A program made the position numbers and the translations under genes. Below, one piece after another: positions 1 through 64,000 of a stretch of 64,000 nucleotides of DNA. Source of the DNA: Ruminococcus sp. Marseille-P6503 (GTDB taxonomy: Bacteria; Bacillota; Clostridia; Oscillospirales; Ruminococcaceae); the NCBI RefSeq assembly GCF_900604945.1, contig NZ_UWPB01000002.1:496001-560000 (forward strand), read 5' to 3'. The notes under the pieces are model-generated. The model made no database searches. It was not told where the DNA came from and saw only the letters and a list, made by a program, of their open reading frames with translations. The number at the start of each line of letters is the position of its first letter. Positions within the stretch are counted from its first letter, which is position 1.

Positions 1-1
1 A

Positions 2-454
2 CGCCTGAACGGTGTTAAGGCACAGCATATTACATGTATGCCTTATGAAGAACCCTTTGACGATTGCCATGTTGTTGTGGATTGTTTGTTGCCGTCAGGC
101 AGGCGCATTATGCTTGACCCGACGTGGCGTTTATATCTCAAAGACATGGACGGCGAGTATGTGTCTTTGCCCCGTCTGCGTGAGCTTTTGTTAGCGGATG
201 AGCCTGTTTTTGAAAATCCTGCTGCCGATTATAACGGGCAGGGATTTGATAAAAAGTATTACAGAAACTATATGACAAAGAATTGTTTTCGCTTTGCCCG
301 ACCGACGCTCGCCAAAGACGGAGTCGACGGACGAACGGAAACCTCACGATATATAGAGCTTGTACCTAAAGGCTATCCTGTTGAAAAGTTTTCCGAAAGC
401 CGCAAGGAAGATTTTGTTTACAATGATATTGAGTTCTGGAAATTCGATTTATAG
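2..454 (+). CDS. transglutaminase-like protein, C-terminal part
   Basis: The frame is open to the left edge, so the start lies outside the window; the first in-frame ATG at 38 is internal. The visible part carries a Cys-His segment (DDCHVVVDC) followed by a LDPTW motif, which resembles the His and Asp end of a transglutaminase-like cysteine protease core. After it comes about 90 residues of basic/aromatic sequence that I do not recognise. Family assignment rests on this short motif only; substrate unknown. No clear terminator follows. Confidence 0.5.
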   Translation, partial: RLNGVKAQHITCMPYEEPFDDCHVVVDCLLPSGRRIMLDPTWRLYLKDMDGEYVSLPRLRELLLADEPVFENPAADYNGQGFDKKYYRNYMTKNCFRFARPTLAKDGVDGRTETSRYIELVPKGYPVEKFSESRKEDFVYNDIEFWKFDL

Positions 455-817
455 TTTATGATTACAATGCTTAAAAACATAAAACCAGACATCGTTTAAG
501 TCAAAAAACTTGTTGATTTCTGCTGATGAAGGGTTACTGAAAACGATATTGATAATTTCTTTCAAAGCCGTTACATAGAACGTCATTTTGAAGCGAGGGC
601 ATCGCTCCCGCCGATTTCTGATGCCTGTGTAACTTCTTTTTGTTTTGCAATGAATTTATAAGTCAAGGACGAATTATCTGCCTGCGGACATATTGAGCGG
701 AAATAGCTTTGGACAAAAAGCGACATATTTCTATTACTGGTTTTGTGAAAATATACAATAAAAGTAACGAAAGGTTGTTTATTCATACGAATATTAAAAT
801 CTTAAACGTTTAACACA
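455..817. other. intergenic, no gene seen
   Basis: AT-rich spacer between the transglutaminase-like gene and the mannanase promoter. It holds a loose inverted repeat (GGCATC / GATGCC around 599-624) but no ORF with a ribosome site or recognisable protein. Confidence 0.4.
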
Positions 818-846
818 TTGACTTTACCGTTTTTTGAATATAAAAT
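818..846 (+). promoter_or_regulatory. sigma-A-type promoter for mannanase
   Basis: TTGACT at 818-823, 17-nt spacer, TAAAAT at 841-846, about 60 nt before the mannanase ATG. Confidence 0.6.
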
Positions 847-906
847 AAAGGTGTTAACAATATTCGTAAATACCGGTATTATAACATTAAACAGGAAGGA
901 GCTTTT

Positions 907-2343
907 ATGGTAAGCGAAAAAACAAGAGCCGGCAGAGCGGCAAGATTACTGACCGCGGTCATTCTTACAGCGGCAATAATTTTCGGATGGGCGTACAGCC
1001 CGTCGGCGGAAGCGACGGCTTCAGGATTTTATGTAAGCGGAACTACGATAAGAGACGCCAACGGAAACGCGTTTGTTATGAGAGGAGTAAACGTTCCTCA
1101 CGCCTGGTTTACTTCTCAGACCTCGGTTTCCCTATCGGCAATTGCCAACAAAGGAGCAAATACCGTCAGGGTAGTAATATCCGACGGAGAGGAGTATACC
1201 AAGACTACGGCGTCAGAGCTTCAGAACATCATAAATATGTGCAAATCAAATCAGCTTGTATGCGTGCTGGAGATACACGACGCGACGGGAAGCGACGAAG
1301 TATCCGACCTGAACAAGGCGGTCAGCTACTGGCTTGAAATGAAGCAGATACTTAACAGCAACAAGGAATACGTTATTGTAAATATCGCAAACGAATGGTA
1401 CGGCTCATGGAACGGCTCGGCATGGGCAAACGGCTATAAGAGCGCGATAACCAGTCTGAGAAACGGCGGAATAGAAAATATGCTCATGGTAGACTGCGCC
1501 GGCTGGGGACAGTATGCCGATTCGATCAAGAATTACGGCAATGAGGTGTTCAATGCCGACGAGGATTCAAATACGGTATTTTCCATACATATGTATGAAT
1601 ACGCCGGAGGAAGCTCGTCATCGGTAAAGGCTAATATCAATAATGCCCTGGGAATAGGCGTTCCGGTAGTGATAGGAGAATTCGGACACAAGCACACCGG
1701 CGGCGATGTTGACGAAGCTACCGTAATGAGCTACTGTACGCAGAAAAACGTAGGCTATCTCGGCTGGTCATGGAAAGGCAACAGTTCGGACGTTTCATAT
1801 CTGGACATATCGAACGACTGGGCGGGGCAAAGCCTGACTTCATGGGGAGAAACCTTGTTTAACGGCGCTAACGGTATTGCTCAGACGTCGGTAACCTGCA
1901 CAGTTTATACGGGAGGCTCGACGGACGACAGCTCCGGAAGCGGGGACGATTCTTCCCAAACGGGACAGTATGATACCGAGGTGCTTTTCTCCGGAACGGC
2001 TTCCGCCTCAAACTGGGGACAGGCGGTTTCAGTAATGACCGCCAAGAACGGAGGAAGCTTTAACCCGGGAATAATTACTTCGGACGGATATTTCTATATA
2101 GAATATTCGGGAGACGCGGTAGAGCTGATCCTGCAAAGCTGGTCCGGCGGAAGCGAGTGGGCTAAGGTCACCGCCAGCGAGACCGGAACGGTAAACGGCC
2201 GCAGCTATGCCAAGTATTCGTACGCAAACTGCACGGCAGCGTTCGGTTCCAGCAATTTCAGCGGGCTGCTTGACAACGTTCACGCCGGAGCCACATCAGG
2301 CTCGGTTACGGTTTATTCTCTGGAATACCGCTGTCCGCTGTAA
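907..2343 (+). CDS. secreted GH5 endo-beta-1,4-mannanase with C-terminal CBM-like domain
   Basis: Predicted to hydrolyse beta-1,4-mannan outside the cell. Residues 1-37 are a Sec signal peptide. Residues about 40-320 are a GH5 catalytic domain that looks like subfamily 8: MRGVNVPHAW near 58, acid/base Glu163 in NIANEW, nucleophile Glu258 in VVIGEFGH, and the LGWSWKGN strand. The usual NEP is NEW here. A Ser/Asp/Gly linker (about 330-350) leads to a 120-residue beta-rich domain of carbohydrate-binding type. No dockerin or sortase motif is present, so the enzyme is probably free. The start has a good AAGGAG site. It is monocistronic, with its own promoter and terminator. Subfamily is from sequence memory; xylan or glucan activity is less likely. 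Confidence 0.88.
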   Translation: MVSEKTRAGRAARLLTAVILTAAIIFGWAYSPSAEATASGFYVSGTTIRDANGNAFVMRGVNVPHAWFTSQTSVSLSAIANKGANTVRVVISDGEEYTKTTASELQNIINMCKSNQLVCVLEIHDATGSDEVSDLNKAVSYWLEMKQILNSNKEYVIVNIANEWYGSWNGSAWANGYKSAITSLRNGGIENMLMVDCAGWGQYADSIKNYGNEVFNADEDSNTVFSIHMYEYAGGSSSSVKANINNALGIGVPVVIGEFGHKHTGGDVDEATVMSYCTQKNVGYLGWSWKGNSSDVSYLDISNDWAGQSLTSWGETLFNGANGIAQTSVTCTVYTGGSTDDSSGSGDDSSQTGQYDTEVLFSGTASASNWGQAVSVMTAKNGGSFNPGIITSDGYFYIEYSGDAVELILQSWSGGSEWAKVTASETGTVNGRSYAKYSYANCTAAFGSSNFSGLLDNVHAGATSGSVTVYSLEYRCPL

Positions 2344-2447
2344 AACGTAAAGAACTGCCTGACGTCAGCTGCGTTCAAGCGGTGATTAGTTGTCAGACAA
2401 CAGAATGATACGTATTTGCCGTTTTTGTTTTTCACGGCGGATATGAT

Positions 2448-2495
2448 AAACGGACAATGTCTGCTTATTTCAGGCATTGTCCGTTTTGCTTTTTG
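2448..2495 (+). terminator. intrinsic terminator after mannanase
   Basis: Perfect 12-bp stem AAACGGACAATG / CATTGTCCGTTT (2448-2459, 2475-2486) followed by a T-rich tail. Confidence 0.8.
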
Positions 2496-2517
2496 TCCGC
2501 GCTAAGACTTATTAAAA

Positions 2518-3306
2518 TCAGCCGAGAGCTACGTCAAGTATCATCATTATTATGAATCCGACCATTACGCCTATAGTTCCCAGATGTCCTGCTTCCAAGT
2601 GCGCCTCAGGAATAAGTTCTTCTACCACTACATAAAGCATCGCTCCGGCTGCAAAGGCAAGCAGCCACGGAAGCAGCGCCGTTATCTGCCCTGCAATAAG
2701 TACGGTGAGAACTCCGAATATCGGTTCGACGATGCCGGACATCGAGCCGCAGAGAAATGCCTTTAACCGCCCCGAGCCGCTTTGTCTTATAGGAAGGGCG
2801 ATCGCGGCGCCCTCGGGAAGATTCTGGATACCTATGCCCAGAGCGAGAGCCATCGCCGACGCCAGAAGCTCCTGATTGTTTCCGTCAGCCGCAAGAGCAA
2901 AAGCAAGACCTACCGCCATACCCTCGGGGATATTGTGCAGCGTAATGGCGAAAATAAGAAGGGCGGTTCGTTTAAGTCCCTGCTTTACTCCGTCCGGGCG
3001 GTCCAGCCCCGGGTGAAAATAAGGAAGAAGCTTATCAAGCCCCATCAGAAACAGTATTCCGGCAGCAAAGCCGCCCGCCGCCGGCACCCAGCCGATAAGC
3101 CCCAGCTCCTCTGCTTTGTCGATTGACGGAATAAGCAGGGACCAGACCGACGCCGCTATCATAACTCCCGCCGCAAAGCCAAGAAAAACCCGTTGTATCC
3201 TGTCTGAGGATCTGATGTTTTTAAAGAAAAAAACCATAGCCGCTCCGAGCATAGTCATAGCAAACGTAAAGCCTGTTCCGCCCAGAGCCAGTAAAACTCC
3301 GTTCAT
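2518..3306 (-). CDS. ZIP-family (GufA-type) divalent metal transporter
   Basis: Membrane importer for zinc or another divalent metal. About eight hydrophobic segments are visible; the metal-site helices carry HNIPEG and QNLPEG, the pattern of bacterial GufA/ZupT-like ZIP proteins. A longer reading starts 39 nt upstream, but the ATG at 3306 is better placed behind AAAGGAATAAGGTG. It is divergent from the ArsR regulator at 3728 and preceded by an unusually structured 5' leader, so metal-dependent control is likely. Zinc is inferred from the neighbours, not shown. Confidence 0.85.
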   Translation of the reverse strand: MNGVLLALGGTGFTFAMTMLGAAMVFFFKNIRSSDRIQRVFLGFAAGVMIAASVWSLLIPSIDKAEELGLIGWVPAAGGFAAGILFLMGLDKLLPYFHPGLDRPDGVKQGLKRTALLIFAITLHNIPEGMAVGLAFALAADGNNQELLASAMALALGIGIQNLPEGAAIALPIRQSGSGRLKAFLCGSMSGIVEPIFGVLTVLIAGQITALLPWLLAFAAGAMLYVVVEELIPEAHLEAGHLGTIGVMVGFIIMMILDVALG

Positions 3307-3331
3307 ACACCTTATTCCTTTCAGATGTGTC

Positions 3332-3455
3332 AAACCTGTGTTCACAGATCAGCCGAATAACCATTCGCTGAGAAAAGCTTTAAATGATCTGTAAATACAG
3401 GTTTCTGATATAGTGCGTCATTATGCAATGACATACTATATTGTATTCCTTTCAG
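3332..3455 (-). promoter_or_regulatory. structured leader of ZIP gene with two inverted repeats and a 30-codon ORF
   Basis: Two dyads precede the ZIP gene. One pairs 3332-3351 with 3385-3404 (18 of 20 positions complementary); the other is a 34-nt near-palindrome at 3408-3441. A 30-codon ORF (3434 down to 3342, beginning MSLHNDALYQ) has an AAAGGA site and ends inside the first dyad. The words TATTCCTTTCAG occur at both 3311-3322 and 3444-3455, so both ORFs carry the same ribosome-site context. A leader-peptide or metal-responsive attenuator is an inference. I see no known riboswitch consensus. Confidence 0.45.
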
Positions 3456-3526
3456 CCTGTTCGGGTTCTGATATTGCGGCAATTTTAAAATTAACAGAAA
3501 ATTCACACAGCTGTACGGCAAGGCTA

Positions 3527-3579
3527 TTGACAAACGGTATATTATATAGTAATATATGAACAGATGAACATATGAAAAT
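3527..3579 (+). promoter_or_regulatory. promoter and probable ArsR operator of metal efflux operon
   Basis: TTGACA 3527-3532, 17-nt spacer, TAATAT 3550-3555. Immediately downstream are three 8-bp direct repeats, ATGAACAG, ATGAACAT and ATGAAAAT (3556-3579), nested in an ATATG...CATAT dyad (3554-3573). TGAACA half-sites are typical of SmtB/CadC/CzrA operators, and this position would block transcription start. Confidence 0.6.
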
Positions 3580-3727
3580 TCAAAAAGACAATGCCGTGGA
3601 GAACAGGCTTTTGCCTATATCAGAAAAACTGAGCAAGACATATCATAGGTTATAAAAAAACTGATAAAACAAATAATGAAAAGGAGGTGAGCGCACGGTA
3701 AAAGCGAAGTGCTTTGCGTGCGGAAAA

Positions 3728-4081
3728 ATGAATGAACAGCAGAGGGAAGATTTCTTATGTCTGCATCAGGACGTTGTGGATAAGGTTACGGAGAAAATGC
3801 CGCCTGACGAAATTTTATACGATCTGGCGGAGCTTTTCAAGGTATTCGGAGATACTACGCGGATACGGATACTTTACGCTCTTTTTGAGTCGGAGCTGTG
3901 CGTAAACGATATGGCTCAGCTTCTGGGACTGAGCCAGACCGCCGTTTCTCATCAGCTGAGGGTGCTTAAAAACAACAAGCTGGTAAGATTCAGAAAGGAA
4001 GGAAAGATAGTCTTTTACTCTCTTTCGGACGACCATGTAAGAAGCATAATCGAAACGGGAATGGAGCACGTTGAGGAATAG
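3728..4081 (+). CDS. ArsR/SmtB-family metal-responsive repressor
   Basis: Winged-helix repressor expected to leave DNA when it binds zinc or a similar metal. The HTH lies around residues 58-80 (LCVNDMAQLLGLSQTAVSHQL). The last helix has D-x-H, then His 11 residues later and an acid three after that, matching the alpha-5 zinc site of SmtB/CzrA with Glu in place of the last His. It heads an operon with the HMA protein and the P1B ATPase. The start is odd: the strong AAGGAGGTGA site lies at 3681-3690, about 37 nt before this ATG, and the frame is open between them (reading ...KAKCFACGK) without ATG, GTG or TTG. Confidence 0.85.
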   Translation: MNEQQREDFLCLHQDVVDKVTEKMPPDEILYDLAELFKVFGDTTRIRILYALFESELCVNDMAQLLGLSQTAVSHQLRVLKNNKLVRFRKEGKIVFYSLSDDHVRSIIETGMEHVEE

Positions 4082-4150
4082 GATATATAAAAACGATTGC
4101 CGTATTTGCTGCTCGGCAGTCTGCAAGCCATACGGAAAGGGTGAATCTTT

Positions 4151-4372
4151 ATGAAAAAGGTATTCAGACTTGAAAATCTTGACTGTGCCAACTGCGCGCA
4201 GAAGATGGAGAACGGAATCAAAAAGCTTGAGGGGGTTCAGGACTGCACCGTCAGCTTTATGTCGCAGAAAATGACTCTGACTGCTGACGACGGCAGCTTT
4301 GACGAGATCGTAAAGAAAGCGGTAAAGCTTTGCAGGAAGATCGAGCCGGACTGCGTGATCGTCCTGAAATAA
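4151..4372 (+). CDS. heavy-metal-associated (HMA) domain metallochaperone
   Basis: A 73-residue ferredoxin-like metal-binding protein. The CxxC loop is LDCANCAQKME at about residues 10-20; the rest fits the beta-alpha-beta-beta-alpha-beta HMA fold. It probably delivers metal to the downstream ATPase, which lacks an N-terminal metal-binding domain of its own, so the usual fused domain seems to be supplied as a separate chain. The ribosome site is GAAAGGGTG. Confidence 0.85.
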   Translation: MKKVFRLENLDCANCAQKMENGIKKLEGVQDCTVSFMSQKMTLTADDGSFDEIVKKAVKLCRKIEPDCVIVLK

Positions 4373-4403
4373 TCGCTCGCTAAAAAAGAAGAAAGGGGGA
4401 AAC

Positions 4404-4438
4404 GCTCATGAGGCGGACAGACGTCTGCCGGCTTGAGC
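4404..4438 (+). promoter_or_regulatory. hairpin over the ribosome-binding region of the metal ATPase
   Basis: GCTCA at 4404-4408 pairs with TGAGC at 4434-4438, and GACAGAC pairs with GTCTGCC in the centre (AGACGTCT is self-complementary). A good ribosome site (AAAGGGGGA, 4393-4400) precedes ATG 4408, but that ATG opens a different frame from the ATPase. The hairpin separates the site from the ATPase start codons TTG 4433 and ATG 4448. Confidence 0.4.
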
Positions 4439-4447
4439 GTAAGATAT

Positions 4448-6295
4448 ATGACCGGAAAGCAAAAGAAAACGCTAATAAGAATTATCGTCAGCGCGGTTCT
4501 GCTGGCGGCGGCAAGGCTCTTCCCTTTTGAGGGCTGGAAAAGCCTTGCGGTATATGCGGCGCCGTATGCGGTTATAGGCTGGGACGTTTTATGGAGAGCG
4601 GTAAGAAACATAATTCACGGACAGGTATTCGACGAAAATTTTCTGATGGCTCTTGCTACGGTAGGAGCGCTGGCTACCGGAGAGTACCCTGAGGCAGTCG
4701 CGGTAATGCTGTTTTACCAGATAGGCGAGCTGTTCCAGAGCTGCGCGGTAGGAAAGTCCAGAAAATCTATCGCAAGCCTTATGGATATACGCCCCGATTA
4801 CGCCAACATTGAAAAGGACGGTCAGCTGGTTCAGACAGACCCGGAGGAGATCGCCGTCGGAGATATTATTATAGTCAAGCCGGGGGAAAAGATCCCTCTG
4901 GACGGTATCGTAACCGAGGGAAAGTCTACGGCGGACACTTCCGCGCTTACAGGGGAGAGCGTTCCCAAAACAATTTACGAGGGCAGCGACGTAATAAGCG
5001 GATGTATAAATCAAAGCGGACTTATAAAGGTTAGGGTAACTAAGCCGTTCGGCGAATCGACGGTAGCCAAAATCCTGGATCTTGTTGAAAACGCGTCGTC
5101 AAAAAAAGCGAGGGCAGAAAATTTTATTTCTAAATTTGCAAGGGTATATACTCCCGTAGTTGTAATAGCCGCGCTGCTGCTGGCGGCGGTTCCGCCGCTT
5201 ATAACGGGAGGAAACTGGTCGGAATGGATACACAGGGCGCTTATTTTCCTGGTTATTTCCTGTCCCTGCGCGCTGGTTATTTCCGTACCGCTCAGCTTTT
5301 TCGGCGGAATAGGAGGAGCGAGCCGAAGCGGGATACTTGTAAAGGGAGGAAATTACCTCGAGGCGCTTGCCGCGGCGGAAATAGTTGTATTCGACAAAAC
5401 CGGAACGCTAACAAAAGGCGTTTTCAACGTAACCGCGGTTCATTCGGATGATATATCCGAAAGCAGGCTTATAGAACTTGCCGCCTATGCTGAAAGCTAT
5501 TCTGTCCACCCCATAGCAAAGTCGATAACCGAGGCTTACGGAAAGGATATAGACAGAGATAGGATAGCCTCGTCGCAGGAGCTTTCCGGAAAAGGAGTAA
5601 AGGCAGTAATAGACGGCGCGGAGGTCTGCGCCGGAAACGGAAAGCTTATGGATGAGATAGGAGTAAGCTGGCGTCCGTGTCATCATACCGGCACTACGGT
5701 TCATGTTGCCGTTGACGGAGAATATGCAGGTCATCTGGTTATATCCGACGAAATAAAGGAAACCTCGGCTCAGGCGGTAGCCGATCTGAAAGCAAAGGGA
5801 ATATCCAAAACGGTCATGCTTACAGGAGATTCAAAGGAAACGGGAGAGGATACCGCCGGTAAGCTCGGGATTGATCAGGTCTGCACTCAGCTTCTGCCCG
5901 CCGGCAAGGTAGAGGAGGTTGAAAAGCTTTTGAAGGAGAAAAGCGCCAAGGGCAGGCTGGTTTTTGTGGGCGACGGAATAAACGACGCGCCGGTGCTTTC
6001 AAGAGCGGATATAGGGATCGCAATGGGGGCTATGGGCTCCGACGCGGCGATCGAAGCGGCAGACGTCGTTCTTATGGACGATGATCCCCGCAAGATAGCC
6101 AAGGCGATAGATATTTCAAGAAAAACGCTCAGAATAGTAAGGCAGAATATCGTTTTTGCCTTGGGAGTAAAGCTGGCGGTGCTTTTGCTCGGAGCGCTCG
6201 GAATGGCTAATATGTGGGAAGCAGTTTTCGCCGACGTCGGCGTTTCGGTAATCGCCATTATAAACGCCATGAGAGCAATGAAGCTTTCCAAGTAA
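4448..6295 (+). CDS. P1B-type heavy-metal-exporting ATPase (Zn/Cd/Pb class)
   Basis: ATP-driven metal efflux pump in the membrane. Motifs in order: TGES actuator, SCPCALVIS in TM6, DKTGTLTKG phosphorylation site, SVHPIAKSI (HP locus), MLTGD, GDGINDAP hinge, and a final helix with K and FADVGVS, the P1B-2 pattern for zinc/cadmium/lead. No N-terminal HMA domain; the 73-residue protein upstream can supply it. The start is uncertain: TTG 4433 and ATG 4448 are both in frame, neither with a good ribosome site, and a stop at 4409 closes the frame upstream. Third gene of the ArsR operon. Confidence 0.9.
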   Translation: MTGKQKKTLIRIIVSAVLLAAARLFPFEGWKSLAVYAAPYAVIGWDVLWRAVRNIIHGQVFDENFLMALATVGALATGEYPEAVAVMLFYQIGELFQSCAVGKSRKSIASLMDIRPDYANIEKDGQLVQTDPEEIAVGDIIIVKPGEKIPLDGIVTEGKSTADTSALTGESVPKTIYEGSDVISGCINQSGLIKVRVTKPFGESTVAKILDLVENASSKKARAENFISKFARVYTPVVVIAALLLAAVPPLITGGNWSEWIHRALIFLVISCPCALVISVPLSFFGGIGGASRSGILVKGGNYLEALAAAEIVVFDKTGTLTKGVFNVTAVHSDDISESRLIELAAYAESYSVHPIAKSITEAYGKDIDRDRIASSQELSGKGVKAVIDGAEVCAGNGKLMDEIGVSWRPCHHTGTTVHVAVDGEYAGHLVISDEIKETSAQAVADLKAKGISKTVMLTGDSKETGEDTAGKLGIDQVCTQLLPAGKVEEVEKLLKEKSAKGRLVFVGDGINDAPVLSRADIGIAMGAMGSDAAIEAADVVLMDDDPRKIAKAIDISRKTLRIVRQNIVFALGVKLAVLLLGALGMANMWEAVFADVGVSVIAIINAMRAMKLSK

Positions 6296-6329
6296 AAAAT
6301 TACGGCTGGCTGAAAAAATATACGCGGAA

Positions 6330-6366
6330 TCGGGCGGACTGCAACAGACAGTCTGCCCGATTTTAT
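6330..6366 (+). terminator. intrinsic terminator of metal efflux operon
   Basis: CGGGCGGACTG (6331-6341) pairs with CAGTCTGCCCG (6349-6359), one G-U pair, followed by ATTTTATT. Confidence 0.8.
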
Positions 6367-6394
6367 TGACTTTTGAAAGCTGATGACCTATAAT
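6366..6394 (+). promoter_or_regulatory. promoter of thioesterase gene
   Basis: TTGACT 6366-6371, 17-nt spacer, TATAAT 6389-6394; it begins in the tail of the preceding terminator. Confidence 0.65.
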
Positions 6395-6483
6395 TGATAA
6401 GGAAATGACCTGCGCCGTTACGGTAAGGTAAACAGCTATGGAATTATTTTAGTCACACTTGTAATCAAGGAAAGGAGAAAAGC

Positions 6484-6927
6484 ATGGAGTTCAGACCATA
6501 TTCACGTGAGGTTTATTACTATGAAACGGACAGAATGAATATTGTGCATCACTCAAATTATATCCGCTGGCTTGAGGAAGCGAGGATCGATCTGCTGGGG
6601 CAGATGGGAATAAGCTTTCCCGAGATTGAAAAAAGGGGTCTTATGATTCCGGCGCTCTCGGCGGGCTGCGAATATAAATATCCACTCAGATTCGGGGACC
6701 GCTTTGAAATACGGTGCCGTATAGAAAGCTTCAACGGCTGTAGATTCAGCCTTTCATATGAGATTTTCAATGCGTCCGCCGGCAAGCCGTCTGCCGCCGC
6801 CGTTTCAGCGCATTGCTTTACCGACGGCGAGCTAAGGCCTGTAAGGCTAAAGAAAGGCTACCGGGATATTTACGAGATATTTGAAAAGGCGGCATACCGC
6901 GATAAAAACGGAAAATCCGGCGGCTGA
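6484..6927 (+). CDS. YbgC/FadM-type acyl-CoA thioesterase (4HBT hotdog)
   Basis: A 147-residue single hotdog domain that hydrolyses acyl-CoA thioesters. The motif YYETDRMNIVHHSNYIRWLEE (split here: YYETDRMN, then HHSNYIRWLEE) at about residues 13-33 contains the catalytic Asp region of the 4-hydroxybenzoyl-CoA thioesterase group. Ribosome site AAAGGAGAAAAGC. Monocistronic. Substrate chain length is not readable from sequence. Confidence 0.85.
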   Translation: MEFRPYSREVYYYETDRMNIVHHSNYIRWLEEARIDLLGQMGISFPEIEKRGLMIPALSAGCEYKYPLRFGDRFEIRCRIESFNGCRFSLSYEIFNASAGKPSAAAVSAHCFTDGELRPVRLKKGYRDIYEIFEKAAYRDKNGKSGG

Positions 6928-7038
6928 AAGCGGTTTCAGGCGGCTTCTGCTCGGGGTATTCCGCTGGAAAATCCTTGTGAAACGCCGGATTTATTTGTAA
7001 ACAAAATCAGACTTCCGCATAATTTTATTCGAAACTGC

Positions 7039-7092
7039 TTGACAATAAAAGGCGCTTATGCTACAATAAAGTCAAATATTAGACTGTCTGAT
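7039..7092 (+). promoter_or_regulatory. promoter and MarR operator
   Basis: TTGACA 7039-7044, 17-nt spacer, TACAAT 7062-7067. A 15-bp near-palindrome ATTAGACTGTCTGAT (7078-7092) sits just downstream, well placed for autorepression by the MarR protein that follows. Confidence 0.65.
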
Positions 7093-7111
7093 TTTTGATG
7101 GAGGTGCTGCT

Positions 7112-7564
7112 TTGGAACGTGAAGATATAAGGGCGTATGTCAACCAATACTGCAAATTGCGGGATTTACAGTATGCCGCGTATGAAATGTGCGCAAGGAA
7201 GCACGGCTTGACTGCAAAGGAGCTGTTTGTACTGGACATAATTTGGTTTGCGCCGGAGGGCTGCTTACAGTCTGAGATTTGCGAACGGCTGTCCGCGACA
7301 AAACAGACAGTCAGCGCTATCATCAAAAAGTTTCTGAAACATGGTTATGTATCGCTGACCGAATCCGAAACAGACCGAAGGAATAAAATCGTCCGCTTTA
7401 CGGAATCGGGAATTGAATATGCAAAAAATATTATACCGCCTGCCGCCAATGCGGAAATAGACGCTATGAGCGAATTGCCCGAGGAGGATATCGCCGAGCT
7501 GGTACGTCTTACAGAGCTTTTTTCTCAATGTATGAAAAAAAGGCTTGAAAGCATACGGGAGTGA
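7112..7564 (+). CDS. MarR-family transcriptional regulator
   Basis: A 150-residue winged-helix regulator. Recognition helix SATKQTVSAIIKKF (about 69-82), wing LTESETDRRNKIVRFTESG, and flanking dimer helices. Starts at TTG 7112, eight nt after GGAGGTG. It lies directly upstream of an MFS transporter on the same strand and probably controls it; the ligand is unknown. Confidence 0.88.
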   Translation: MEREDIRAYVNQYCKLRDLQYAAYEMCARKHGLTAKELFVLDIIWFAPEGCLQSEICERLSATKQTVSAIIKKFLKHGYVSLTESETDRRNKIVRFTESGIEYAKNIIPPAANAEIDAMSELPEEDIAELVRLTELFSQCMKKRLESIRE

Positions 7565-7642
7565 TCGTCAATACAGGCGGGCGAATACTCTGTAATATTA
7601 CACAAAACGGCGGTTGAGCCGCTTTTCGGAGGGAAAATAGAA

Positions 7643-8821
7643 ATGTACTCGTTTTTACTTGCGCTTATTTATATTGCGTTTATCAGTCTGGGGCTTCCTG
7701 ACTCGCTTCTCGGCTCGGGGTGGCCCGTTATGCACGGTGACCTGAATGTTCCGATATCCTTTATGGGAATCGTATCTATGGTAATATCAGGGGGAACGAT
7801 TGTATCAAGTCTTTTTTCTGACAAGCTGACCAGGAAGCTCGGCACTCGTATGGTAACCGTGATCAGCGTATTTCTTACGGCGGTTGCCTTGTTCGGCTTT
7901 TCCTGCGCGGATCAGTTCTGGCAGATAATGATATTTGCCGTTCCCTATGGTCTTGGCGCCGGAGCGATCGACGCCGCGCTGAATAACTATGTCGCTCTCC
8001 ATTATACGTCAAGGCACATGAGCTGGCTGCACTGCTTCTGGGGTGTAGGAACGATAGTAAGTCCGTTTGTCATGAGCTATGCTTTAACTAATTCCTCCTG
8101 GAATAACGGATACCGTATCGTTGCGTTCATTCAGCTTGGCATAGGGCTGCTTCTTCTTGTCACTCTCCCTGTCTGGAAAGTCAACAAGCAGGATATTCAG
8201 GCTGACGCCGGAGGTATCGGATTGACCGGCGCGCTGAAGATCAGGGGAGTCCCGACTCTTTTGACCGGCTTTTTCGCATACTGCGCGGCGGAAGCAACCG
8301 CAATGTACTGGGCGAGCACCTATCTTGTTGAGGTCAAGGGCATAACAACAGAGCAGGCGGCGGGGTTTGCCTCATTGTTTTACATAGGGATAACCGCCGG
8401 CAGATTTCTCAGCGGCTTTATAATGAATAAGCTGGGCGACAGAAGGATGATTATTCTCGGTACCTGCGTTCTGTCCTGCGGGATTATTTCCCTGCTGCTT
8501 CCTGTAGCGAATCCGACTGTTTCGCTTGCCGGCTTTATAATTATCGGATTTGGCTGCGCGCCGATATATCCCTGCATTATTCATTCAACACCGAGTAATT
8601 TCGGGGCGGAAAATTCCGGAGCGATTATCGGTATCCAAATGGCGAGCGCTTATGTCGGCTCCACGTTTATCCCTCCGCTGTTCGGGCTTATCGGCAATTT
8701 GATCGGCTTTAAGATACTTCCTGTATATCTTGCGGTTTTTATTGTTTTAATGATAAGCATGACAGATCTGACATTTCGGATAACAGCCAAAAAAGACCGT
8801 AGGAAGGAGGCGGCTGAATGA
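7643..8821 (+). CDS. major facilitator superfamily transporter
   Basis: A 392-residue protein with about 12 predicted membrane helices and the loop motif SDKLTRKLGTR after TM2, typical of MFS proteins. A second copy of that loop, NKLGDRR, lies in the C-terminal half. Its stop overlaps the next start by 4 nt, so it is translationally coupled to the DUF1848 gene. Substrate unknown; MarR control suggests drug or metabolite efflux. Confidence 0.82.
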   Translation: MYSFLLALIYIAFISLGLPDSLLGSGWPVMHGDLNVPISFMGIVSMVISGGTIVSSLFSDKLTRKLGTRMVTVISVFLTAVALFGFSCADQFWQIMIFAVPYGLGAGAIDAALNNYVALHYTSRHMSWLHCFWGVGTIVSPFVMSYALTNSSWNNGYRIVAFIQLGIGLLLLVTLPVWKVNKQDIQADAGGIGLTGALKIRGVPTLLTGFFAYCAAEATAMYWASTYLVEVKGITTEQAAGFASLFYIGITAGRFLSGFIMNKLGDRRMIILGTCVLSCGIISLLLPVANPTVSLAGFIIIGFGCAPIYPCIIHSTPSNFGAENSGAIIGIQMASAYVGSTFIPPLFGLIGNLIGFKILPVYLAVFIVLMISMTDLTFRITAKKDRRKEAAE

Positions 8822-9771
8822 TTATCAATACAGGCGGAAGAACGGATACCGTACAGTATTATACCGAATGGCTGCTCAACAGATTTAAGGAGGGCTATGT
8901 TTTAACCCGCAATCCGCTTTTTCCGAACAAGGTAAATCGTTATGAGCTGGACCCCGGTAAGGTTGACTGCGTTGTGTTCTGTTCAAAAAATTACAAGCCG
9001 ATTTTATCGGGGCTGCATGAAATCACAGACCGTTTCAATACATATTTTCATTACACCATCACCGCCTACGGCAAGGATATTGAGCCGGGCGTTCCGCCGA
9101 TCGAGGAAAGTATGCATACGCTTGTCAGCCTGTCGGAGCAGGTCGGCAGAAAGAGGGTCGCATGGCGGTATGACCCTGTTTTGCTTACTGAAAAATATAC
9201 GGTTGAAACGCATCTGCAAACCTTTGAGCATATGGCTGGCGTGCTTGCGCCGTATATCGACCGCTGTATTTTCAGCTTTGTAGAAATGTATAAAAAGCTG
9301 AAAACGAATATGCCGGAGCTTATCCCGCTGACCGAGCGGGACAAGGAAAAACTTGCCGAGGGACTTGGCGGGATTGCGGAAAAATACGGTATTGCTATAC
9401 AGACCTGCGGCACAAACGGGGATTATACCCGTTACGGTATTAACAAGTCCGGCTGCATGACGCTTGACATTCTCGGAAAGGCAAACGGTATAGAATTCAA
9501 GAACCTGAAGCACAAGGGTACGCGGCAGGGCTGTCATTGTATTGAAAGCCGTGACATCGGAGCATACGATACCTGTATGAACGGCTGTAAATACTGCTAC
9601 GCAAACAAAAGTTCGCGCAGGGCGTTTGAAAATTATAAGTATCATGATCCAGCCTCTCCCCTGCTGCTCGGCGGACTTGAACCCACCGATACGGTTATGC
9701 AGGGAGCGCAAAAATCATTCAGAAAAGGTCAGAGCTATGCCGGAATTAAAAATAGAACGAATCCAGGTTAA
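8818..9771 (+). CDS. DUF1848 family protein
   Basis: A 317-residue protein of a family known mainly as a domain of unknown function. It opens with MIINTGGRTD and the LTRNP motif and ends with a cysteine cluster including CMNGCKYCYAN, resembling a radical-SAM CxxxCxxC motif but at the C-terminus. Overlaps both neighbours (4 nt with the MFS gene, 35 nt with the radical-SAM gene), so the genes form one tight operon. Biochemical role is not established. Confidence 0.85.
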   Translation: MIINTGGRTDTVQYYTEWLLNRFKEGYVLTRNPLFPNKVNRYELDPGKVDCVVFCSKNYKPILSGLHEITDRFNTYFHYTITAYGKDIEPGVPPIEESMHTLVSLSEQVGRKRVAWRYDPVLLTEKYTVETHLQTFEHMAGVLAPYIDRCIFSFVEMYKKLKTNMPELIPLTERDKEKLAEGLGGIAEKYGIAIQTCGTNGDYTRYGINKSGCMTLDILGKANGIEFKNLKHKGTRQGCHCIESRDIGAYDTCMNGCKYCYANKSSRRAFENYKYHDPASPLLLGGLEPTDTVMQGAQKSFRKGQSYAGIKNRTNPG

Positions 9772-10636
9772 AAGTATTTTATCAAAATCAAACCTGCCTG
9801 TCTGCGAATATTCGGTTAATCCGTACGTCGGCTGCACTCACGCCTGCAAATACTGCTATGCTTCCTTTATGAAGCGATTTACAGGACACAGCGAGGAATG
9901 GGGAACGTTTCTTGACGTTAAGTATTGGAATGAGATAAAAAATCCGCGGAAGTATAACGGCAAGGAGCTGTTTATCGGCTCGGTCACAGATCCGTACAAT
10001 CCGCAGGAAGAAGAATACGGACGGACGAGGGCTTTGCTTGAGCAGTTGAAGGGCAGCGGCGCGAAGCTCAGTATTGCCACAAAATCGGATCTGATACTGC
10101 GTGATCTGGAGCTGATCGGCTCATTTCCCGACGCCCGTGTGTCGTGGTCGGTCAATACGCTGGACGAGAGCTTCAAAGACGATATGGATAAGGCGGTATC
10201 CATAGAACGCAGACTTAACGCAATGAAAGAATTTCATAGGGCGGGCGTACGCACTACCTGTTTTATTTCTCCTATATTTCCCGTAATAACCGATGTGAAG
10301 GCTATCATTGAACGGGCAAAGGAGCACTGCAATCTGATTTGGCTGGAAAATCTGAATCTGAGGGGCGGCTATAAGGCGGTAATTATGGATTATATCGCCG
10401 ACAAATATCCGCGGCTTTTACCTCTTTATCAGACTGTTTACAACCGGAATGACCGCGGCTACTGGCAAGCGCTCGACGGAGAGCTGAAGGAGTACGCCTC
10501 CCGAATCGGTCTTGACTATGTAACCAATGACGACAGTATGACAAGACCGTTTGACGCGCCGCCTGTTATCGTCAATTACTTCTATCATTCAGAAATTAAA
10601 AAATCAGCAGCAAGGGGCGGTGTGAAAAATGCCTGA
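9737..10636 (+). CDS. SPL-like radical SAM protein
   Basis: About 299 residues. The radical-SAM motif is GCTHACKYCYASF at about residues 31-43, binding a 4Fe-4S cluster and SAM. The remaining (beta/alpha) core resembles the Rv2578c/SplB-like group that acts on nucleic acids. The longer frame from 9626 is rejected because ATG 9737 has a GAAAAGG site and the recognisable N-terminus MPELKIERIQ. Coupled to mutM by an 8-nt overlap, which suggests a DNA-repair or nucleic-acid context. Confidence 0.82.
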   Translation: MPELKIERIQVKSILSKSNLPVCEYSVNPYVGCTHACKYCYASFMKRFTGHSEEWGTFLDVKYWNEIKNPRKYNGKELFIGSVTDPYNPQEEEYGRTRALLEQLKGSGAKLSIATKSDLILRDLELIGSFPDARVSWSVNTLDESFKDDMDKAVSIERRLNAMKEFHRAGVRTTCFISPIFPVITDVKAIIERAKEHCNLIWLENLNLRGGYKAVIMDYIADKYPRLLPLYQTVYNRNDRGYWQALDGELKEYASRIGLDYVTNDDSMTRPFDAPPVIVNYFYHSEIKKSAARGGVKNA

Positions 10637-11453
10637 ATTACCGGAGGTTGAAACAGTAAGACGGGTGCTTGAGCCTCAGCTGAAAGGACTTGAGATCGTC
10701 AGCATAACGGCAGACAAGCCGGAGGTTATAGCTTATCCGACTGCCGAAGAATTCTGCAGACAGCTTACAGGACAGACTTTTTTGTCGATGTCGCGCAGAG
10801 GAAAGTTTTTGATCGTCAATATGAACAGCGGGGACAGAGCGATACTTCATCTCAGAATGACGGGCTGTCTGCTTGTTACGCCGCCTGATCTTTCTGCTGA
10901 AAAGCATACGCACGTTATCTTTCATTTGAGCAACGGCAATGAACTGCGCTTTTCCGACACACGCCGCTTCGGCCGCTTGTGGCTTGTCAAGAACGGTGAA
11001 ACGGATATATACAGCGGAATTGATAAATTGGGCGCCGAGCCCTTTGACGCCCAATTAAATGCCGGATATCTGAAAGCGCGCTTCGGGAAGCGCAGACGAG
11101 CGATAAAGGAGTGTCTGCTCGACCAAAGCGTGATTGCGGGTATAGGAAATATCTATTCCGATGAGATTCTGTATTCGGCAGGGATTTGTCCGGCACGTCC
11201 GGCAAACAGCCTGAAAGAGGAGGAATGGGAACGGCTTGCCGCCGCTATCCCCCGTCGGCTTGAATATTTTATTGAAAAGAACAGTATAACAGCAGAGAAA
11301 TACCTTGAGGGCAAGGGAAAGGATTATCGCAATACCCCTTTTCTGCAGGTATACGGTCACGCTGACGGGTCTTGTCCGAGCTGCGGCGGAACGCTTGTCC
11401 GCGCTGTGATCGGCGGCAGGAGCAGCGTATACTGTCCGAATTGTCAGAGGTGA
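10629..11453 (+). CDS. mutM: formamidopyrimidine-DNA glycosylase
   Basis: Bifunctional glycosylase/AP lyase that removes 8-oxoguanine and related lesions. N-terminal MPELPEVETVRR gives the catalytic Pro2 and Glu3; the H2TH region includes QSVIAGIGNIYSDE; the C-terminal zinc finger is CPSCGG...CPNCQ. Length 274 is normal for the family. Last gene of the MFS/DUF1848/radical-SAM operon. Confidence 0.95.
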   Translation: MPELPEVETVRRVLEPQLKGLEIVSITADKPEVIAYPTAEEFCRQLTGQTFLSMSRRGKFLIVNMNSGDRAILHLRMTGCLLVTPPDLSAEKHTHVIFHLSNGNELRFSDTRRFGRLWLVKNGETDIYSGIDKLGAEPFDAQLNAGYLKARFGKRRRAIKECLLDQSVIAGIGNIYSDEILYSAGICPARPANSLKEEEWERLAAAIPRRLEYFIEKNSITAEKYLEGKGKDYRNTPFLQVYGHADGSCPSCGGTLVRAVIGGRSSVYCPNCQR

Positions 11454-12351
11454 CGGACTTCGCCGCCAAAACATCAGAAACATAATATATGTAATATTAT
11501 AATGAATAAGATAAATTGGGCATAGTATTGATATATTGAGACATAATAATACAAATTATAAAAAAGTTAAATTGTTTTATTTCAGATATAACTTTAGAGC
11601 AAATTAATTTTTTATTGGTTTATTTTTTTGTTCATATATGTACACTGAATCCGATTTAATAATCAAGTACGATGTATGATGAGCATAATAAAATTTATTT
11701 TATGACTTATTAATAATTTTAATTTCTATATTAGTTGAAAAAATATGAAAAAAATTATTATATTTTTATCGACTGTTGTTTCGTTTTCTTATTTTTCATT
11801 TTCCAAAAATACTGAACACGCATTATCTCCAAATCGGTATTGGAAAATGTGAAAAGCGAGTACGGAACGGATAAAGGTAAGGTAGAGATAGATGTCCTGT
11901 TGGTTCTAAATGGAAAGTTCAATTCTTAGTTTAAGAGATCGTAAAGTCGATTTATACAACAAATGCTATTGAGTTTTTATTATCAGATGGTGACCACAGC
12001 AAAATGTGTATTTAGAATTGCTGACAGTCTGTTCAAAATGCTGTAACTAGTGATGAGACATATCACCAAAAGTGGGGCGTATGTCATCAGGGCAGTAGTC
12101 AAATCTATGCTTATCTTATTATTTTGTGCAATTACAGAACTGGAATAACGTTTTTTGTTTTGACAACAGAACTTATTTTCATTAATTGTAGATAAGAGCG
12201 CCGGGAGTACCGACGGTCTGGTTATAGGTTTTTCTATTTTATTTTTGTACGCTATTTGGTGATTACACAGATTTTGAAAATGAATTATAAACACGATTTT
12301 TATGTTTACTGGAGGAATTGCGTACTATTTAATAAGAAAGTGTACAGTTAT
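11454..12351. other. AT-rich junction without a convincing gene
   Basis: Base composition drops sharply right after mutM. A 35-codon ORF at 11745-11852 (begins MKKIIIFLSTVVSF, signal-peptide-like) lacks a ribosome site. A minus-strand frame at 11983-12294 has no recognisable content. I read the stretch as the decayed edge of the inserted island; no terminator for the ABC gene ending at 12352 is obvious. Confidence 0.4.
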
Positions 12352-14130
12352 TTAAATTTTATAGTATTGCGCCTGTGCATTAAACATTTTATAGTATATG
12401 CTATCAGATCTTTTTATAAGTTCTTCGTGCGTTCCGATTTCTTTTATGGTTTTTTCAGAAAAAACAAAAATTTTATCACAAAATTGACAACTTGAAAGCC
12501 TATGTGATATATATAATGTTGTTTTGTTTTGAGTCAATTTATTAAAATGTGCATAAACTTCATTTTCGGCAACTGGGTCAAGGGCTGCAGTTGGCTCATC
12601 TAATATTACCATTGGTGAATTTTTATGTAAAGCTCTTGCTATTGCAATTTTTTGTTGTTCGCCACCAGATGGTTCTATTCCATTTTCATCAAATTGTTTG
12701 TAAATAGTTGTATTTTCACCAAATAAAAGAGCATCAATCTTTTGGCGTAAGCCAACTTTGTTAATTACTTCGGTTATATCGTCGTAATTGTTTTGAGCAA
12801 TGTTTTCTTTTATTGAAAAAGCAAAAAGTTTAAAATCCTGAAAAACGACAGAGAATAAACTAATATATTCTTGATAATCGTATTCATTTATATTAACTCC
12901 ATCAAGTAAAATATCTCCGCTGCTTGGTTTATATAAACCGCATAGTAATTTAATAAATGTAGTTTTACCGGCTCCATTTAACCCTACGATTGATATTTTG
13001 TCTCTAGCGTAAATTTTGATTGATATATTTTTTAATACATATAACTCAGTGTTAGGATATTTGAAACTTACATTTTTAAATTCAATTTCATGATTTGGTA
13101 TATTTTTTATTTTTCTTGATCCATTATGATTTACAGATGGTATACTCATATAGTTAATAAACTCCGAAATATATCCTGTTTTTTTTATTATTTCTTGCAA
13201 ATCCATTATTATTAATTGACTTGACGAAAATAATGTGGATCCAGCATTTATTGCTTTAATAAAAAGTCCTATAGTAAGTTGTTCAGTTATTACAAGCCAG
13301 CCTAAATATAAATAAATAATACTATTTTTTAAAGAATTTGAGATTGTTGTTTTTATATTATATTTTAAAAAAATTGAACTTTGCTTTTCGATTATTGAAA
13401 AGCGTTCATTTATAATTTTAGATCCTTTTTCCAACATCATTTCTTCGGCACTATACAAACGTATGTCTTTCCCATTTTCAAAGCATATCATTTGATATAA
13501 AAAATATGTAAAAATGCGAGCGGTTTTTGACATATCTTCATATGCGGATGCTTCTGTAATGTTAATTTTATAATTATAATAGCTGGTTATTATTAAAAGC
13601 ATACTTATAATTAACAATATTAACGGAGCTTTTGATGCAATAACTGATATGGCAATAAAAGTTTTTGTTATATTGGATATAATGTTAAAAAAATGCTGAC
13701 TTATACCATGCATACCTCCGGAATACTCGAAAATTCCTTGTTTAGCCTTTTCTATTTGATCTAATATCATTTTATTTTCAGTATCTTGATAATCAATTTC
13801 CATTGATTTTTTACTTATCATTTCTAAAAATTTATTGTCAAAATAAGTATTATATTTTTCTAATTGTAAAGTCAATATATTACTGATTAAATAAGATAAT
13901 CCTTCGATTGCTGTAAATATTATTGCTTTTACAAAAATAATTTTTATTGAAACATCTTTTATTAAATCATCAATAATCAGAGGTAGGAAATTTAATGATA
14001 TAAACAGTAAAAATATATCAAATATTATTTTTAATAACCATAAATAAAAATAGGATCTACGATTATTCCATATAATAAAAAATATATATTTTAAAGTATG
14101 CATTACTTGAAATATTTTTGTTTTATTCAT
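12352..14130 (-). CDS. ABC exporter half-transporter, TMD-NBD (second of pair)
   Basis: A 592-residue fusion of six membrane helices (about 1-310) with an ATPase domain. Walker A GLNGAGKTTF, signature SGGEQQK, Walker B MVILDEPTAALD, H-loop SHRLSS. No N-terminal C39 peptidase domain. It overlaps the preceding ABC gene by 8 nt and the two share the C-terminal motif MF..QAQYY, so they are paralogues and probably form a heterodimer exporting the island's product. Very AT-rich. Last gene of the minus-strand operon. Confidence 0.9.
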   Translation of the reverse strand: MNKTKIFQVMHTLKYIFFIIWNNRRSYFYLWLLKIIFDIFLLFISLNFLPLIIDDLIKDVSIKIIFVKAIIFTAIEGLSYLISNILTLQLEKYNTYFDNKFLEMISKKSMEIDYQDTENKMILDQIEKAKQGIFEYSGGMHGISQHFFNIISNITKTFIAISVIASKAPLILLIISMLLIITSYYNYKINITEASAYEDMSKTARIFTYFLYQMICFENGKDIRLYSAEEMMLEKGSKIINERFSIIEKQSSIFLKYNIKTTISNSLKNSIIYLYLGWLVITEQLTIGLFIKAINAGSTLFSSSQLIIMDLQEIIKKTGYISEFINYMSIPSVNHNGSRKIKNIPNHEIEFKNVSFKYPNTELYVLKNISIKIYARDKISIVGLNGAGKTTFIKLLCGLYKPSSGDILLDGVNINEYDYQEYISLFSVVFQDFKLFAFSIKENIAQNNYDDITEVINKVGLRQKIDALLFGENTTIYKQFDENGIEPSGGEQQKIAIARALHKNSPMVILDEPTAALDPVAENEVYAHFNKLTQNKTTLYISHRLSSCQFCDKIFVFSEKTIKEIGTHEELIKRSDSIYYKMFNAQAQYYKI

Positions 14131-15997
14131 TTGTTAATGTCTCCTCTGCATAAGAATTATTGTCATTATTATAGTATTGAGCTTGAAGCATAAACATATT
14201 ATAATATTGTCCTTTTAAGCTCATAAGTTCTTGATGAGAACCATATTCTGTAATCATACCATCATTAAATAAAGCAATTTTATTGCAAAACTGTATTGAA
14301 GATAGCCGGTGAGAAATATATATAACACTTTTATTTTCTGTTAAACTATTAAAATTAGTATACAGTTTATGTTCGGCAATAGGATCAAGGGCAGATGTAG
14401 GTTCATCAAGGATAATAATTGGTGAATCTTTATATAATGCACGAGCAAGTGCAACCTTTTGACATTCGCCACCAGATAATATTACACCATCTTTGTGTAC
14501 TACGTTAAGCATTTCTGAAGTAATTCCTTTTTCTAAGCTGTCAACTTTTTCCTTTAAGCCGGATTTCACTATCTTATCGTATGCTTTTTGCGAGTCTGTA
14601 TTTTCTGGCGTGGACATAGATATATTTTCTGACAATGGGAAAGCGAATATCTCTATGTTTTGAAAAACAGGAGAAAATAGCTTATAATATTCTTTGCGTT
14701 TATATTTTTTTATATTTATACCATTTATGAGTATTTCCCCTTTAGTAACATCATAAAGTCGTACAAGAAGTTTAACAAATGTTGTTTTTCCAGCACCGTT
14801 AAGTCCTACAATGGCAAGTTTTTCTTTTGAATTTATTGTAATATTAATATTCTTTAATGTAAATACTTTTTGTCCGGTATATTTAAAGCTAACATTTTTA
14901 AATTCAATAATATATTCATCAGAATTAGGAATTGGTAAGCAACTATCCTCATTATCATCATCGTTTATTTCAATATATGAACGAAAGTCATTCATTTCCA
15001 TTGAACGTTGCTTAAATGCTCCAATATTATTAAATATTTGCTTTACAGATGATGAAAAGACGCCAATTGTACCTATATAAAGCGTAAAATTGCTAATTGA
15101 CAGATCATTGTATATTACACAATAAATTAGATAACTATAAACAATTATATTTTGAATTATTGACATTATAGAAACAAAAATAGAATTAGAAATCCAAATA
15201 TTTTTGCTATTACATACCTTCTTATATTTAAATTTGAGAATAGAACGATATTTATCCAATAGCCAATTCTTCATATTAAACAGACGTATATCCTTGGCAT
15301 AAGAAAAATCCTGTGTTATATGCATTAAATAATTCTCTTTTCGCCATACGGTCGCAAGTTTATCCCATGTTTCAATTTTATCCTTCTTAGCGGCATATAT
15401 ATAATATAAATACTGCAGAAAAGAGATGAAAATTATTCCAACTATAATCCATAAATTAAAATAAGCCATTACAGAAGCGGTTATAATTAATAAAATAATA
15501 TTTGTGAGAAAGAAAAAAGTTGCACTCATCATTCCGATTATGCCTGTATTATTGCTTATAGTCGCTTGTTCGGCTTTTTCCATTTTGTCAAGCATTTCTG
15601 GATTTTCAAGCATTTCGTAATTAATATTTAAGGACTTTTTTATTTCTTCTTGGAGCATTTTTTGACGAACATAGGAAAAACCTAAATTCATTTTGGTTGA
15701 TCCAATAACATTGAAGATAGATAAAGTAAGTTCTAAAACGAAAATAATTGTTAACAAAACAAGTAATGAGTTAATATTCTTTGATTCAGTTGAAGATTGA
15801 TATGTTATAATATCTATAATCAGCTTACTAAAAAAACTCCACATATACGTTGCCGAAGCTGTTGTAATAGAGCAAATAATAACAATATAAAATACGGATT
15901 TTTTATACTGTCTGATTTTGCTTAAAGTATAAATAATATTATTAACTATTCCATGCGCTTTGGAACAGTTTAAATTAGTTTTTTTCTTAAATAACAT
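14123..15997 (-). CDS. ABC exporter half-transporter, TMD-NBD (first of pair)
   Basis: A 624-residue TMD-NBD protein. Walker A GLNGAGKTTF, signature LSGGECQKVALARAL, Walker B IIILDEPTSALD, catalytic His in SHRLSS. Both ATPase sites of the pair look competent. The ribosome site AAGGAATGATAAG lies right after the carrier-protein stop. It lacks a leader-cleaving peptidase domain, so precursor processing would fall to the subtilase of the same operon. Confidence 0.9.
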   Translation of the reverse strand: MLFKKKTNLNCSKAHGIVNNIIYTLSKIRQYKKSVFYIVIICSITTASATYMWSFFSKLIIDIITYQSSTESKNINSLLVLLTIIFVLELTLSIFNVIGSTKMNLGFSYVRQKMLQEEIKKSLNINYEMLENPEMLDKMEKAEQATISNNTGIIGMMSATFFFLTNIILLIITASVMAYFNLWIIVGIIFISFLQYLYYIYAAKKDKIETWDKLATVWRKENYLMHITQDFSYAKDIRLFNMKNWLLDKYRSILKFKYKKVCNSKNIWISNSIFVSIMSIIQNIIVYSYLIYCVIYNDLSISNFTLYIGTIGVFSSSVKQIFNNIGAFKQRSMEMNDFRSYIEINDDDNEDSCLPIPNSDEYIIEFKNVSFKYTGQKVFTLKNINITINSKEKLAIVGLNGAGKTTFVKLLVRLYDVTKGEILINGINIKKYKRKEYYKLFSPVFQNIEIFAFPLSENISMSTPENTDSQKAYDKIVKSGLKEKVDSLEKGITSEMLNVVHKDGVILSGGECQKVALARALYKDSPIIILDEPTSALDPIAEHKLYTNFNSLTENKSVIYISHRLSSIQFCNKIALFNDGMITEYGSHQELMSLKGQYYNMFMLQAQYYNNDNNSYAEETLTNE

Positions 15998-16001
15998 CTT
16001 A

Positions 16002-16229
16002 TCATTCCTTATTTTTAGATTGTAAATGCTTCTCTACAATAAAAACAATTGAGTCAATATTCAAAAAGTAATCTATACGAAAGTATTCATCTTCAATTGT
16101 TATTAAAAATTCTTGCTCTAATGAAACAATTAATCTTATAAAATTTATGGAGTCTAAGTTAACTATATTTCCATTATTAGATGTTGCAATTCCTATTTGC
16201 GAAAGCAATTCAACAATTTTTTCTTTCAT
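16002..16229 (-). CDS. acyl/peptidyl carrier protein
   Basis: A 75-residue four-helix carrier protein. The phosphopantetheine site is LDSINF with Ser27, followed by the acidic recognition helix (LIVSLEQEF). It is not followed by fatty-acid synthesis genes, nor is any adenylating or holo-ACP synthase gene present nearby, so it must be activated and loaded by enzymes encoded elsewhere or not recognised here. It begins 2 nt after the subtilase gene; its ribosome site (GGAGGATTAATT) lies in that gene's end. In this context it probably carries an acyl or aminoacyl group for the BtrH-like protein. Confidence 0.78.
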   Translation of the reverse strand: MKEKIVELLSQIGIATSNNGNIVNLDSINFIRLIVSLEQEFLITIEDEYFRIDYFLNIDSIVFIVEKHLQSKNKE

Positions 16230-16231
16230 AA

Positions 16232-18043
16232 TTAATCCTCCGTTGCAGCAAGACTATCTAAAATTGTTTGAGTTAAGAACATCAAATCGTGTTCATTACC
16301 TAAAATGTAAATTGATTGATCAAAGTTTTGTTTTAATTTGTTAATATAGTTTTTTAGAGTTATTTCAGATGAGGGCCTTGTAATTAAATTGCAAAAATCG
16401 GTTAATGATTTTTCCATAGGGAAAACTACAATTGCGACAACTCGACTGTTAAAGCTTTCGGCATAAAGACATGTCCTTTTTATATAGTCAATATCATCAT
16501 TTAAATTTACTAAGAGTATGGTGATGTCAGGCAACACAGACATAAAGAAATTATTGCTTTCTAAAGATAAATTTGAAGTTAAGTAATAATCATAAGGGAT
16601 AAGAGATGATTGTCCCCCTACTATTATTAAATCTGCATTAGAACTTTCGATATTATGAATAGCTTGGTTTATTGCTTGAATAAATTCATAGTTATAAATA
16701 TCAACAGAGGAATTATATCCATATGCAAATTGATAATCAAATCCAAATAAACAGGAAGTAGGTTCAGAGCCTATTTGGCCAACTTTGTAACCAATTTCAA
16801 TAAACTTTTTTCTTAGTTGAAGTTGCAAAGTAAATTTTCCTTGTTTTGATGAGGTGCCAAATACACCAACAATTGGTTTATTGCTAACAAATAGTTTTCC
16901 TCTATTTTCTATAGGAACTGCTTCCTTACCTACAGTTGGAAAAAATACTTGGTAATTATTATAAATAAGATTGCCGAAGTCATCATAAAAAGTACGGTGT
17001 GGTCTGTCGAAGCAATAAATTTTCTTGTTATGTTCTAATGCTTTATTTATATACTCTTTTAATAAATCCTTTTTCAGTAATTTGCTTATAATGTTAACAT
17101 GACCTAAAATTAGCATATCGAAATCTTCTTCCCAATTTATATTTTCGATATTTTCTACATATTTAGTACCCTCATAACTAAAATTATCAATTAGGTCAGC
17201 TAAAGGTTTACCTACATTTCCACAATATTTACTATCATAAAAATGCGAAATTTCAAATTTTAACATTTCCGAAAAACGTAAAACAGAGTGCATCTCTTTA
17301 TTCATTGGAAATGTAACTGCTTTTTTCACACCATCTAAAAAATTTTTTTTATTGAAATAGCCAGATCTTTTTTCATCTACTAATTGACTTTTACTAGCGA
17401 GAATATCAAAAAGGTCTTTTTTATTTTTTATTGAATAAGGCAAATTGCAGATGTTATTATAAATTAATGCGGAAACATAAGCGGCAGCATAACTGGTACC
17501 TGAAACAATCATCTGTTTATTATCAATCCATTGTACTCTATAAAAATTCTTAGGCATAGTAATGTCTATAATATTGCTATTAGAAATAATTAAATTAGAT
17601 ATATTTTCATTAATATCTACGCCTATAACCTGAGTCATACAAGCTGGATACGACATAAAACCTTCATTATTAAAAGGACTTATAATTAATGTACCGTTTT
17701 TAGTTATTTCAGTTATTATATTGTTCAATTTGTCAAGATTATCAGCGCATTTCAAGCCTGAACTTATGTTTATAATTTTACATTCAATATAATTATAAAC
17801 AAATTCTAAAGCGTCAATATAATAGTTAAAATCAGTATCTAAGCTATTAAATGCCTTAATGATAAATATTTTGCTTTTAGGTGCATTTTGTTTTATTATA
17901 TCATATATTGCTGTTCCATGACCAAATGTATCGGAGACATCGTTTCCTTTATTCAAACAATTGTATCTTCCCTCAATATTTTCAATACATTTGGGAGCTA
18001 TTCCTGTATCTATAATAACAATATCTGACTTTATTTTTGACAT
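16232..18043 (-). CDS. S8 subtilase fused to DUF1611-like P-loop domain
   Basis: A 603-residue cytoplasmic-looking protein without signal peptide. Residues 1-240 are a compact subtilase: Asp12 (DTG), His42 (GHGT), oxyanion Asn near 125, Ser184 (GTSYAAA). Residues 250-600 resemble DUF1611: a Rossmann-like part, Walker A GTSSKQGKFT (396-405) and GGQSSL (476-481). Subtilases in peptide clusters often remove leaders, so the likely substrate is the 58-residue peptide encoded divergently at 18532. DUF1611 proteins include P-loop acyltransferase-like members, so the C-terminal half may modify or activate rather than cleave. First gene of the minus-strand operon, with a strong AGGAGGAAT site. Confidence 0.8.
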   Translation of the reverse strand: MSKIKSDIVIIDTGIAPKCIENIEGRYNCLNKGNDVSDTFGHGTAIYDIIKQNAPKSKIFIIKAFNSLDTDFNYYIDALEFVYNYIECKIINISSGLKCADNLDKLNNIITEITKNGTLIISPFNNEGFMSYPACMTQVIGVDINENISNLIISNSNIIDITMPKNFYRVQWIDNKQMIVSGTSYAAAYVSALIYNNICNLPYSIKNKKDLFDILASKSQLVDEKRSGYFNKKNFLDGVKKAVTFPMNKEMHSVLRFSEMLKFEISHFYDSKYCGNVGKPLADLIDNFSYEGTKYVENIENINWEEDFDMLILGHVNIISKLLKKDLLKEYINKALEHNKKIYCFDRPHRTFYDDFGNLIYNNYQVFFPTVGKEAVPIENRGKLFVSNKPIVGVFGTSSKQGKFTLQLQLRKKFIEIGYKVGQIGSEPTSCLFGFDYQFAYGYNSSVDIYNYEFIQAINQAIHNIESSNADLIIVGGQSSLIPYDYYLTSNLSLESNNFFMSVLPDITILLVNLNDDIDYIKRTCLYAESFNSRVVAIVVFPMEKSLTDFCNLITRPSSEITLKNYINKLKQNFDQSIYILGNEHDLMFLTQTILDSLAATED

Positions 18044-18075
18044 TATGATTCCTCCTATCTTTTATAATTACTTTT

Positions 18076-18104
18076 ATTATACATCAGTTTTTTGATAAAG
18101 TCAA
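18076..18104 (-). promoter_or_regulatory. promoter of subtilase-ACP-ABC operon
   Basis: On the minus strand TTGACT (18104-18099), 17-nt spacer, TATAAT (18081-18076), about 35 nt before the subtilase start. Confidence 0.7.
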
Positions 18105-18133
18105 CAATTTTAGACATTTATCGCAAAAAACTA

Positions 18134-18161
18134 TTGACTTTATTATTTTTTGTAGTATAAT
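18134..18161 (+). promoter_or_regulatory. promoter of precursor-peptide operon
   Basis: TTGACT 18134-18139, 16-nt spacer, TATAAT 18156-18161. It is back to back with the subtilase promoter and shares the word TTGACTTTAT. It implies a leader of about 360 nt before the peptide gene. Confidence 0.65.
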
Positions 18162-18169
18162 ATAAATAT

Positions 18170-18531
18170 AGGTTAATCTATTTAATCACATGAAATTTTA
18201 CAAAAAAATCTATAGAGAAACATGATTTATAGATAAATTTAATTATTGTTAGTGAAAACATTGAAAGAGCTTTAGCCATGGGTTTAAAATGCGTGTTGAT
18301 ATACTCAGAAACAATGTATCGACATAGCAGATCAATTTGAAAAAATGTTGAAAAAATGAACGCTGTAGTGAGAGCATGGATGACATATACATAAGACTTT
18401 TGTTCTAAGGATAATTATGTGATTTCAGTCATTGCTTTTATTATAGTCTATACATGAGTATGAGTAAACCATACAGATTAGCTATGGTTTATTCTACTAT
18501 AAATAATTATTGTCACAGGAGGTGAAAATAA
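18170..18531 (+). promoter_or_regulatory. long untranslated leader of precursor peptide with hairpin
   Basis: No convincing gene. A 9-bp perfect inverted repeat, TAAACCATA (18465-18473) and TATGGTTTA (18483-18491), lies about 40 nt before the peptide start. A 20-codon frame at 18278-18340 lacks a ribosome site. The length suggests a regulatory leader or a decayed gene. Confidence 0.4.
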
Positions 18532-18708
18532 ATGAATAAAGTTAAACTTGTGAAAATCCGTAAGTCAGCAAGTGAAAAGCCTACACTTTATAGTACAGAG
18601 AGTAATAAGCAGCAGCAGCCTTCTAAATTTAATACTTTTAGCAATGGTTGGTATGTACCATCAAACGATGTGGCCAGATTTGCTCGCGGCTCAGGAACAG
18701 CTTTCTAA
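18532..18708 (+). CDS. small peptide, probable RiPP precursor
   Basis: A 58-codon ORF with an excellent AGGAGGTGA site. The first half is basic and polar (MNKVKLVKIRKSASEK, a QQQ run at 27-29), leader-like. The C-terminal third is aromatic and Gly/Ser-rich (FSNGWYVPSN at 36-45, then FARGSGTAF as the last nine residues). It has no Cys, no double-Gly site and no signal peptide, so it is not a standard lantibiotic, sactipeptide or class II bacteriocin. Its place between two divergent promoters of a modification/export locus, and the hairpin right after its stop, are typical of precursor genes. Function is inferred from context. Confidence 0.72.
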   Translation: MNKVKLVKIRKSASEKPTLYSTESNKQQQPSKFNTFSNGWYVPSNDVARFARGSGTAF

Positions 18709-18720
18709 AAAGTTGGTAGC

Positions 18721-18757
18721 AAATAACGGTCATGACTATGTGTCATGACCGTTATTT
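18721..18757 (+). terminator. strong hairpin after peptide gene (partial terminator or stabiliser)
   Basis: Perfect 16-bp stem, AAATAACGGTCATGAC at 18721-18736 and its complement at 18742-18757, with a 5-nt loop and an AT-rich tail (AATATTATTA) rather than a run of T. It separates the peptide from the next gene, which suggests high peptide and lower enzyme expression from one promoter. Confidence 0.7.
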
Positions 18758-18788
18758 AATATTATTACAAAAAGGTGGTGTATTAAAA

Positions 18789-20318
18789 ATGGGAAGTGAA
18801 AAATTGCCTATAAATACAAGTCCGTTTATAAGGACATATCCAGAATATTTGTTTATTGATACGATAATAAATAACGAATTTACAAATAGTGACTGTATTG
18901 CTAGTATATATATTAAAGATTATGATAAAAGTAAATGGGATTTCTATATTCGAAAGTCAGGTCTTTGTGTCGAAAATAATACTGTTAAGTTTTATAGAAG
19001 AAGTTTTAACATTTCCTCCGCAAGAGCTTTTTTTAGAAAAGTTAATAATGTAAATGATACAGCGGTGTTTCATATAGAACATCAGCAGTATACTAATCGC
19101 TGGGATTGCTTATTATTTTTTGTCGATCAAAATAATTCCAAAGATAAATTAAATTATTATCCTTCTATGAGTTTTGTATTTGGAAGATATTGCAGCGGAG
19201 AAATGTTCGCTATAACAAATGGGGAATATCATAAGATTGATGGTAATGATAGTTATAAATTAATAACGTGGATAAAACTTTGCATTAGTGAAGATGATAT
19301 AGCAGTTTATGGTTCATTTGATGGGATATTATGGAGACTAATTTGTAAATGTGGTAATTTGGGGATATATCCTAGAAACAATACGAAAATTGGCTGTGTT
19401 TCTTGTTTGCTTAATAATCAATATTATAAATGGTTATGCAATAATTTTATTCAAATTAAATTTAATCCAAATGATGAGTGTAGTATGGATTACACAGATT
19501 TTATTAGAAAGGATTATAAAAATTATTATATAAATCCTTTTCTTAAATGTTCTTATGATAATTATAATACATTGAAAAAGTGGTATAATGGATTGTGGAA
19601 TTATATAGTAGCAGGAATACAGCAAAAACGATATATGGAAATTAAATTGAATGAATACTATATCCCAGGATTACAAGCATATCAGAAAATTAATTACTTT
19701 CACGAAAGTTTAATTTACGGATATAATGATGAACATAACAGCGTGTATATTTTATCTATTTATCAAGGTAAACCAAAGGCTTTAGAAGTATCGTATGAAT
19801 ATATACAAAAGGCATGGCTAAAGTCTTCAATAGTTACTTTTGAGTTTTGTCCCAACATGGATAATTATAACTTGGATATTATACATATTTATGATAGAAT
19901 TTGTGATTATTTAAGCAGCCGTAATAGTTCTGAAGATCATCAATATATTTCAGAAATAAATAACGGAGTTTTTGGTTTGAATATTTATAAAGCAATTCAA
20001 AGTTGCAGTAAAATGAAATCAGTATTTTTAAGCGACGTTAGAGCGGCATTTTTAATAAAAGAACATAAGTTGTGCATGATTACTAGATTTCGCTATTTAA
20101 AAGAGTTAGGTTTTATTCCTCAAAAGGAATGGAAGCTTATTAGAAGCTATTTAAGTAAGATAGTTGATATATCAGAACGCATTTTACTGTTAGTTATGAA
20201 AAACAGTACAGTAGAAAGTCTTGATGTTCAGAGCCGTATATGGTCAGCTTTAAATAATTTATATTTATATGAAAAAAGTTGCTATAGTTTGTTTAAAGCA
20301 ATTTTTGAGGTTATTTAA
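18789..20318 (+). CDS. BtrH-like acyltransferase with lectin-like N-terminal domain
   Basis: About 509 residues from ATG 18789 (AAGGTGGTG site; the longer frame from 18732 runs through the hairpin and is rejected). Residues about 20-225 look like a DUF1349/concanavalin-type jelly roll (e.g. AVYGSFDGILWRLI). Residues about 245-509 resemble the butirosin BtrH N-terminal (C39-peptidase-like) proteins of Firmicutes, with NYFHESLIYGYNDE at about 302-315 and a C-terminal helical half. BtrH moves an acyl group from a carrier protein to an amine, and this island has a lone carrier protein, so acylation of the peptide or a product is a reasonable inference. Domain calls are from motif memory. Confidence 0.6.
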   Translation: MGSEKLPINTSPFIRTYPEYLFIDTIINNEFTNSDCIASIYIKDYDKSKWDFYIRKSGLCVENNTVKFYRRSFNISSARAFFRKVNNVNDTAVFHIEHQQYTNRWDCLLFFVDQNNSKDKLNYYPSMSFVFGRYCSGEMFAITNGEYHKIDGNDSYKLITWIKLCISEDDIAVYGSFDGILWRLICKCGNLGIYPRNNTKIGCVSCLLNNQYYKWLCNNFIQIKFNPNDECSMDYTDFIRKDYKNYYINPFLKCSYDNYNTLKKWYNGLWNYIVAGIQQKRYMEIKLNEYYIPGLQAYQKINYFHESLIYGYNDEHNSVYILSIYQGKPKALEVSYEYIQKAWLKSSIVTFEFCPNMDNYNLDIIHIYDRICDYLSSRNSSEDHQYISEINNGVFGLNIYKAIQSCSKMKSVFLSDVRAAFLIKEHKLCMITRFRYLKELGFIPQKEWKLIRSYLSKIVDISERILLLVMKNSTVESLDVQSRIWSALNNLYLYEKSCYSLFKAIFEVI

Positions 20319-20464
20319 TAAACGTTTTTGGCTATGATTGTATTAAGCGTTAAGAAACGTTTTACCAAAATTACAGACATAAAACAGTATGAATACATGA
20401 CTTCTGTCATTCTCATGCTTAATTGTTTGCAAACAAAGTTATTATATAAGGAATGGTTTGTTGG

Positions 20465-21777
20465 TTAGCATATACGAAGTGGAATTGCAAGTATCATGTG
20501 GTATTTGCAACACTTATATGAATCACACAAAGGCAATTGAGATGTGATAGCACAGTTTTCTTTTGCACTAGATATGTATCCGATTACCCGAAAGAACTCG
20601 TTATAGTCCTCTTTAGTGCAACTTTTAATAAAGATACGGCAGTAACACTCATCGTTTTTGTCGACGATATAGATACGCTCCACAAAGGATTGTATCAGCG
20701 TTACCAGCGCATCCGGCTGTGCGTCCTTTGCGTATTTACCGAAGGACAACAGCCTTTCTTTTGTTTCTTCAATATTTCGGACAGTATACATCTGATTACG
20801 CTTGCTGTCCTCTAACTTTTCAGGCAGAGAACACTAACCTCACGCAACTTGTCAACAGGTCTTTTACATTTTCCTGAATAAAGCGTATCAGGTTGTCGCT
20901 TGCATTACGCATATTTTTTACCTGATTGGAAAATGCCGTTTTATGCTGCGCTTTCTTTTTTCAATTATGTTAATTTCTGATTATTTTAAAAATTACTAGA
21001 AATATCTGAAGTTTTGTAAAGTATTAACTGACTTTATCAGAATGATTAGATGATTGCTTTACTACAAATTTATCAAGCAGTACGCCGTCAACAGCTTGGA
21101 AAGTACCTTTGTTTTCGCGGTAGTTGGCGCAGACACACTTAAATTCTGGCTTGTCATTTGTCCAGCGGTTAGATTCGGAAACTACTCTGAGCCGCTTACC
21201 GCAGAAAAGACAGTAAATAAGTCCTGAGAGCAAAGCATTGGTCTTGTGATGCGGTCTGTTGTACTTCCTGGCTATATCATCTAATATGTTTTGTTTATCT
21301 GTCCATATGTTGACTCGGAATAAAGCCCTCGTGTCTGCCGACAAAAAATCCATTCAGAAACAGGTTTTGCGGACATAATCTGCACAAATTCCAGTGAAAT
21401 AGAGGTACTATCTACATTTTCAAATCTCTCTTGGTCTGTCTTGTTGTACGCAGATAAACTGTGCTGAACGCCAAAAGCGGAAAGCTTCTCGCATAACCTT
21501 TGCCGTTTTCGTAAAAATAGTTATACACATTTTAATCAGCAACACAGTAGATGGGTTTTTGGGGAAAAGCTTTGTGGCTGAAGCATTGACTTTAGAGCCT
21601 GCTTTGGTTCGGTAGCCGAGTTTGTTCAATAAGGTCGGGCTGAAAACCCGTTAAATTTATCCTTTGAGCCTTTATCAAGTGCAGGATTTTCATCTTCGGG
21701 CATTTTCTCTCCGCCGAGCTTTCCTTCGTGATATGCAGTGATGAGAGCATATACCTTGTCAATGATATTACTTTCAA
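20465..21777 (-). pseudogene. decayed large serine recombinase
   Basis: Three separate minus-strand frames add up to pieces of one recombinase: about 21777-21420 (NKLGYRTKAGSKVN, recombinase-domain region), 21353-21024 (zinc-ribbon piece ALLSGLIYCLFCGKRL and VDGVLLDKFVVKQ) and 20791-20465 (C-terminal coiled/DUF4368-like piece, LLSFGKYAKDAQPDALVTLIQSF). Frameshifts and stops separate them, and the catalytic N-terminus is missing. It marks an old mobile element at the right edge of the AT-rich island. Confidence 0.75.
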
Positions 21778-21780
21778 CCA

Positions 21781-22518
21781 TTATAGTTTCTCCAAAACTT
21801 CAATCATTTCTCTCCAATCGTGAATATGCAGATATTCAAAATCTATATTCATTTCCGCATTGTCACGAACAGAAGGGTTTTCTTCAGCAGTAGAACCTTC
21901 ATACAGAACAGGGAACATTCCTACACTATATGCGCCATCTACATCGGCATACACGCTGTCACCGCAAAACCATACCTTGTTTGCTGAAAGTCCTGCTTTT
22001 TTGAGTGCAATCTCAAACAAAATCGAATTGGGCTTACGGATAAAATAATCACTTGAAGTCATAACAAATTCAAATTTATTGTTCGGCAGCAACCGGTTTA
22101 ACCGCTTTGTGAGGGCTTCGCCCGACCATGAAAGATTGCTGATAACTGCCGTCTTGATATCTTTTTCATTAAGATAATCAATCATTCTGTCAGCATCGGG
22201 CATAATTGCGCCTACTGACGCGCTGTCCCAGAACACAGTTTCCATTTCTGACGGAGAAAGAGAAAACTCTATACCGAGATAGTCATAAAGCGTTTTATTT
22301 GCAGCCTGCCCACTGATTTCATATCCGTACTCACGCACTTTAGCGACATGCTTGCCATAAATAAGCTCTGCGGCTTTTCTAATATCCTCAACAGTGCAAT
22401 TATGGGAATTTTTTGTAGCATATTTTAAAAGCTCTGCGTTACCACGGTCAGAGTTCCAATCAGGCTCGTATAAAAGCGTATGCCCGTAGTCAAAAATTAT
22501 CATTTCGGGTTTTGTCAT
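21781..22518 (-). CDS. HAD-superfamily hydrolase (DxG motif I)
   Basis: A 245-residue HAD-like phosphatase. Motif I is IIFDYGHTL, with the nucleophile Asp but Gly instead of the second Asp; motif II VISNLS, motif III Lys around IRKP, motif IV WFCGDSVYADVDGA. A helical cap lies between motifs I and II. Starts within the end of the upstream HAD gene (4-nt overlap), so they are co-translated. Substrate unknown; loss of the general acid Asp may weaken phosphatase activity. Confidence 0.8.
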   Translation of the reverse strand: MTKPEMIIFDYGHTLLYEPDWNSDRGNAELLKYATKNSHNCTVEDIRKAAELIYGKHVAKVREYGYEISGQAANKTLYDYLGIEFSLSPSEMETVFWDSASVGAIMPDADRMIDYLNEKDIKTAVISNLSWSGEALTKRLNRLLPNNKFEFVMTSSDYFIRKPNSILFEIALKKAGLSANKVWFCGDSVYADVDGAYSVGMFPVLYEGSTAEENPSVRDNAEMNIDFEYLHIHDWREMIEVLEKL

Positions 22519-23135
22519 AATAGTACCTCTAAAATATCCCGCAATCCTTCCACAGCATAATCCGCCTGCTGAAATTCATTTACCGGCTGCTGATATGCGT
22601 TGAAGCCTTGTTTTACCCATATGGTTTTCATTCCAAGCCTTTTTGCAGGCTCGATGTCATTGTCAAGCCTGTCGCCTATCATAAAAGAATTTTCGGGCGG
22701 ACACTCCGCGCGGCTTAACGCTCTGAGAAAAATCTCCTTGTCGGGCTTTGCGACGCCTTCCTCGGCAGACGCTGCAACAAGTCGTATGTATTTCATAAGC
22801 CCCCAGCTTTCAAGACGGGACTGAGTACCTAAAGATTGATTTGCAATTATACCTATATTGTATCCTTGTTCCGATAATGTTTTAAGGACGTTTTCGGCTT
22901 CGGGATAAGGCTTCATATCCTCCGTATGCCAAGAAGTTTTAGTCAGTCCGAAAAATTTGATTGCTTCGACGTCACTTTTGAGATTCTGTTTTGCAAAGAA
23001 TATGCGTTTCTCGTTGAACTGCTCAAAGGTAATGTCTGTTCCCTCAATAGCGTCACGAATACGGTGGTTGTAGCATTCGGTTTCGTCAATCAGCGTTGAA
23101 CCTATATCAAAGAAAAGCCATATAGATTTGCTCAT
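22515..23135 (-). CDS. HAD-superfamily hydrolase (DxG motif I)
   Basis: A 206-residue HAD-IA-like protein. Motif I LFFDIGSTLIDE, again with Gly at the second Asp position; motif II GIIANQS; motif III KPDKEIF; motif IV MIGDRLDNDIEPAKRLGM. First gene of a two-gene operon with the next HAD. Ribosome site GGAGGC. Substrate unknown. Confidence 0.82.
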   Translation of the reverse strand: MSKSIWLFFDIGSTLIDETECYNHRIRDAIEGTDITFEQFNEKRIFFAKQNLKSDVEAIKFFGLTKTSWHTEDMKPYPEAENVLKTLSEQGYNIGIIANQSLGTQSRLESWGLMKYIRLVAASAEEGVAKPDKEIFLRALSRAECPPENSFMIGDRLDNDIEPAKRLGMKTIWVKQGFNAYQQPVNEFQQADYAVEGLRDILEVLL

Positions 23136-23591
23136 TACAAAGCCTCCTCAAAAAAGTTATAATCTGTGCAATGGTGTTCCGCGCCTGATTTTAAGCGGGC
23201 CAAATCAGACTTTGCTTCGATTTAAATGCAACAATTCAAGTATAGCATAAAAGCCCCTATTTATCAAGGACAATAGCAAAAAGCCGTGGCTAACTATCGT
23301 TCGCTTGTCAATGATACGTTACGCTTTCCTCAAAGAATATGATGGAATGAATATTTGCGGGCAAGCCGCGCTGTCAGCCCCGTTCCGTTGTATGCCCGGA
23401 GCTCTCTCATTGGAAACGGGAAAGCTTTAACCAGCTTCTTAAGAAAATCTGCCGAGCTTTATGTTTTTTTAATTATTTCACTACCCGTTGACGAAACCGT
23501 GCTTACCGTGCTATACTGTTCATTAAAGAAAAACGTCTCTTCACAAAAATTGTAAAGATATTATTTTAAACGCGAAAGGCAGGTTTATTTT
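23136..23591. other. divergent intergenic region with GH127 promoter
   Basis: No gene seen; a plus-strand frame at 23355-23555 has no ribosome site or recognisable content. A promoter for the GH127 gene fits at TTGACG 23488-23493 and TATACT 23512-23517 (18-nt spacer). Confidence 0.5.
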
Positions 23592-25499
23592 ATGAAAATT
23601 CAGACGCAGACAGATATAAAGGCATATAAATCCGAAGGCTTTATTGGAAAATATCAGCGGCTTATAAAAGATACCGTTATACCCTATCAGTACGACGTTC
23701 TTTGGGATAAGGCTGATAACACCGAAAAAAGTCATGTTGTGCAGAATTTTATAAACGCGGGAAAAGCTCTGCGCGGAGAGAACACCGGCGACGGCTTTTA
23801 CGGAATGGTATTTCAGGACAGCGACGCTGCAAAATGGCTTGAAGCGGCGGCTTATTCCATAAGCCTCTTTCCCTCTGAAAAGCTTGAACATGACGCGGAC
23901 GAGCTTATCGACATCATTGCGCAGGCTCAGGACGAGGACGGCTATCTTAACACATATTTTACTATAAAAGATAAAGAAAAACGCTGGACAAACCTGCTTG
24001 AAGCTCACGAGCTTTATTGCGCGGGACATATGATGGAGGCAGCCTGCGCTTATTATGAAGCGACAGGCAAAGACAAGCTTTTAAAAGTAATGCTGAAAAA
24101 CACAGAGCATATTTACAAGCGGTTTATAACCGACAAATGCGGCGGGTTTCCCGGACACCCGGAAATCGAGCTTGCCCTCATGAAAATGTACCGTCTTACA
24201 AAAGATAAGCGTTGTCTGGAGCTTGCGGAATATTTTATCAACACCCGTGGAACTGACACTTATTTTTACGCAAATGAGGCAAAAAAACGCGACTGGAGCG
24301 TTTGGAACAGCGATCCGGCCGATAATGCTTACAGGCAAAGCGAAAAACCAGTGAGAGAGCTTTCTGAAGCAAACGGTCACGCCGTACGGGCGGTTTATCT
24401 TTACACGGGTATGGCTGATCTTGCTTCAGAAAAGGACGATAGGGAGCTTTTTTCCGCCTGCCGCAGACTGTGGGAAAATATTACTCAAAAACGTATGTAT
24501 ATAACGGGCGGTATCGGCTCAACTTTTATCGGCGAAGCGTTCAGCGTGGATTATGACCTGCCGCCCGACACAGCCTACTGCGAAACCTGCGCATCGATTG
24601 GACTTATGTTTTTTGCTTCAAAAATGCTTGAAAACGAGATAAACGGCGAATATGCCGACATTATGGAAAAAGCGTTTTATAACACAGTGCTGGCCGGTAT
24701 GCAGCTTGACGGAAAGCGTTTTTTCTATGTGAATCCTTTGGAGTGTGTGCCGGGTATATCGGGAGTATCGCCTACCCACAAGCATGACCTTCCCTCTCGT
24801 CCCGGTTGGTATGCGTGCGCCTGCTGTCCGCCGAACGCCGCAAGGCTTATCACCTCTTTTGGAAAATACGCCTATGGAGAAAATGCCGATACTTGCTTCT
24901 GTCACCTTTACGCGGCGGGAGAAGTGGATTTTTCAAACGGTATGAAGCTTCACTGTTCAACAGGATATCCCTATGAATTTACAGTGAAGTATAAAATTTT
25001 AAGCGGCAGCGGCAGGCTTGCTGTAAGAATCCCCGCGTGGAGCAGTAAATTTTCTATAAGCAAAAACGACGCAGAGCTTTGTAAAACTCCTGATAAAGGA
25101 TATATCTATATAAATGTCAGCAAAGGGGATATAATTACTCTTGCTCTTGATTCTTCCGTTCATTATATATACCCATCTGCAAAAATCCCTGCGGTAACAG
25201 GCATGGCAGCTATTCGCAGAGGTCCTCTGATTTACTGCTTTGAAGGCTGTGACAATAACGGAGATGTACTCAGTCTTTCGCTTGCGGCAAACGGAAGAAC
25301 AGAGATATCAAAATATGACGGCGATCTTCTTGGCGGTACTGTTTCAATTTCAGCGGAAGCTGTAAGAAGCGAATATTCCGAATATTTGTACTCCGAAGAA
25401 CCGCCCCGTGAAGCTTTCTGCACCGCAAAGGCAATTCCCTACTATACATGGGGCAACAGAGGTGAAAATCAGATGAGGGTTTTTATGAATCTTAAATAA
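23592..25499 (+). CDS. GH127 beta-L-arabinofuranosidase-like enzyme
   Basis: A 635-residue cytoplasmic glycosidase of the DUF1680/GH127 family, known for releasing beta-L-arabinofuranose. It has an (alpha/alpha)6 barrel N-terminal half and a beta-rich C-terminal half. The metal/catalytic signature is visible: Glu and Cys in YCETCASIG and the Cys pair in CACCPPN, which in the characterised HypBA1 bind zinc and supply the Cys nucleophile. Good ribosome site CGAAAGGCAGG. No signal peptide, so it acts on imported oligosaccharides. No transporter lies beside it. Confidence 0.88.
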   Translation: MKIQTQTDIKAYKSEGFIGKYQRLIKDTVIPYQYDVLWDKADNTEKSHVVQNFINAGKALRGENTGDGFYGMVFQDSDAAKWLEAAAYSISLFPSEKLEHDADELIDIIAQAQDEDGYLNTYFTIKDKEKRWTNLLEAHELYCAGHMMEAACAYYEATGKDKLLKVMLKNTEHIYKRFITDKCGGFPGHPEIELALMKMYRLTKDKRCLELAEYFINTRGTDTYFYANEAKKRDWSVWNSDPADNAYRQSEKPVRELSEANGHAVRAVYLYTGMADLASEKDDRELFSACRRLWENITQKRMYITGGIGSTFIGEAFSVDYDLPPDTAYCETCASIGLMFFASKMLENEINGEYADIMEKAFYNTVLAGMQLDGKRFFYVNPLECVPGISGVSPTHKHDLPSRPGWYACACCPPNAARLITSFGKYAYGENADTCFCHLYAAGEVDFSNGMKLHCSTGYPYEFTVKYKILSGSGRLAVRIPAWSSKFSISKNDAELCKTPDKGYIYINVSKGDIITLALDSSVHYIYPSAKIPAVTGMAAIRRGPLIYCFEGCDNNGDVLSLSLAANGRTEISKYDGDLLGGTVSISAEAVRSEYSEYLYSEEPPREAFCTAKAIPYYTWGNRGENQMRVFMNLK

Positions 25500-25620
25500 T
25501 ATGCTTTAATTATAAAAACAGCAGAACGAAAATGTATTTTATCTGGTGAAAGCAGCGGAACAGATTTTGTGAATTATTGCTGCAAGATAATGATTCTTAA
25601 AGGCGATTATAGTATAATTA

Positions 25621-25658
25621 TTTTTGCAGAAGTGAGTAGAAAAACGGCTCTGCAAAAA
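25621..25658 (+). terminator. inverted repeat after GH127
   Basis: TTTTTGCAGA (25621-25630) pairs with TCTGCAAAAA (25649-25658). The stem begins with T and ends with A, so termination could act on either strand only weakly. Confidence 0.4.
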
Positions 25659-25720
25659 TAGTATTTGAAGCAAATATAGGATGAAAAAGTCTAAAACCAT
25701 TACTTCTGTAATTATTATGG

Positions 25721-25846
25721 CTTTGTGTTCAGGATGCGGTTTTAAAGTACGGTTATACCGATCAGTCTCATCTTCTCAGGGATTTCAGGCGGTTTTCCGC
25801 CATGACTCCCTCTCAGCTGAAAAAATATGCGGCTCAAAGAGTATGA
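25721..25846 (+). pseudogene. AraC-family regulator remnant (C-terminal HTH)
   Basis: In the frame of 25748 the sequence reads YGYTDQSHLLRDFRRF then MTPSQLKKYAAQRV before TGA at 25844-25846. This is the second helix-turn-helix of an AraC protein with no N-terminal part upstream. An overlapping 86-codon frame at 25681 is only a shadow of it. Confidence 0.7.
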
Positions 25847-25930
25847 TGTCGCATTTTTACAATACGTCCGCTTTTATTTGCGGTATAATTGAAGCGGACG
25901 CAAAGGAAGCCGGAGGAGGGGGCGGATATA

Positions 25931-26626
25931 ATGATAAATAATTTTTCGGATTTCTGCACGGAGCTTTTAAAATGCGGCTTTACAATGGGCGGCGGCAGTT
26001 CAAAGAGTATATTTGCGCTTATACCCTACTCATGGGAGGAACAGGAGAATATTGATTCCCCCGTAAAATGGCATACCGGCGACCCCGAGACCGACCCCTG
26101 GGAGTGGCGGATGAGGGCGCTTGACGAGCGCGGCGATATAGCCTATTCAAAGCTGTTTTTCAATTCCAGCGGCTATATAACAAAGGAATGGTATCCGTAT
26201 TTCTACGCTGTCCGCAGAGGGAAAAAAACTTTGGACGGCGAGTATGCCGACGGAAAGATCAGCGCCTTTGAAAAGCGTATTTACAGCGTGATAAAGGAAA
26301 TGGGATACGCTCCGGTTCATGAGATAAAGCGGCTGGGCGGTTTTTCAAAGGAGGACAAAAGCCGTTTTGACCGGGCGCTCACGTCGTTGCAGATGAAAAT
26401 GTACATAACGATGTGCGGCAATGCACGGAAGCTGAACAAGGCAGGAGAAGCCTACGGCTGGAGCAGCACCGCCTTCTGCACCGTTGAAAGCTTCTGGGGA
26501 CGGGAATTTACCGAAGCCGCCTCGGATATTGAGCCGGAATCAGCCGAGAGCAGAATAAGGGAGCGTATCCTTCAGCTCAACCCCTTTGCGACTGAAAAGA
26601 ACATGATAAAATTCATCAGAGGCTAA
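25931..26626 (+). CDS. AlkZ-related hypothetical protein
   Basis: A 231-residue protein, one per cell-size conserved family in Clostridia that I associate with AlkZ/YcaQ-like winged-helix proteins; motifs seen are KKTLDGEYADGKIS, FEKRIYSVIKE and KMYITMCG followed by a winged-helix-like region. AlkZ itself is a DNA glycosylase with QxQ motif, which I do not see here, so activity should not be assumed. ATG 25931 is chosen over 25889 because GGAGGAGGGGG lies just before it. Followed after 29 nt by a toroid protein, likely one operon. Confidence 0.55.
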   Translation: MINNFSDFCTELLKCGFTMGGGSSKSIFALIPYSWEEQENIDSPVKWHTGDPETDPWEWRMRALDERGDIAYSKLFFNSSGYITKEWYPYFYAVRRGKKTLDGEYADGKISAFEKRIYSVIKEMGYAPVHEIKRLGGFSKEDKSRFDRALTSLQMKMYITMCGNARKLNKAGEAYGWSSTAFCTVESFWGREFTEAASDIEPESAESRIRERILQLNPFATEKNMIKFIRG

Positions 26627-26655
26627 GCTTGCAAAGAGAAAGGGAGGATTTAATA

Positions 26656-27654
26656 ATGAAAAAGAAATACGCAGACGTATTTGAAAACGCAAGAAAATTC
26701 ATTTATCGGAACGCCAGACCGATCGAGCTGGCTTGCTGGAGGTATCACTTTGAAAACGGTCCGCGGGAGGAGGTTCTTACGGCGCTTTCATATTATCAGA
26801 ATGACGACGGCGGCTTCGGACACGGACTTGAAGCGGACTGCTGGAATCCGTATTCATCTCCGATACAGACCTGGCAGGCGACGGAGATCCTTCGCGGTAT
26901 CGGCTTTACCGACGGCGGTCATGCTGTGATTCAGGGTATTCTTCGCTATCTTGACAGCGGCTCGGATTTTTCACAGGAGCATAATCAGTGGCGCAATGTT
27001 ATTCTCACAAACAACGATTATCCTCACGCCTGCTGGTGGGAATACGGAAATAACGGCGGAGAATTTAAGTATAATCCCACTGCCTGCTTAGCCGGATTTA
27101 TTATCAGGTTTGCAGACAAAAACAGCGGATTGTATAAAAAGGCGTGTGAAATTGCCGGACAGGCCTGCGACTGGCTGCTGTCGAATCTGCCGATGGACGA
27201 TTCCCATGTTATTTCCTGCTTTATCAGGCTTTACGAATACTGCTCGGAGGCAGGAAAGACCGACCTTTTCGCTATGGAAAAACTTATAGGCATACTTAAA
27301 GAGCAGGTATCGCTTAATATCTGTAAGGACACTGAAAAGTGGGGCAAGGAATACGTTACTCTTCCATCAGCGTTCATAAGCTCGTCCGACAGTATCTTTT
27401 TTGAGGACAGCAGGGAAGCCGCGGAGGCTGAGTGCGGATTTATAATAAACAGTCAGCTTTCCGACGGTTCATACAGCGTACCGTGGCAGTGGTGGACGGA
27501 ATACAGGGAATATGAAACGGCGGCAAACTGGTGGAAGTCGGTAACGATAATCAATAATATGCTTTTCCTGACTCGGACGGCGTCCCTAGCGCGGTCTGCT
27601 CAAACCGCGGATCGTTTCGGACAGCGTATATCCGGAGACGCAGGCGGAAAATAG
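26656..27654 (+). CDS. alpha/alpha-toroid (prenyltransferase-like fold) protein
   Basis: About 332 residues. Repeats of the type NDDGGFGHGLEADCWNP and SDGSYSVPWQWW are the QW-like turns of terpenoid-cyclase/prenyltransferase alpha-alpha barrels. No DXDD or zinc-site motif is evident, so it is unlikely to be a cyclase. ATG 26656 has an AGGGAGGA site; the TTG 27 nt upstream has none. Function unknown. Confidence 0.65.
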   Translation: MKKKYADVFENARKFIYRNARPIELACWRYHFENGPREEVLTALSYYQNDDGGFGHGLEADCWNPYSSPIQTWQATEILRGIGFTDGGHAVIQGILRYLDSGSDFSQEHNQWRNVILTNNDYPHACWWEYGNNGGEFKYNPTACLAGFIIRFADKNSGLYKKACEIAGQACDWLLSNLPMDDSHVISCFIRLYEYCSEAGKTDLFAMEKLIGILKEQVSLNICKDTEKWGKEYVTLPSAFISSSDSIFFEDSREAAEAECGFIINSQLSDGSYSVPWQWWTEYREYETAANWWKSVTIINNMLFLTRTASLARSAQTADRFGQRISGDAGGK

Positions 27655-27664
27655 ACAATAAAAG

Positions 27665-27700
27665 GCGCGGAAGGCTGAGAGTGCGCTTTCCGCGCTTTTT
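27665..27700 (+). terminator. intrinsic terminator
   Basis: GCGCGGAA (27665-27672) pairs with TTCCGCGC (27688-27695), followed by TTTTT. Confidence 0.8.
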
Positions 27701-27809
27701 ATATCAGAAGAGCTGGGGAGAAGCAGGACGGTAAATTGTGTATATTTTACAAATATAATTTTTAGATTTGGTAAGCTTTACCGAATTATATATATTTGGT
27801 CGAAAAACG

Positions 27810-27837
27810 TTGACTTTGGAAAATATATCAGTATAAT
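27810..27837 (+). promoter_or_regulatory. promoter of two-gene membrane-protein operon
   Basis: TTGACT 27810-27815, 16-nt spacer, TATAAT 27832-27837. Confidence 0.65.
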
Positions 27838-27923
27838 ATAAATGTAGGATTAGTTAAAAATAGAGTAATGTATTTTAAAATCAGTAATTCTACCGCGAGG
27901 TTTTCTGATGGAGTGTGACATAA

Positions 27924-28610
27924 ATGATAACTGCCAAAAAACTGCCTAAAACAGCAGTCATAATTATCCTTGCTGTCCTTGCGCTGCTGCAATTGCTGTA
28001 TATCATTCTTTCCGCGCGTCCGAAGGAAAGAACGGATTTTGATATATATCTTGAAACTCAGAGCCTGCCGCTTTACAGTATCGGTCTTGAGCAGTTTTCC
28101 TTTTCTGTTCCCCGGCAGTGGGCGGATTCGTGGACGGACAGCAGCAGTCTTGCAGAGGATATGAAGAACTATTACCTTAATAACGACGGAAGCTCTGAAT
28201 ACAGCTATGAGGATAAAATAATATGCGTAAGGAACGACAACAGTATTCAGATCTTAAAAAGGGGAGAGTTTTATGTAAATTTAGCGGTTGCGGACTGTCC
28301 CTATCAAGGTATAAGCTATTCTAAAATTTTTTCCTCGGAGTATCTCGCTTCTCTGGGACTTGATACGGAAGGTATTCTGGTGCGCGAATTTCGGGGAGGA
28401 GATCAGCCTGGAAATAATATACCCGACTACTCGGTTTATTCAATTGCGAACTATAATCTTCACTCTTTTGTTGAAAACGGCTTTATGGTAGTTTTAAAAT
28501 CGCAGGACAAATCAAGGCTTGCGCTTTTAACGGTCAGTATGTCCGACGGATTTGCTGAAAAATATCCCGGACTGGATCGTATTATAACCGAAAGCCTGAA
28601 AGAAGTCTGA
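27924..28610 (+). CDS. membrane-anchored protein of unknown function
   Basis: A 228-residue protein with one N-terminal membrane segment (about 11-30, VIIILAVLALLQLLYIIL) and an extracellular domain, predicted mixed alpha/beta, containing FSFSVPRQWAD and a C-terminal VVLKSQDKSRLALLTVSMSD. This resembles PsbP/DUF-type small extracellular domains but I cannot name a family. Followed after 19 nt by a second anchored protein. Confidence 0.6.
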   Translation: MITAKKLPKTAVIIILAVLALLQLLYIILSARPKERTDFDIYLETQSLPLYSIGLEQFSFSVPRQWADSWTDSSSLAEDMKNYYLNNDGSSEYSYEDKIICVRNDNSIQILKRGEFYVNLAVADCPYQGISYSKIFSSEYLASLGLDTEGILVREFRGGDQPGNNIPDYSVYSIANYNLHSFVENGFMVVLKSQDKSRLALLTVSMSDGFAEKYPGLDRIITESLKEV

Positions 28611-28629
28611 CCGTAAGGAGGGATCCGAT

Positions 28630-28965
28630 ATGCGTAAAGCGGGTGTGAAAAATATATTGCTTTTCGCGCTGATTTTAGTAAATATCCTGCTCTTTTTTGT
28701 CTGTATGCGTTTTTATATCAAGAATTATAATGAGGATAAGCCCAGGATACCGACGGAATATGAGCTTGTTTCATTTTACAATTACGTAATCAGATCAAGA
28801 TATATGGATTATAGTTCCGCTTGGTATAACAAAGACGACAACCTGCTGGAAATAGAATTCAGCAATGAGGAAGCAATGGAAATTATAAAAGAAGAAATAA
28901 AAAAGCAGGGCTTTGATGAAAAATATTTTAAGTTAGAGGTCGTACAATGGGGAAGTACACCCTGA
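28630..28965 (+). CDS. small membrane-anchored protein of unknown function
   Basis: A 111-residue protein with an N-terminal membrane helix (about 9-29) and an acidic outer part (YNKDDNLLEIEFSNEEAMEIIKEE). Ribosome site AAGGAGGGATC. Same operon as the preceding gene, so they may act together at the cell surface. Confidence 0.6.
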   Translation: MRKAGVKNILLFALILVNILLFFVCMRFYIKNYNEDKPRIPTEYELVSFYNYVIRSRYMDYSSAWYNKDDNLLEIEFSNEEAMEIIKEEIKKQGFDEKYFKLEVVQWGSTP

Positions 28966-29024
28966 AGCGGCTGGTTTCATCTTCAAGCGCGGCTAAACGG
29001 ACAAAGAAAACCCTTTGTGAAAAA

Positions 29025-29065
29025 ACAGACAGGCAGTTCTGAAAATGAATCGCCTGTCTGTTTTT
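29025..29065. terminator. bidirectional intrinsic terminator
   Basis: ACAGACAGGC (29025-29034) pairs with GCCTGTCTGT (29052-29061). T-run on the plus side and A-run on the left side serve both the plus-strand operon and the ImmA gene ending at 29166. Confidence 0.8.
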
Positions 29066-29165
29066 ATGCCGTTATCCGCCGGAAGGTTATATTTAATTCG
29101 GAGCAAAGCCCGGATGTGAGCGTGGATTTTCATCGGCTGCGACGAAGCAGCCTGCGCCGCAGGAG

Positions 29166-29570
29166 CTAGGTTATAAGCCCGTAGAGCCTGCAGGCTTTCA
29201 GCATGAAATCCTCGGTGACTCCGAAATACTCCGCAAGCTGCCATAGCTCGGTAGCGCCGTTCTCCAGAGCCTCGGCAAGGCTTTCCTTGGGAATGAGCAT
29301 TTTTATCGCCCATTTGTCCGCGCGGTATTCGCACCTTGACCTGAGCTCAAGAGAGTTTTCGTCATAGAACGCTCCGGTTTCACAGTGACCGACCTCATGC
29401 GCCAGAATTACAGTTTCTTCGGCGGAGGTGGATATTTTCGAGCTGTCCATTACTATCGCGCAGTTTCTTGCTCCGTCCATAAGCGACAAGGACCGAGCCT
29501 TGTTTAGTCTGCCGTCGATAGTCAGAATATTCCGTCCGTCCGCAAAACGGTAAAGCTCAGCGCTTGTCAT
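29166..29570 (-). CDS. ImmA/IrrE-family metallopeptidase
   Basis: A 134-residue zinc protease with HEVGH and a downstream CEYRADKWA that supplies the third ligand region. In ICEBs1-type systems ImmA cleaves the partner XRE repressor. Here it follows an XRE gene by 19 nt, the usual pair order. Ribosome site AAAGGAGAGGGT. Confidence 0.85.
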   Translation of the reverse strand: MTSAELYRFADGRNILTIDGRLNKARSLSLMDGARNCAIVMDSSKISTSAEETVILAHEVGHCETGAFYDENSLELRSRCEYRADKWAIKMLIPKESLAEALENGATELWQLAEYFGVTEDFMLKACRLYGLIT

Positions 29571-29589
29571 CTGCCGTACCCTCTCCTTT

Positions 29590-29940
29590 TTAGTTTTCGT
29601 TTTTTTCCTCTCTCATTTTCCGCGCTATCTTAGCGTAGTGCCTTACCTCTGCCAGAACCTCGTCGTCTATATCGGTAGTTCCGAACAGGGCGAATTTTAT
29701 GCTGTCGTCGTCCGCCGCAGGAGAGCTTTCCTCTCCCCTCAGAATATAGTCGGTTGAAACGCCGAAGTATTCGCCCAGCTTCACAAGCGTTTCAAGATCC
29801 GGCTCTCTCTTGCCAAGCTCGTAAAGACTGTAGGCCTGCTTGGTTATTCCCAGATAGCCGGCAACCGTCTGCTGAGATACCTTTTTTTCGTTTCTCAGCT
29901 TTCTAAGCCTTTCGTTAAACATACTGTCTGTCTGCCGCAT
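29590..29940 (-). CDS. XRE-family repressor (ImmR-like)
   Basis: A 116-residue protein with an HTH at about residues 10-60 (KKVSQQTVAGYLGITKQAYSLYELG) and an acidic C-terminal tail likely cut by ImmA. ATG 29922 is an alternative start; neither start has a close ribosome site (GAGAGGAGGA lies about 25 nt upstream). It is divergent from a strong promoter at 30114-30142, its probable target. Confidence 0.82.
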   Translation of the reverse strand: MRQTDSMFNERLRKLRNEKKVSQQTVAGYLGITKQAYSLYELGKREPDLETLVKLGEYFGVSTDYILRGEESSPAADDDSIKFALFGTTDIDDEVLAEVRHYAKIARKMREEKNEN

Positions 29941-30054
29941 TGATCCGGCTGCCGCAGACCGTCCTCCTCTCGTCTTTCAGATATACTCTCCTTCAATTAT
30001 TCAGGAGCTGTAATATCATTATATCAACGGAATGTTGTCTTGTCAAGAGCGTCG

Positions 30055-30226
30055 ACATTTAGTTGTCTGATTTTGTGCAAAGTGCCAAAAACAATATTTT
30101 GTACAACAAACTGTTGACAAATACATAAAAATAGGTTATAATAAAGACAACGAAGGGTTGATAGAACAAGAAAGCGGGCTGAGAAAAAACAGTCAGAGAA
30201 AGCTAGTATTTCAACATTTAGTTGAC
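30055..30226 (+). promoter_or_regulatory. divergent control region with promoter and repeated operator word
   Basis: ACATTTAGTTGTC at 30055-30067 recurs as ACATTTAGTTGAC at 30214-30226. Between them lies TTGACA 30114-30119, 17-nt spacer, TATAAT 30137-30142. The two copies flank the promoter, as expected for XRE binding and repression. A second TTGACA at 30222-30227 overlaps the right copy. Confidence 0.5.
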
Positions 30227-30294
30227 ACAAAAGCTTTTCTGTATATGTTATACCATTTATCCTTTGATAAGTCAATAGCTTACAGTACAGTGAA

Positions 30295-30444
30295 ATGTAC
30301 AGTAAAAAGTCAAAGGAAAACAGCGCGTATACCCTTGCCGTATTTAAAACGGCGGCAGGCGGCGCGGATACAAGTAATCAGGATAAGGAGGCGCAGGAAT
30401 ATGAGCGGATAAGGCGGCGGAGCAAAACGCTCCGAAAAATCTGA
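30295..30444 (+). CDS. possible small protein downstream of XRE-controlled promoter
   Basis: A 49-codon frame beginning MYSKKSKENSAYTLAVFK and ending in a basic RRRSKTLRKI tail. Composition is protein-like, but no ribosome site precedes the ATG. A further 31-codon frame (GTG 30506 to 30601) has an AAGGAAGAAAGG site and overlaps the holin start. Both are uncertain. Confidence 0.3.
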   Translation: MYSKKSKENSAYTLAVFKTAAGGADTSNQDKEAQEYERIRRRSKTLRKI

Positions 30445-30582
30445 AAAGGGTCGTAAATGTGTATAAACAAAGCTGAATCTATATTATAAGAAAGGAAGAA
30501 AGGCTGTGGATTTCAAATTGAATTATCGGAAAACGGCGGAAGCGTACATGGCAGTCGGTCAGAACTGCCGCAGGGGAGAACG

Positions 30583-31008
30583 GTGCCTGTGGACAGTGTA
30601 AGGCATAGGGTCATGGCAGCGGCGGGACTGGCAGGGTCGGCAATAGCCGAGCTTTTCGGCGGCTGGACCAGCGCTATGACGACGCTGATAATTTTTATGG
30701 CGATAGACTACATAACAGGAATTATAGTCGCGGGAGTTTTCAAGAAATCGCTGAAATCTCAGAGCGGGGCGCTGGAAAGCAAGGCGGGCTTCAAGGGACT
30801 TTGCCGCAAGGGAACGGCGCTGCTGATACTGCTGGTTTCCTGCCGGCTGGACAGGCTGATGGGAACGGAGTATCTGAAAAACGCGGTATGTATCGCTTTT
30901 ATTGTCAACGAAACGCTTTCAATAACCGAAAACGCCGGACTGATGGGGATACCTGTTCCCTCGCCGCTGAAAAAGGCGATAGATATTCTCAGAAATAAAG
31001 AAAAATAA
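30583..31008 (+). CDS. phage-type holin (TcdE/holin 4-1 family)
   Basis: About 141 residues with three to four hydrophobic segments and the family motif FMAIDYITGIIVAG followed by SKAGFKGLCRKG. Such holins release endolysins or secreted proteins. Starts at GTG 30583 after CAGGGGAG. No endolysin gene is next to it, so with the XRE/ImmA pair it looks like a stripped prophage piece or a domesticated export holin. Confidence 0.82.
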   Translation: MPVDSVRHRVMAAAGLAGSAIAELFGGWTSAMTTLIIFMAIDYITGIIVAGVFKKSLKSQSGALESKAGFKGLCRKGTALLILLVSCRLDRLMGTEYLKNAVCIAFIVNETLSITENAGLMGIPVPSPLKKAIDILRNKEK

Positions 31009-31102
31009 ATATAAAAAAGAACAGAACTAAGGAGAAAACAAAACGAGTTTCTGCAAATGCAGATCTTTTGTGAAAAAATAAAAGCTTAAACGATTAAGCC
31101 TA

Positions 31103-31131
31103 TTGCAATAGCCGCGGATATGAAGTAAAAT
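31103..31131 (+). promoter_or_regulatory. promoter of GH31 gene
   Basis: TTGCAA 31103-31108, 17-nt spacer, TAAAAT 31126-31131. Confidence 0.5.
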
Positions 31132-31207
31132 AAAATTACCGGATCGCTCAGAGGTCCGTCCGCGCTGCGGAATAATAATGAAACGGAGGGGCGGCTTGTG
31201 CCGCGGA

Positions 31208-33280
31208 ATGCTTATGAGGGTATATACTGAGGATAACAGGCTTGTGATAAGATCGGGAACCTCGCGGGTGTGGATAGAACCGTGGGGTGAAAGCTCTGTA
31301 AGAGTAAGGATGACAAGGGAACCGGAGATGGACGCAAACGATTGGGCTCTTTCGGAAAAGCCGGCGGAGCGCAGAGCCGAAATACGCTGTGAAACGGTGG
31401 ATACTACTGATCCGTGGTACAGGGGAGAGGAATACTCCGCTTATCACCAGACCGGTAAGAATTATTATCTGACCAACGGAAAAATTACCGTAAAGGTAGA
31501 TTATGAGGGGAAAATAAGCTTTTACAATCAGCGGGGAGAGCTGCTGACCGAGGAATACCGCCGGGACAGAAACCGTATAAACCGTTACTGCGTTCCGCTG
31601 AGAATAGAGGCGAAGGAGCTCAAATGTATCCCGGGAACTACTGATTATGAGCTTTACGCGAGATTCGAGGCGTTTGATAACGAGAGAATCTACGGAATGG
31701 GGCAGTATCAGGAGAAAAACCTGAATAAGAAGGGCGCGGCGTTGGAGCTGTGCCACAGAAACAGTCAGGCAAGCGTTCCGTTTATGCTTTCCAGCAGAGG
31801 CTACGGCTTTTTGTGGAACAATCCGGCGGTAGGCTCGGCGGTGTTCGGCACAAACAAGACGGAGTGGTATGCCAAAAGCGCCAAAAAGCTTGACTATTTT
31901 ATAACCGCAGGAGATACTCCGGCTGAAATAGAGGAGAATTATACGGCGGCGGCAGGAAGAGCTCCGAGAATGCCTGAATACGGGCTTGGCTACTGGCAGT
32001 GCAAGCTGAGATACCGCACTCAGGAGGAGCTTCTGGCGGTGGCGAGGGAGCATAAGCGCAGAGGGCTTCCGATGGACGCGATAGTAATAGACTTTTTCCA
32101 CTGGACCAGGCAGGGCGACTTTAAGTTTGAGCCGAGAGACTGGCCGGACCCTGAGGGAATGGTAAGGGAGCTTAAGGAGCTTGGCATTGAAACGGTAGTG
32201 TCTGTATGGCCAACCATTGACGAGAAAAGCGAGAATTACGGGGAAATGGCTGATAAGGGCTATCTTGTCAGCGCCGACAGGGGAAATAATCTGCATATGA
32301 CGTGGATGGGAAACACTGTTTTCTATGACGCAACAAATCCCGGGGCGAGAAGCTTTGTGTGGGAAAAATGCAGGGATAACTATTACAGATACGGTATACG
32401 CTGCTTCTGGCTGGACGAGGCGGAGCCGGAATACGGTCCGTATGACTTTGACAACTACCGCTATTATGCCGGTCCAGCTTTGCAGTGTACCAATATCTAC
32501 CCCAAGCTGTATGCCAAGGGCTTTTACGACGGGCTGAAGGCGGAGGGCGAAAAGGACATCCTCAGCCTTGTGCGCTGCGCCTGGGCGGGAAGCCAGAAGT
32601 ACGGAGTCCTTACCTGGTCTGGAGATATTCATTCTTCGTTCAGGGCGATGAGAGAGCAGCTTCAGGCAGGGCTTAACATGGGAATAGCGGGAATCCCCTG
32701 GTGGACCTCCGATATCGGCGGCTTTTTGGGCGGCGATATTTCAGACGGGGAGTTCAAGGAACTGCTTGTGCGCTGGTTTGAATGGGGAGCGTTCTGTCCG
32801 GTATTCCGTATGCACGGAGAAAGATCTCCGTGGTACGAGAGGGAGGAGGAATACATAAACGGCGTCCGGCAGCTGACCTCCGGACAGGACAACGAGGTGT
32901 GGAGCTTCGGAGAGGATAATTACGGGATATTGAAGAAATATCTTTTTATCAGGGAGCGTCTGCGCCCTTATATAAGAGAGTGCATGGACAGGGCAAGCGA
33001 AAAGGGAGAACCGGTAATGAGGCCTTTGTTCTTTGATTTCAGCTCGGACAGCAGGGCTTGGGAAACGGAGGACGAGTATATGTTCGGACCGGATATACTG
33101 GTGGCTCCGGTCATGGAAGCCGGAGCTGACAGAAGAAGGGTATATCTGCCGAAGGGCGCAAGATGGACGGAGGCGCACACCAAAAAGACCTATGAGGGCG
33201 GAAGCCTGATAGAGTGCGCGGCGCCGCTTGATATTATTCCTGTTTTTTACCGTGCGGAAAAGCATTTTGAAATTTACTGA
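31208..33280 (+). CDS. GH31 alpha-glucosidase/alpha-xylosidase-type enzyme
   Basis: About 690 residues, cytoplasmic. N-terminal beta-sandwich, then a (beta/alpha)8 barrel: GLGYWQCKLRY, VIDFFHW, nucleophile Asp in FWLDEAEPE, acid/base Asp in WSGDIHSSF, and FRMHGERSPW; C-terminal beta domain with FGPDILVAPV. WLDEAEPE points to the alpha-xylosidase/alpha-glucosidase branch, not resolvable further. Start choice: ATG 31178 is longer but weak; GGAGGGG at 31183-31189 favours TTG 31196 or ATG 31208. Own promoter, no transporter nearby. Confidence 0.88.
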   Translation: MLMRVYTEDNRLVIRSGTSRVWIEPWGESSVRVRMTREPEMDANDWALSEKPAERRAEIRCETVDTTDPWYRGEEYSAYHQTGKNYYLTNGKITVKVDYEGKISFYNQRGELLTEEYRRDRNRINRYCVPLRIEAKELKCIPGTTDYELYARFEAFDNERIYGMGQYQEKNLNKKGAALELCHRNSQASVPFMLSSRGYGFLWNNPAVGSAVFGTNKTEWYAKSAKKLDYFITAGDTPAEIEENYTAAAGRAPRMPEYGLGYWQCKLRYRTQEELLAVAREHKRRGLPMDAIVIDFFHWTRQGDFKFEPRDWPDPEGMVRELKELGIETVVSVWPTIDEKSENYGEMADKGYLVSADRGNNLHMTWMGNTVFYDATNPGARSFVWEKCRDNYYRYGIRCFWLDEAEPEYGPYDFDNYRYYAGPALQCTNIYPKLYAKGFYDGLKAEGEKDILSLVRCAWAGSQKYGVLTWSGDIHSSFRAMREQLQAGLNMGIAGIPWWTSDIGGFLGGDISDGEFKELLVRWFEWGAFCPVFRMHGERSPWYEREEEYINGVRQLTSGQDNEVWSFGEDNYGILKKYLFIRERLRPYIRECMDRASEKGEPVMRPLFFDFSSDSRAWETEDEYMFGPDILVAPVMEAGADRRRVYLPKGARWTEAHTKKTYEGGSLIECAAPLDIIPVFYRAEKHFEIY

Positions 33281-33474
33281 CGGCAGCCTGCCGGAAGCGC
33301 TTATAAAGTAAGCGGTAAGGAGGAAGGCTGAGTACATACGTCTGATACTGGAGTCAGAAATGTAAACAATTTGTAAAAGAATGCGGATGTTTCTTGATTC
33401 AGATACGGGATTATGCTATCATTCAGATATGAAAACGACATTTTTCGACATATCCTGTCTGTGAGGTGAACATC

Positions 33475-34383
33475 TTGCAGGGAAATGACAAAAAAGATTC
33501 CGACATTGATAAGAAAAGCTTTCCCAAGATAAAATCCAAGGGTATACCGATTTTCACCGCCGTTTGCGTTACAGCTATTATAACTGCTGCCGCAGCGGCG
33601 TTTTTTATTAATAATTCCGGCGGTGAGGAAAACGAGCCGGTGCAGTTTAATTACAGCTCGCAGGTTACGGTTTATACGACTCAGAGCCTGCCGGAGGAAA
33701 CGCGGGGCTCCTCAAAGACCGAGGCACGTTCGTCTTCGTCGAAGAAAACCGCTTCCGAAACGGCTTCGGCGGAAACGTCGTACGCCGCTGAAACGCAGAC
33801 GCAGACTGAAACCCAGACGGAAATGGTCTACAGCTTTCCGGCGGACATAAATCTTGTTAGTGCCGAACAGCTTATGCAAATTGACGGCATAGGGGAGGTT
33901 ACGGCGCGGAAGATTCTGGATTACCGTGGCGCGGTGGGCGTGATACACGATCTTGATATGCTGCTTGAAATAGACGGAATAGGAGAAGCCACGCTTGAAA
34001 AGCTTAAAGGATATCTGTATGTAGCGGATAAAGATTATATCCCTGCGACATCTGTAACTACTCAGGCACCGAGTACGACTGCAGAGACTTCCGAAACAGT
34101 AACAACCGCTAAAAGATCATCAGGTGCCGTTTCGGTTGCTACAACGGTTAAAACAACCTCACGCACGACAACTACCGCCGCTCCGCTGATGAAAATAGTC
34201 AATATAAATACCGCCTCGGCGCAGGAGCTTTCAGAGGGTCTGCTTATTGATATCGAGCTGGCGGAGGATATAGTCGAACTCAGAACGAACATACAGTATT
34301 TTGTAAATGATCTGGAATTGCTGTATGTAGAGGGATTTTCTAAGGAAATGCTTGTTGAAAGAAGACCATATATAACGCTGTAA
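33475..34383 (+). CDS. membrane-anchored ComEA-like helix-hairpin-helix protein
   Basis: About 302 residues: an N-terminal membrane helix (about 22-45), a long Ser/Thr/Glu-rich stalk, a helix-hairpin-helix pair (NLVSAEQLMQIDGIGEVTARKILDYR, quoted in parts: MQIDGIGEVTARKIL and LEIDGIGEATLEKL), a Thr-rich linker, and a second, divergent HhH (NINTASAQEL). ComEA binds incoming DNA, and a DNA-binding surface role is plausible, but no com genes are near. TTG 33475 fits the GAGGTGA site better than GTG 33466. Confidence 0.72.
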   Translation: MQGNDKKDSDIDKKSFPKIKSKGIPIFTAVCVTAIITAAAAAFFINNSGGEENEPVQFNYSSQVTVYTTQSLPEETRGSSKTEARSSSSKKTASETASAETSYAAETQTQTETQTEMVYSFPADINLVSAEQLMQIDGIGEVTARKILDYRGAVGVIHDLDMLLEIDGIGEATLEKLKGYLYVADKDYIPATSVTTQAPSTTAETSETVTTAKRSSGAVSVATTVKTTSRTTTTAAPLMKIVNINTASAQELSEGLLIDIELAEDIVELRTNIQYFVNDLELLYVEGFSKEMLVERRPYITL

Positions 34384-34522
34384 ATGTAATAAATGGCATA
34401 TAACTTTTCAGCTTTTGAAAGTTGATTGTTGCAAACTTTCAAAAATGCTGTGCTTTAATACTGATTTATGAGTTAAATTATACAAAATTGAATGAACAGA
34501 GCTGTTGCCATGCAAAAAAGGG

Positions 34523-34551
34523 TTGACAAGATCTGATATTTATGATAAAAT
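34523..34551 (+). promoter_or_regulatory. promoter of glutamate synthase operon
   Basis: TTGACA 34523-34528, 17-nt spacer, TAAAAT 34546-34551. Confidence 0.65.
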
Positions 34552-34569
34552 AATTTCTGCGGAACAAAG

Positions 34570-34616
34570 ACGTTCATTTTACAGGCGGTCTGCGCCTGTT
34601 TAATGGACGTTTTTTT
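34570..34616 (+). terminator. leader terminator (attenuator) before glutamate synthase genes
   Basis: ACGTTCATT (34570-34578) pairs with AATGGACGT (34602-34610), enclosing an inner stem ACAGGCG/CGCCTGT, followed by a run of seven T. It lies between promoter and first gene, so the operon must be expressed by readthrough or antitermination. The ANTAR protein encoded at 41863 is a candidate antiterminator. Confidence 0.7.
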
Positions 34617-34702
34617 GCGTCTGGAAGAATATTTCAGGTGGGTTTGGGAAACGCGGTATCCGGGGGGATACAGAAGATTTTAATTTATAAGGAGGAATTT
34701 GT

Positions 34703-35794
34703 ATGCTGCGCGAGGGTGAGATCAGGATTCCGTCAGGCTGTGCGATATCCGGAGTAATTTCAAGGAGCGGAAAGAATATAAACGGCTCTGAGATCGTAAA
34801 ATCCATTGCAACGATGCACGACCGTTCAAACGGTCTGGGAGGCGGTTTCGCCGGATACGGAATTTATCCGCAGTACGCCGATTATTACGCTTTTCATGTT
34901 TTTTACGACTCAAATAAATCGAGGGAAGAATGCGAGAGGTTTCTTGACAGGCATTTTGATATTATAAACCTTTCAAAGATACCGGTGAGAAAAAGCGATA
35001 AGATTACGGCGGAGCCTCTTATCTGGAGATATTTTGTGGCTCCCCTGCCTACAAAGCTAAAGGATTCTCATCTTGACGAAAAGGAATTTGTTACAAGGTG
35101 CGTTATCAATATCAACGCCAATATAGACGGGGCGTATGTTTTTTCGTGCGGAAAGAATATGGGAGTATTCAAGGCGGTAGGCTTTCCGGAGGACGTGGGA
35201 GAGTATTTCAGGCTTGACGAATACGAAGGCTATTCGTGGACTGCCCACGGAAGGTATCCGACCAATACGCCCGGCTGGTGGGGCGGCGCTCATCCGTTTG
35301 CTATGCTCGACTATTCGATCGTCCATAACGGAGAGATCTCCAGCTACGACGCAAACAGAAGAAATATTGAGATGTACGGCTATAAATGTACATTGCAGAC
35401 TGACACCGAGGTAATTACATATATTATCGACTATCTGCTGAGAAAACAAAAGCTTACCCTTGAAGAGTGCGCCGAGGTTATCGCCGCGCCGTTCTGGTCC
35501 ACGATCGACAGAATGAGCGACGAGGACAAGGAAAGGGCGAGGTATCTGAGAAACGCGTTTTCAAGTCTGCTGATTACAGGTCCGTTTTCCATAATCCTCG
35601 GCTTCGAGGGCGGACTTATGGCTCTTAACGACAGGCTGAAGCTCAGGTCAATGGTTATCGGAGAAAAGGACGACAGAGTTTACATGGCAAGCGAGGAGTG
35701 CGCCGTCAGAGTCATCGAGCCGGAGCTGGACAGGATATGGACTCCCAAGGGCGGAGAACCTGTAATCGCCATGCTTGACAGCTACGGAAAGTAA
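34703..35794 (+). CDS. glutamate synthase, class-II glutamine amidotransferase subunit
   Basis: A 363-residue Ntn-type glutaminase that releases ammonia from glutamine. Cys13 in SGCAISGVIS would become the N-terminal nucleophile after loss of a 12-residue propeptide. The motifs HGRYPTN, HNGEISSYDANRR and LQTDTEVITYI are typical of GltB/GlxB amidotransferase domains. This domain is fused in bacterial GltB; here it is a separate gene, first of five. Confidence 0.87.
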   Translation: MLREGEIRIPSGCAISGVISRSGKNINGSEIVKSIATMHDRSNGLGGGFAGYGIYPQYADYYAFHVFYDSNKSREECERFLDRHFDIINLSKIPVRKSDKITAEPLIWRYFVAPLPTKLKDSHLDEKEFVTRCVININANIDGAYVFSCGKNMGVFKAVGFPEDVGEYFRLDEYEGYSWTAHGRYPTNTPGWWGGAHPFAMLDYSIVHNGEISSYDANRRNIEMYGYKCTLQTDTEVITYIIDYLLRKQKLTLEECAEVIAAPFWSTIDRMSDEDKERARYLRNAFSSLLITGPFSIILGFEGGLMALNDRLKLRSMVIGEKDDRVYMASEECAVRVIEPELDRIWTPKGGEPVIAMLDSYGK

Positions 35795-35818
35795 TGTATA
35801 AGAAGGGATGGTATTTCA

Positions 35819-37324
35819 ATGGCTGTAGATTTTCTGTATCCCGAATACGAGATCGTAAGGGATTATAATAAATGTATCGGCTGCCGCGTATGTGAAAGGC
35901 AGTGCGCTAACTGCGCTCATTCCTATGACGAAGAAACGGACAGAATGGTTTCGGACGATTCTAAGTGCGTGAACTGTCACAGGTGCGTGTCGCTTTGTCC
36001 TACAAGAGCGCTCAAAATAGTTCATACAGACCACACGTTCAAGCATAATTCAAACTGGACGGGAGAAACGATTTCAGAGATATACCGTCAGGCGGGCTCG
36101 GGCGGCGTGCTGCTGTCTTCAATGGGCAACCCGAAAAATTATCCCGTTTACTGGGACAAGATACTGCTTAACGCTTCGCAGGTAACCAATCCTCCTATCG
36201 ACCCGCTCAGAGAGCCTATGGAAACAAAGGTCTTTCTGGGAGCGAAGCCGAAGAAGATAGAGCGTGACGACAAGGGCAGGCTGGTAAACAATCTTTCACC
36301 GCAGATAGAGCTTTCAACGCCGGTCATGTTTTCGGCAATGTCCTACGGCTCTATCAGCTACAACGCCCATGAAAGCCTTGCGAGAGCGGCGGAGGAGCTT
36401 GGTATCCTTTACAATACCGGCGAGGGCGGACTTCACCCCGACTTTTACAAGTACGGACCCAACACGATAGTACAGGTAGCTTCCGGACGCTTCGGCGTAT
36501 CCAAGGATTATCTGAAGGCGGGAGCGGCCATCGAAATAAAAATGGGACAGGGAGCGAAGCCCGGTATCGGCGGACATCTGCCGGGAATCAAGGTTTCCGA
36601 GGATATTTCCAAGACAAGAATGATACCCGAGGGCTCGGACGCGATCTCGCCCGCTCCTCACCATGATATTTACTCCATTGAGGATCTGAGGCAGCTTGTT
36701 TATTCGCTCAAGGAGGCTTCCAACTATGAAAAGCCGGTTATCGTAAAGATCGCGGCGGTTCACAACGTTGCGGCGATCGCCTCCGGTATAGCGAGAAGCG
36801 GCGCTGATATTATCGCTATCGACGGCTTCAGAGGCGGTACGGGAGCAGCTCCCACAAGGATCAGGGACAATGTAGGTATCCCGATCGAGCTTGCCCTTGC
36901 GTCTGTAGACCAGCGTCTGAGGGACGAGGGTATCAGGGATAACGTTTCGGTCGTAGTAGGAGGCTCTATACGCTCCTCAGCGGACGTTGTAAAAGCCATC
37001 GCTCTGGGAGCGGACGCGGTTTATATTGCAACGGCGGCGGTTCTGGCGCTTGGCTGTCATCTTTGCAGAACCTGCCAGACAGGCAAATGCAACTGGGGAA
37101 TCGCGACTCAGAGAGAGGACCTTGTAAGACGCCTTAATCCGGAGATAGGCTACAAGCGTCTTGTAAACCTTGTAAAGGCCTGGGATCATGAGATCAAGGA
37201 AATTATGGGCGGAATGGGTATCAACTCTATCGAAGCCCTTAAGGGAAACAGACTTATGCTGAGAGGAATCGGACTGACTGAAAAGGAGCTTTCCATTCTG
37301 GGAATCAAGCACGCCGGAGAATAG
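35819..37324 (+). CDS. glutamate synthase, FMN/FeS catalytic subunit
   Basis: A 501-residue protein. Residues 15-65 hold two 4Fe-4S ferredoxin motifs (CIGCRVCERQC and CVNCHRCVSLCP). The rest is the FMN-binding synthase barrel with GGLHPDFYKYG, GQGAKPGIGGHLPG, DGFRGGTGAAPT, and a 3Fe-4S type loop CHLCRTCQTGKCNWG. It makes glutamate from 2-oxoglutarate and ammonia passed from the amidotransferase. Archaeal-type architecture. Confidence 0.92.
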   Translation: MAVDFLYPEYEIVRDYNKCIGCRVCERQCANCAHSYDEETDRMVSDDSKCVNCHRCVSLCPTRALKIVHTDHTFKHNSNWTGETISEIYRQAGSGGVLLSSMGNPKNYPVYWDKILLNASQVTNPPIDPLREPMETKVFLGAKPKKIERDDKGRLVNNLSPQIELSTPVMFSAMSYGSISYNAHESLARAAEELGILYNTGEGGLHPDFYKYGPNTIVQVASGRFGVSKDYLKAGAAIEIKMGQGAKPGIGGHLPGIKVSEDISKTRMIPEGSDAISPAPHHDIYSIEDLRQLVYSLKEASNYEKPVIVKIAAVHNVAAIASGIARSGADIIAIDGFRGGTGAAPTRIRDNVGIPIELALASVDQRLRDEGIRDNVSVVVGGSIRSSADVVKAIALGADAVYIATAAVLALGCHLCRTCQTGKCNWGIATQREDLVRRLNPEIGYKRLVNLVKAWDHEIKEIMGGMGINSIEALKGNRLMLRGIGLTEKELSILGIKHAGE

Positions 37325-37455
37325 CGGGAAACGCCGCGGGCGGATATGATAATTATTTAAACGCAGACGGCTGAATATGAAACAGGGGTTTTGCCTTGCG
37401 AGGGCAGAAATTCCGCAGCCGCGCGGTGAATTGAGAGTGAGGTTGGGTTCGTAGT

Positions 37456-37887
37456 ATGAAACGAGTTTATGTAAATGAAAAGTGGTGTCTTGGCTGTCAC
37501 CTGTGCGAGTATAACTGCGCATACGCTAACTCAGGCAAGGACGATATGGTCAAGGCTCTGAAAAACGTTAAAATAAATCCCCGTATCCAGATCGAGGAAA
37601 AGGACGGCATAGCCTTCGCGGTACAGTGCCGTCACTGCGAGGAGCCGCTGTGCGTAAAGGGCTGCATTACAGGCGCTCTTTCCGTAAAGGACGGAGTTAT
37701 CGAGGTTGACAAGGATAAATGCGTGGGCTGCTTTACCTGTATTCTTTCCTGTCCCTACGGCGCTATTATGCCGGACGACGACGGTCACGCGATCCAGAAG
37801 TGCGAGCTTTGCGTTAAAAACGCGAACGGTCAGCCCGCCTGCGTAGCCGGCTGTCCCAACAAGGCCATAGTTTTTGAGGAAAGATAA
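37456..37887 (+). CDS. 4Fe-4S electron-transfer subunit of glutamate synthase
   Basis: A 143-residue ferredoxin-type protein with four cysteine clusters (CLGCHLCEYNC, CRHCEEPLCVKGC, CVGCFTCILSCP, CELCVKN...CVAGCP), like HycB/DMSO-reductase beta chains. It should pass electrons from the FAD subunit encoded next to the synthase subunit. A 131-nt gap precedes it with no terminator seen. Confidence 0.87.
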   Translation: MKRVYVNEKWCLGCHLCEYNCAYANSGKDDMVKALKNVKINPRIQIEEKDGIAFAVQCRHCEEPLCVKGCITGALSVKDGVIEVDKDKCVGCFTCILSCPYGAIMPDDDGHAIQKCELCVKNANGQPACVAGCPNKAIVFEER

Positions 37888-37902
37888 GGGGGAGCGGAAG
37901 TA

Positions 37903-39129
37903 ATGAGCAAATTTGTTATTATCGGAAACTCAGCCGGAGCAATAGGCAGTGTGGAGGGAATAAGAAGCGTTGATAAGGCTTCGGAGATAGTGCTTATTGC
38001 AAGCGAGCCGTATCACACCTATTCCCGTCCGCTTATTTCCTATCTGCTGTGGGGAAAGACCGACGAGCAGAGAATGAAATACCGTCCGGACAGCTTTTAC
38101 AAGGACAATAACGTAAAAACGCTGCTCGGCAGGACTGTAACTAAAATAGACGCCGAAAAGAAAACCGTAACGCTTGATTCGGGCGAAACGGTTAGTTACG
38201 ACAAGCTGCTTAACGCCACCGGCTCTTCGCCCTTTGTTCCGCCGATGGAGGGACTTGAAAAGGTCGAAAACAAATTTACCTTTATGACTCTTGACGACGC
38301 TCACGCGCTTGAAGCCAGTCTGAATAAGGACAGCAGGGTTCTTGTTATCGGAGCGGGACTTATCGGTCTTAAATGCGTAGAGGGAATTGCCGACAGAGTA
38401 GGGGAAATCACCGTTGTGGATATGGCGGACAGGATACTGCCTTCGGTTCTCGATCAGGAGGGCGCCGCTCTGGTACAAAGCTTTATCGAGGAGCGCGGAG
38501 TAAGGTTCTGCCTCGGGGACAGCGCGACGAAATTTGAAAAGAACAAGGCTGTGCTTAAAAGCGGAAAGGAGATCGGCTTCGATCTGCTGGTGCTTGCGGT
38601 AGGCGTGCGGCCCAACGTTTCTCTGCTGAAGGAGGCAGGAGCGGAGGTAAACAGAGGAATAGTCACCAACGAAAAATGCGAAACCAGCATTCGGGATATT
38701 TATGCCGCAGGGGACTGTACCGAATCATATGATATTTCAGTCGGTCAGGACAGAATCCTCGCGCTGCTGCCCAACGCTTATATGCAGGGAGAAACGGCGG
38801 GTATAAATATCGCCGGAGGAGAAAAGCTTTACGACAATGCGATCCCGATGAACGCTATGGGAATGTTCGGCTACCATATGATTACCGCCGGAAGCTACGA
38901 GGGAGATATTTATACTGAAAAGAGCGGCAGAAATTATAAGAAGCTTTTCTACAGGGACAACAGGCTTGTCGGATACATAATGATAGGCGATATCGCAAGA
39001 GCGGGTATATATACCAGTCTTATCAAAAAGAAAACGCCGCTTGATTCCGTTGATTTCGAGCTGATTAAGCGCAAGCCTCAGCTGATGGCGTTTTCCAAGA
39101 AAAAGCGCGCGGAATTTCTGGCGAGGTAG
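37903..39129 (+). CDS. FAD/NAD(P)-dependent oxidoreductase, glutamate synthase operon
   Basis: A 408-residue flavoprotein of the rubredoxin reductase/NirB-like group. FAD site IIGNSAGAIGSVEG, NAD site VLVIGAGLIGLKCVEG, and the second FAD motif IYAAGDCTES. It probably oxidises NAD(P)H to feed the FeS subunit; it replaces the usual GltD. Fifteen nt after the FeS gene with GGGGGAGCGG site. Confidence 0.87.
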   Translation: MSKFVIIGNSAGAIGSVEGIRSVDKASEIVLIASEPYHTYSRPLISYLLWGKTDEQRMKYRPDSFYKDNNVKTLLGRTVTKIDAEKKTVTLDSGETVSYDKLLNATGSSPFVPPMEGLEKVENKFTFMTLDDAHALEASLNKDSRVLVIGAGLIGLKCVEGIADRVGEITVVDMADRILPSVLDQEGAALVQSFIEERGVRFCLGDSATKFEKNKAVLKSGKEIGFDLLVLAVGVRPNVSLLKEAGAEVNRGIVTNEKCETSIRDIYAAGDCTESYDISVGQDRILALLPNAYMQGETAGINIAGGEKLYDNAIPMNAMGMFGYHMITAGSYEGDIYTEKSGRNYKKLFYRDNRLVGYIMIGDIARAGIYTSLIKKKTPLDSVDFELIKRKPQLMAFSKKKRAEFLAR

Positions 39130-39152
39130 GTTAAGGATAAGGGGGATAAATT

Positions 39153-39875
39153 ATGAAGATCACAGCAGGTTTAATGCATTTCAAGGAGCTTAACGACAAG
39201 CTCAAGGCCTGTACCGATGAGCCTGTCGTTATTGAAAACTGTCTGGGACAGAGATATATCGCTTCGGGAAGAACAGCCGGGGATATTATTATAAACGGTA
39301 CTCCGGGAAACGCCTTGGGGGCTTATCTTGACGGCTGCGATATTACCGTTTACGGAAACGCTCAGGACGCTACGGGCGATACGATGAATAACGGAACAAT
39401 TACGGTTTTCGGCTCTTCGGGCGACGCTACCGGCTACGCCATGAGAGGCGGAAAAATATATGTGCGCGACAGCGCGGGCTACAGAGCCGGAATCCACATG
39501 AAATCATATATGGATCATATTCCGGTGCTTGTTATCGGCGGAAAGGCCGGCTCGTTCCTGGGAGAGTATCAGGCGGGGGGCTATATAATAGTTCTCGGTC
39601 TGGGCTTTGAGGAAGAAATCCCGGTGGGAAATTTCTGCGGAACGGGAATGCACGGAGGAAAGATATTCCTCAGAACCAATACTCTTCCCAAGGATCTTCC
39701 GGCTCAGGTAAAGGCGGCGGAGGCCTCCGGGGAGGATCTTGCGGAGATCGAGGATTATATCGAGGAATATTGCGGAAAGTTCGGAATAGATAAGGAAAAG
39801 GTAATGAAAGAAAAATTCTATGTTCTTACTCCGGATACAAAAAATCCGTATAAACAGCTTTACACGCCTAATTAA
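39153..39875 (+). CDS. glutamate synthase GXGXG-domain subunit
   Basis: A 240-residue right-handed beta-helix made of repeating G-x-x-x-G turns (GNALGAYLDG, GDATGYAMRGG), equal to the C-terminal GXGXG domain of bacterial GltB. In the split enzyme it is the scaffold subunit. Last gene of the operon, followed by a terminator. Confidence 0.9.
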   Translation: MKITAGLMHFKELNDKLKACTDEPVVIENCLGQRYIASGRTAGDIIINGTPGNALGAYLDGCDITVYGNAQDATGDTMNNGTITVFGSSGDATGYAMRGGKIYVRDSAGYRAGIHMKSYMDHIPVLVIGGKAGSFLGEYQAGGYIIVLGLGFEEEIPVGNFCGTGMHGGKIFLRTNTLPKDLPAQVKAAEASGEDLAEIEDYIEEYCGKFGIDKEKVMKEKFYVLTPDTKNPYKQLYTPN

Positions 39876-39890
39876 ATGTTGTATAATAAT

Positions 39891-39929
39891 AAGAGGCTAT
39901 ACCGGACGCGTCCGGTGTAACCTCTTTTA
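39891..39929 (+). terminator. intrinsic terminator of glutamate synthase operon
   Basis: AAGAGG...ACCGGAC (39891-39907) pairs with GTCCGGT...CCTCTT (39910-39926), then T-rich. Confidence 0.8.
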
Positions 39930-39976
39930 TGATGATGCCGCCGTGCGTTTATGCGGACGGATAATGAGGGAATGTT

Positions 39977-40423
39977 ATGGATAAAATCAAAAAAGCGAAG
40001 GAATTTTTTATCAAGGACAGATACGCTATGATAACTACGGGGATAGATATCGTAGCTGTAGATAAAAGGTATGCCAAGTGCAGTCTGAAGCTTGACGAGC
40101 GGCATATGAACGCGACGGGGCACGTTATGGGCGGCGCTATATTTACTCTCGCGGACTTTGTTTTCGCCGTCGCTGCCAATTTCGAGCAGCCTGCCACCGT
40201 TACTACCGTAAGCCAGATAAGCTATATGGGCTCTCCCAAGGGGAATGTACTTTACGGGGAAAGCAGGCTTCTGAAGGACGGAAAACGGACGTGCTATTAT
40301 GAGATAAACATTACAGACGAGATGGGAAATCCGGTGGCGGTCGTAAGCGCCTCGGGTATGCATATAGAAGGGAACGGTCAGAGCGGACGGGGTCTGCTTT
40401 GCGGGTCAGAAGCTGAAGTCTGA
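39977..40423 (+). CDS. PaaI-family hotdog thioesterase
   Basis: A 148-residue hotdog protein. The PaaI signature is HMNATGHVMGGAIFTLADFVFA (quoted in parts: NATGHVMGGAIF and LADFVFA), with the catalytic Asp in the helix. It should cleave an acyl-CoA, probably aromatic or short acyl. It sits between the glutamate synthase operon and glnA; a link to nitrogen metabolism is not evident. Confidence 0.85.
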   Translation: MDKIKKAKEFFIKDRYAMITTGIDIVAVDKRYAKCSLKLDERHMNATGHVMGGAIFTLADFVFAVAANFEQPATVTTVSQISYMGSPKGNVLYGESRLLKDGKRTCYYEINITDEMGNPVAVVSASGMHIEGNGQSGRGLLCGSEAEV

Positions 40424-40456
40424 TAAAGGCGGACTCGGGAACAGGAGGATAAGTAA

Positions 40457-41773
40457 ATGAAATACACGGAAAAAGAGGTTCTGCAGTTTGTTGAGGAAAA
40501 CGACGTTAAGTTTGTAAAGCTGATGTTCTGCGATATTTTCGGCTGTCTGAAAAACATTTCGATCATATCCAGCGATCTTCCTAAGGTTTTCGCTTCGGGA
40601 CTTGCCTTTGACGCTTCAAAGGTGGCAGGCTTTATGAACGTAACCGAGGGGGATCTGCTGCTGTATCCGGATCCCGACACTCTTTCTCTGCTGCCGTGGA
40701 GGCCTCAGCAGGGCAGGGTCGTAAGATTTTTCTGCAATATAAAGAACAGCGACGGAACTCCTTTCGATGGAGACGGACGGTTTTTCCTTAAAACGGCTAT
40801 GGACTACGCGAGATACAAGGGATATATTTTTCAGATAGGAACTTCATGCGAGTTCTATGTATTTGAAACCGACGAAAACGGTATGCCGACCAAAATACCC
40901 CACGATTATGCCGGATACTGCGACGTTGCCCCTGCCGACAGAGGAGAAAATCTGAGAAGGGATATATGCCTTACGATGGAGCAGATGGATATTGTTCCTG
41001 AAAGCTCCCGTCACGAGGCGGGGCCGGGACAGAACGAGATAGATTTCCAGTATTCAAACGCTCTCAACGCGGCGGATAACCTTGTTACCTTTAAAAACAT
41101 GGTAAAATCTATAGCGGCGAGAAACGGTATGTTCGCCTCGTTTATGCCCAAGCCTCTGCCTGACAAGTGCGGAAGCGGACTGCATATATATCTTTCCTGC
41201 ATTAAGAACGGAAAAAATATCTTCAGCACGAAAGGCGATTTTTCGTCTGACGCCAGGAGCATGATGGCGGGAGCGCTGCGCGAGATCCCCGCCATGACGC
41301 TGTTTATGAACAGCATCACAAATTCATATTCAAGGCTGGGCGAGCATCTTGCGCCTAAATACGTTACCTGGACTCATAAGAACTATGCCCAGCTTATGAG
41401 AGCGCCCGCAAAGGAAAGCGAGGAGAATGAGATAATCCTGCGCTCGGCGGACAATACCTGCAATCCTTATTTTGCTCTGGGTCTGCTTATCTATGCCTGT
41501 ATGAAAGGGCTTGAGGACTCGGAGGAGCTCTGCGAGCCGGCGGATTTTGATCTTCATAAGGCGGATAATGAAACGCTTGCCGGTTTTGAAAAGCTGCCTT
41601 GCTCGCTTGAAGAGGCGGTAAAACGCGCGGAGGACAGCGAATTTCTCAGGGAGCATCTTCCGGAGAGAGTGCTTGAAAGCTATATTTCAATGAAGAAAAG
41701 CGATTGGAGCGATTACATGAACGCTCAGGACAAGGAGATATATGAGTCGGTGAAATATTTCTACACGCTTTAA
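40457..41773 (+). CDS. glnA: glutamine synthetase type I
   Basis: A 438-residue GlnA that condenses glutamate and ammonia with ATP. Seen are KFVKLMFCDIFG (N-terminal beta-grasp), GPGQNEIDF (metal and ammonia site), and NSYSRLGEHLAPKYVTW (ATP/glutamate site, variant of the usual NSYKRL). No adenylylation loop of the GlnA3600 type is evident, which fits the Firmicutes alpha group. Paired with the split glutamate synthase it completes the GS-GOGAT cycle. It is followed by an ANTAR regulator. Confidence 0.93.
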   Translation: MKYTEKEVLQFVEENDVKFVKLMFCDIFGCLKNISIISSDLPKVFASGLAFDASKVAGFMNVTEGDLLLYPDPDTLSLLPWRPQQGRVVRFFCNIKNSDGTPFDGDGRFFLKTAMDYARYKGYIFQIGTSCEFYVFETDENGMPTKIPHDYAGYCDVAPADRGENLRRDICLTMEQMDIVPESSRHEAGPGQNEIDFQYSNALNAADNLVTFKNMVKSIAARNGMFASFMPKPLPDKCGSGLHIYLSCIKNGKNIFSTKGDFSSDARSMMAGALREIPAMTLFMNSITNSYSRLGEHLAPKYVTWTHKNYAQLMRAPAKESEENEIILRSADNTCNPYFALGLLIYACMKGLEDSEELCEPADFDLHKADNETLAGFEKLPCSLEEAVKRAEDSEFLREHLPERVLESYISMKKSDWSDYMNAQDKEIYESVKYFYTL

Positions 41774-41862
41774 AGCCGCGCCGGAAAACGGGAAATACAT
41801 AGCAGGCAAGGGTCTGCGGATAATAAAGGTTATCGTTTTAAAGCGGGAGGAGGTGCGCCGAT

Positions 41863-42435
41863 ATGGACAGGGTTCTTGTCGTTTCAAGCAGTGAAAAGGC
41901 TACCGCGGCTATAGTAAGCATGGTCAGGGAGGCGTTTCCTGCCTGCGGACAGTCGGTAGTCGGTTCAGGAATAGAGGCAAGGCGGATCGCGGCGGAAAAC
42001 AACTATGACGCGGTTATTATAAATTGTCCCTTGTCTGACGAATACGGAAACGAGCTGGCGGAGCTTTTTACGGAATCGTCTATGGCGAGCTGCATAATGA
42101 TAGTAAAGGCTGAAACCGCCGACGCGGTAAGCGAGCGGGTGGAGGATATGGGAGTTATGGTTATTCCCAAGCCTCTGAGCAGGCAGCTGTTTTTTCAGAT
42201 GATGAAATTCGTAAACGCCTCAAGAAGGCGTATGCTGGGCATACAGCATGAGAATATAAAGCTTCACAAAAAGCTGGAGGAAATAAGAAACGTCAACAGA
42301 GCGAAGCTTGCGCTTATGCAGTATCTCAGCTTTACGGAGCAGCAGGCGCACAGATATCTTGAGAAGCAGGCAATGGATCTTCGGATAACGAAAAACGAGG
42401 TAGCGCTTAAGGTAATAAAAATGTACGAAAATTGA
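41863..42435 (+). CDS. ANTAR-domain response-regulator-like antiterminator
   Basis: A 190-residue protein: residues 1-120 receiver-like, a coiled linker, then an ANTAR RNA-binding domain (about 135-190, KLALMQYLSFTEQQAHRYLEKQAM). The usual phospho-acceptor Asp is Asn in VIINCPLSDEYG, so the receiver is probably not phosphorylated. ANTAR proteins bind paired hexaloop hairpins to stop transcription termination. Its place after glnA matches the clostridial glnA-nitR arrangement, so nitrogen-dependent control of glnA or the glt operon is likely. Site GGGAGGAGGTG. Confidence 0.85.
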   Translation: MDRVLVVSSSEKATAAIVSMVREAFPACGQSVVGSGIEARRIAAENNYDAVIINCPLSDEYGNELAELFTESSMASCIMIVKAETADAVSERVEDMGVMVIPKPLSRQLFFQMMKFVNASRRRMLGIQHENIKLHKKLEEIRNVNRAKLALMQYLSFTEQQAHRYLEKQAMDLRITKNEVALKVIKMYEN

Positions 42436-42490
42436 ATGTGTGCAAAATGTTAAAATACAGCCGCTATATTGTTAATTTCAGAAAAATCCG

Positions 42491-42519
42491 TTGCAATTCC
42501 GGAGCAAAGATAGTATAAT
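42491..42519 (+). promoter_or_regulatory. promoter of fba
   Basis: TTGCAA 42491-42496, 17-nt spacer, TATAAT 42514-42519. Confidence 0.6.
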
Positions 42520-42560
42520 ATATTTGTTGTTTCAAAAAGCAAAACGAAAGGGTGTTTAAT

Positions 42561-43424
42561 ATGTTGGTTTCAACTAAGGAAATGATGGCTAAGGCTGTTG
42601 AGGGACACTACGCTGTAGGTCAGTTCAACATCAACAATCTTGAGTGGACAAAGGCAATACTGCTTACCGCTGAGGAGCTTAAATCACCTGTAATTCTCGG
42701 AGTATCCGAGGGCGCCGGAAAATATATGTGCGGCTACAAGACTGTAGTAGGCATGGTGAACGGAATGCTGGAGGAGCTTAACATTACGGTTCCAGTCGCT
42801 CTTCACCTTGACCACGGCTCTTTCGAGGGCGCAAAGGCCTGCATAAATGCCGGATTCTCATCTATCATGTTTGACGGCTCTCATTATCCTATTGAAGAAA
42901 ACATTGCAAAGACAACAGCTCTTGTAAACACCTGTGACGTTTTAGGTATATCGCTTGAGGCCGAGGTCGGCTCAATCGGCGGAGAAGAGGACGGAGTTAT
43001 CGGAGCCGGCGAGTGCGCTGATCCTGACGAGTGCAAGATGATCGCTGATCTGGGCGTTACGATGCTCGCTGCCGGAATCGGTAATATTCACGGCAAATAT
43101 CCTGAGAACTGGGCCGGACTTTCCTTTGAAACTCTGGCGGCAGTCAAGGAGAAGGTAGGAGATATGCCTCTGGTTCTTCACGGCGGCACAGGAATTCCTG
43201 CCGACATGATCAAAAAGGCTATTTCGCTCGGCGTTGCAAAGATCAACGTAAACACTGAGTGTCAGCTTGCTTTTGCCGCCGCTACAAGAGAGTATGTAGA
43301 AGCGGGCAAGGATCTGCAGGGCAAGGGCTTCGACCCGAGAAAGCTTCTGGCTCCGGGATTTGAGGCTATCAAGGCGACAGTAAAGGAAAAGATGGAGCTG
43401 TTCGGCTCTGTAGGGAAGGCTTGA
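42561..43424 (+). CDS. fba: class II fructose-1,6-bisphosphate aldolase
   Basis: A 287-residue zinc aldolase of glycolysis. Zinc site HLDHGSFEGA, glycine-rich EAEVGSIGGEEDG, phosphate-binding HGGTGIP and KINVNTECQLAF. ATG 42561 is preceded by AAAGGGTG; GTG 42552 is within that site and is rejected. Codon use is the most biased in the window (many preferred codons), in line with high expression. Confidence 0.93.
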   Translation: MLVSTKEMMAKAVEGHYAVGQFNINNLEWTKAILLTAEELKSPVILGVSEGAGKYMCGYKTVVGMVNGMLEELNITVPVALHLDHGSFEGAKACINAGFSSIMFDGSHYPIEENIAKTTALVNTCDVLGISLEAEVGSIGGEEDGVIGAGECADPDECKMIADLGVTMLAAGIGNIHGKYPENWAGLSFETLAAVKEKVGDMPLVLHGGTGIPADMIKKAISLGVAKINVNTECQLAFAAATREYVEAGKDLQGKGFDPRKLLAPGFEAIKATVKEKMELFGSVGKA

Positions 43425-43473
43425 TTTAAAGCTCAGGCTGTTTTTCAGCGGAACTTTCCGAGAAAATATAATA

Positions 43474-43514
43474 CGAGTGTAACCTAGACCACCACTCGAA
43501 AATAAAAACAAGGA
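43474..43514 (+). promoter_or_regulatory. preQ1 riboswitch (class I, type 2-like)
   Basis: Stem CGAGTG (43474-43479) and CACTCG (43493-43498), loop with TAACCTAGACCAC, then an A-rich tail AAAATAAAAAC that runs into the ribosome site AAGGAG. This is the compact preQ1-I layout, in which ligand binding hides the ribosome site. Location before a queT gene supports it strongly. Confidence 0.85.
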
Positions 43515-43523
43515 GAAATCTGT

Positions 43524-44036
43524 ATGGAGATTTTTAATTCGCGCCGTATTACCAATATAGGCGTTGTTGCGGCAATTTATGTAGTTATAACCCTTGTCGG
43601 AGGCGGACTTGCCTACGGACAGGTTCAGTTCAGGGTATCTGAAGCGCTGGTGCTTCTGTGCTTTTTCAACAAGGATTATATCCTGTCGATGTCTATCGGG
43701 TGCTTTATAGCTAATCTGTTCAGCACTGTAGGTTTGATCGACACGGTTGTGGGAACGGCTGCAACGATTATCTCCGTGGCGCTGATATATGTATGCAGAA
43801 ACAGATTGAATCTGTTTGCGGTTTCGCTTTTCCCAGTATTGTTTAACGCGGTATTTGTGGGAGCGGAGCTGAAGTTTGTAGCGAATCTGCCGTTCTTTGC
43901 AAGCGCGGCGGGGGTTGCGTTGGGCGAATTTGTATGCGTATCGGTTTTAGGCGTTGTGCTAATAAGGGCTTTGTCAAAGAACAAACGCTTTATGAAGCTT
44001 ATCATGGCGGGACACAATGCTGATTCACTTAGTTAA
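43524..44036 (+). CDS. queT: QueT-family queuosine-precursor ECF transporter S component
   Basis: A 170-residue membrane protein with five to six helices; motif GGLAYGQVQFRVSEAL is typical of QueT. It takes up preQ1 or queuine with a shared ECF energy module, which is not in this window. Translation is likely shut off by the riboswitch when preQ1 is ample. Confidence 0.92.
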   Translation: MEIFNSRRITNIGVVAAIYVVITLVGGGLAYGQVQFRVSEALVLLCFFNKDYILSMSIGCFIANLFSTVGLIDTVVGTAATIISVALIYVCRNRLNLFAVSLFPVLFNAVFVGAELKFVANLPFFASAAGVALGEFVCVSVLGVVLIRALSKNKRFMKLIMAGHNADSLS

Positions 44037-44071
44037 CTGGGGCAGGCAATAGTTTGTCCTTGTATAAATCG

Positions 44072-44116
44072 CTCGAATTTTCTTTGAAGATTCGGTGTCT
44101 TGAAAGAAAATTCGAG
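44072..44116 (+). terminator. hairpin after queT
   Basis: CTCGAATTTTCTTT (44072-44085) is fully complementary to AAAGAAAATTCGAG (44103-44116); an AT-rich tail follows. Confidence 0.6.
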
Positions 44117-44139
44117 ATGATTTTATTTTAAATTTATAT

Positions 44140-44178
44140 GCGGATATGGCGGAATAGGCAGACGCGCTGGCTTCAGGT
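44140..44178 (+). repeat. 5' half of tRNA-Leu(CAG), broken in the anticodon loop (older attL)
   Basis: These 39 nt are identical to positions 1-39 of the intact tRNA-Leu at 47909, ending in TTCAGGT. The next 12 nt differ, then GTGTAAAAAAT follows at the same distance as in the second half-copy at 47747. It looks like the left junction of an earlier element of the same family. Confidence 0.85.
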
Positions 44179-44332
44179 TTCGTCATGTCAGTGTAAAAAA
44201 TTATAAATGTTTTAAGACCCATAGCCGGGTCTTTTTTGTTATTTAGTTTGGTTGGGTCTTATCGTAGCTGAAAGCTGCTTAGTATGCGTTTTTTCCTTAC
44301 GGATTTTTGTATTGTTACTGTATTTGATGAAG

Positions 44333-44866
44333 TTATAACGCTGTCCCTTTCTTTGGCACAAAAAACGAGGACATATCTGCATTTTCCAGTGTAAGCAGCT
44401 GCACCTTTTTCTCAATGCCGCCGGCATATCCTGTTAAGCTTCCGTTTGTACCGACAACACGATGGCATGGAATAATAAGGGAAATGGAATTATGTCCCAC
44501 AGCGCCGCCGACAGCCTGTGCGGACATTTTAGAAAGTCCTTTCTGTTTCGCTATTATTTCCGCAATCTCGCCGTAGGTCATTGTTTTTCCAAAGGGAATG
44601 GTCAGCATAATTTCCCATACCGCTTTACGAAACGGTGTTGTCTGCATGTACAGCGGCGGCGTAAAATCAGGCGCTTTACCGTTAAAGTAAATATCCAGCC
44701 AACGGGCAGACTGTTCAAATATCGGCAAACCTTTTTCCTCGTATTTTTCTTCGAGCGTATCTCCAAAATATTTCTGTCCGTCAAACCAAAGCCCTGTGAG
44801 TTCTGTTCCGTTACTGGAGAGTGTAATACCGCCCAAAGGCGAGTTGTAATGATATGTATAGGTCAT
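44333..44866 (-). CDS. ogt: methylated-DNA-[protein]-cysteine S-methyltransferase
   Basis: About 177 residues. Suicide repair enzyme removing O6-methylguanine; active site IPCHRVV with the acceptor Cys, plus MTYGEIA and the DNA-binding helix QAVGGAVGHN. ATG 44866 follows GGAGGTATAAACTT, better than ATG 44890. Last gene of a four-gene alkylation-repair operon; equal to the C-terminal domain of Ada. Confidence 0.93.
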   Translation of the reverse strand: MTYTYHYNSPLGGITLSSNGTELTGLWFDGQKYFGDTLEEKYEEKGLPIFEQSARWLDIYFNGKAPDFTPPLYMQTTPFRKAVWEIMLTIPFGKTMTYGEIAEIIAKQKGLSKMSAQAVGGAVGHNSISLIIPCHRVVGTNGSLTGYAGGIEKKVQLLTLENADMSSFFVPKKGTAL

Positions 44867-44870
44867 AAGT

Positions 44871-45224
44871 TTATACCTCCAAATATTCATCAGAGTCCGC
44901 AGGCGCTTGCGTTCTGTCGGTAATTGTATAGATGCGGACAGGCGTTACAACTGTGATTTTGTAATCTGCAAAATCATTCATTCTCCCGTGCTTTTGCGCC
45001 ATACGGTGTGCGGCAAGATTGCGCCATTTTGAAACGCATTCTTCATTTTCCCATATTGACATACTAAGTAATTTCCCCTCTGTAGCAAGGGAAGAAAAAC
45101 GCTCGGATCGAATAAATCCTTCCGCTTTTGCAAGGCTGTCTTTCAGTGAGCCCGCCATTTTCAAATAATCTTCCATTCTTCCGTTTTTTACAGTTACCTC
45201 AAATAATACGATGATATTACTCAT
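44871..45224 (-). CDS. antibiotic-biosynthesis-monooxygenase (ABM) domain protein
   Basis: A 117-residue dimeric alpha/beta-barrel (ABM/DUF3291-like) protein, with IVLFEVTVKNGRMEDYLK and a central SIWENEECVSKWRN. Members include haem-degrading and quinol monooxygenases; role here unknown. It starts right at the Ada-domain stop (ATGTAAATG), so it is translationally coupled inside the repair operon. Confidence 0.78.
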   Translation of the reverse strand: MSNIIVLFEVTVKNGRMEDYLKMAGSLKDSLAKAEGFIRSERFSSLATEGKLLSMSIWENEECVSKWRNLAAHRMAQKHGRMNDFADYKITVVTPVRIYTITDRTQAPADSDEYLEV

Positions 45225-45464
45225 TTACATTTCCTCCTGCTGTGTTTGGGTGACAAGTTCCGGTTTACATCTTTTACAAGGACGGTATCCCTTTTCTATT
45301 GCTTCTTCCATCGTATCAAAAAATACAATATTCTTTTCCAATGGTATCCTTGCGGGGCAGCCCGGCCGGCATACTATTTTTGTTGTTTTCACACCAAAAA
45401 TAAACTTACCGTCATAAGACTTGTCCCGATTTTGAATTGCTTGCAGCTTTTCCTTTTTGTCCAC
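45225..45464 (-). CDS. stand-alone Ada N-terminal zinc-binding domain
   Basis: A 79-residue protein equal to the N-domain of E. coli Ada. Four Cys: Cys32 and Cys36 in VCRPGCPAR, Cys63 and Cys66 in PCKRCKPE. In Ada the first Cys accepts methyl groups from phosphotriesters and turns the protein into an activator. The AraC-like DNA-binding part usually fused to it is absent, but a separate AraC gene is divergent at 46234. Overlaps alkA by 53 nt in another frame. Confidence 0.88.
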   Translation of the reverse strand: MDKKEKLQAIQNRDKSYDGKFIFGVKTTKIVCRPGCPARIPLEKNIVFFDTMEEAIEKGYRPCKRCKPELVTQTQQEEM

Positions 45465-46110
45465 TTTTCTTGTTCTCCTTTTTAGGGGCGTAGTCTTTCA
45501 TTTCGGGAATCGCACCGCCTGCCACCGCCCAAAAGTACAGGCTTGCCACACTGCAATAGGGGCTTAATCTTCTGCGGTATTTGTCAAATAGCTTTCGGTC
45601 AATTTTCCTATGGTGATACACCATACGCATACCACGCAGAATCGCTAAATCTCCGTAGCTGAAAACATTCGGACGCTGCATACAAAAAAGCAAAATCATT
45701 TCGGCAGTCCAGACGCCGATTCCTTTTAACCCTGTCAATTCGGTTATTGCCTCATCGTCAGATTTATTCCAAATGCCCTGTAAATCAAAAGCACCGATTT
45801 TTACTTTAACAGCAAAATCCGTAATATACTCTGCTTTTTTAAAAGTCATTCCAAGAGACTGTAAGCGATCTATTCCGGCGGCAAGAATGGTATCGGCATT
45901 CACAGCGCTAAAATCATCTTGCATTCTCTGCCAGATTGTCGCCTGCGCTTTTGTAGAAATCTGCTGACCGATGATGTGATGTACAACCGAAGAAAACAAA
46001 TCGTTATCCACTTCACGTTCAATCTTTCCGACTTTGTTAATCACTTTTGCAAGACGTTTATCCTTTTGCTTTAAATATTCGATTGCGCTTTCATCATATT
46101 GAAAATACAC
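45412..46110 (-). CDS. alkA: DNA-3-methyladenine glycosylase II, HhH-GPD
   Basis: A 232-residue glycosylase that excises alkylated purines. HhH motif LTGLKGIGVWTAEMIL, catalytic Asp in FSYGDLAILRGM, and QQIS of the entry helix. GTG start 46110 after AGGAGGTGCAAAC. The basic C-terminal tail (about 210-232) overlaps the Ada-domain gene. First gene of the operon alkA, Ada N-domain, ABM, ogt. Confidence 0.9.
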   Translation of the reverse strand: MYFQYDESAIEYLKQKDKRLAKVINKVGKIEREVDNDLFSSVVHHIIGQQISTKAQATIWQRMQDDFSAVNADTILAAGIDRLQSLGMTFKKAEYITDFAVKVKIGAFDLQGIWNKSDDEAITELTGLKGIGVWTAEMILLFCMQRPNVFSYGDLAILRGMRMVYHHRKIDRKLFDKYRRRLSPYCSVASLYFWAVAGGAIPEMKDYAPKKENKKSGQKGKAASNSKSGQVL

Positions 46111-46126
46111 GTTTGCACCTCCTGTC

Positions 46127-46155
46127 TTGACTTAGCGATTGACTTGTAATATAAT
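46127..46155 (+). promoter_or_regulatory. promoter of AraC-type regulator
   Basis: TTGACT 46127-46132, 17-nt spacer, TATAAT 46150-46155, in the divergent region between alkA and the AraC gene. Confidence 0.6.
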
Positions 46156-46233
46156 AATATCATAATTTGAGACGTTATAATATTAAAATATCGCCTAAAA
46201 TCATCATAATATATCCAAAAGAGGTGTGTCGAA

Positions 46234-47130
46234 ATGGGAGACGCAAAAAAGGATTATATAAACTCGGTTAATTTAAAGGCTGATTCGGATTTTCCCTACC
46301 TTGTGCTTGATGTTATTAACGACCAAAGCTATCCGAGAAATCCCGGCTTTCAGGTTATGCACTGGCATGAGGATTTACAATTCATTTATGTTCTTGACGG
46401 TGAAATCGAAATAAAAACATTAGATACATCAGTACAGATAAATAAAGGCAGCGGTATTTTTATCAATAAAAATGTGATACATCTTGTTAATAAAAAGACT
46501 TCTTCCTGTCACTACAATAGTTTTATTTTCCCCGATTATTTTCTTAAATTTTATTTCGGTAGTCCCGCATCTGCTTTTGTTGAACGCATTGCAGGCAAAG
46601 ATGAATTACCGATATGTTGCTTTCCGAAAGAAATGGATTGGTGCAAATCTATTTTATCTGCCCTTTCCCGCCTTGCAGACCTTGAAAACAGAAAAACCGA
46701 ATTTTATGTCTATCAAGCGCTTTGTCTGCTCTCCACACTTTGGCTTGAAGTATGCAAAAATATTCAAGTACCAAGCAAAAACATCGATATCGTTATGGGT
46801 GTTCGTATGCAAAAATTTTTACGGTATATAAGCGAACATTACGAAGAAGATATTTCTCTTGATAGGCTGTCAAAGAGTGCAAATGTCAGCAAATCGGAAT
46901 GTCTGCGGTGTTTTAAGGCAAGTATGCAGACAACCCCTTACAGATATCTAACAGAATACAGGCTTTCTAAGGCAGCCGAACTGCTGAAAAACTCTGATGA
47001 GCCGATAGGAACTATAGCCGACAGAGTAGGCTTTCGGCAAATCAGCCATTTCGGAAAGCGTTTTAAGGAAAAAACAGGGCTTTCACCGAGAGATTATCGA
47101 AAGAAAAAGGTAACGCTTTTAGAGACATAA
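46234..47130 (+). CDS. AraC-family transcriptional regulator with cupin sensor
   Basis: A 298-residue regulator: N-terminal cupin (about 30-120, MHWHEDLQFIYVLDGEIEI in part), then two HTH motifs (ISLDRLSKSANVSKSECLRCF and IGTIADRVGFRQISHFGKRF, in parts). Divergent from alkA. It could be the split-off activator half of an Ada system, but its cupin suggests a small-molecule ligand instead. Confidence 0.85.
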   Translation: MGDAKKDYINSVNLKADSDFPYLVLDVINDQSYPRNPGFQVMHWHEDLQFIYVLDGEIEIKTLDTSVQINKGSGIFINKNVIHLVNKKTSSCHYNSFIFPDYFLKFYFGSPASAFVERIAGKDELPICCFPKEMDWCKSILSALSRLADLENRKTEFYVYQALCLLSTLWLEVCKNIQVPSKNIDIVMGVRMQKFLRYISEHYEEDISLDRLSKSANVSKSECLRCFKASMQTTPYRYLTEYRLSKAAELLKNSDEPIGTIADRVGFRQISHFGKRFKEKTGLSPRDYRKKKVTLLET

Positions 47131-47152
47131 AAGCCTATTCCTAACATCAAAA

Positions 47153-47188
47153 GCAGAGCAGGTAAGATAATCTTCCTACCTGCTCTGC
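47153..47188 (+). terminator. inverted repeat after AraC gene
   Basis: GCAGAGCAGGTA (47153-47164) is fully complementary to TACCTGCTCTGC (47177-47188); no clean T-run follows. Confidence 0.6.
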
Positions 47189-47210
47189 CTCTGTGCTCAT
47201 AAGCGTTACA

Positions 47211-47430
47211 TTAGTTATAAATTAGTTCGTTATTTACAATCTCCCTCTCACACGCCCGTATGTTATTCATTCTTCCTGTCCATTCTAAGGCGTTTTCCGC
47301 CTTTAGCTGCTCCGTGATACCCTGTGCCTGTTTCATCTGCTCTGTAAGCGTTTCAAAGCGTCCCTGTGCATGTCTGTCAATGTCGGCAAGCTAACTGTTC
47401 AGCTTACCGTTTGTCAGAAGCGTAATTAGT
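47211..47430 (-). pseudogene. TnpV-type transposon protein remnant
   Basis: The minus strand reads TNGKLNS, a TAG stop (plus positions 47391-47393), then LADIDRHAQGRFETL and WTGRMNNIRACEREIV, ending in LIYN. This is the C-terminal half of the TnpV protein found on clostridial transposons, truncated at its N-terminus and interrupted by a stop. Confidence 0.7.
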
Positions 47431-47648
47431 CTGTGGGAGTTGCGAAAGATTTAAACGGTTAACATAAAAGTCTATTGCTTTTTAAATCAAAATCGCTTAT
47501 AATTTGAGTCGGAAGATATTGTATTCACAGTCACTTAGCGAGTGTTGTCAACGCCGATAAAAATGATAACATTAGCTCATATAGTAAGGATAATATGGAT
47601 ATTCTCTTTTCCCCAAAAAGTAAGTGCTGTTGCCGTGCAAAAAAGTGC

Positions 47649-47677
47649 TTGACAATTTAGCGGAAGTGTGATATAAT
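47649..47677 (+). promoter_or_regulatory. promoter of the tRNA-Leu locus
   Basis: TTGACA 47649-47654, 17-nt spacer, TATAAT 47672-47677, about 70 nt upstream of the broken 5' half; no equally good promoter precedes the intact tRNA at 47909. Confidence 0.65.
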
Positions 47678-47746
47678 AGTTTATGTTGATTATGAGATGG
47701 TTTCAACGTTTTGAATTTAAGCCGTAAAAAAATCAAGTTCATGTAT

Positions 47747-47785
47747 GCGGATATGGCGGAATAGGCAGACGCGCTGGCTTCAGGT
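47747..47785 (+). repeat. 5' half of tRNA-Leu(CAG), attL of the 11-kb element
   Basis: Identical to the first 39 nt of the intact tRNA and ending at TTCAGGT in the anticodon loop. The following DNA (AGAGTTACGTCTGTG...) resembles the flank of the 44140 half-copy. Together with the 3' half at 58861 it accounts for one complete tRNA gene split by an insertion. Confidence 0.88.
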
Positions 47786-47908
47786 AGAGTTACGTCTGTG
47801 TAAAAAATGGTTTCGCTGTTCATTACAGCATATTTTGTGGAACAACTTGTAAAAGTCCATCTCGGTTTTGAATCTGAGCTGAGTAAAAATTTCAGATTCA
47901 TAATATGT

Positions 47909-47995
47909 GCGGATATGGCGGAATAGGCAGACGCGCTGGCTTCAGGTGCCAGTCGGGGAAACTCGGTGCAGGTTCAACTCCTGTTATCCGCACCA
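47909..47995 (+). tRNA. tRNA-Leu (anticodon CAG), CCA encoded
   Basis: Acceptor stem GCGGATA/TATCCGC, D arm, anticodon stem CTGGC with loop TTCAGGT and GCCAG, a long class-II variable arm (TCGGGGAAACTCGG), T arm GCAGGTTCAACTCCTGT and encoded CCA. Anticodon CAG reads CUG. It lies 123 nt inside the integrated element and is probably transcribed from the promoter at 47649 through the broken 5' half. Confidence 0.95.
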
Positions 47996-48065
47996 ACGAC
48001 AAAAAAGGCTGTAAGCAAATAAGAGCTTACAGCCTTTAAATTATGCAGTTTTGGATTCATCAGTT

Positions 48066-49628
48066 TCAAAAAACACTTGTGCTGCCGCAAAAATCTCCGT
48101 TCATCTCAAAGTTAACGTCAAGGCTTTTGTCCTCGTTCTGGTGAATAGTTATCTTCTTTACCAGCATTCTAAGATTGACGTCAGATATCGTACCCTTGGA
48201 CAGTATTTCATCAAGTATTTGAGTGGTATTATTAAGCTGTTCTTTTCGCTGTTTACAGACCTTGTCATATTCTTTAAGCTCCGCTGTCTTTTTTTCAAGG
48301 GATGCAATTTCTTCCTCACGCTTAGCGATCATACAGTTGTAGACTGCAGCGTGTTCCCTATCGCCGATACGCTCTATGATTAAATCTTCGATTTGTTGTT
48401 TAAGAGTTAGTATTTTATCGGTATTAGTTTGAATCTGCTGTTCATATAATGGTTTCTTCCTGAGCCAATCCCTGACGATTTTATCGTACTTATCGCTCTC
48501 AGATAAGATGTTATCTCTTAGTGATTTCACTTCGTTTTCCACAAGTTCGTCAAGCTGACTTTCTCTGACTGTATGCGGAGTGCAATATTGTTTGCCGTAG
48601 CGATGATTGCTGCTGCAGGTGTATTCAACGTATTCGTTCCCACGCCATTTTCGTCTGCGGGCTGTGAATCCGGCTCCGCAGTCGGCGCATTTTATCAGTC
48701 CCGCATACCGGTGAAGCCTCCTGCCGTTTTTTGAGCGCGGATTGATTTTTGAACGCTGTTCCAGTAAAAACTGAGTCTGATTCCAAGTAGCTATATCAAT
48801 TATAGGCTCGCAGAAATTCTCATGCCGATACTGTTCTTCTGGCGGAATAAAGGTTTTTGTTTTGTAGATTTTAGAGGTTACAGTTTTGTGATTGACCAGA
48901 GTTCCAATGTATAGTTCATTAGAAAGCGTTCTTTTAACGGAAGTCTGTGCCCATAAATATCTTTTGGAAATATCCGGTTTCCAGTCGGCAAGCTTTCTGT
49001 TAAAATAGTAATCCGGCGATCGAATACCGTCCGCGTTCAGCTTTTTAGCAATCGTTGTCAAGCCGTAGCCGCCGACGTAAAGCTTGAATACATCACGCAC
49101 AATCCAAGCTGTTTCCTCGTCGATTACCACCTCGTTTGTGTTTTTATCCAAACGATAACCGAGCGGTAAAGTAAGTACAAGACCTTTGTTTTTCTGCTTC
49201 TGCCGCATACCGGCCTTAACCTTTTTGCTTATGTCTTTAGCGTAAAAATCATTAAATATTTGCTTGAAGCCGATCATTAAATCGTCGTTCTCATTGGTTG
49301 AATCGATACCCTCGGTTACGGAATATACCCTGACATTATTCTGCCGCAGATGGTCAATGAACAGCTCCGTTTGAGTACGATGCCGTCCGAGTCTTGATAA
49401 ATCCTTGACAAGAACCACATCTATTTTACCCTCGTCGACAGCGATTTCGAGTTCTCCCAGACCTTTTCGGTTAAAAGTCATTCCGGAAACGTTGTCGTCG
49501 AAGCTCTCGCCTATGATGTCATATCCGTTTTGCTCTGCATAATCAATTAAAATTTGCCGCTGATTATTAAGCGAATTCATCTCCTCGTCCTCGTCGCGAG
49601 ATAATCGATAGTACAGCCATGCTCTCAT
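48066..49628 (-). CDS. large serine recombinase (integrase)
   Basis: About 520 residues from ATG 49628 (GGAGGAAAAATTT site; the frame from 49700 is longer but unsupported). Resolvase domain with catalytic Ser in YYRLSRDE, VKDLSRLGR and the E-helix; recombinase domain with YGLTTIAKKLNADGI and LSNELYIG; zinc ribbon CADCGAG...CSSNHRYGKQYC; C-terminal coiled coil. It should join attP of the element with attB in the tRNA-Leu. Its 3' end is about 280 nt from attL. Confidence 0.93.
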   Translation of the reverse strand: MRAWLYYRLSRDEDEEMNSLNNQRQILIDYAEQNGYDIIGESFDDNVSGMTFNRKGLGELEIAVDEGKIDVVLVKDLSRLGRHRTQTELFIDHLRQNNVRVYSVTEGIDSTNENDDLMIGFKQIFNDFYAKDISKKVKAGMRQKQKNKGLVLTLPLGYRLDKNTNEVVIDEETAWIVRDVFKLYVGGYGLTTIAKKLNADGIRSPDYYFNRKLADWKPDISKRYLWAQTSVKRTLSNELYIGTLVNHKTVTSKIYKTKTFIPPEEQYRHENFCEPIIDIATWNQTQFLLEQRSKINPRSKNGRRLHRYAGLIKCADCGAGFTARRRKWRGNEYVEYTCSSNHRYGKQYCTPHTVRESQLDELVENEVKSLRDNILSESDKYDKIVRDWLRKKPLYEQQIQTNTDKILTLKQQIEDLIIERIGDREHAAVYNCMIAKREEEIASLEKKTAELKEYDKVCKQRKEQLNNTTQILDEILSKGTISDVNLRMLVKKITIHQNEDKSLDVNFEMNGDFCGSTSVF

Positions 49629-49723
49629 AAATTTTTCCTCCAATCCGATTTTTCCGGCAGGCTCGCAGGGTGTGCCCGCCTTTACGACAGACACTACCAC
49701 ACAAGACCTTTAAAGTCCAGCAA

Positions 49724-49906
49724 TTACGCTGTTTTCGAATAATTTTCTACCTTATCAATAAAATTGGAGCCGGAGCGTTTGGGCATACTTCCTGAATTTA
49801 AATAGTCCAGAATCATTGACTCCATAAACGAATTAAATAATTTTCTGTCGCCGTTGTATGTAACGACGACCATATTGATTTTAGGGGGATCTTTTCTTTT
49901 CGCCAT
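49724..49906 (-). CDS. small element protein, unknown
   Basis: A 60-residue basic protein (MAKRKDPPKINMVVVTY, then NGDRKLFNSFMESMILDYLNS). CAGGAGAGCG site before the ATG. Its position upstream of the integrase suggests a recombination directionality factor or regulator, but no HTH is evident. An overlapping 51-codon frame from ATG 49968 also has an AAAGGA site and could instead be a coupled leader. Confidence 0.5.
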   Translation of the reverse strand: MAKRKDPPKINMVVVTYNGDRKLFNSFMESMILDYLNSGSMPKRSGSNFIDKVENYSKTA

Positions 49907-49987
49907 CCTATCGCTCTCCTGAAAATTAACGTCAATCCTTTTCTGCCTGTGAATTTTAAATTATCCATTTTAACTTTTCCTTTCCAT

Positions 49988-50383
49988 TTAGCTGTTCTGA
50001 TACTCCGCAGCGTCCTCGTAATCAATAATGCCGTTTATTCTTCGAACCTCGTTTACGCACATAGCGTGAAGCTTGTCCAGTGTTTCATCGTCAACCTCGT
50101 TTACAGCGGCGGTCATATGCGAAAGCTTTCCAAGCTCCACAGCGACCTTGAAAAGCAAACGTGCAAGTCTCTGTTCCGTACCCTTTATCTGCGCCTTGAC
50201 CGTTTCGGTTATCATAGGAGAGAGATAGTTTATGTTATCTTCCTCGTTGAGATAGCCGATGTAGAACTTAACGGCTTTCTCGATAAACTCCGTTTTCGAT
50301 GAACAGTTGTCCCCGCGGTACTCCTGTTCGATCTTCTTAATTGTTTCCGGCTGAAAATACACAGCCATTCTTTTCTTTGCCAT
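49988..50383 (-). CDS. ribbon-helix-helix-like element protein
   Basis: A 131-residue protein. The N-terminus (MAVYFQPETIKKIEQEY, then SKTEFIEKAVKFYIGYL) looks like a MetJ/Arc-type ribbon-helix-helix; the rest is helical. Such proteins act as relaxosome accessory or copy-control factors. AGAAAGGAGC site. Probably in an operon with the 60-residue gene and the integrase. Confidence 0.6.
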   Translation of the reverse strand: MAKKRMAVYFQPETIKKIEQEYRGDNCSSKTEFIEKAVKFYIGYLNEEDNINYLSPMITETVKAQIKGTEQRLARLLFKVAVELGKLSHMTAAVNEVDDETLDKLHAMCVNEVRRINGIIDYEDAAEYQNS

Positions 50384-50820
50384 AAATCTGCTCCTTTCTA
50401 TGCTTCGACCCCTGAATAAATGCCGATTTTACGCGCTTTTCGGTATCTGTGACGCCTGAATTCAACTAAAATCCTATTTCCGGCCCCATAAGACAGCCGT
50501 TGGAATACTGCACGATCCTCTTGTACAAACGACGTATTTAGGGCGTTTCCGCGGCGGGCTTTGCTCGTCCGCTGTAACGGTCCGGGGGCTTTGACCCCTG
50601 ACCTTTAACTAGCAAGTAAATATTTGAGTTTTTGAAGTAATTCAAATTCCTCCATTTGTGTAAATTACCAGCGGCACATATTGCACCGCCTCTGTATTAA
50701 TTTTATTCATCCGCCCGCAAACGCTCCGCGTTGGCTTGTGCGGCGTTTTTATACTTCATGCCGATATATTCCCGATTGAATTTGGGAGGGCAAATTCGGG
50801 CGGATTTGGCTCGTAAATCT
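50384..50820. other. non-coding stretch inside element
   Basis: No gene with a ribosome site is seen. It lies between the RHH-like gene and the iteron-like repeats, a common place for an origin of replication or transfer, but I see no oriT hairpin that I can name. Confidence 0.35.
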
Positions 50821-50974
50821 GCGTGACGGTAACCGTTAAGCGTGACAGTAAAAATATATTTCAAATTCTACTGACACGCACAATAGACAAAGTTGTTACT
50901 GACTTTGCAACACTTCTATAAGCTGTTTCGTGACAGTAACTCCGCTGCCGTTTTTACTGTCACTGCCGTCACGC
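50821..50974. repeat. iteron-like repeats near the 3' end of the RepA-like gene
   Basis: Word GCGTGAC(A/G)GTAA occurs at 50821-50832 and 50840-50851 (19-nt spacing), TCGTGACAGTAA at 50928-50939, and inverted TTACTGTCAC at 50954-50963; partial copies at 50870 and 50965. They straddle the stop of the ATPase gene. Confidence 0.5.
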
Positions 50975-51936
50975 GCGGAACAGTAATCAAGAATAATTTT
51001 TCTTCCCGAATGATTTCGGCCGCAACAGAAATCAATACCGCATTGCTTCAGTTTGTAACCGTTCTGAACCAAATCTCTTGTAACTCGGTTGGAATGAAAA
51101 TTCTCATTTGAAACAGTTTTTAAAGCTTCAATCAACTCAGTTGCAGTTCCCTCGAAATGACCAGCGTCCTTGATGAATACGTAAACAGCGGCGAGGAAAA
51201 TGTTGTCTTTGCTTGGCGGAGGAGATTCCTCATCGGTGACTGTCCAACGGTTACTTTCAAATGCAAGGTTTAGCTCATGATTTTCAATGTCGCGTCCGAC
51301 GCAGTAGAGCCTGGCGGTTCTGCTGCCGCGCTTTGTTTCTATGAGTACAAGGCTTCCGTCAACGCAGCCGCTTATACCAGCGCTGCCGGAAATCATATTG
51401 AAAGGATCGTTGTCTTTACATTTTCGTGTGTGGTGAACAAGTAAAACGGTAATCCTCAGTTTATCGGCAAGACCTTTCAAAACAGACAGTTCCTTATAGT
51501 CCGAGCCGTAGCTGTTTTCCGTTGACCCGCGAACCTTTTGCAGCGTGTCGATTACAACAAGTTTCAAATCAGCGTGCTCCGACTTGAACCTTTCGATCTG
51601 GATTACAAGACCGTTTCCGATTGTTTCCGCCATGACCGCAAAGAAAAGCTTTTCTGTCGGTTCGTCTGTAATTTCATAAAGCCGCTTTTGTATTCGTTCA
51701 TAGCTGTCCTCAAGGCAAAGGTACAGCGTTTTGCCCTGAGAAACCGTCCGACCTAACACTTTTTCTCCTTTTGCTATGCTCAGACAAAGGTCTAAAGCTA
51801 ACCACGATTTCCCGACTTTCGGCGCTCCTGCCAGAATGTAAAGACCTTGCGCAATTAAACCGTCAACTGCAAATTCGATAGGCTTGTATACGGTGGTCAT
51901 GATTTCCTCGCAGGTTTTGGTTTTTAGTTCTTTCAT
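50896..51936 (-). CDS. RepA-like AAA ATPase/helicase
   Basis: A 346-residue RecA-fold ATPase of the AAA_25/RepA type. Walker A GAPKVGKSW, Walker B KLVVIDTL, and VLLVHHTRK of the sensor strand; C-terminal winged-helix-like part. RepA-type hexameric helicases replicate mobilisable plasmids, so it may support autonomous replication of the excised element. Ends within the iteron-like repeats. Confidence 0.8.
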   Translation of the reverse strand: MKELKTKTCEEIMTTVYKPIEFAVDGLIAQGLYILAGAPKVGKSWLALDLCLSIAKGEKVLGRTVSQGKTLYLCLEDSYERIQKRLYEITDEPTEKLFFAVMAETIGNGLVIQIERFKSEHADLKLVVIDTLQKVRGSTENSYGSDYKELSVLKGLADKLRITVLLVHHTRKCKDNDPFNMISGSAGISGCVDGSLVLIETKRGSRTARLYCVGRDIENHELNLAFESNRWTVTDEESPPPSKDNIFLAAVYVFIKDAGHFEGTATELIEALKTVSNENFHSNRVTRDLVQNGYKLKQCGIDFCCGRNHSGRKIILDYCSARDGSDSKNGSGVTVTKQLIEVLQSQ

Positions 51937-52791
51937 TCAGTCAGCCTCCTTTGTTAATAAATATTTGATTTTCAAGCTTCCGTTATTTTATCCTACCTGC
52001 CGCGTGCGGCGCTCACAAGAACGTTATGCGGCGCTTTAACGAAATTTTATGTACCGTCAAACAGAAAAAGCCCGCACATACTTAACCACAACTAAAGGCG
52101 GAAGCTTTTCCGTCTGAAGCGTGCCTAAATATGTACGAGCCTTATGCTCTTTGAAATATGTTTATGTAATTGGCGTTTGATATTTAATTGTCATTTTAAA
52201 CAGAACCCTGTCATTCTATTTTTATTTTAACATGGAATGTGCGATTGTCAAGATAGCGTCAGAAATTTAATAACCTTAAAGTTAAAATACTCATAATACT
52301 ATATAAACTAAATAGAAAAACTTATTTTACGTTTTTTAAATCAAATAGTAAAAGGGAAAATTATAACCATTTGTATCCTAACTCCTCTTAATATGTGAGA
52401 CCAAAAGTTAAATATATTTACGCCATAAGATTAAAAAGATTAAGGAAAAACCAGTTGGTGTTATTAGTTTTTGCGTTATCTACAAAATTCGACATGAAAT
52501 CAGTGCATAATGCACAAATAATTTTGCCTAATTTTGTCTTTTTATCAATTGACAAAATTTATTTAATATGCTAAGCAATAAACAGTTAAATGGACTTTAT
52601 AAAATATTTTATTGTATAATAATTATTACGCACAGTTGAAAGCTTTTATAATCTATACGAATCAGAAACGAAAAATATTAAGGCGATGCTTTAAGCGAAA
52701 AAGGACTAAATATCAAACACATTTTCTACAAGTTAAATGTGTAAGATAAATATTTTTATGATTGATAAAATCAATCGGAAAGGACATTTAA
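51937..52791. other. AT-rich divergent region before cargo genes
   Basis: No gene seen in 850 nt. A possible promoter for the secreted-protein gene is TGGACT 52591-52596, 18-nt spacer, TATAAT 52615-52620. GC content falls from here to 58.8 kb, marking the cargo. Confidence 0.45.
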
Positions 52792-53235
52792 ATGAAAAAA
52801 ACGTTTAAAAGGCTGATTGCCATTGTCATGGCAACGACTACTATGGCTGTTGGTATGGGAAGTATGAACGCAAGCGCAATTACTTACAAAGGCACAACAA
52901 ATAAAACTACCACTGGTTGTACAGGAGGTACAGTTAATATTCGTTCAAGAGTATATACTGATTACTATCAGCCTGCTGGTGGAGTAAATGTTTATTATTA
53001 TGGCGTTGTATCAGATATCTCGACAGGTTCTTCATTAAAAACATATTTCAATATTACTGGAACATTAACAACTTCAAATTCATCTACTCCAATTTCAAAT
53101 TCCGGTACGGCCAATAGTGTTAAGGCATATAAGGATGCATCTTATTCCGGAGCATACTCTTATTGTAATTCAAAGACTACAACCTCATCGTCTGCTTATG
53201 GCACTTCTTCGCAAGAGTGTAATCGTGCTTTCTAA
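52792..53235 (+). CDS. small secreted Ser/Thr-rich protein
   Basis: A 147-residue protein with a clear Sec signal (residues 1-29, ending SMNASA). The mature part, about 118 residues, is rich in Ser, Thr, Tyr and Gly, beta-strand-like, with three Cys (TGCTGG, SYCNSK, QECNRAF). Ribosome site GGAAAGGAC. Ended by its own terminator and followed by two lipoproteins and an ABC transporter, an order seen for secreted bacteriocins with immunity/export genes. I recognise no family; a bacteriocin or surface-protein role is only inference. Confidence 0.65.
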   Translation: MKKTFKRLIAIVMATTTMAVGMGSMNASAITYKGTTNKTTTGCTGGTVNIRSRVYTDYYQPAGGVNVYYYGVVSDISTGSSLKTYFNITGTLTTSNSSTPISNSGTANSVKAYKDASYSGAYSYCNSKTTTSSSAYGTSSQECNRAF

Positions 53236-53246
53236 TTAATATTATC

Positions 53247-53293
53247 AAAGGGTTCAGCTTATTATTCATATATCATAGTTGAATCCTTTTTGT
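53247..53293 (+). terminator. terminator after secreted protein
   Basis: AAAGGGTTCA (53247-53256) pairs with TGAATCCTTT (53280-53289), T-rich tail. Confidence 0.65.
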
Positions 53294-53329
53294 TTTCTAA
53301 TTATTGTAAATTTTTGGGGTTGGTTAAAA

Positions 53330-54337
53330 ATGCGTATAAGTAAAATTATATTAATTGGTATGATATTAACAGTGATGTTAACAGGTTGCTTTAATAAGAA
53401 AAATAGTGAGATTAACAATAATGAATCGTTATTAAATAGTACAATTGATTATAGTTCATTTGAAAATACTACAGAATTAAATAAAGATTTCACATTTAAT
53501 ACATCATTAAATGCTTTTTATAATAATAGTTCATATACTCCACTTGAGAACAAAATAGAAATTAATAAAAATGAACTAGTAAACATAAAGGTTTTGACTA
53601 ATGTAACTACGGATAAAAGTATGTATACAGAATATGCACCCATGCGTATGTGGATTTTAGCAGATGGAAAGCCAATTGAATTTTGTATAAACAATAATGA
53701 TAAATATAAAATATTTAACGATATATTTGTGGAAGTTGCCAATGATAATTTGACAGATGTAAGCTTTAATTGTTCATATGATGTAAATATAATAACAATA
53801 GTGTGTGTTTATTTCCCCGAGGATATTCCTGAACGTGGTTTAGGATCATATAGCGGAGAAATTTCGTATACAATATTAAATAGCGCACATTCTATAGATG
53901 ATAATTTGAAAAATTCAAATTCAAATTCCAATTTCTATATTAATATACCTAAAAAAGAAGAATATTATGGAATAGATATAGGTGAATTAACTGTAAAAGA
54001 TAATGACAATAGGGCGCTAGAAACTCATTTTTATAATGACGTACTTCTTACTAATGAAAATAAAAATTTGTATGTTAAGTTTAACAGTGGAGATAAAAAG
54101 GAAATTTCATATTATATTTTAGTTTTATGTGATGGAATGTTAGTGGATATTTTTGATGGAAACTACTCTTATGAGGTGAATTGTTTAAACGGAAGCAGAA
54201 CATATCAATATTGTATTCCAAATAACTATATCCCAGATTCAGGCTTGCATACATTTCAAGCAATTGCTATACCAGCAGATAAAAGTGAAGATTTAACTTC
54301 ATATTCAACGCCTAAGATCAGAGTTCAAATCTCTTAA
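53330..54337 (+). CDS. lipoprotein of unknown function
   Basis: About 335 residues. Lipobox LTGC near residue 20 after a short hydrophobic signal; the mature part is Asn/Ser-rich and beta-strand-like with two similar halves (each with a run such as VNIKVLTNVT or LYVKFNSGDKKEISYYILVL). ATG 53330 chosen because it begins the lipoprotein signal; the 53279 frame adds a non-signal extension through the terminator. Possibly immunity or adhesion. Confidence 0.65.
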   Translation: MRISKIILIGMILTVMLTGCFNKKNSEINNNESLLNSTIDYSSFENTTELNKDFTFNTSLNAFYNNSSYTPLENKIEINKNELVNIKVLTNVTTDKSMYTEYAPMRMWILADGKPIEFCINNNDKYKIFNDIFVEVANDNLTDVSFNCSYDVNIITIVCVYFPEDIPERGLGSYSGEISYTILNSAHSIDDNLKNSNSNSNFYINIPKKEEYYGIDIGELTVKDNDNRALETHFYNDVLLTNENKNLYVKFNSGDKKEISYYILVLCDGMLVDIFDGNYSYEVNCLNGSRTYQYCIPNNYIPDSGLHTFQAIAIPADKSEDLTSYSTPKIRVQIS

Positions 54338-54572
54338 ATTAAAGGAGTCAAATACAAATAAATATCCAATGGAGGTTCGTTAAGCTGTTTTTCGACAGAA
54401 TATTTACAGAATGTTCACAAGCATTTTAGGGACTGGATTGTATTATAAATGAAAAGATTTTCATATAACGAATAAGGATATTTAAGAAATAGCTGACGGA
54501 AAAGAGTTGAATAAGGGTCTAATATAAGCAAATTGCTGGCTGACCTCAATATAAACCGAAGGAGTTAATACT
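54338..54572. other. intergenic spacer, nothing recognised
   Basis: AT-rich 235-nt spacer without a gene; a TATTATAAAT stretch near 54444 could be a -10 region. Confidence 0.3.
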
Positions 54573-55682
54573 ATGCATTCATTTAAAAAAGCAATATGTA
54601 TCATAAGTTCTTTTATTTTTATAACATTATGTGGTTGTAATCAAAGCAAAGGAGATTATGTAGATCTATCAAATACCGAACAAAAAATTAAGGACAGTCA
54701 ATTAAATATCAACTTAGATGATTTTGATTATGATGACAAACCATACAATATTATGAACCTAACTACTACGGTTGATTCAAATTACTTTTATAATTTCAGT
54801 ATTCCAAATACTAAAATCAATCTGCAAAGCGGCCGTGTACAGTATGTATGTCAAATTCCGGGATGCGCCCACGATGAAATTACTTCTCCGGGCTGTATAA
54901 GCTATCAGGATATAATTTCTCCTGTTGCCGTTTCTAATGGAATATACTACATAGACGGCAACAAAGTAATGTTTTTCAGCGGTAATGATCAGACTGTAAT
55001 ATTGACTAATGATTATTATACGGAGTACGAAGCTGAGATTTATCCTGATAATAAAAGCGTAATAACCGCTTTGGTAAGACATAACAATTTGTTGTATATT
55101 GTTTGCCCGACTTATTATTTTACATATAACACTGATACAAAGGAAATTACTGCCCCTGCAACTATATCGGATAGTCTTTGTATGGGATTTTGTGCTGCTG
55201 ACGGTTATCTTTATTTTACTACAGAAAATCTGGAGCTTTATATATACAAGATTGAGAGTGGAAAAACTGAAAAGATTGCAGATAAGGTAGGTCAGGTTCG
55301 CGCTAAAAATGGATATATTTATTATGTAAAATATGAAAACGAAATACCTATTCTTTATACAGCAAAAGCTGACGGCTCAGGATCCGCAAAATTATTAGAC
55401 GATTGCTATGTTAATTATTATGTAACTGATAATAGAATATATTATCAAAGCTATGTAACAAAAGATTGCTATCAATATGATATTAAAAACAAGAAATCAA
55501 CAAAGCTTGATTTGAAGTATACGTTTTCAGATGGTAAAGAATATATTAATTCGGAATATCTCAATATTGTATCCACCAGCGGCATGGGCTTTGTTTTTAT
55601 CATTAATAGTACGGAGAAACTTATTTTTATTTTCGAAGATAATTCCACCGAATATAAAACAATTGAAATGGAGGAAGAGTAA
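54573..55682 (+). CDS. lipoprotein with beta-propeller-like (DUF5050-type) domain
   Basis: A 369-residue protein. Signal with lipobox TLCGC (Cys22). The mature part repeats the pattern of propeller blades (GIYYIDGNK, GYLYFTTENLELYIYKI, GYIYYVKYE, NRIYYQSY), like DUF5050 domains. CQIPGCAHDE contains a Cys-pair near the N-terminus that recurs in Clostridia ABC-linked lipoproteins. AAGGAG site. Two nt before the ABC permease gene, so it is part of the transporter operon. Confidence 0.75.
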   Translation: MHSFKKAICIISSFIFITLCGCNQSKGDYVDLSNTEQKIKDSQLNINLDDFDYDDKPYNIMNLTTTVDSNYFYNFSIPNTKINLQSGRVQYVCQIPGCAHDEITSPGCISYQDIISPVAVSNGIYYIDGNKVMFFSGNDQTVILTNDYYTEYEAEIYPDNKSVITALVRHNNLLYIVCPTYYFTYNTDTKEITAPATISDSLCMGFCAADGYLYFTTENLELYIYKIESGKTEKIADKVGQVRAKNGYIYYVKYENEIPILYTAKADGSGSAKLLDDCYVNYYVTDNRIYYQSYVTKDCYQYDIKNKKSTKLDLKYTFSDGKEYINSEYLNIVSTSGMGFVFIINSTEKLIFIFEDNSTEYKTIEMEEE

Positions 55683-55684
55683 GC

Positions 55685-56908
55685 GTGTTATATGAAATAA
55701 AAAAATTATTCTCTTCGCCGTTTACATATATTTGTATGTTAGTTGTATTCGTTTTTTTTTCAGTTTTTGCGGTAAATGCATTAAAGAGCAGAAACTCATC
55801 GAATAATGCGTATGAAGAATTATTGGCGGATATAAACAACAGTAAAATGCCAGACGAAGAAATTTTGATTGATTTATACAGCCAATTTGAACTGCTGCAA
55901 ATTCAAATTAATGAACTGGGAGATTCGGCGTTTGAAAAGCCGGGTAAATACGGCAAAAACATTATGGAGGACTATATTATTTACAGCAACGCATACAGCA
56001 ATGCAAGCTATATTTATCAAAAATTTCCGAATAACCGCCGTCAGCTTGTAGAGGATGCATTGTATAATATATCGGAGGAAAAGAGCAAGACTGATCCTAA
56101 CACATCTGTTATAAAATCCAATGAGCTTGTTATAGAAAAATACAACAGAACTATTGATCTAAAGTTTAAAGACACAGGTAATATTGAAGGTGTGCAGCTT
56201 TTCTTCGATAATACCATATGGGAATATGCAATGATTGCATTTGTTGTAATGTTGGCTGTAAGGATGTTCACAATGGATATTTCATGCGGCGCATATAAAA
56301 TGATCCATTCTTCACTTAACGGACAGCGCAGTTTATTTATAAAACAATTTGCTTCAGTTTCAGTTGTTGTAACAGCAATAACAGTTTTTACAGCTTTGAT
56401 CCAGATTATATTCGGAAAAATATTCTTTGATGTAAATGATCTGTCACTGCCCTTGCAAAGCTTTCCCGAATTTGAATTTTGTCCGTATTTGATTTCAACA
56501 GGTATTTATTTTTTGATAAAATTTTTGTGTAAACTATTGTTTTATATTATGATCGCGGCAATTACAGCTATGGTGTCGGTTTTATGCCGTAAACAGTTTG
56601 TGTCATATGCTGTTTCCTTATCTGCCGGAATAATTCCTTTAATAATAATTACTTATTATTTCATATATACAACTGAAAACGCAAGCGCCTTAGCGTCAGA
56701 ATATAAAATTTACAACAGTTTAAGATGCTTTCTGCCGCAAGGACTTTTAAACATAAAAAGTTATTTCAGGACATTTGACTATATTGATATTTTCGGTTTC
56801 CAGATAAGCAGACTTTTTCTTGTTTTGCTTATTTCTGCTGTTATAATGTTGACTTGCCTTGCTGTTGCATTAAGAAAATATGGTAAATCGAAAGAGGTGA
56901 CGATATGA
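55685..56908 (+). CDS. ABC-2-type permease (first)
   Basis: A 407-residue membrane protein: one N-terminal helix, an extracellular region of about 160 residues, then five or six helices. This is the usual layout of ABC-2/bacitracin-type exporters. Overlaps the ATPase gene by 4 nt. Confidence 0.78.
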   Translation: MLYEIKKLFSSPFTYICMLVVFVFFSVFAVNALKSRNSSNNAYEELLADINNSKMPDEEILIDLYSQFELLQIQINELGDSAFEKPGKYGKNIMEDYIIYSNAYSNASYIYQKFPNNRRQLVEDALYNISEEKSKTDPNTSVIKSNELVIEKYNRTIDLKFKDTGNIEGVQLFFDNTIWEYAMIAFVVMLAVRMFTMDISCGAYKMIHSSLNGQRSLFIKQFASVSVVVTAITVFTALIQIIFGKIFFDVNDLSLPLQSFPEFEFCPYLISTGIYFLIKFLCKLLFYIMIAAITAMVSVLCRKQFVSYAVSLSAGIIPLIIITYYFIYTTENASALASEYKIYNSLRCFLPQGLLNIKSYFRTFDYIDIFGFQISRLFLVLLISAVIMLTCLAVALRKYGKSKEVTI

Positions 56909-57783
56909 AGCTTGTATTTAATAACATTTCAAAGAAATATAAAACCAAAATTGCGCTTGATGATTTTAACATTACACTGACAGACGGTATACAGGCGCTT
57001 CTTGGACCGAACGGTGCGGGAAAAAGTACTCTTATGAATATTCTTGCAGGATTAACCAAGCCAAGCAGCGGAAATATCACGCTTGATAATGAAGATACTG
57101 TAAAAATGGGAGCAAAATTTCGCGGCATATTAGGATATTTACCTCAGAATCCGGGCTTTTATCCGTCATTCACAGGATATGATCTAATGAAATATTTCTC
57201 TGTTTTAAAAGGCATTGCAGGTCCGGAAAGCAGAATAGATGAGCTTCTTGAATTTGTAAATCTTTCGTCAGACTCCAACAGAAAATACGGTGAATATTCA
57301 GGAGGAATGAAACGTCGTCTAGGCATTGCCGTTTCTCTTCTAAATGATCCGAAGGTGCTTATTCTTGACGAACCTACAGCCGGTCTTGATCCTAAAGAGC
57401 GCATGAGGTTCAGAAATATATTGAGCCGAATCGGAAGAAATAAAATAATTATAATAGCAACGCATATAGTTTCAGATGTTGAAACGATTGCGGATAATGT
57501 AATACTTTTGAAGTCGGGCAAGCTTATACTTTCCGGAAGCACTTCGCAGGTTGAAGAGCATATAGTAGGAAAGGTATGGAATAAACCTTCAGATATAAAT
57601 GAAGCTGAAGAATATGTTCTGTTAAATTCCAATGCAAACATAATCAAGCACGGAGAAGAAGTAAGCCTGCACATTGTGTCTGACGTAAAACCATTTGAAA
57701 ATGCTGTTGCAGCGCAGCCAACTCTTGAAGATGTATATATGTACTTTTTTGACGAAGGCGGTATGGCTGGTGAGAAAAAATGA
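56905..57783 (+). CDS. ABC transporter ATP-binding protein
   Basis: A 292-residue ATPase: Walker A GPNGAGKST, Q-loop YLPQ, signature YSGGMKRRLG, Walker B VLILDEPTAGLD, H-loop ATHIVSD, and the typical 80-residue C-terminal extension of drug/peptide-resistance ABC-2 pumps (BcrA-like). Coupled by 4-nt overlaps to the permease on each side. Confidence 0.92.
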   Translation: MKLVFNNISKKYKTKIALDDFNITLTDGIQALLGPNGAGKSTLMNILAGLTKPSSGNITLDNEDTVKMGAKFRGILGYLPQNPGFYPSFTGYDLMKYFSVLKGIAGPESRIDELLEFVNLSSDSNRKYGEYSGGMKRRLGIAVSLLNDPKVLILDEPTAGLDPKERMRFRNILSRIGRNKIIIIATHIVSDVETIADNVILLKSGKLILSGSTSQVEEHIVGKVWNKPSDINEAEEYVLLNSNANIIKHGEEVSLHIVSDVKPFENAVAAQPTLEDVYMYFFDEGGMAGEKK

Positions 57784-58805
57784 AAATTATACTTTATGAA
57801 TTTAGAAAATTAATATATTCAAAAAGATCCCTTATAATCATTGCCGCTGTTTTAATGCAGATATTATTAATATTAGTTCCCAGAAATTTTGAGCATGAAT
57901 ATTCCGATGAGATATATATAAATTATATGAAACAGCTTGAAGGCGAATATACTGAGGAAAAACGCAATATAATTTTGAACAGGTATTATGAAATAAATCA
58001 GACTATAAACGAGCATGAAAACATGATAACTGCGTACAAGCAAAATACGATTTTACTTGATGAATTTGAAGCGCATAATTCCGATTTCAATAGAGCTCTG
58101 GCAGAACTTTCAACAATTGAATATCTGATGCAGAAGTGCAGCTATTTTGATGAGATCGGCGAAGGAGTATTCTTTTATGATACCCCGTGGATAGATTTTT
58201 TCACTAATTCGGGATTTAATTATATTGTCGCGCTGACAATTATCTGCTTGATAATACCTGTATTTGACAGCGAGTATCAATCTGAAGCTGCTGCCATGCT
58301 GCTAACGTCAAAATACGGAAAAAATTATGTGTGCATATCAAAGCTCATTATGGTCATAGTATTGGCGTTTGCAGTTGCTTTAGCTTTGTACATGGTTCAA
58401 TATGTAACATTTGTACTGCACATAAAGGCGGATCATTCTGATCTTGACATCAAAAACTTGATGGGATACAAAGCGTTTTCTGGCGATTCATTAAAGCAAT
58501 ATTATATGAATGACGCTGTTATCAAATCATTTTCATGCGCAGCTGCGGCATTATTTATTTGTGCAGTCAGCATTTTTGCAAAAAATACGGTATTCACCTT
58601 TTTCATATCTTTTGTATTTATTGTGTGCCCGTACTTTATTTCATCTTTTTTCCGCGGCAGTTGGTTTGAATATGCTTTTGCTGCAAATCAGCTCGGAGCT
58701 ATGTATTCAGAAGATCTGAATATTTATGCTTTATCTGTCACATATATATTAAAAGCTTCTCTTTATTCCGGATTCTGTATTCGCAAATGGGGAAAACTTC
58801 AGTAA
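57780..58805 (+). CDS. ABC-2-type permease (second)
   Basis: A 341-residue membrane protein with the same layout as the first permease (N-terminal helix, about 130-residue outer region, then five helices), so the pump has two different permease chains. Ends 56 nt before the attR 3' half-tRNA, making it the last gene of the element. Confidence 0.75.
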   Translation: MKIILYEFRKLIYSKRSLIIIAAVLMQILLILVPRNFEHEYSDEIYINYMKQLEGEYTEEKRNIILNRYYEINQTINEHENMITAYKQNTILLDEFEAHNSDFNRALAELSTIEYLMQKCSYFDEIGEGVFFYDTPWIDFFTNSGFNYIVALTIICLIIPVFDSEYQSEAAAMLLTSKYGKNYVCISKLIMVIVLAFAVALALYMVQYVTFVLHIKADHSDLDIKNLMGYKAFSGDSLKQYYMNDAVIKSFSCAAAALFICAVSIFAKNTVFTFFISFVFIVCPYFISSFFRGSWFEYAFAANQLGAMYSEDLNIYALSVTYILKASLYSGFCIRKWGKLQ

Positions 58806-58860
58806 CTCTGCTGTACGTCAAATAAGTCGGGAATTACTTTGCACTATCGTTACCCTACCC

Positions 58861-58914
58861 TCAGGTGCCAGTCGGGGAAACTCGGTGCAGGTTCAACTCC
58901 TGTTATCCGCACCA
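58861..58914 (+). repeat. 3' half of tRNA-Leu(CAG), attR of the 11-kb element
   Basis: These 54 nt are identical to positions 47942-47995 of the intact tRNA, from TCAGGT in the anticodon loop to the encoded CCA; the flanks differ on both sides. It is preceded by GTTACCCTACCC, the partner arm of attP. Confidence 0.9.
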
Positions 58915-58944
58915 TATAGCACTGACAAAATAGATGAAAGTGCC

Positions 58945-58971
58945 AAAAAGCCCGTAGCTGCGGGCTTTTTT
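58945..58971 (+). terminator. intrinsic terminator
   Basis: AAAAAGCCCG (58945-58954) pairs with CGGGCTTTTT (58961-58970). Confidence 0.8.
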
Positions 58972-59150
58972 GATACCCAAACGGCGAAAAAAAGAAGTTA
59001 AAAACCATAGATGAAAAAAGCCGAAAAACACCGTCTGAAAGGATTCGAACTCACGACATTTAAATATTTCAGAAGATTGAGGCATATTTGAGAAAGATAA
59101 TCTCAGATATGCTCTTTGTAAATATAAAAAATAGTATACAAAATTTCAAG

Positions 59151-59204
59151 GACCGTTTTGTCTGATATCACGAAAGTGATGTTAAACAAAGCGGTCTTTT
59201 TTTA
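59151..59204 (+). terminator. intrinsic terminator ahead of element genes
   Basis: GACCGTTTTGT (59151-59161) pairs with ACAAAGCGGTC (59185-59195), then TTTTTTT. It could end an upstream transcript or act as a leader attenuator of the operon starting at 59271. Confidence 0.65.
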
Positions 59205-59270
59205 TGCCCTGAAGGAGGCGACAGCAAAAGGCATATAGAAACCGCAAATAAATATAACGGAGGAATAAGA

Positions 59271-60299
59271 ATGAAAAGACTGCATTTTAACAGTACGCTC
59301 AATCACAAGAGGGACGGTTACAATACCTATTACGTCAGCGTGGAAAAGGTCGTTACGCTTTACGGCAATGAATTTTTAAGGCTGAAAAACGATACCCTTG
59401 ACGATAATTACTGGATCGCCAGGTATCATAAGCTGATGCGCATTGATATAAACGACATTGCCCATTGCGTTCTTTTTGTTGACAGCGAAAGCGGCGACGG
59501 AATACTTGTCGATTCCGAGGGCGCAAAATACGCCCGAAAGTCGCAGTTCATTCCCAACGCAAGAGCATTGATCGAAAACAACGAGCTGACCGAAGCTGAA
59601 AGGAGAATACACGAAAGGCTTAAGGAGATCGCAGCGTATATCGCCGAAAAGACGCGCTGCGGAGAAATCCGTTTTGAGCCTGAAGAGGTCCTGACGAAAA
59701 TAATAACCGACGATCTCAGAAGCAATATCATGCAGGCAGTCATAGAAATGCTCCGTGAAAGAGACGATATTCAGTCCGCGGAGATGATCGGACAGTCTGT
59801 TAAGGCGGAAGCCAAGCCGACGCATTCTCTGAAGCTTTACTGTCCGCTGGTAGTTATTAATGAGGATTGCGACGAGATTTCCTGTGAATTCGCCGTCGGC
59901 TGTGCGGACGAGATCAATGAATTCATTCAGGAGTTTTCATTACCGGAGGAAGAACGCCGCGGACTTATGGCGTACTATGACAAAGAAACGTCCGTATGCG
60001 AAAAGGTCTATTCAGCGTTTCCGTCCGTCGGAGAGGTAAACGGAGAGCTTATGGGAATTTTTGATTGTCAGATTTCCGGAGAGCTTACGGACAGCGAGCT
60101 TGAAGAGCTGAGAGGTTATCTTAAAGGTCAGGCAAGCGACGGCTGGGGCGAAGGTCTGGAGCAGCGTGAGATTGAAACCGGAAAACTGGGTAATATTTGC
60201 GTCAGCTTCTTTAATAACGGAGCAAGCTGGTCGCTGCAGACGGAGGAGGAAATGGAAATCAGCCGGAATGAAGAACCAGAAATGAATCTTAAAATGTAA
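59271..60299 (+). CDS. element-associated protein of unknown function
   Basis: A 342-residue soluble acidic protein with a long helical middle (about 105-175) and an alpha/beta C-terminal half. It ends in a Met/Asn-rich tail (EPEMNLKM) shared in style with two neighbours (EFEMAM, EMDMSM). AACGGAGGA site. It lies with amidoligase, GGCT and DUF4314 genes, a set typical of clostridial integrative elements. No family named. Confidence 0.6.
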   Translation: MKRLHFNSTLNHKRDGYNTYYVSVEKVVTLYGNEFLRLKNDTLDDNYWIARYHKLMRIDINDIAHCVLFVDSESGDGILVDSEGAKYARKSQFIPNARALIENNELTEAERRIHERLKEIAAYIAEKTRCGEIRFEPEEVLTKIITDDLRSNIMQAVIEMLRERDDIQSAEMIGQSVKAEAKPTHSLKLYCPLVVINEDCDEISCEFAVGCADEINEFIQEFSLPEEERRGLMAYYDKETSVCEKVYSAFPSVGEVNGELMGIFDCQISGELTDSELEELRGYLKGQASDGWGEGLEQREIETGKLGNICVSFFNNGASWSLQTEEEMEISRNEEPEMNLKM

Positions 60300-60338
60300 A
60301 GGGAAAGCGGTCTTTTTGCGGATAAGGGAGGTGAAAAT

Positions 60339-61364
60339 TTGTCAGGAAACTTTGACGGTATCAAAAGACGGAATTTCGGAATCGAAATAGAAATGACGGG
60401 ACTGACCAGATGTCAGGCAGCAAAAGCGGCGGCAAAGACGCTCGGCGGACAGGTATCCCATTACGGTGGGGGTTACGATAAATATAACGTAAGCGACAGT
60501 AAAGGCAGGAACTGGTCATTCGTATCAGATTCCAGTATAATCTGCACTACCCGAAGCGGCGCAGCGGCTTCCAGAGCCTACAGTGTGGAGCTTAATTCTC
60601 CTGTGCTGGAGTATGAGGATATACCTCTGCTGCAGGAGGTGATCAGGGCTTTGCGGCATGCCGGAGGAATTACCGGACCCGCGTATAAATGCGGAACGCA
60701 TATCCATATCTCAGCGGACGATTACACGCCCCGGCAGCTTAGAAATCTTGTAAATATCTTCTCAAGCAAGGAGGATTACCTGTGGGAAGCATTGCAGGTC
60801 TCGTCAGTCCGAGAGTGGTACTGCAAGAAAATCGACAGAAGTTTTGTGGAAAAACTAAATAAACGAAAGCCGGATACGATCGAGGAAATAAAAATGCTGT
60901 GGTATAACGGAAATATGTCGGAGGAGAATACCTATTACTCAGAAACAAGATACAGAGCGCTCAATCTTCATAGCTACTTTCAGCACGGTCATTATGAGAT
61001 CAGATGCTGCAACGCAAGCCTTCATGCCGGAGAGATCAGAAGCCAGATAGTTCTGGCTCTGGCAATAAGCAACGCGGCGGTTACAAGAAAGTTCTGCTCC
61101 CCTAAAGTAAGCGGCAGCGACAATATGCGTTACAGCTTTCGGGTATGGCTTCTGAATCTCGGACTCATAGGGGACGAATTCAAAAACTGCCGAGCTCACC
61201 TGTTAAAGCGCCTTGCCGGAGATATAGCGTGGAGGCATCCGGAGGACGGTATAGCCGCAAGGGAAAGGCTTCGTCAGAAGCGTAGCGCTGAAAATGAGCA
61301 GAGCTGTGATGAAGAACCGGAGCAGTCGGAAAGCGAAGGCGAGGAATTTGAAATGGCAATGTAG
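60339..61364 (+). CDS. amidoligase-family enzyme (ATP-grasp-like COOH-NH2 ligase)
   Basis: A 341-residue amidoligase. Motifs FGIEIEMTGL at the N-terminus, a CGTHIHIS segment and YEIRCCNASLHAGEIRSQI near the C-terminal third are typical. Such ligases form amide or isopeptide bonds and often occur beside gamma-glutamylcyclotransferases, as here (12-nt gap). Starts at TTG 60339 after GGGAGGTG. Substrate on mobile elements is unknown. Confidence 0.8.
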   Translation: MSGNFDGIKRRNFGIEIEMTGLTRCQAAKAAAKTLGGQVSHYGGGYDKYNVSDSKGRNWSFVSDSSIICTTRSGAAASRAYSVELNSPVLEYEDIPLLQEVIRALRHAGGITGPAYKCGTHIHISADDYTPRQLRNLVNIFSSKEDYLWEALQVSSVREWYCKKIDRSFVEKLNKRKPDTIEEIKMLWYNGNMSEENTYYSETRYRALNLHSYFQHGHYEIRCCNASLHAGEIRSQIVLALAISNAAVTRKFCSPKVSGSDNMRYSFRVWLLNLGLIGDEFKNCRAHLLKRLAGDIAWRHPEDGIAARERLRQKRSAENEQSCDEEPEQSESEGEEFEMAM

Positions 61365-61376
61365 AAAGGAGCTCTT

Positions 61377-61853
61377 ATGGAACAAAAACAATTGTATATA
61401 GCCTACGGCTCAAATATCAATTCTGAACAGATGGCGTATAGATGTCCCAATTCCAAAGCCGTGGGAACATCAGTGATCAAGGATCATGAATTGGAATTCA
61501 GAAGCTACGCCACTATCGTGCCGAAAAAGGGTGCGAGCGTTCCCGTTGTGATCTGGGAGCTTGAAGAAAGCGATATTACCGCTCTGAACCGATACGAAGG
61601 CTACCCCCGGCAGTACAGACAGGAAAAAATGACGTTTGAGCTTGGCGGCAAAAAATACGAGGGCATGGCGTATCTTATGAATAACGGAGAGATATCTCCT
61701 CCTGCCCGGCAGTATTACGATATTATCCTGCAGGGCTACAGAGAATACGGTCTTGACGAAAGCTGTTTGCAGACCGCTCTGGAAAACTCGATTCAGCATG
61801 AAATTGACGAGAATTTGAACGACGACTTTCAGATGACTATAGGAGGCGGCTGA
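61377..61853 (+). CDS. gamma-glutamylcyclotransferase/AIG2-like protein
   Basis: A 158-residue protein with YIAYGSNINSEQM (the YGSN substrate loop) and the catalytic Glu in NRYEGYP. It could undo gamma-glutamyl amide bonds made by the amidoligase next to it. AAAGGAGCTC site. Same operon. Confidence 0.87.
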   Translation: MEQKQLYIAYGSNINSEQMAYRCPNSKAVGTSVIKDHELEFRSYATIVPKKGASVPVVIWELEESDITALNRYEGYPRQYRQEKMTFELGGKKYEGMAYLMNNGEISPPARQYYDIILQGYREYGLDESCLQTALENSIQHEIDENLNDDFQMTIGGG

Positions 61854-61855
61854 AT

Positions 61856-62116
61856 ATGCAGTATAAGGACTATTATGTAAAAATAACTCCCGACCAAAGC
61901 CTGATAAGGGAAGCTGAAAACGGTACGGACATTATGTGCGAAGGGTTCAGGATCGAGGTTTTCACAGACGGATCGGAAAAAGAAAAGCTGGACGAATTTT
62001 CTGCGGCTGTGAATTATGAGCTGCTTGAAAACAGTATGCGGGAGGCGGAGCAGTTTGCAAAGGACTGTATTGAATGCGGTATGAAGGAATATTACAGGAA
62101 TATTGAAGGGTCGTGA
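61856..62116 (+). CDS. small element protein (unknown)
   Basis: An 86-residue acidic protein, ATG two nt after the preceding stop (AGGAGGCGG site inside that gene). Mostly helical second half (NYELLENSMREAEQFAKD). No family recognised. Confidence 0.6.
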   Translation: MQYKDYYVKITPDQSLIREAENGTDIMCEGFRIEVFTDGSEKEKLDEFSAAVNYELLENSMREAEQFAKDCIECGMKEYYRNIEGS

Positions 62117-62164
62117 TACCAATGGACTAATATACTATTAAAAAAGAAACTATACGGAGGAAAT

Positions 62165-62440
62165 ATGATGATATATGATCAGAACAAGGTTGAAATACTC
62201 AGACAGAGATACCCTGAAGGCACAAGGATCTGCCTTGACAGCATGGAAAACGATCCACAGCCGATTCCGTCAGGCGCTGTGGGAACGGTAAAAGCAGTGG
62301 ATGACGCGGGTAATATTCTAATGAAATGGGATAACGGACGTTCCCTTTCGCTGATACCCGGCGAGGACTGTTTTCATAAAATTCAGCAGGAAGAAACGGA
62401 GAGTCTGTCCGAGGAAGCCGAAATGGATATGTCAATGTAG
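62165..62440 (+). CDS. DUF4314 protein
   Basis: A 91-residue protein with the DUF4314 core YPEGTRICLDSM, then VGTVKAVDDAGNILMKWDNGRSL. An SH3-like small domain common on clostridial elements; function unknown. CGGAGG site. Ends in the EMDMSM tail also seen in neighbours. Confidence 0.85.
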   Translation: MMIYDQNKVEILRQRYPEGTRICLDSMENDPQPIPSGAVGTVKAVDDAGNILMKWDNGRSLSLIPGEDCFHKIQQEETESLSEEAEMDMSM

Positions 62441-62528
62441 GAAGCTGGAATAAACCTGTCAATATGAAAGGGGGCGTTTGAGATGAGGACCGCAGAACCA
62501 TATAAGCCAAAACCAATAGAGCATTAAG

Positions 62529-62557
62529 CCGTTATGAGAGATCATAGCGGTTTTTTT
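62529..62557 (+). terminator. intrinsic terminator over the nominal methyltransferase start
   Basis: CCGTTATGA (62529-62537) pairs with TCATAGCGG (62542-62550), followed by seven T. The ATG at 62534 lies inside this stem. Confidence 0.75.
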
Positions 62558-63859
62558 ATTGCCCTTAACAGAAAGGAAAATAACATAATAAGAGTATTTG
62601 ACGTATTTTCAGGAATCGGAGGATTCCGTTCAGGACTTGAGAAAGCGGGAGGCTTTGAGATCATAGGCTGGTGCGAGATCGACAAGTACGCTAAAAAAGC
62701 ATACGAAACAATGTACGATACGAAAGGAGAGATGTACTTTGACGACGCGAGAAAAATCGACCCAAATGAATTGCCCGATTTCGACCTTATTTGCGCAGGC
62801 TTCCCTTGCCAGAGCTTTTCAATCGCTGGAAAACGGGGAGGATTTAACGACGCGAGAGGAACGCTGTTCTTTGAAATTGCCAGAATCGCTGCCGTTAAAA
62901 AACCTAAATATCTGCTGCTTGAAAACGTACCCGGTCTCCTATCGCATGACGGGGGCAGGACGTTTGCGGTCATCCTCGGTACGTTGGATGAACTGGGGTA
63001 CGATGTCACATGGCAGGTGCTTAACAGCGCAAATTTTGGAGTCGCCCAATCCCGAAAGAGAGTGTTCATTATCGGATTTCTTAGAGAAAAACGCTCCGGA
63101 AAAGTACTGTCTTTCACCGACGCAAATCCAAAAGCTATTGTACAGCGCATACCCGGACGGGAGGGCTGCCGAGTCTACTCCACCGACGGACTGAGCATAA
63201 CGCTTACGGGAACGGCGGGAGGCTTCGGCGGAAAAACGGGACTTTATGAGATCTTAGGGCTTCCCATAAAGGTAAAGACCAAGTCGGGATATCAGACAGC
63301 ATTGCCGGGTGATAGTATCGATCTTGCATATCCGAATCTTAACTCAAGGCGAGGTCGGGTAGGTCACGATGTAGCACACACGCTGACAACAAGCTGTAAT
63401 CAGGGGTATTACGCTATGTGCATAGATATGAATCCCGATCCTAAGGTGACGGAGCTTGCCAGATGCATAACCACACGTCAGGACAGCGGAATAGGCAGCC
63501 ATAAAGGAGAAAAATCCGGAGTTATGGTTATGGAAGAACCGAGAGCAATATTGAATCCCTTTAAGCCGCGTACAAGGCAGCTAGGCAGACGGGTAAAAGA
63601 ATCTAACGAACCGATGTTCACGCTTACCGTGACAGACAGGCACGGCGTAATTTACAACGGACTTATCCGCAGGCTCATGCCTATTGAGGCTTGGCGATTG
63701 CAGGGGTTTACGGACGAGCAGTTCAATAAAGTCAAAGCAGCCGGAATGTCCGACGCGCAGCTCTACAAGCAGGCGGGAAACGCCGTGTCCGTACCTGTAG
63801 CGGAAGCGATAGCAAGGAATATATTAGAGCTTGAAAAGGAGGATGAGAAACATGAATAA
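62534..63859 (+). CDS. dcm: DNA (cytosine-5) methyltransferase
   Basis: A C5-cytosine methylase: motif I FDVFSGIGGFRSGLEKAG, motif IV GFPCQSFS with the catalytic Cys, motif VI LLENV, motif VIII QSRKRV, target-recognition region (about 190-370) and motifs IX-X (RLMPIEAWRLQGF, QAGNAVSVPV). No restriction endonuclease is adjacent, so it is probably an orphan methylase protecting an element. The start is unusual: ATG 62534 is inside a terminator stem without ribosome site, whereas GAAAGGA at 62571-62577 fits a start at an ATA codon, 62585. Confidence 0.92.
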   Translation: MRDHSGFFIALNRKENNIIRVFDVFSGIGGFRSGLEKAGGFEIIGWCEIDKYAKKAYETMYDTKGEMYFDDARKIDPNELPDFDLICAGFPCQSFSIAGKRGGFNDARGTLFFEIARIAAVKKPKYLLLENVPGLLSHDGGRTFAVILGTLDELGYDVTWQVLNSANFGVAQSRKRVFIIGFLREKRSGKVLSFTDANPKAIVQRIPGREGCRVYSTDGLSITLTGTAGGFGGKTGLYEILGLPIKVKTKSGYQTALPGDSIDLAYPNLNSRRGRVGHDVAHTLTTSCNQGYYAMCIDMNPDPKVTELARCITTRQDSGIGSHKGEKSGVMVMEEPRAILNPFKPRTRQLGRRVKESNEPMFTLTVTDRHGVIYNGLIRRLMPIEAWRLQGFTDEQFNKVKAAGMSDAQLYKQAGNAVSVPVAEAIARNILELEKEDEKHE

Positions 63860-64000
63860 TATGGTCAAGATTTTTAAAAATGAGGAATTTGGTTCACTCA
63901 GAATTTTAAATGAAGATAACGGCAGAATCATGTTCTGCGGAAAGGATGTGGCTTCTGCATTGGGCTACAGCAACACAAAGGACGCAATAAGGCGGCATTG
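63852..64000 (+). CDS. BRO-N domain phage antirepressor, N-terminal part
   Basis: Cut by the right edge. The 49 visible residues, with FKNEEFGSLRIL and GKDVASALGYSNTKDAIRRH, are the BRO-N DNA-binding domain of phage and element antirepressors. Overlaps the methylase end by 8 nt with a GGAGGATGAG site. Confidence 0.85.
   Translation, partial: MNNMVKIFKNEEFGSLRILNEDNGRIMFCGKDVASALGYSNTKDAIRRH

Follow-up and report, generated by a model that had tools for sequence, protein, structure and literature searches.

An AT-rich island in Ruminococcus sp. Marseille-P6503 encodes a subtilase fused to a TIGR04066/DUF1611 P-loop domain, together with an acyl carrier protein (ACP), two ABC transporter proteins, a BtrH/CcbD-like protein and a 58-residue peptide. 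We favor, by a modest degree, reading this set as a RiPP cassette in which a linear peptide would be acylated from the carrier protein, freed of its leader by the subtilase and exported. The 58-mer is probably processed, and its acylation is plausible, though on balance slightly doubtful. In described clostridial systems, ACP-like and TIGR04066 proteins sit beside a radical-SAM enzyme, and we found no role for these proteins in the literature searched. At the present locus the radical-SAM enzyme and the cysteines have disappeared and the carrier machinery is intact, which makes it a natural experiment for testing carrier chemistry alone.

Gene content of the island

Across the island (12.0-20.3 kb of the window, the whole 64,000-nucleotide stretch that we analyzed), GC content is 23-31%, against 44-50% in the left flank and 40-42% in the right flank. 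The minus strand carries an operon of the fusion, the ACP and the two ABC transporters, and the plus strand carries the 58-residue reading frame followed by the BtrH-like gene, with a gap of 490 bases between these divergent transcription units. The features are:

12352-14130, minus strand: ABC transporter half 1, membrane domain plus ATPase (ABC_tran 7.5e-30; leave-one-out cassette profile 3e-151)
14123-15997, minus strand: ABC transporter half 2, without a C39 peptidase domain (ABC_tran 2.8e-27; leave-one-out 1e-158)
16002-16229, minus strand: acyl carrier protein, 75 residues, Ser in a DSI motif (cispentacin ACP model 2.9e-8; leave-one-out 1e-13)
16232-18043, minus strand: subtilase (S8) fused to a TIGR04066/DUF1611 P-loop domain, 603 residues (NCBIfam, fold matches, triad)
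18076-18161, no strand assigned: pair of divergent promoter-like sites, by consensus only, that overlaps an imperfect inverted repeat at 18095-18143
18532-18708, plus strand: candidate precursor peptide, 58 residues, Cys-free, with a Lys-rich leader containing LYSTES (AGGAGG at the right distance; leader-profile match)
18721-18757, plus strand: hairpin with a U-rich tail, attenuator- or terminator-like, between the peptide and BtrH-like genes (16 perfect pairs)
18789-20318, plus strand: BtrH/CcbD-like protein, about 509 residues (leave-one-out E 1e-28; conserved HxxLIYGY; weak fold match to CcbD-PCP complexes)

The five large genes are all of full length, and their catalytic motifs are intact. 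Walker A, Walker B and signature motifs are present in both ABC proteins, and the ACP has the serine for 4'-phosphopantetheine (Ser27 of the DSI motif). The AT-rich gene set of the preliminary description, including a lone carrier protein and a paired ABC exporter, is therefore present as claimed. The island has no gene for an acyl donor or an activating ligase. Recombinase debris adjoins the cassette. A search of Rfam gave no match, and mutM, sought as a guide to an insertion-free site, had no match in the 15 other genomes of the genus.

The proposed fusion of a subtilase to a P-loop protein is borne out at the level of domains and motifs. Residues 8-198 form an S8 domain (NCBIfam QhpE model, 3.5e-20; 72 bits against a cut-off of 165) with the Asp-His-Ser triad D12/H42/S184, and residues 240-598 match TIGR04066 (NCBIfam, 1.1e-21; 77.2 bits against a curated cut-off of 200). 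Pfam DUF1611 scores above its cut-off, and the P-loop GTSSKQGK is intact. In the AlphaFold model (pLDDT 78), the two halves match TM0796 (2g0t, 7.5e-12) and an intracellular subtilisin (4e-10), and the lanthipeptide-leader-processing subtilases 9ekq and 4zoq are among the fold matches listed. A leave-one-out profile recovers the fusion with E 1e-172.

The BtrH-like reading frame as listed spans 18732-20318 (528 residues), which places its start inside the terminator-like hairpin. Translation more likely begins at the ATG of 18789, because AAAGGTGG lies upstream of it and the N-terminus of the relatives aligns there. The protein has no match to BtrH_N (PF14399) at the Pfam gathering score, and its relation to BtrH is visible through homology to its relatives, one of which (L046) passes that cut-off with 33.1 bits. 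Besides this relation, the preliminary description proposed a lectin-like half, which is not confirmed. There is an extra stretch in the first half of the protein, where Pfam gave no concanavalin- or DUF1349-like match and the model falls below pLDDT 50. The model as a whole is poor (pLDDT 49), and its best Foldseek match, CcbD with a carrier protein, is weak (E 0.1). In a further fold comparison, residues 412-528 of the model match mostly helical bundles, to which we attach no interpretation, and a match there to AziU2-U3 (Z 9.7, rmsd 13.7) was set aside. When PDB sequences were searched with a profile of the BtrH-like proteins, no credible match emerged.

Two back-to-back promoters had also been proposed. 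Sigma-70-like sites do lie at the divergence, at 18104-18076 on the minus strand and 18134-18161 on the plus strand, 30 bases apart and each with 11 of 12 consensus matches, but such sites are no commoner in the window than in shuffled sequence. The stretch around the downstream hairpin has a predicted folding energy of -26.9 kcal/mol (z -7.4).

The fusion cassette in other genomes

The fusion occurs in 13 of 394 genomes of the order, the window's own included, as well as in other Clostridia, Lutispora thermophila, Paenibacillus phocaensis, metagenome-assembled genomes and one congener. A single-sequence search of genome contigs found no relatives and an alignment-based search found 8 loci; viral contigs and plasmids yielded none. 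We annotated the loci with profiles for five protein types and counted 24 as independent (the window, L031, L032, L034, L043-L048, L068, L070-L081 and L090), leaving out L069, which is L044 again, and the decayed L033. Two of those counted (L034, L074) are cut by contig ends, and two (L080, L081) have shortened radical-SAM and fusion frames. Mobile-element genes lie upstream of L046.

Among these 24 fusion loci, from Clostridia and Paenibacillus, ABC transporters are found in all, a SPASM radical-SAM maturase in 21, an ACP in 20 and a BtrH-like protein in 18. The co-occurrence of fusion, ACP and BtrH-like protein that the preliminary description had proposed to check is therefore found in other genomes. 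Leave-one-out profiles recover every cassette protein of the window other than the 58-mer. We define the unnamed S8-TIGR04066 fusion cassette by the fusion, a Ser-bearing ACP, an ABC pair, a BtrH-like protein and a short Lys-rich precursor, all of which the window has.

A short reading frame whose lysine-rich beginning, usually with an LY-like motif, resembles the N-terminus of the 58-mer is found in 20 of the 24 cassettes. In Lutispora thermophila it is present as three tandem copies, MKKKLLKPKKSSSKITLYKEKGIWCC, that differ only at the end (IWCC, VHCC, VVCC), and tandem copies occur in several loci; MKKLVKPMKEKMNFALYNENNCWC and MRKLVKPKHRKAKVSLYSVNAESQCCSIW are further examples, and the congener has MKKVLKKKIKNSDNAIHYFSGENSTSTPQGTHPWYGQLTCTVGCSS. 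These precursors are 23-50 residues long. The assignment in L076 is a weaker call, and in L046 the peptide gene was not found. Against a leader profile built from the relatives without the window, the 58-mer is the best short reading frame of the window and ranks third of its 2207 reading frames, the two above it being nested starts of one frame of more than 450 codons. Its leader match is modest taken alone (E 0.78), and the case otherwise depends on position and start site. The claimed 58-residue peptide gene thus holds up, with its AGGAGG start and related leaders among the small reading frames of relatives; the part that is constant is the N-terminal leader and not, as had been expected, a C-terminal motif. 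Association of the genes across genomes, together with this related peptide gene, supports a role in peptide maturation.

Every precursor found has 1-5 cysteines except the 58-mer, which has none, and the cysteines fall in the core in 19 of the 24 loci. Neither the 58-mer nor six other precursors had a meaningful match in NCBIfam, so we draw no link to named families of Cys-rich peptides.

The maturase is absent from three loci, namely the window, L044 and L046. The window contains neither a cassette-type radical SAM nor a remnant of one, and the only similar protein of its genome is a SCIFF maturase (704.8 bits). The radical-SAM protein encoded at 9626-10636 was rejected as a maturase, being a 'mobile pair' protein (TIGR04470). 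The L044 peptide keeps two cysteines, and four more cassette-type enzymes that could act in trans are encoded elsewhere in the L044 genome. The three loci are scattered on the fusion tree, which favors repeated loss. It is on account of these loci that the maturase is not taken as strictly defining the cassette. The window lies on a long branch whose branching point the tree does not place.

Among the loci seen, the window alone lacks both the maturase and the cysteines. Judged from sequence, it appears to have lost the two together, in a coherent co-loss from an ancestral radical-SAM cassette with a Cys-containing core. The earlier statement that no radical-SAM or C39 protein is present stands as an observation, for a cassette-type radical SAM and for C39 in ABC half 2, but not as a definition of a class: with nearly all relatives having a maturase and Cys-containing cores, the absence is better read as loss.

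That loss could also mean that a radical-SAM cassette is decaying here, its peptide drifting and the rest on the way out, which we consider unlikely. An enzyme missing here and present in 21 of 24 relatives, the long branch of the window fusion and the adjoining recombinase debris would all suit such decay. It fits poorly with five large genes that are full-length and keep their catalytic motifs, with a peptide frame that keeps a strong ribosome site, its leader and a striking downstream hairpin, and with a window free of radical-SAM remnants.

Proposed carrier chemistry and competing readings

In the pathway that we favor, the 58-mer would be a precursor whose leader, rich in lysine, stops near LYSTES and is followed by a core of some 30 residues without cysteine. 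An acyl group loaded on the ACP would be transferred to an amine of the peptide, either the core N-terminus or a lysine, by the BtrH/CcbD-like protein, perhaps together with the TIGR04066 P-loop domain. Leader removal would then fall to the subtilase half and export of the product to the two-part ABC transporter, roles that we assign from knowledge of these protein families.

Circumstantial evidence points to the acyl step. All aligned cassette ACPs have the serine, at a place where canonical TIGR04069 proteins have RDL or TDL; BtrH-like proteins adjoin or are fused to carrier proteins in the unrelated loci L083, L086 and L085; L048 carries an additional acyl ligase and a second ACP; and the fold match to CcbD, if weak, agrees. 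CcbD uses a Cys-His-Glu triad to move acyl groups from a carrier protein onto an amine (PMC12945683). In the BtrH-like family the histidine is conserved and the cysteine is not; Cys 222 and 225 of the window protein (528-residue numbering) lie near the place of the CcbD cysteine, in a part of the alignment that is unsure. Since the family lacks a conserved counterpart of the CcbD nucleophile, its members may not catalyze transfer of the CcbD type, or any transfer, and acyl transfer, if it occurs, may be direct or may be performed by the P-loop domain.

The last option can be taken further: the TIGR04066/DUF1611 domain itself would transfer an acyl group, for example acetyl, and the BtrH-like protein would only bind or position the carrier or the peptide. 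The DUF1611 domain is in every cassette, unlike the BtrH-like protein, and its fold matches TM0796. DgcN, likewise a DUF1611 protein, acts as a D-glutamate N-acetyltransferase, which we count on the same side, as we do the want of a conserved cysteine in the BtrH-like family. However, the ACP-related protein of canonical TIGR04066 systems lacks the serine, so that the P-loop domain of those systems would work without acyl-ACP, and we regard transfer by this domain as distinctly unlikely.

Modification in trans by a radical-SAM enzyme encoded elsewhere in the genome, on residues other than cysteine, is very improbable. The genome does have its SCIFF maturase, and L044 illustrates how cassette-type enzymes can lie elsewhere, but that sole candidate has a substrate family of its own and the 58-mer has no cysteine. 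It is likewise very improbable that the product is a small molecule other than a peptide and that the 58-residue frame is incidental: BtrH, CcbD and the cispentacin ACP do belong to small-molecule pathways, but a peptide gene with the same type of leader accompanies 20 of 24 cassettes, in tandem in several, and TIGR04066 proteins and QhpE-like subtilases both act in peptide maturation.

More tentatively, and with real doubt, carrier-protein acylation of the 58-mer would amount to a RiPP type of its own. In it, a BtrH/CcbD-like enzyme from a Cys-less family would work with the subtilase-P-loop fusion to join an ACP-borne fatty or amino acyl group to a Cys-free ribosomal peptide, with no radical-SAM step; in the wide unnamed family, this carrier step would run alongside a radical-SAM one. 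If true, this would bring carrier-protein chemistry to a ribosomal peptide in the absence of radical-SAM modification.

Relation to known systems

BtrH of butirosin and CcbD/LmbD of lincosamides resemble the window protein in their carrier-protein partner, conserved His region and weak fold match. They differ in that the window family has no conserved catalytic cysteine and that the window protein has a ribosomal peptide as its partner. QhpE, from quinohemoprotein amine dehydrogenase maturation, is likewise a subtilisin-like peptide-maturation protease, with different partner genes and a score below its cut-off of 165. Clo7bot, TIGR04463 and PapB systems have a SPASM maturase, which the window does not; the maturases of the relatives score best against TIGR04463 or Clo7bot, at 163-210 bits, all below the curated cut-offs. 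Ranthipeptides and sactipeptides carry radical-SAM thioether links from cysteine, and the window has neither a cysteine in its peptide nor a cassette maturase.

The preliminary description knew of no named RiPP class with this gene set. The fusion family indeed satisfies no NCBIfam model tested, and we found no description of such a family with a true ACP and a BtrH-like protein in the literature searched, which is no proof that it is unreported. Part of the set is nevertheless known: a TIGR04066 domain, a subtilase, an ACP-related protein, an ABC exporter and a short MKK-starting precursor are shared with CLI_3235/CcpM systems, such as the SacP23 locus of Paenibacillus polymyxa (PMC10731318) and a Roseburia intestinalis locus (PMC4573289). 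In contrast to those systems, the fusion cassette has S8 and TIGR04066 in one protein, a retained ACP serine, two ABC halves and an added BtrH-like protein. The window departs further, with a TIGR04066 score of 77 bits against a cut-off of 200, no CcpM maturase (TIGR04068) in the window or above cut-off in the genome, and no cysteine where those precursors are Cys-rich; the SPASM maturase and core cysteines of its own family are missing as well. Taken together, these sequence comparisons place the fusion cassette as a divergent branch of the known CLI_3235/CcpM (TIGR04065-04069) set, and the window as a distinct variant of the unnamed fusion family.

Possible mobile-element traces beside the island

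Radical SAM 'mobile pair' genes lie at 8818-10636 of the window, immediately preceding a copy of mutM, and their protein B scores 455.5 bits, which exceeds the TIGR04470 cut-off. A second mutM, elsewhere in the same genome, is 67% identical to this copy, and mutM found no match in the 15 congener genomes searched. To the right of the island, a recombinase fragment and other debris at 20.5-21.8 kb suggest a decayed mobile element.

21024-21353: large serine recombinase fragment, XisF-like, right of the island

Leader of the peptide gene and base composition

The candidate precursor gene is preceded by an untranslated leader, for which Rfam returned no match.

18162-18531: untranslated leader, ~360 bases, from the promoter-like site to the peptide gene

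A further AT-rich stretch (GC 27-33%) occupies 52000-57000 of the window.

Related cassettes and their BtrH-like proteins

Genome G551 carries three differing cassettes with the subtilase fusion (L069, L070 and L071), spread over three contigs. Agr-type genes, named by eye, adjoin the congener's cassette (L090, 13770-16715) and comprise a peptide, an AgrB-like protein, a kinase and a regulator; kinase-regulator pairs are also found near the cassettes of L048 and L078. The L032 cassette, which has no BtrH-like gene, contains a different accessory enzyme, a transglutaminase-like protein (11193-12026; Pfam 8.8e-7).

The BtrH-like proteins of L072 (4125-5915), L079 (15925-17739) and L073 (16663-18432) carry added domains, either polysaccharide-deacetylase-like at the N-terminus or F5/8-like at the C-terminus, both weak matches. 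Outside the fusion cassettes, L085 (1-1336) encodes an NRPS-type carrier domain (DLGGDSI) with a BtrH-like domain fused behind it.

Follow-up and report, generated by a model that had tools for sequence, protein, structure and literature searches.

A 58-codon open reading frame in Ruminococcus sp. Marseille-P6503 (18532..18708, + strand; coordinates refer to the window, the whole 64,000-nucleotide stretch of DNA analysed) raises the question of whether a peptide that lacks the usual RiPP signatures can be a RiPP precursor and, if so, which enzymes would act on it. The frame starts with ATG, and the AGGAGG of its ribosome-binding site (AGGAGGTGA, 18517..18525, +) lies 9 nt upstream of the start codon. 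Direct reading of the sequence revealed no Cys and no GG among the 58 residues and, by eye, no hydrophobic stretch at the N-terminus. Between this frame and the next gene, folding predicts a terminator- or attenuator-like hairpin with a 16-bp stem–loop (18721..18757, +); the segment 18709-18788 reaches −28 kcal/mol (z −7.4), and 0 of 200 shuffled sequences folded as low. The ribosome-binding site, the hairpin and the missing Cys and GG are thus all present as the sequence-only reading had described them. Upstream, a divergent pair of promoter-like sites spans 18076..18161 (18104-18076 on the − strand and 18134-18161 on the + strand, with 11 of 12 matches each), which must be considered weak, because nine such sites were observed against a mean of 7.4 in shuffled sequences. 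The gene is present as a single copy in its genome, and its GC content (38 %) is above that of its neighbours.

Family models did not classify the peptide. It matched nothing in NCBIfam or PADLOC, and the single weak Pfam match (E 0.14, below the cut-off of the family) was taken as chance; Rfam yielded no match in the region 12000-23000. The peptide also failed to match TIGR04065, the model of the CLI_3235 precursor, which recognises 6 of the 43 family members scanned, and it does not possess the Cys-rich core of TIGR04065-type precursors. Its genetic neighbourhood is more informative. On the − strand lie two ABC exporters, the first at 12352..14130 (an ATPase domain in Pfam and whole-length matches to NCBIfam exporter models) and the second, a fused permease–ATPase recognised by Pfam and NCBIfam, at 14123..15997. 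They are followed by a 75-aa acyl or peptidyl carrier protein with a phosphopantetheine-site Ser in a DS motif (16002..16229, −) and by a 603-aa protein (16232..18043, −), in which family matches, alignment and modelling identify an S8 subtilisin-like protease (D12, H42, S184) fused to a P-loop domain of TIGR04066/DUF1611 fold (G396-K403). Downstream of the hairpin, on the + strand, lies a gene for a 509-aa protein (18789..20318), whose predicted structure has a BtrH/CcbD/CtaG-like fold with an insert of approximately 170 aa.

The relationship of the peptide to other precursors became apparent from its N-terminus. Residues 1-24 (MNKVKLVKIRKSASEKPTLYSTES) match the leader of a precursor family encoded beside S8-TIGR04066 genes, in which K-L-x-K(P) is followed by (L/V)Y..E near residues 20-24 and then by Cys-containing cores. 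The initial seeds of this family were chosen by visual inspection among ORFs preselected for a basic N-terminus, and an earlier, smaller model of 30 hand-picked leaders discriminated more weakly, with 116 of 20,000 shuffles reaching the score of the window peptide. The final leader model was built from 81 other precursors, with the window peptide excluded, and assigns the frame 13.9 bits, a score reached by 1 of 20,000 full shuffles and by 5 of 20,000 shuffles of the leader only. Among 4136 short ORFs preceded by a ribosome-binding site in 103 records (some contigs occurring twice), the frame ranks 91st, although most of the higher-ranking sequences had trained the model and score high by construction, whereas the window peptide had not. 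All 90 ORFs above it contain Cys and are precursor-like, and the first Cys-free ORF ranked lower reaches 7.9 bits.

By homology, the border between leader and core may be placed near LYSTES (residues 19-24), giving a leader of approximately residues 1-24 and a core of approximately residues 25-58. Cleavage after residue 23, 24, 25 or 26 would release an unmodified core with a calculated [M+H]+ of 3893.87, 3806.84, 3692.80 or 3564.70, respectively. The earlier statement that the peptide lacks all standard RiPP hallmarks is therefore incorrect, and the QQQ stretch, previously assigned to a leader half, consequently falls on the core side. The expected pattern of a conserved C-terminus with a variable middle was reversed: conservation lies at the N-terminus and variation towards the C-terminus. 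The candidate's position beside an S8-DUF1611 gene, which had first drawn attention to it, agrees with the leader homology. Taken together, leader and gene context indicate that the frame very probably encodes a precursor of the S8-TIGR04066 family. A non-precursor role, either as a short attenuator-type ORF regulating the 509-aa gene that follows it or as a chance frame, draws on the hairpin that directly follows the stop codon ahead of the next gene and on the few shuffles that reach the observed score; it is nevertheless very unlikely, given that the leader is shared with precursors found in other gene orders and that the frame is the best of the 30 short ORFs preceded by a ribosome-binding site in its own locus (the next scores 6.4 bits).

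The distribution of such systems was surveyed at several taxonomic levels. Of 394 genomes from the order, 20 contain TIGR04066, five of them above its cut-off, and one genome of the same genus (G003) carries a fused S8-TIGR04066 gene with an adjoining carrier protein, a radical-SAM (rSAM)/SPASM protein and a two-Cys peptide of 46 aa (MKKVLKKKIKNSDNAIHYF...). A search of genomic contigs with the single fusion protein of the window returned no relative, and the same search with an alignment of 16 fusion proteins returned 358 stretches with 89 relatives, of which the best 80 were kept (L069-L148). Scans of the class and the phylum added few full-length fusions, and the precursors seen there (L172, L173) contain Cys. 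No match to S8-TIGR04066 was found on plasmids at E 1e-20. At a threshold of 9.4 bits, set after the list had been seen, 84 precursors were recognised in 54 of 81 loci (the 80 relatives and the window), so that leader-homologous ORFs, the absence of which from related loci had been named as grounds for abandoning the candidate, do occur there. The remaining 27 loci hold no precursor at 9.4 bits, and several of them encode lower-scoring, Cys-containing look-alikes (L075, L105, L129, L132, L137, L139). Partner genes recur throughout the 81 loci, with the carrier protein in 64, the 509-like protein in 54 and an rSAM protein in 55; contig ends truncate several loci and thereby inflate the count lacking the latter, and among the 44 loci with 7 kb or more of flanking sequence on each side, 36 have an rSAM protein. 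Five Spirochaete loci (L101, L111, L113, L115, L116) encode several precursors each, with up to 10 Cys per peptide and a common leader, and one genome (G236) contains four S8-TIGR04066 systems (L045, L050, L054, L058).

Within this set the window peptide is an outlier, as it carries the only Cys-free core among the 84 recognised precursors; none of the 71 precursors in rSAM-bearing loci is free of Cys. The cluster also contains no rSAM maturase (TIGR04068 or a relative), and a tblastn search for a remnant found none in the region 11.5-20.5 kb (the best 15 of 351 pieces at E ≤ 10 were considered). With neither Cys nor such an rSAM enzyme in the cluster, the product falls outside the sactipeptides and ranthipeptides, which are defined by rSAM-made Cys thioether crosslinks. 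Any modification of the product must therefore come from the carrier, TIGR04066 and BtrH-like components or from enzymes encoded outside the cluster. The sole match to the rSAM model in the genome lies on another contig (C7), where a Cys-rich SCIFF-like peptide is encoded together with its rSAM protein (L159, 3011-4619). Within the window, a Radical SAM mobile pair protein B (TIGR04470, 455 bits) is encoded at 9626-10636 (+), beside a DUF1848 protein at 8818-9771. Action in trans by an rSAM enzyme encoded elsewhere, on residues other than Cys such as Trp or Tyr, could be proposed on account of these two proteins and of the GWY motif in the core, yet this is the least probable of the explanations considered, since the SCIFF-like locus is all that the model of the relatives' rSAM family detects and the mobile pair protein belongs to another family.

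The history of the missing enzyme was approached with a tree of 79 S8-TIGR04066 proteins (a quick IQ-TREE run with SH-aLRT support only), from which two loci with S8 proteins shorter than 420 aa (L145, L148) were left out; 55 of its 79 rows carry an rSAM gene. In this tree the window protein groups with three Paenibacillus proteins whose loci carry an rSAM gene (SH-aLRT 97), and the Bacillota around them mostly carry one too. Because its closest relatives in the tree have the enzyme, the absence of rSAM from the window cluster would most simply be explained by loss. No rSAM gene was found with any of the 14 proteins of a deep clade outside Bacillota, which belong to Latescibacterota, Gemmatimonadota and a single Cyclobacteriaceae MAG (L122, L124, L126, L127, L130, L132-L134, L136, L138, L139, L143, L144, L146). 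Members of this clade share with the window cluster the fusion protein, in many cases the carrier and 509-like proteins, and the lack of a detectable rSAM enzyme, but they form a separate lineage in which the recognised precursors (L122, L124, L126) keep Cys. These precursors are acidic and Tyr-rich, with few Cys. A rule that absence of rSAM implies absence of Cys was rejected, given that L122 and L126 have no nearby rSAM gene and still encode Cys-containing precursors; the loss of the enzyme and the loss of its substrates thus need not coincide.

The apparent loss of the rSAM gene could also be a sign of decay. The 1-kb bins of 12001-20000 have GC contents of 24-31 %, compared with 47-49 % at 8-11 kb, 40-50 % at 21-28 kb and 42 % for the window overall, which delimits a low-GC island at 12000-20300. 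Directly downstream of the cluster lie decayed serine recombinase fragments (20465-21781, −; PF13408 match at 21024-21353). On the basis of this composition and these fragments, the cluster looks horizontally acquired. The same features, together with the long end branch of the window protein in the tree (1.32), fit a decaying cluster, in which the core drifted to a Cys-free state after loss of the rSAM enzyme and the product is no longer made. Such decay is distinctly unlikely: all six cluster genes are open frames, the S8 triad, the P-loop and the carrier Ser are kept, the ribosome-binding site and the hairpin are strong, and the precursor gene stands above its neighbours in GC content.

The preferred reading, in which the cluster is active, depends on what the remaining proteins may do. 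The modelled fusion protein (pLDDT 86) matches subtilisins with Z values of approximately 24, and the catalytic triad of its S8 domain is intact. The C-terminal part matches TIGR04066 at 77 bits (E 1.1e-21), which is below the curated cut-off of 200, and also matches DUF1611; its model adopts a DUF1611-type fold, with 2g0t (Z 28.7, 318 residues aligned, rmsd 3.0) and 2obn (Z 26.8) as structural matches. The S8 domain shows its second-best NCBIfam match, after TIGR04066, to QhpE (72 bits, below the cut-off of 165), the protease responsible for leader removal in quinohemoprotein maturation. QhpE is not known to be fused to a DUF1611 domain. DUF1611 includes the N-acetyltransferase DgcN. In the literature considered, dgcN is named only as a key gene in D-amino acid racemization.

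Of 68 aligned carrier proteins, 67 keep the phosphopantetheine-site Ser and one is gapped at this position. TIGR04069, a carrier-related model, has no match at E ≤ 1, the carrier of the cluster being ACP-like with the conserved Ser. No adenylating enzyme that could load the carrier is encoded in the cluster, and an AMP-binding motif occurs in only three ORFs of all records examined.

The 509-aa protein has no Pfam or NCBIfam match, and its family has none among solved structures by sequence at E ≤ 1. Its model (pLDDT 68, with residues 33-161 mostly below 50) is most similar to CcbD (Z 17.8, rmsd 3.6, 285 residues aligned), AziU3 (Z 17.4) and CtaG (Z 16.3), with other matches near Z 10; across the BtrH/CcbD/CtaG carrier-dependent amide synthases, the values range from 15.8 to 17.8 over 267-295 residues. 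CcbD (celesticetin), CtaG (closthioamide), AziU3 (azinomycin) and BtrH are carrier-protein-dependent enzymes, and a deposited CcbD structure includes a bound PCP domain. Apart from the predicted fold, the likeness extends to a conserved His305 (22 of 24 aligned 509-like members) and to the presence of a carrier protein in the cluster; BtrH_N matches nine of the 24 members, the window copy not among them. The additional insert looks ConA/DUF1349-like by eye, and Pfam DUF1349 is matched in one of the 24 relatives, which is not the window copy. In CtaG and CcbD, the names of the mutant structures (C11A, C19S) suggest a Cys nucleophile, whereas no Cys nucleophile is conserved among the 24 aligned 509-like members, for which reason the 509-aa protein may be non-catalytic; if active at all, it would differ from these enzymes in acting on a ribosomal peptide. 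The 509-like protein goes with the fusion subtype, as it has no match in any of the eight loci in which TIGR04066 is not fused to S8 (L059-L066). Another locus (L155, G657:C18, 5052-11164) encodes a homologue approximately 40 % identical to it; its neighbours there are two ABC transporters, an rSAM-like fragment and an ORF judged PqqD-like by eye, and the 19 kb inspected contain no S8-TIGR04066.

These observations bear on a simpler explanation, in which a precursor of the same family is cleaved by the S8 domain and exported unmodified, the carrier and 509-aa proteins being leftovers or serving regulation or immunity. Such processing would account for the missing rSAM, Cys, loading enzyme and nucleophile, but it is considered unlikely, as the carrier Ser and the neighbouring genes are intact and the carrier protein is the most constant partner in the family. 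Modification of the core in a carrier-dependent manner, suggested by the carrier protein, the DUF1611-type domain and the CcbD/CtaG-like fold, is regarded as an evenly balanced proposition.

Published CLI_3235 systems (TIGR04065/04066/04068/04069) offer the closest comparison. The window system resembles these bacteriocin systems, represented by SacP23, minus the radical step, and is a variant within the CLI_3235-type kind rather than a new class: it shares a leader–core precursor, a subtilase with an intact triad, a TIGR04066-type protein, a carrier protein and ABC export, while TIGR04065, TIGR04068 and TIGR04069 as curated remain unmatched. It differs in the fusion of S8 to TIGR04066, in the BtrH-like 509-aa protein, and in lacking the rSAM enzyme (TIGR04068) and the Cys-rich core that SacP23 has. 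Fused systems of Bacillota and Spirochaetota that carry rSAM share the fusion protein, the carrier, the 509-like protein, the ABC exporters and the leader family with the window cluster but, unlike it, possess an rSAM enzyme and Cys-containing cores. In the SacP23 system of Paenibacillus polymyxa, TIGR04066, the carrier, the subtilase and the rSAM enzyme are described as products of individual genes, and the purified peptide as Edman-blocked, with a mass of 3404 against the predicted 4455 (PMC10731318). In the portions of that report considered here, the block is tied to modifications of sactipeptides and circular bacteriocins, and the roles of carrier- and TIGR04066-type proteins in 'modification' and 'immunity' are given by analogy (PMC10731318). 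For a CLI_3235-type cluster of Roseburia, the corresponding portion of the source lists only the domains (PMC4573289). The blocked N-terminus of SacP23 fits N-terminal acylation without proving it, and the failure of Edman degradation can alternatively result from thioether crosslinks or ring closure, as the SacP23 authors point out. In searches of an open-access library, no paper on the S8-TIGR04066 fusion itself was found.

The explanation put forward here, held with slightly better than even confidence, is that 18532-18708 encodes the precursor of a modified, secreted RiPP of the S8-TIGR04066 family, on which a carrier-dependent module acts and which is related to the products of CLI_3235 systems. 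The precursor would bind the S8-TIGR04066 enzyme through its leader, which the S8 domain would then cleave off intracellularly at about residue 24. An acyl or aminoacyl moiety would next be transferred from the carrier protein to the newly exposed amino terminus (or to Lys), with participation of the TIGR04066 domain, the 509-aa protein or both, and the ABC exporters would secrete the product, probably a bacteriocin or a signal. That the S8 domain removes the leader and that the ABC proteins export the product is suggested by the protein families and the gene context. Among the possible sites, the N-terminal amine exposed by cleavage is plausible and is favoured, and modification at the N-terminus is put forward only tentatively. 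According to this scheme, the radical thioether step of the relatives would have been lost together with its Cys substrates.

More speculative still, and on balance improbable, is the general proposal that the fused protease–DUF1611 enzyme, the carrier and the BtrH/CcbD-like protein constitute a carrier-dependent RiPP modification module, performing N-terminal acylation or aminoacylation or a carrier-tethered release, which would be masked by rSAM chemistry in the relatives and exposed in the rSAM-free, Cys-free cluster of the window. The comparative set of 84 precursors from 81 loci provides a leader model that can be used to find such peptides, and the window member separates the question of what the carrier and TIGR04066 proteins do in CLI_3235-type systems from thioether chemistry.
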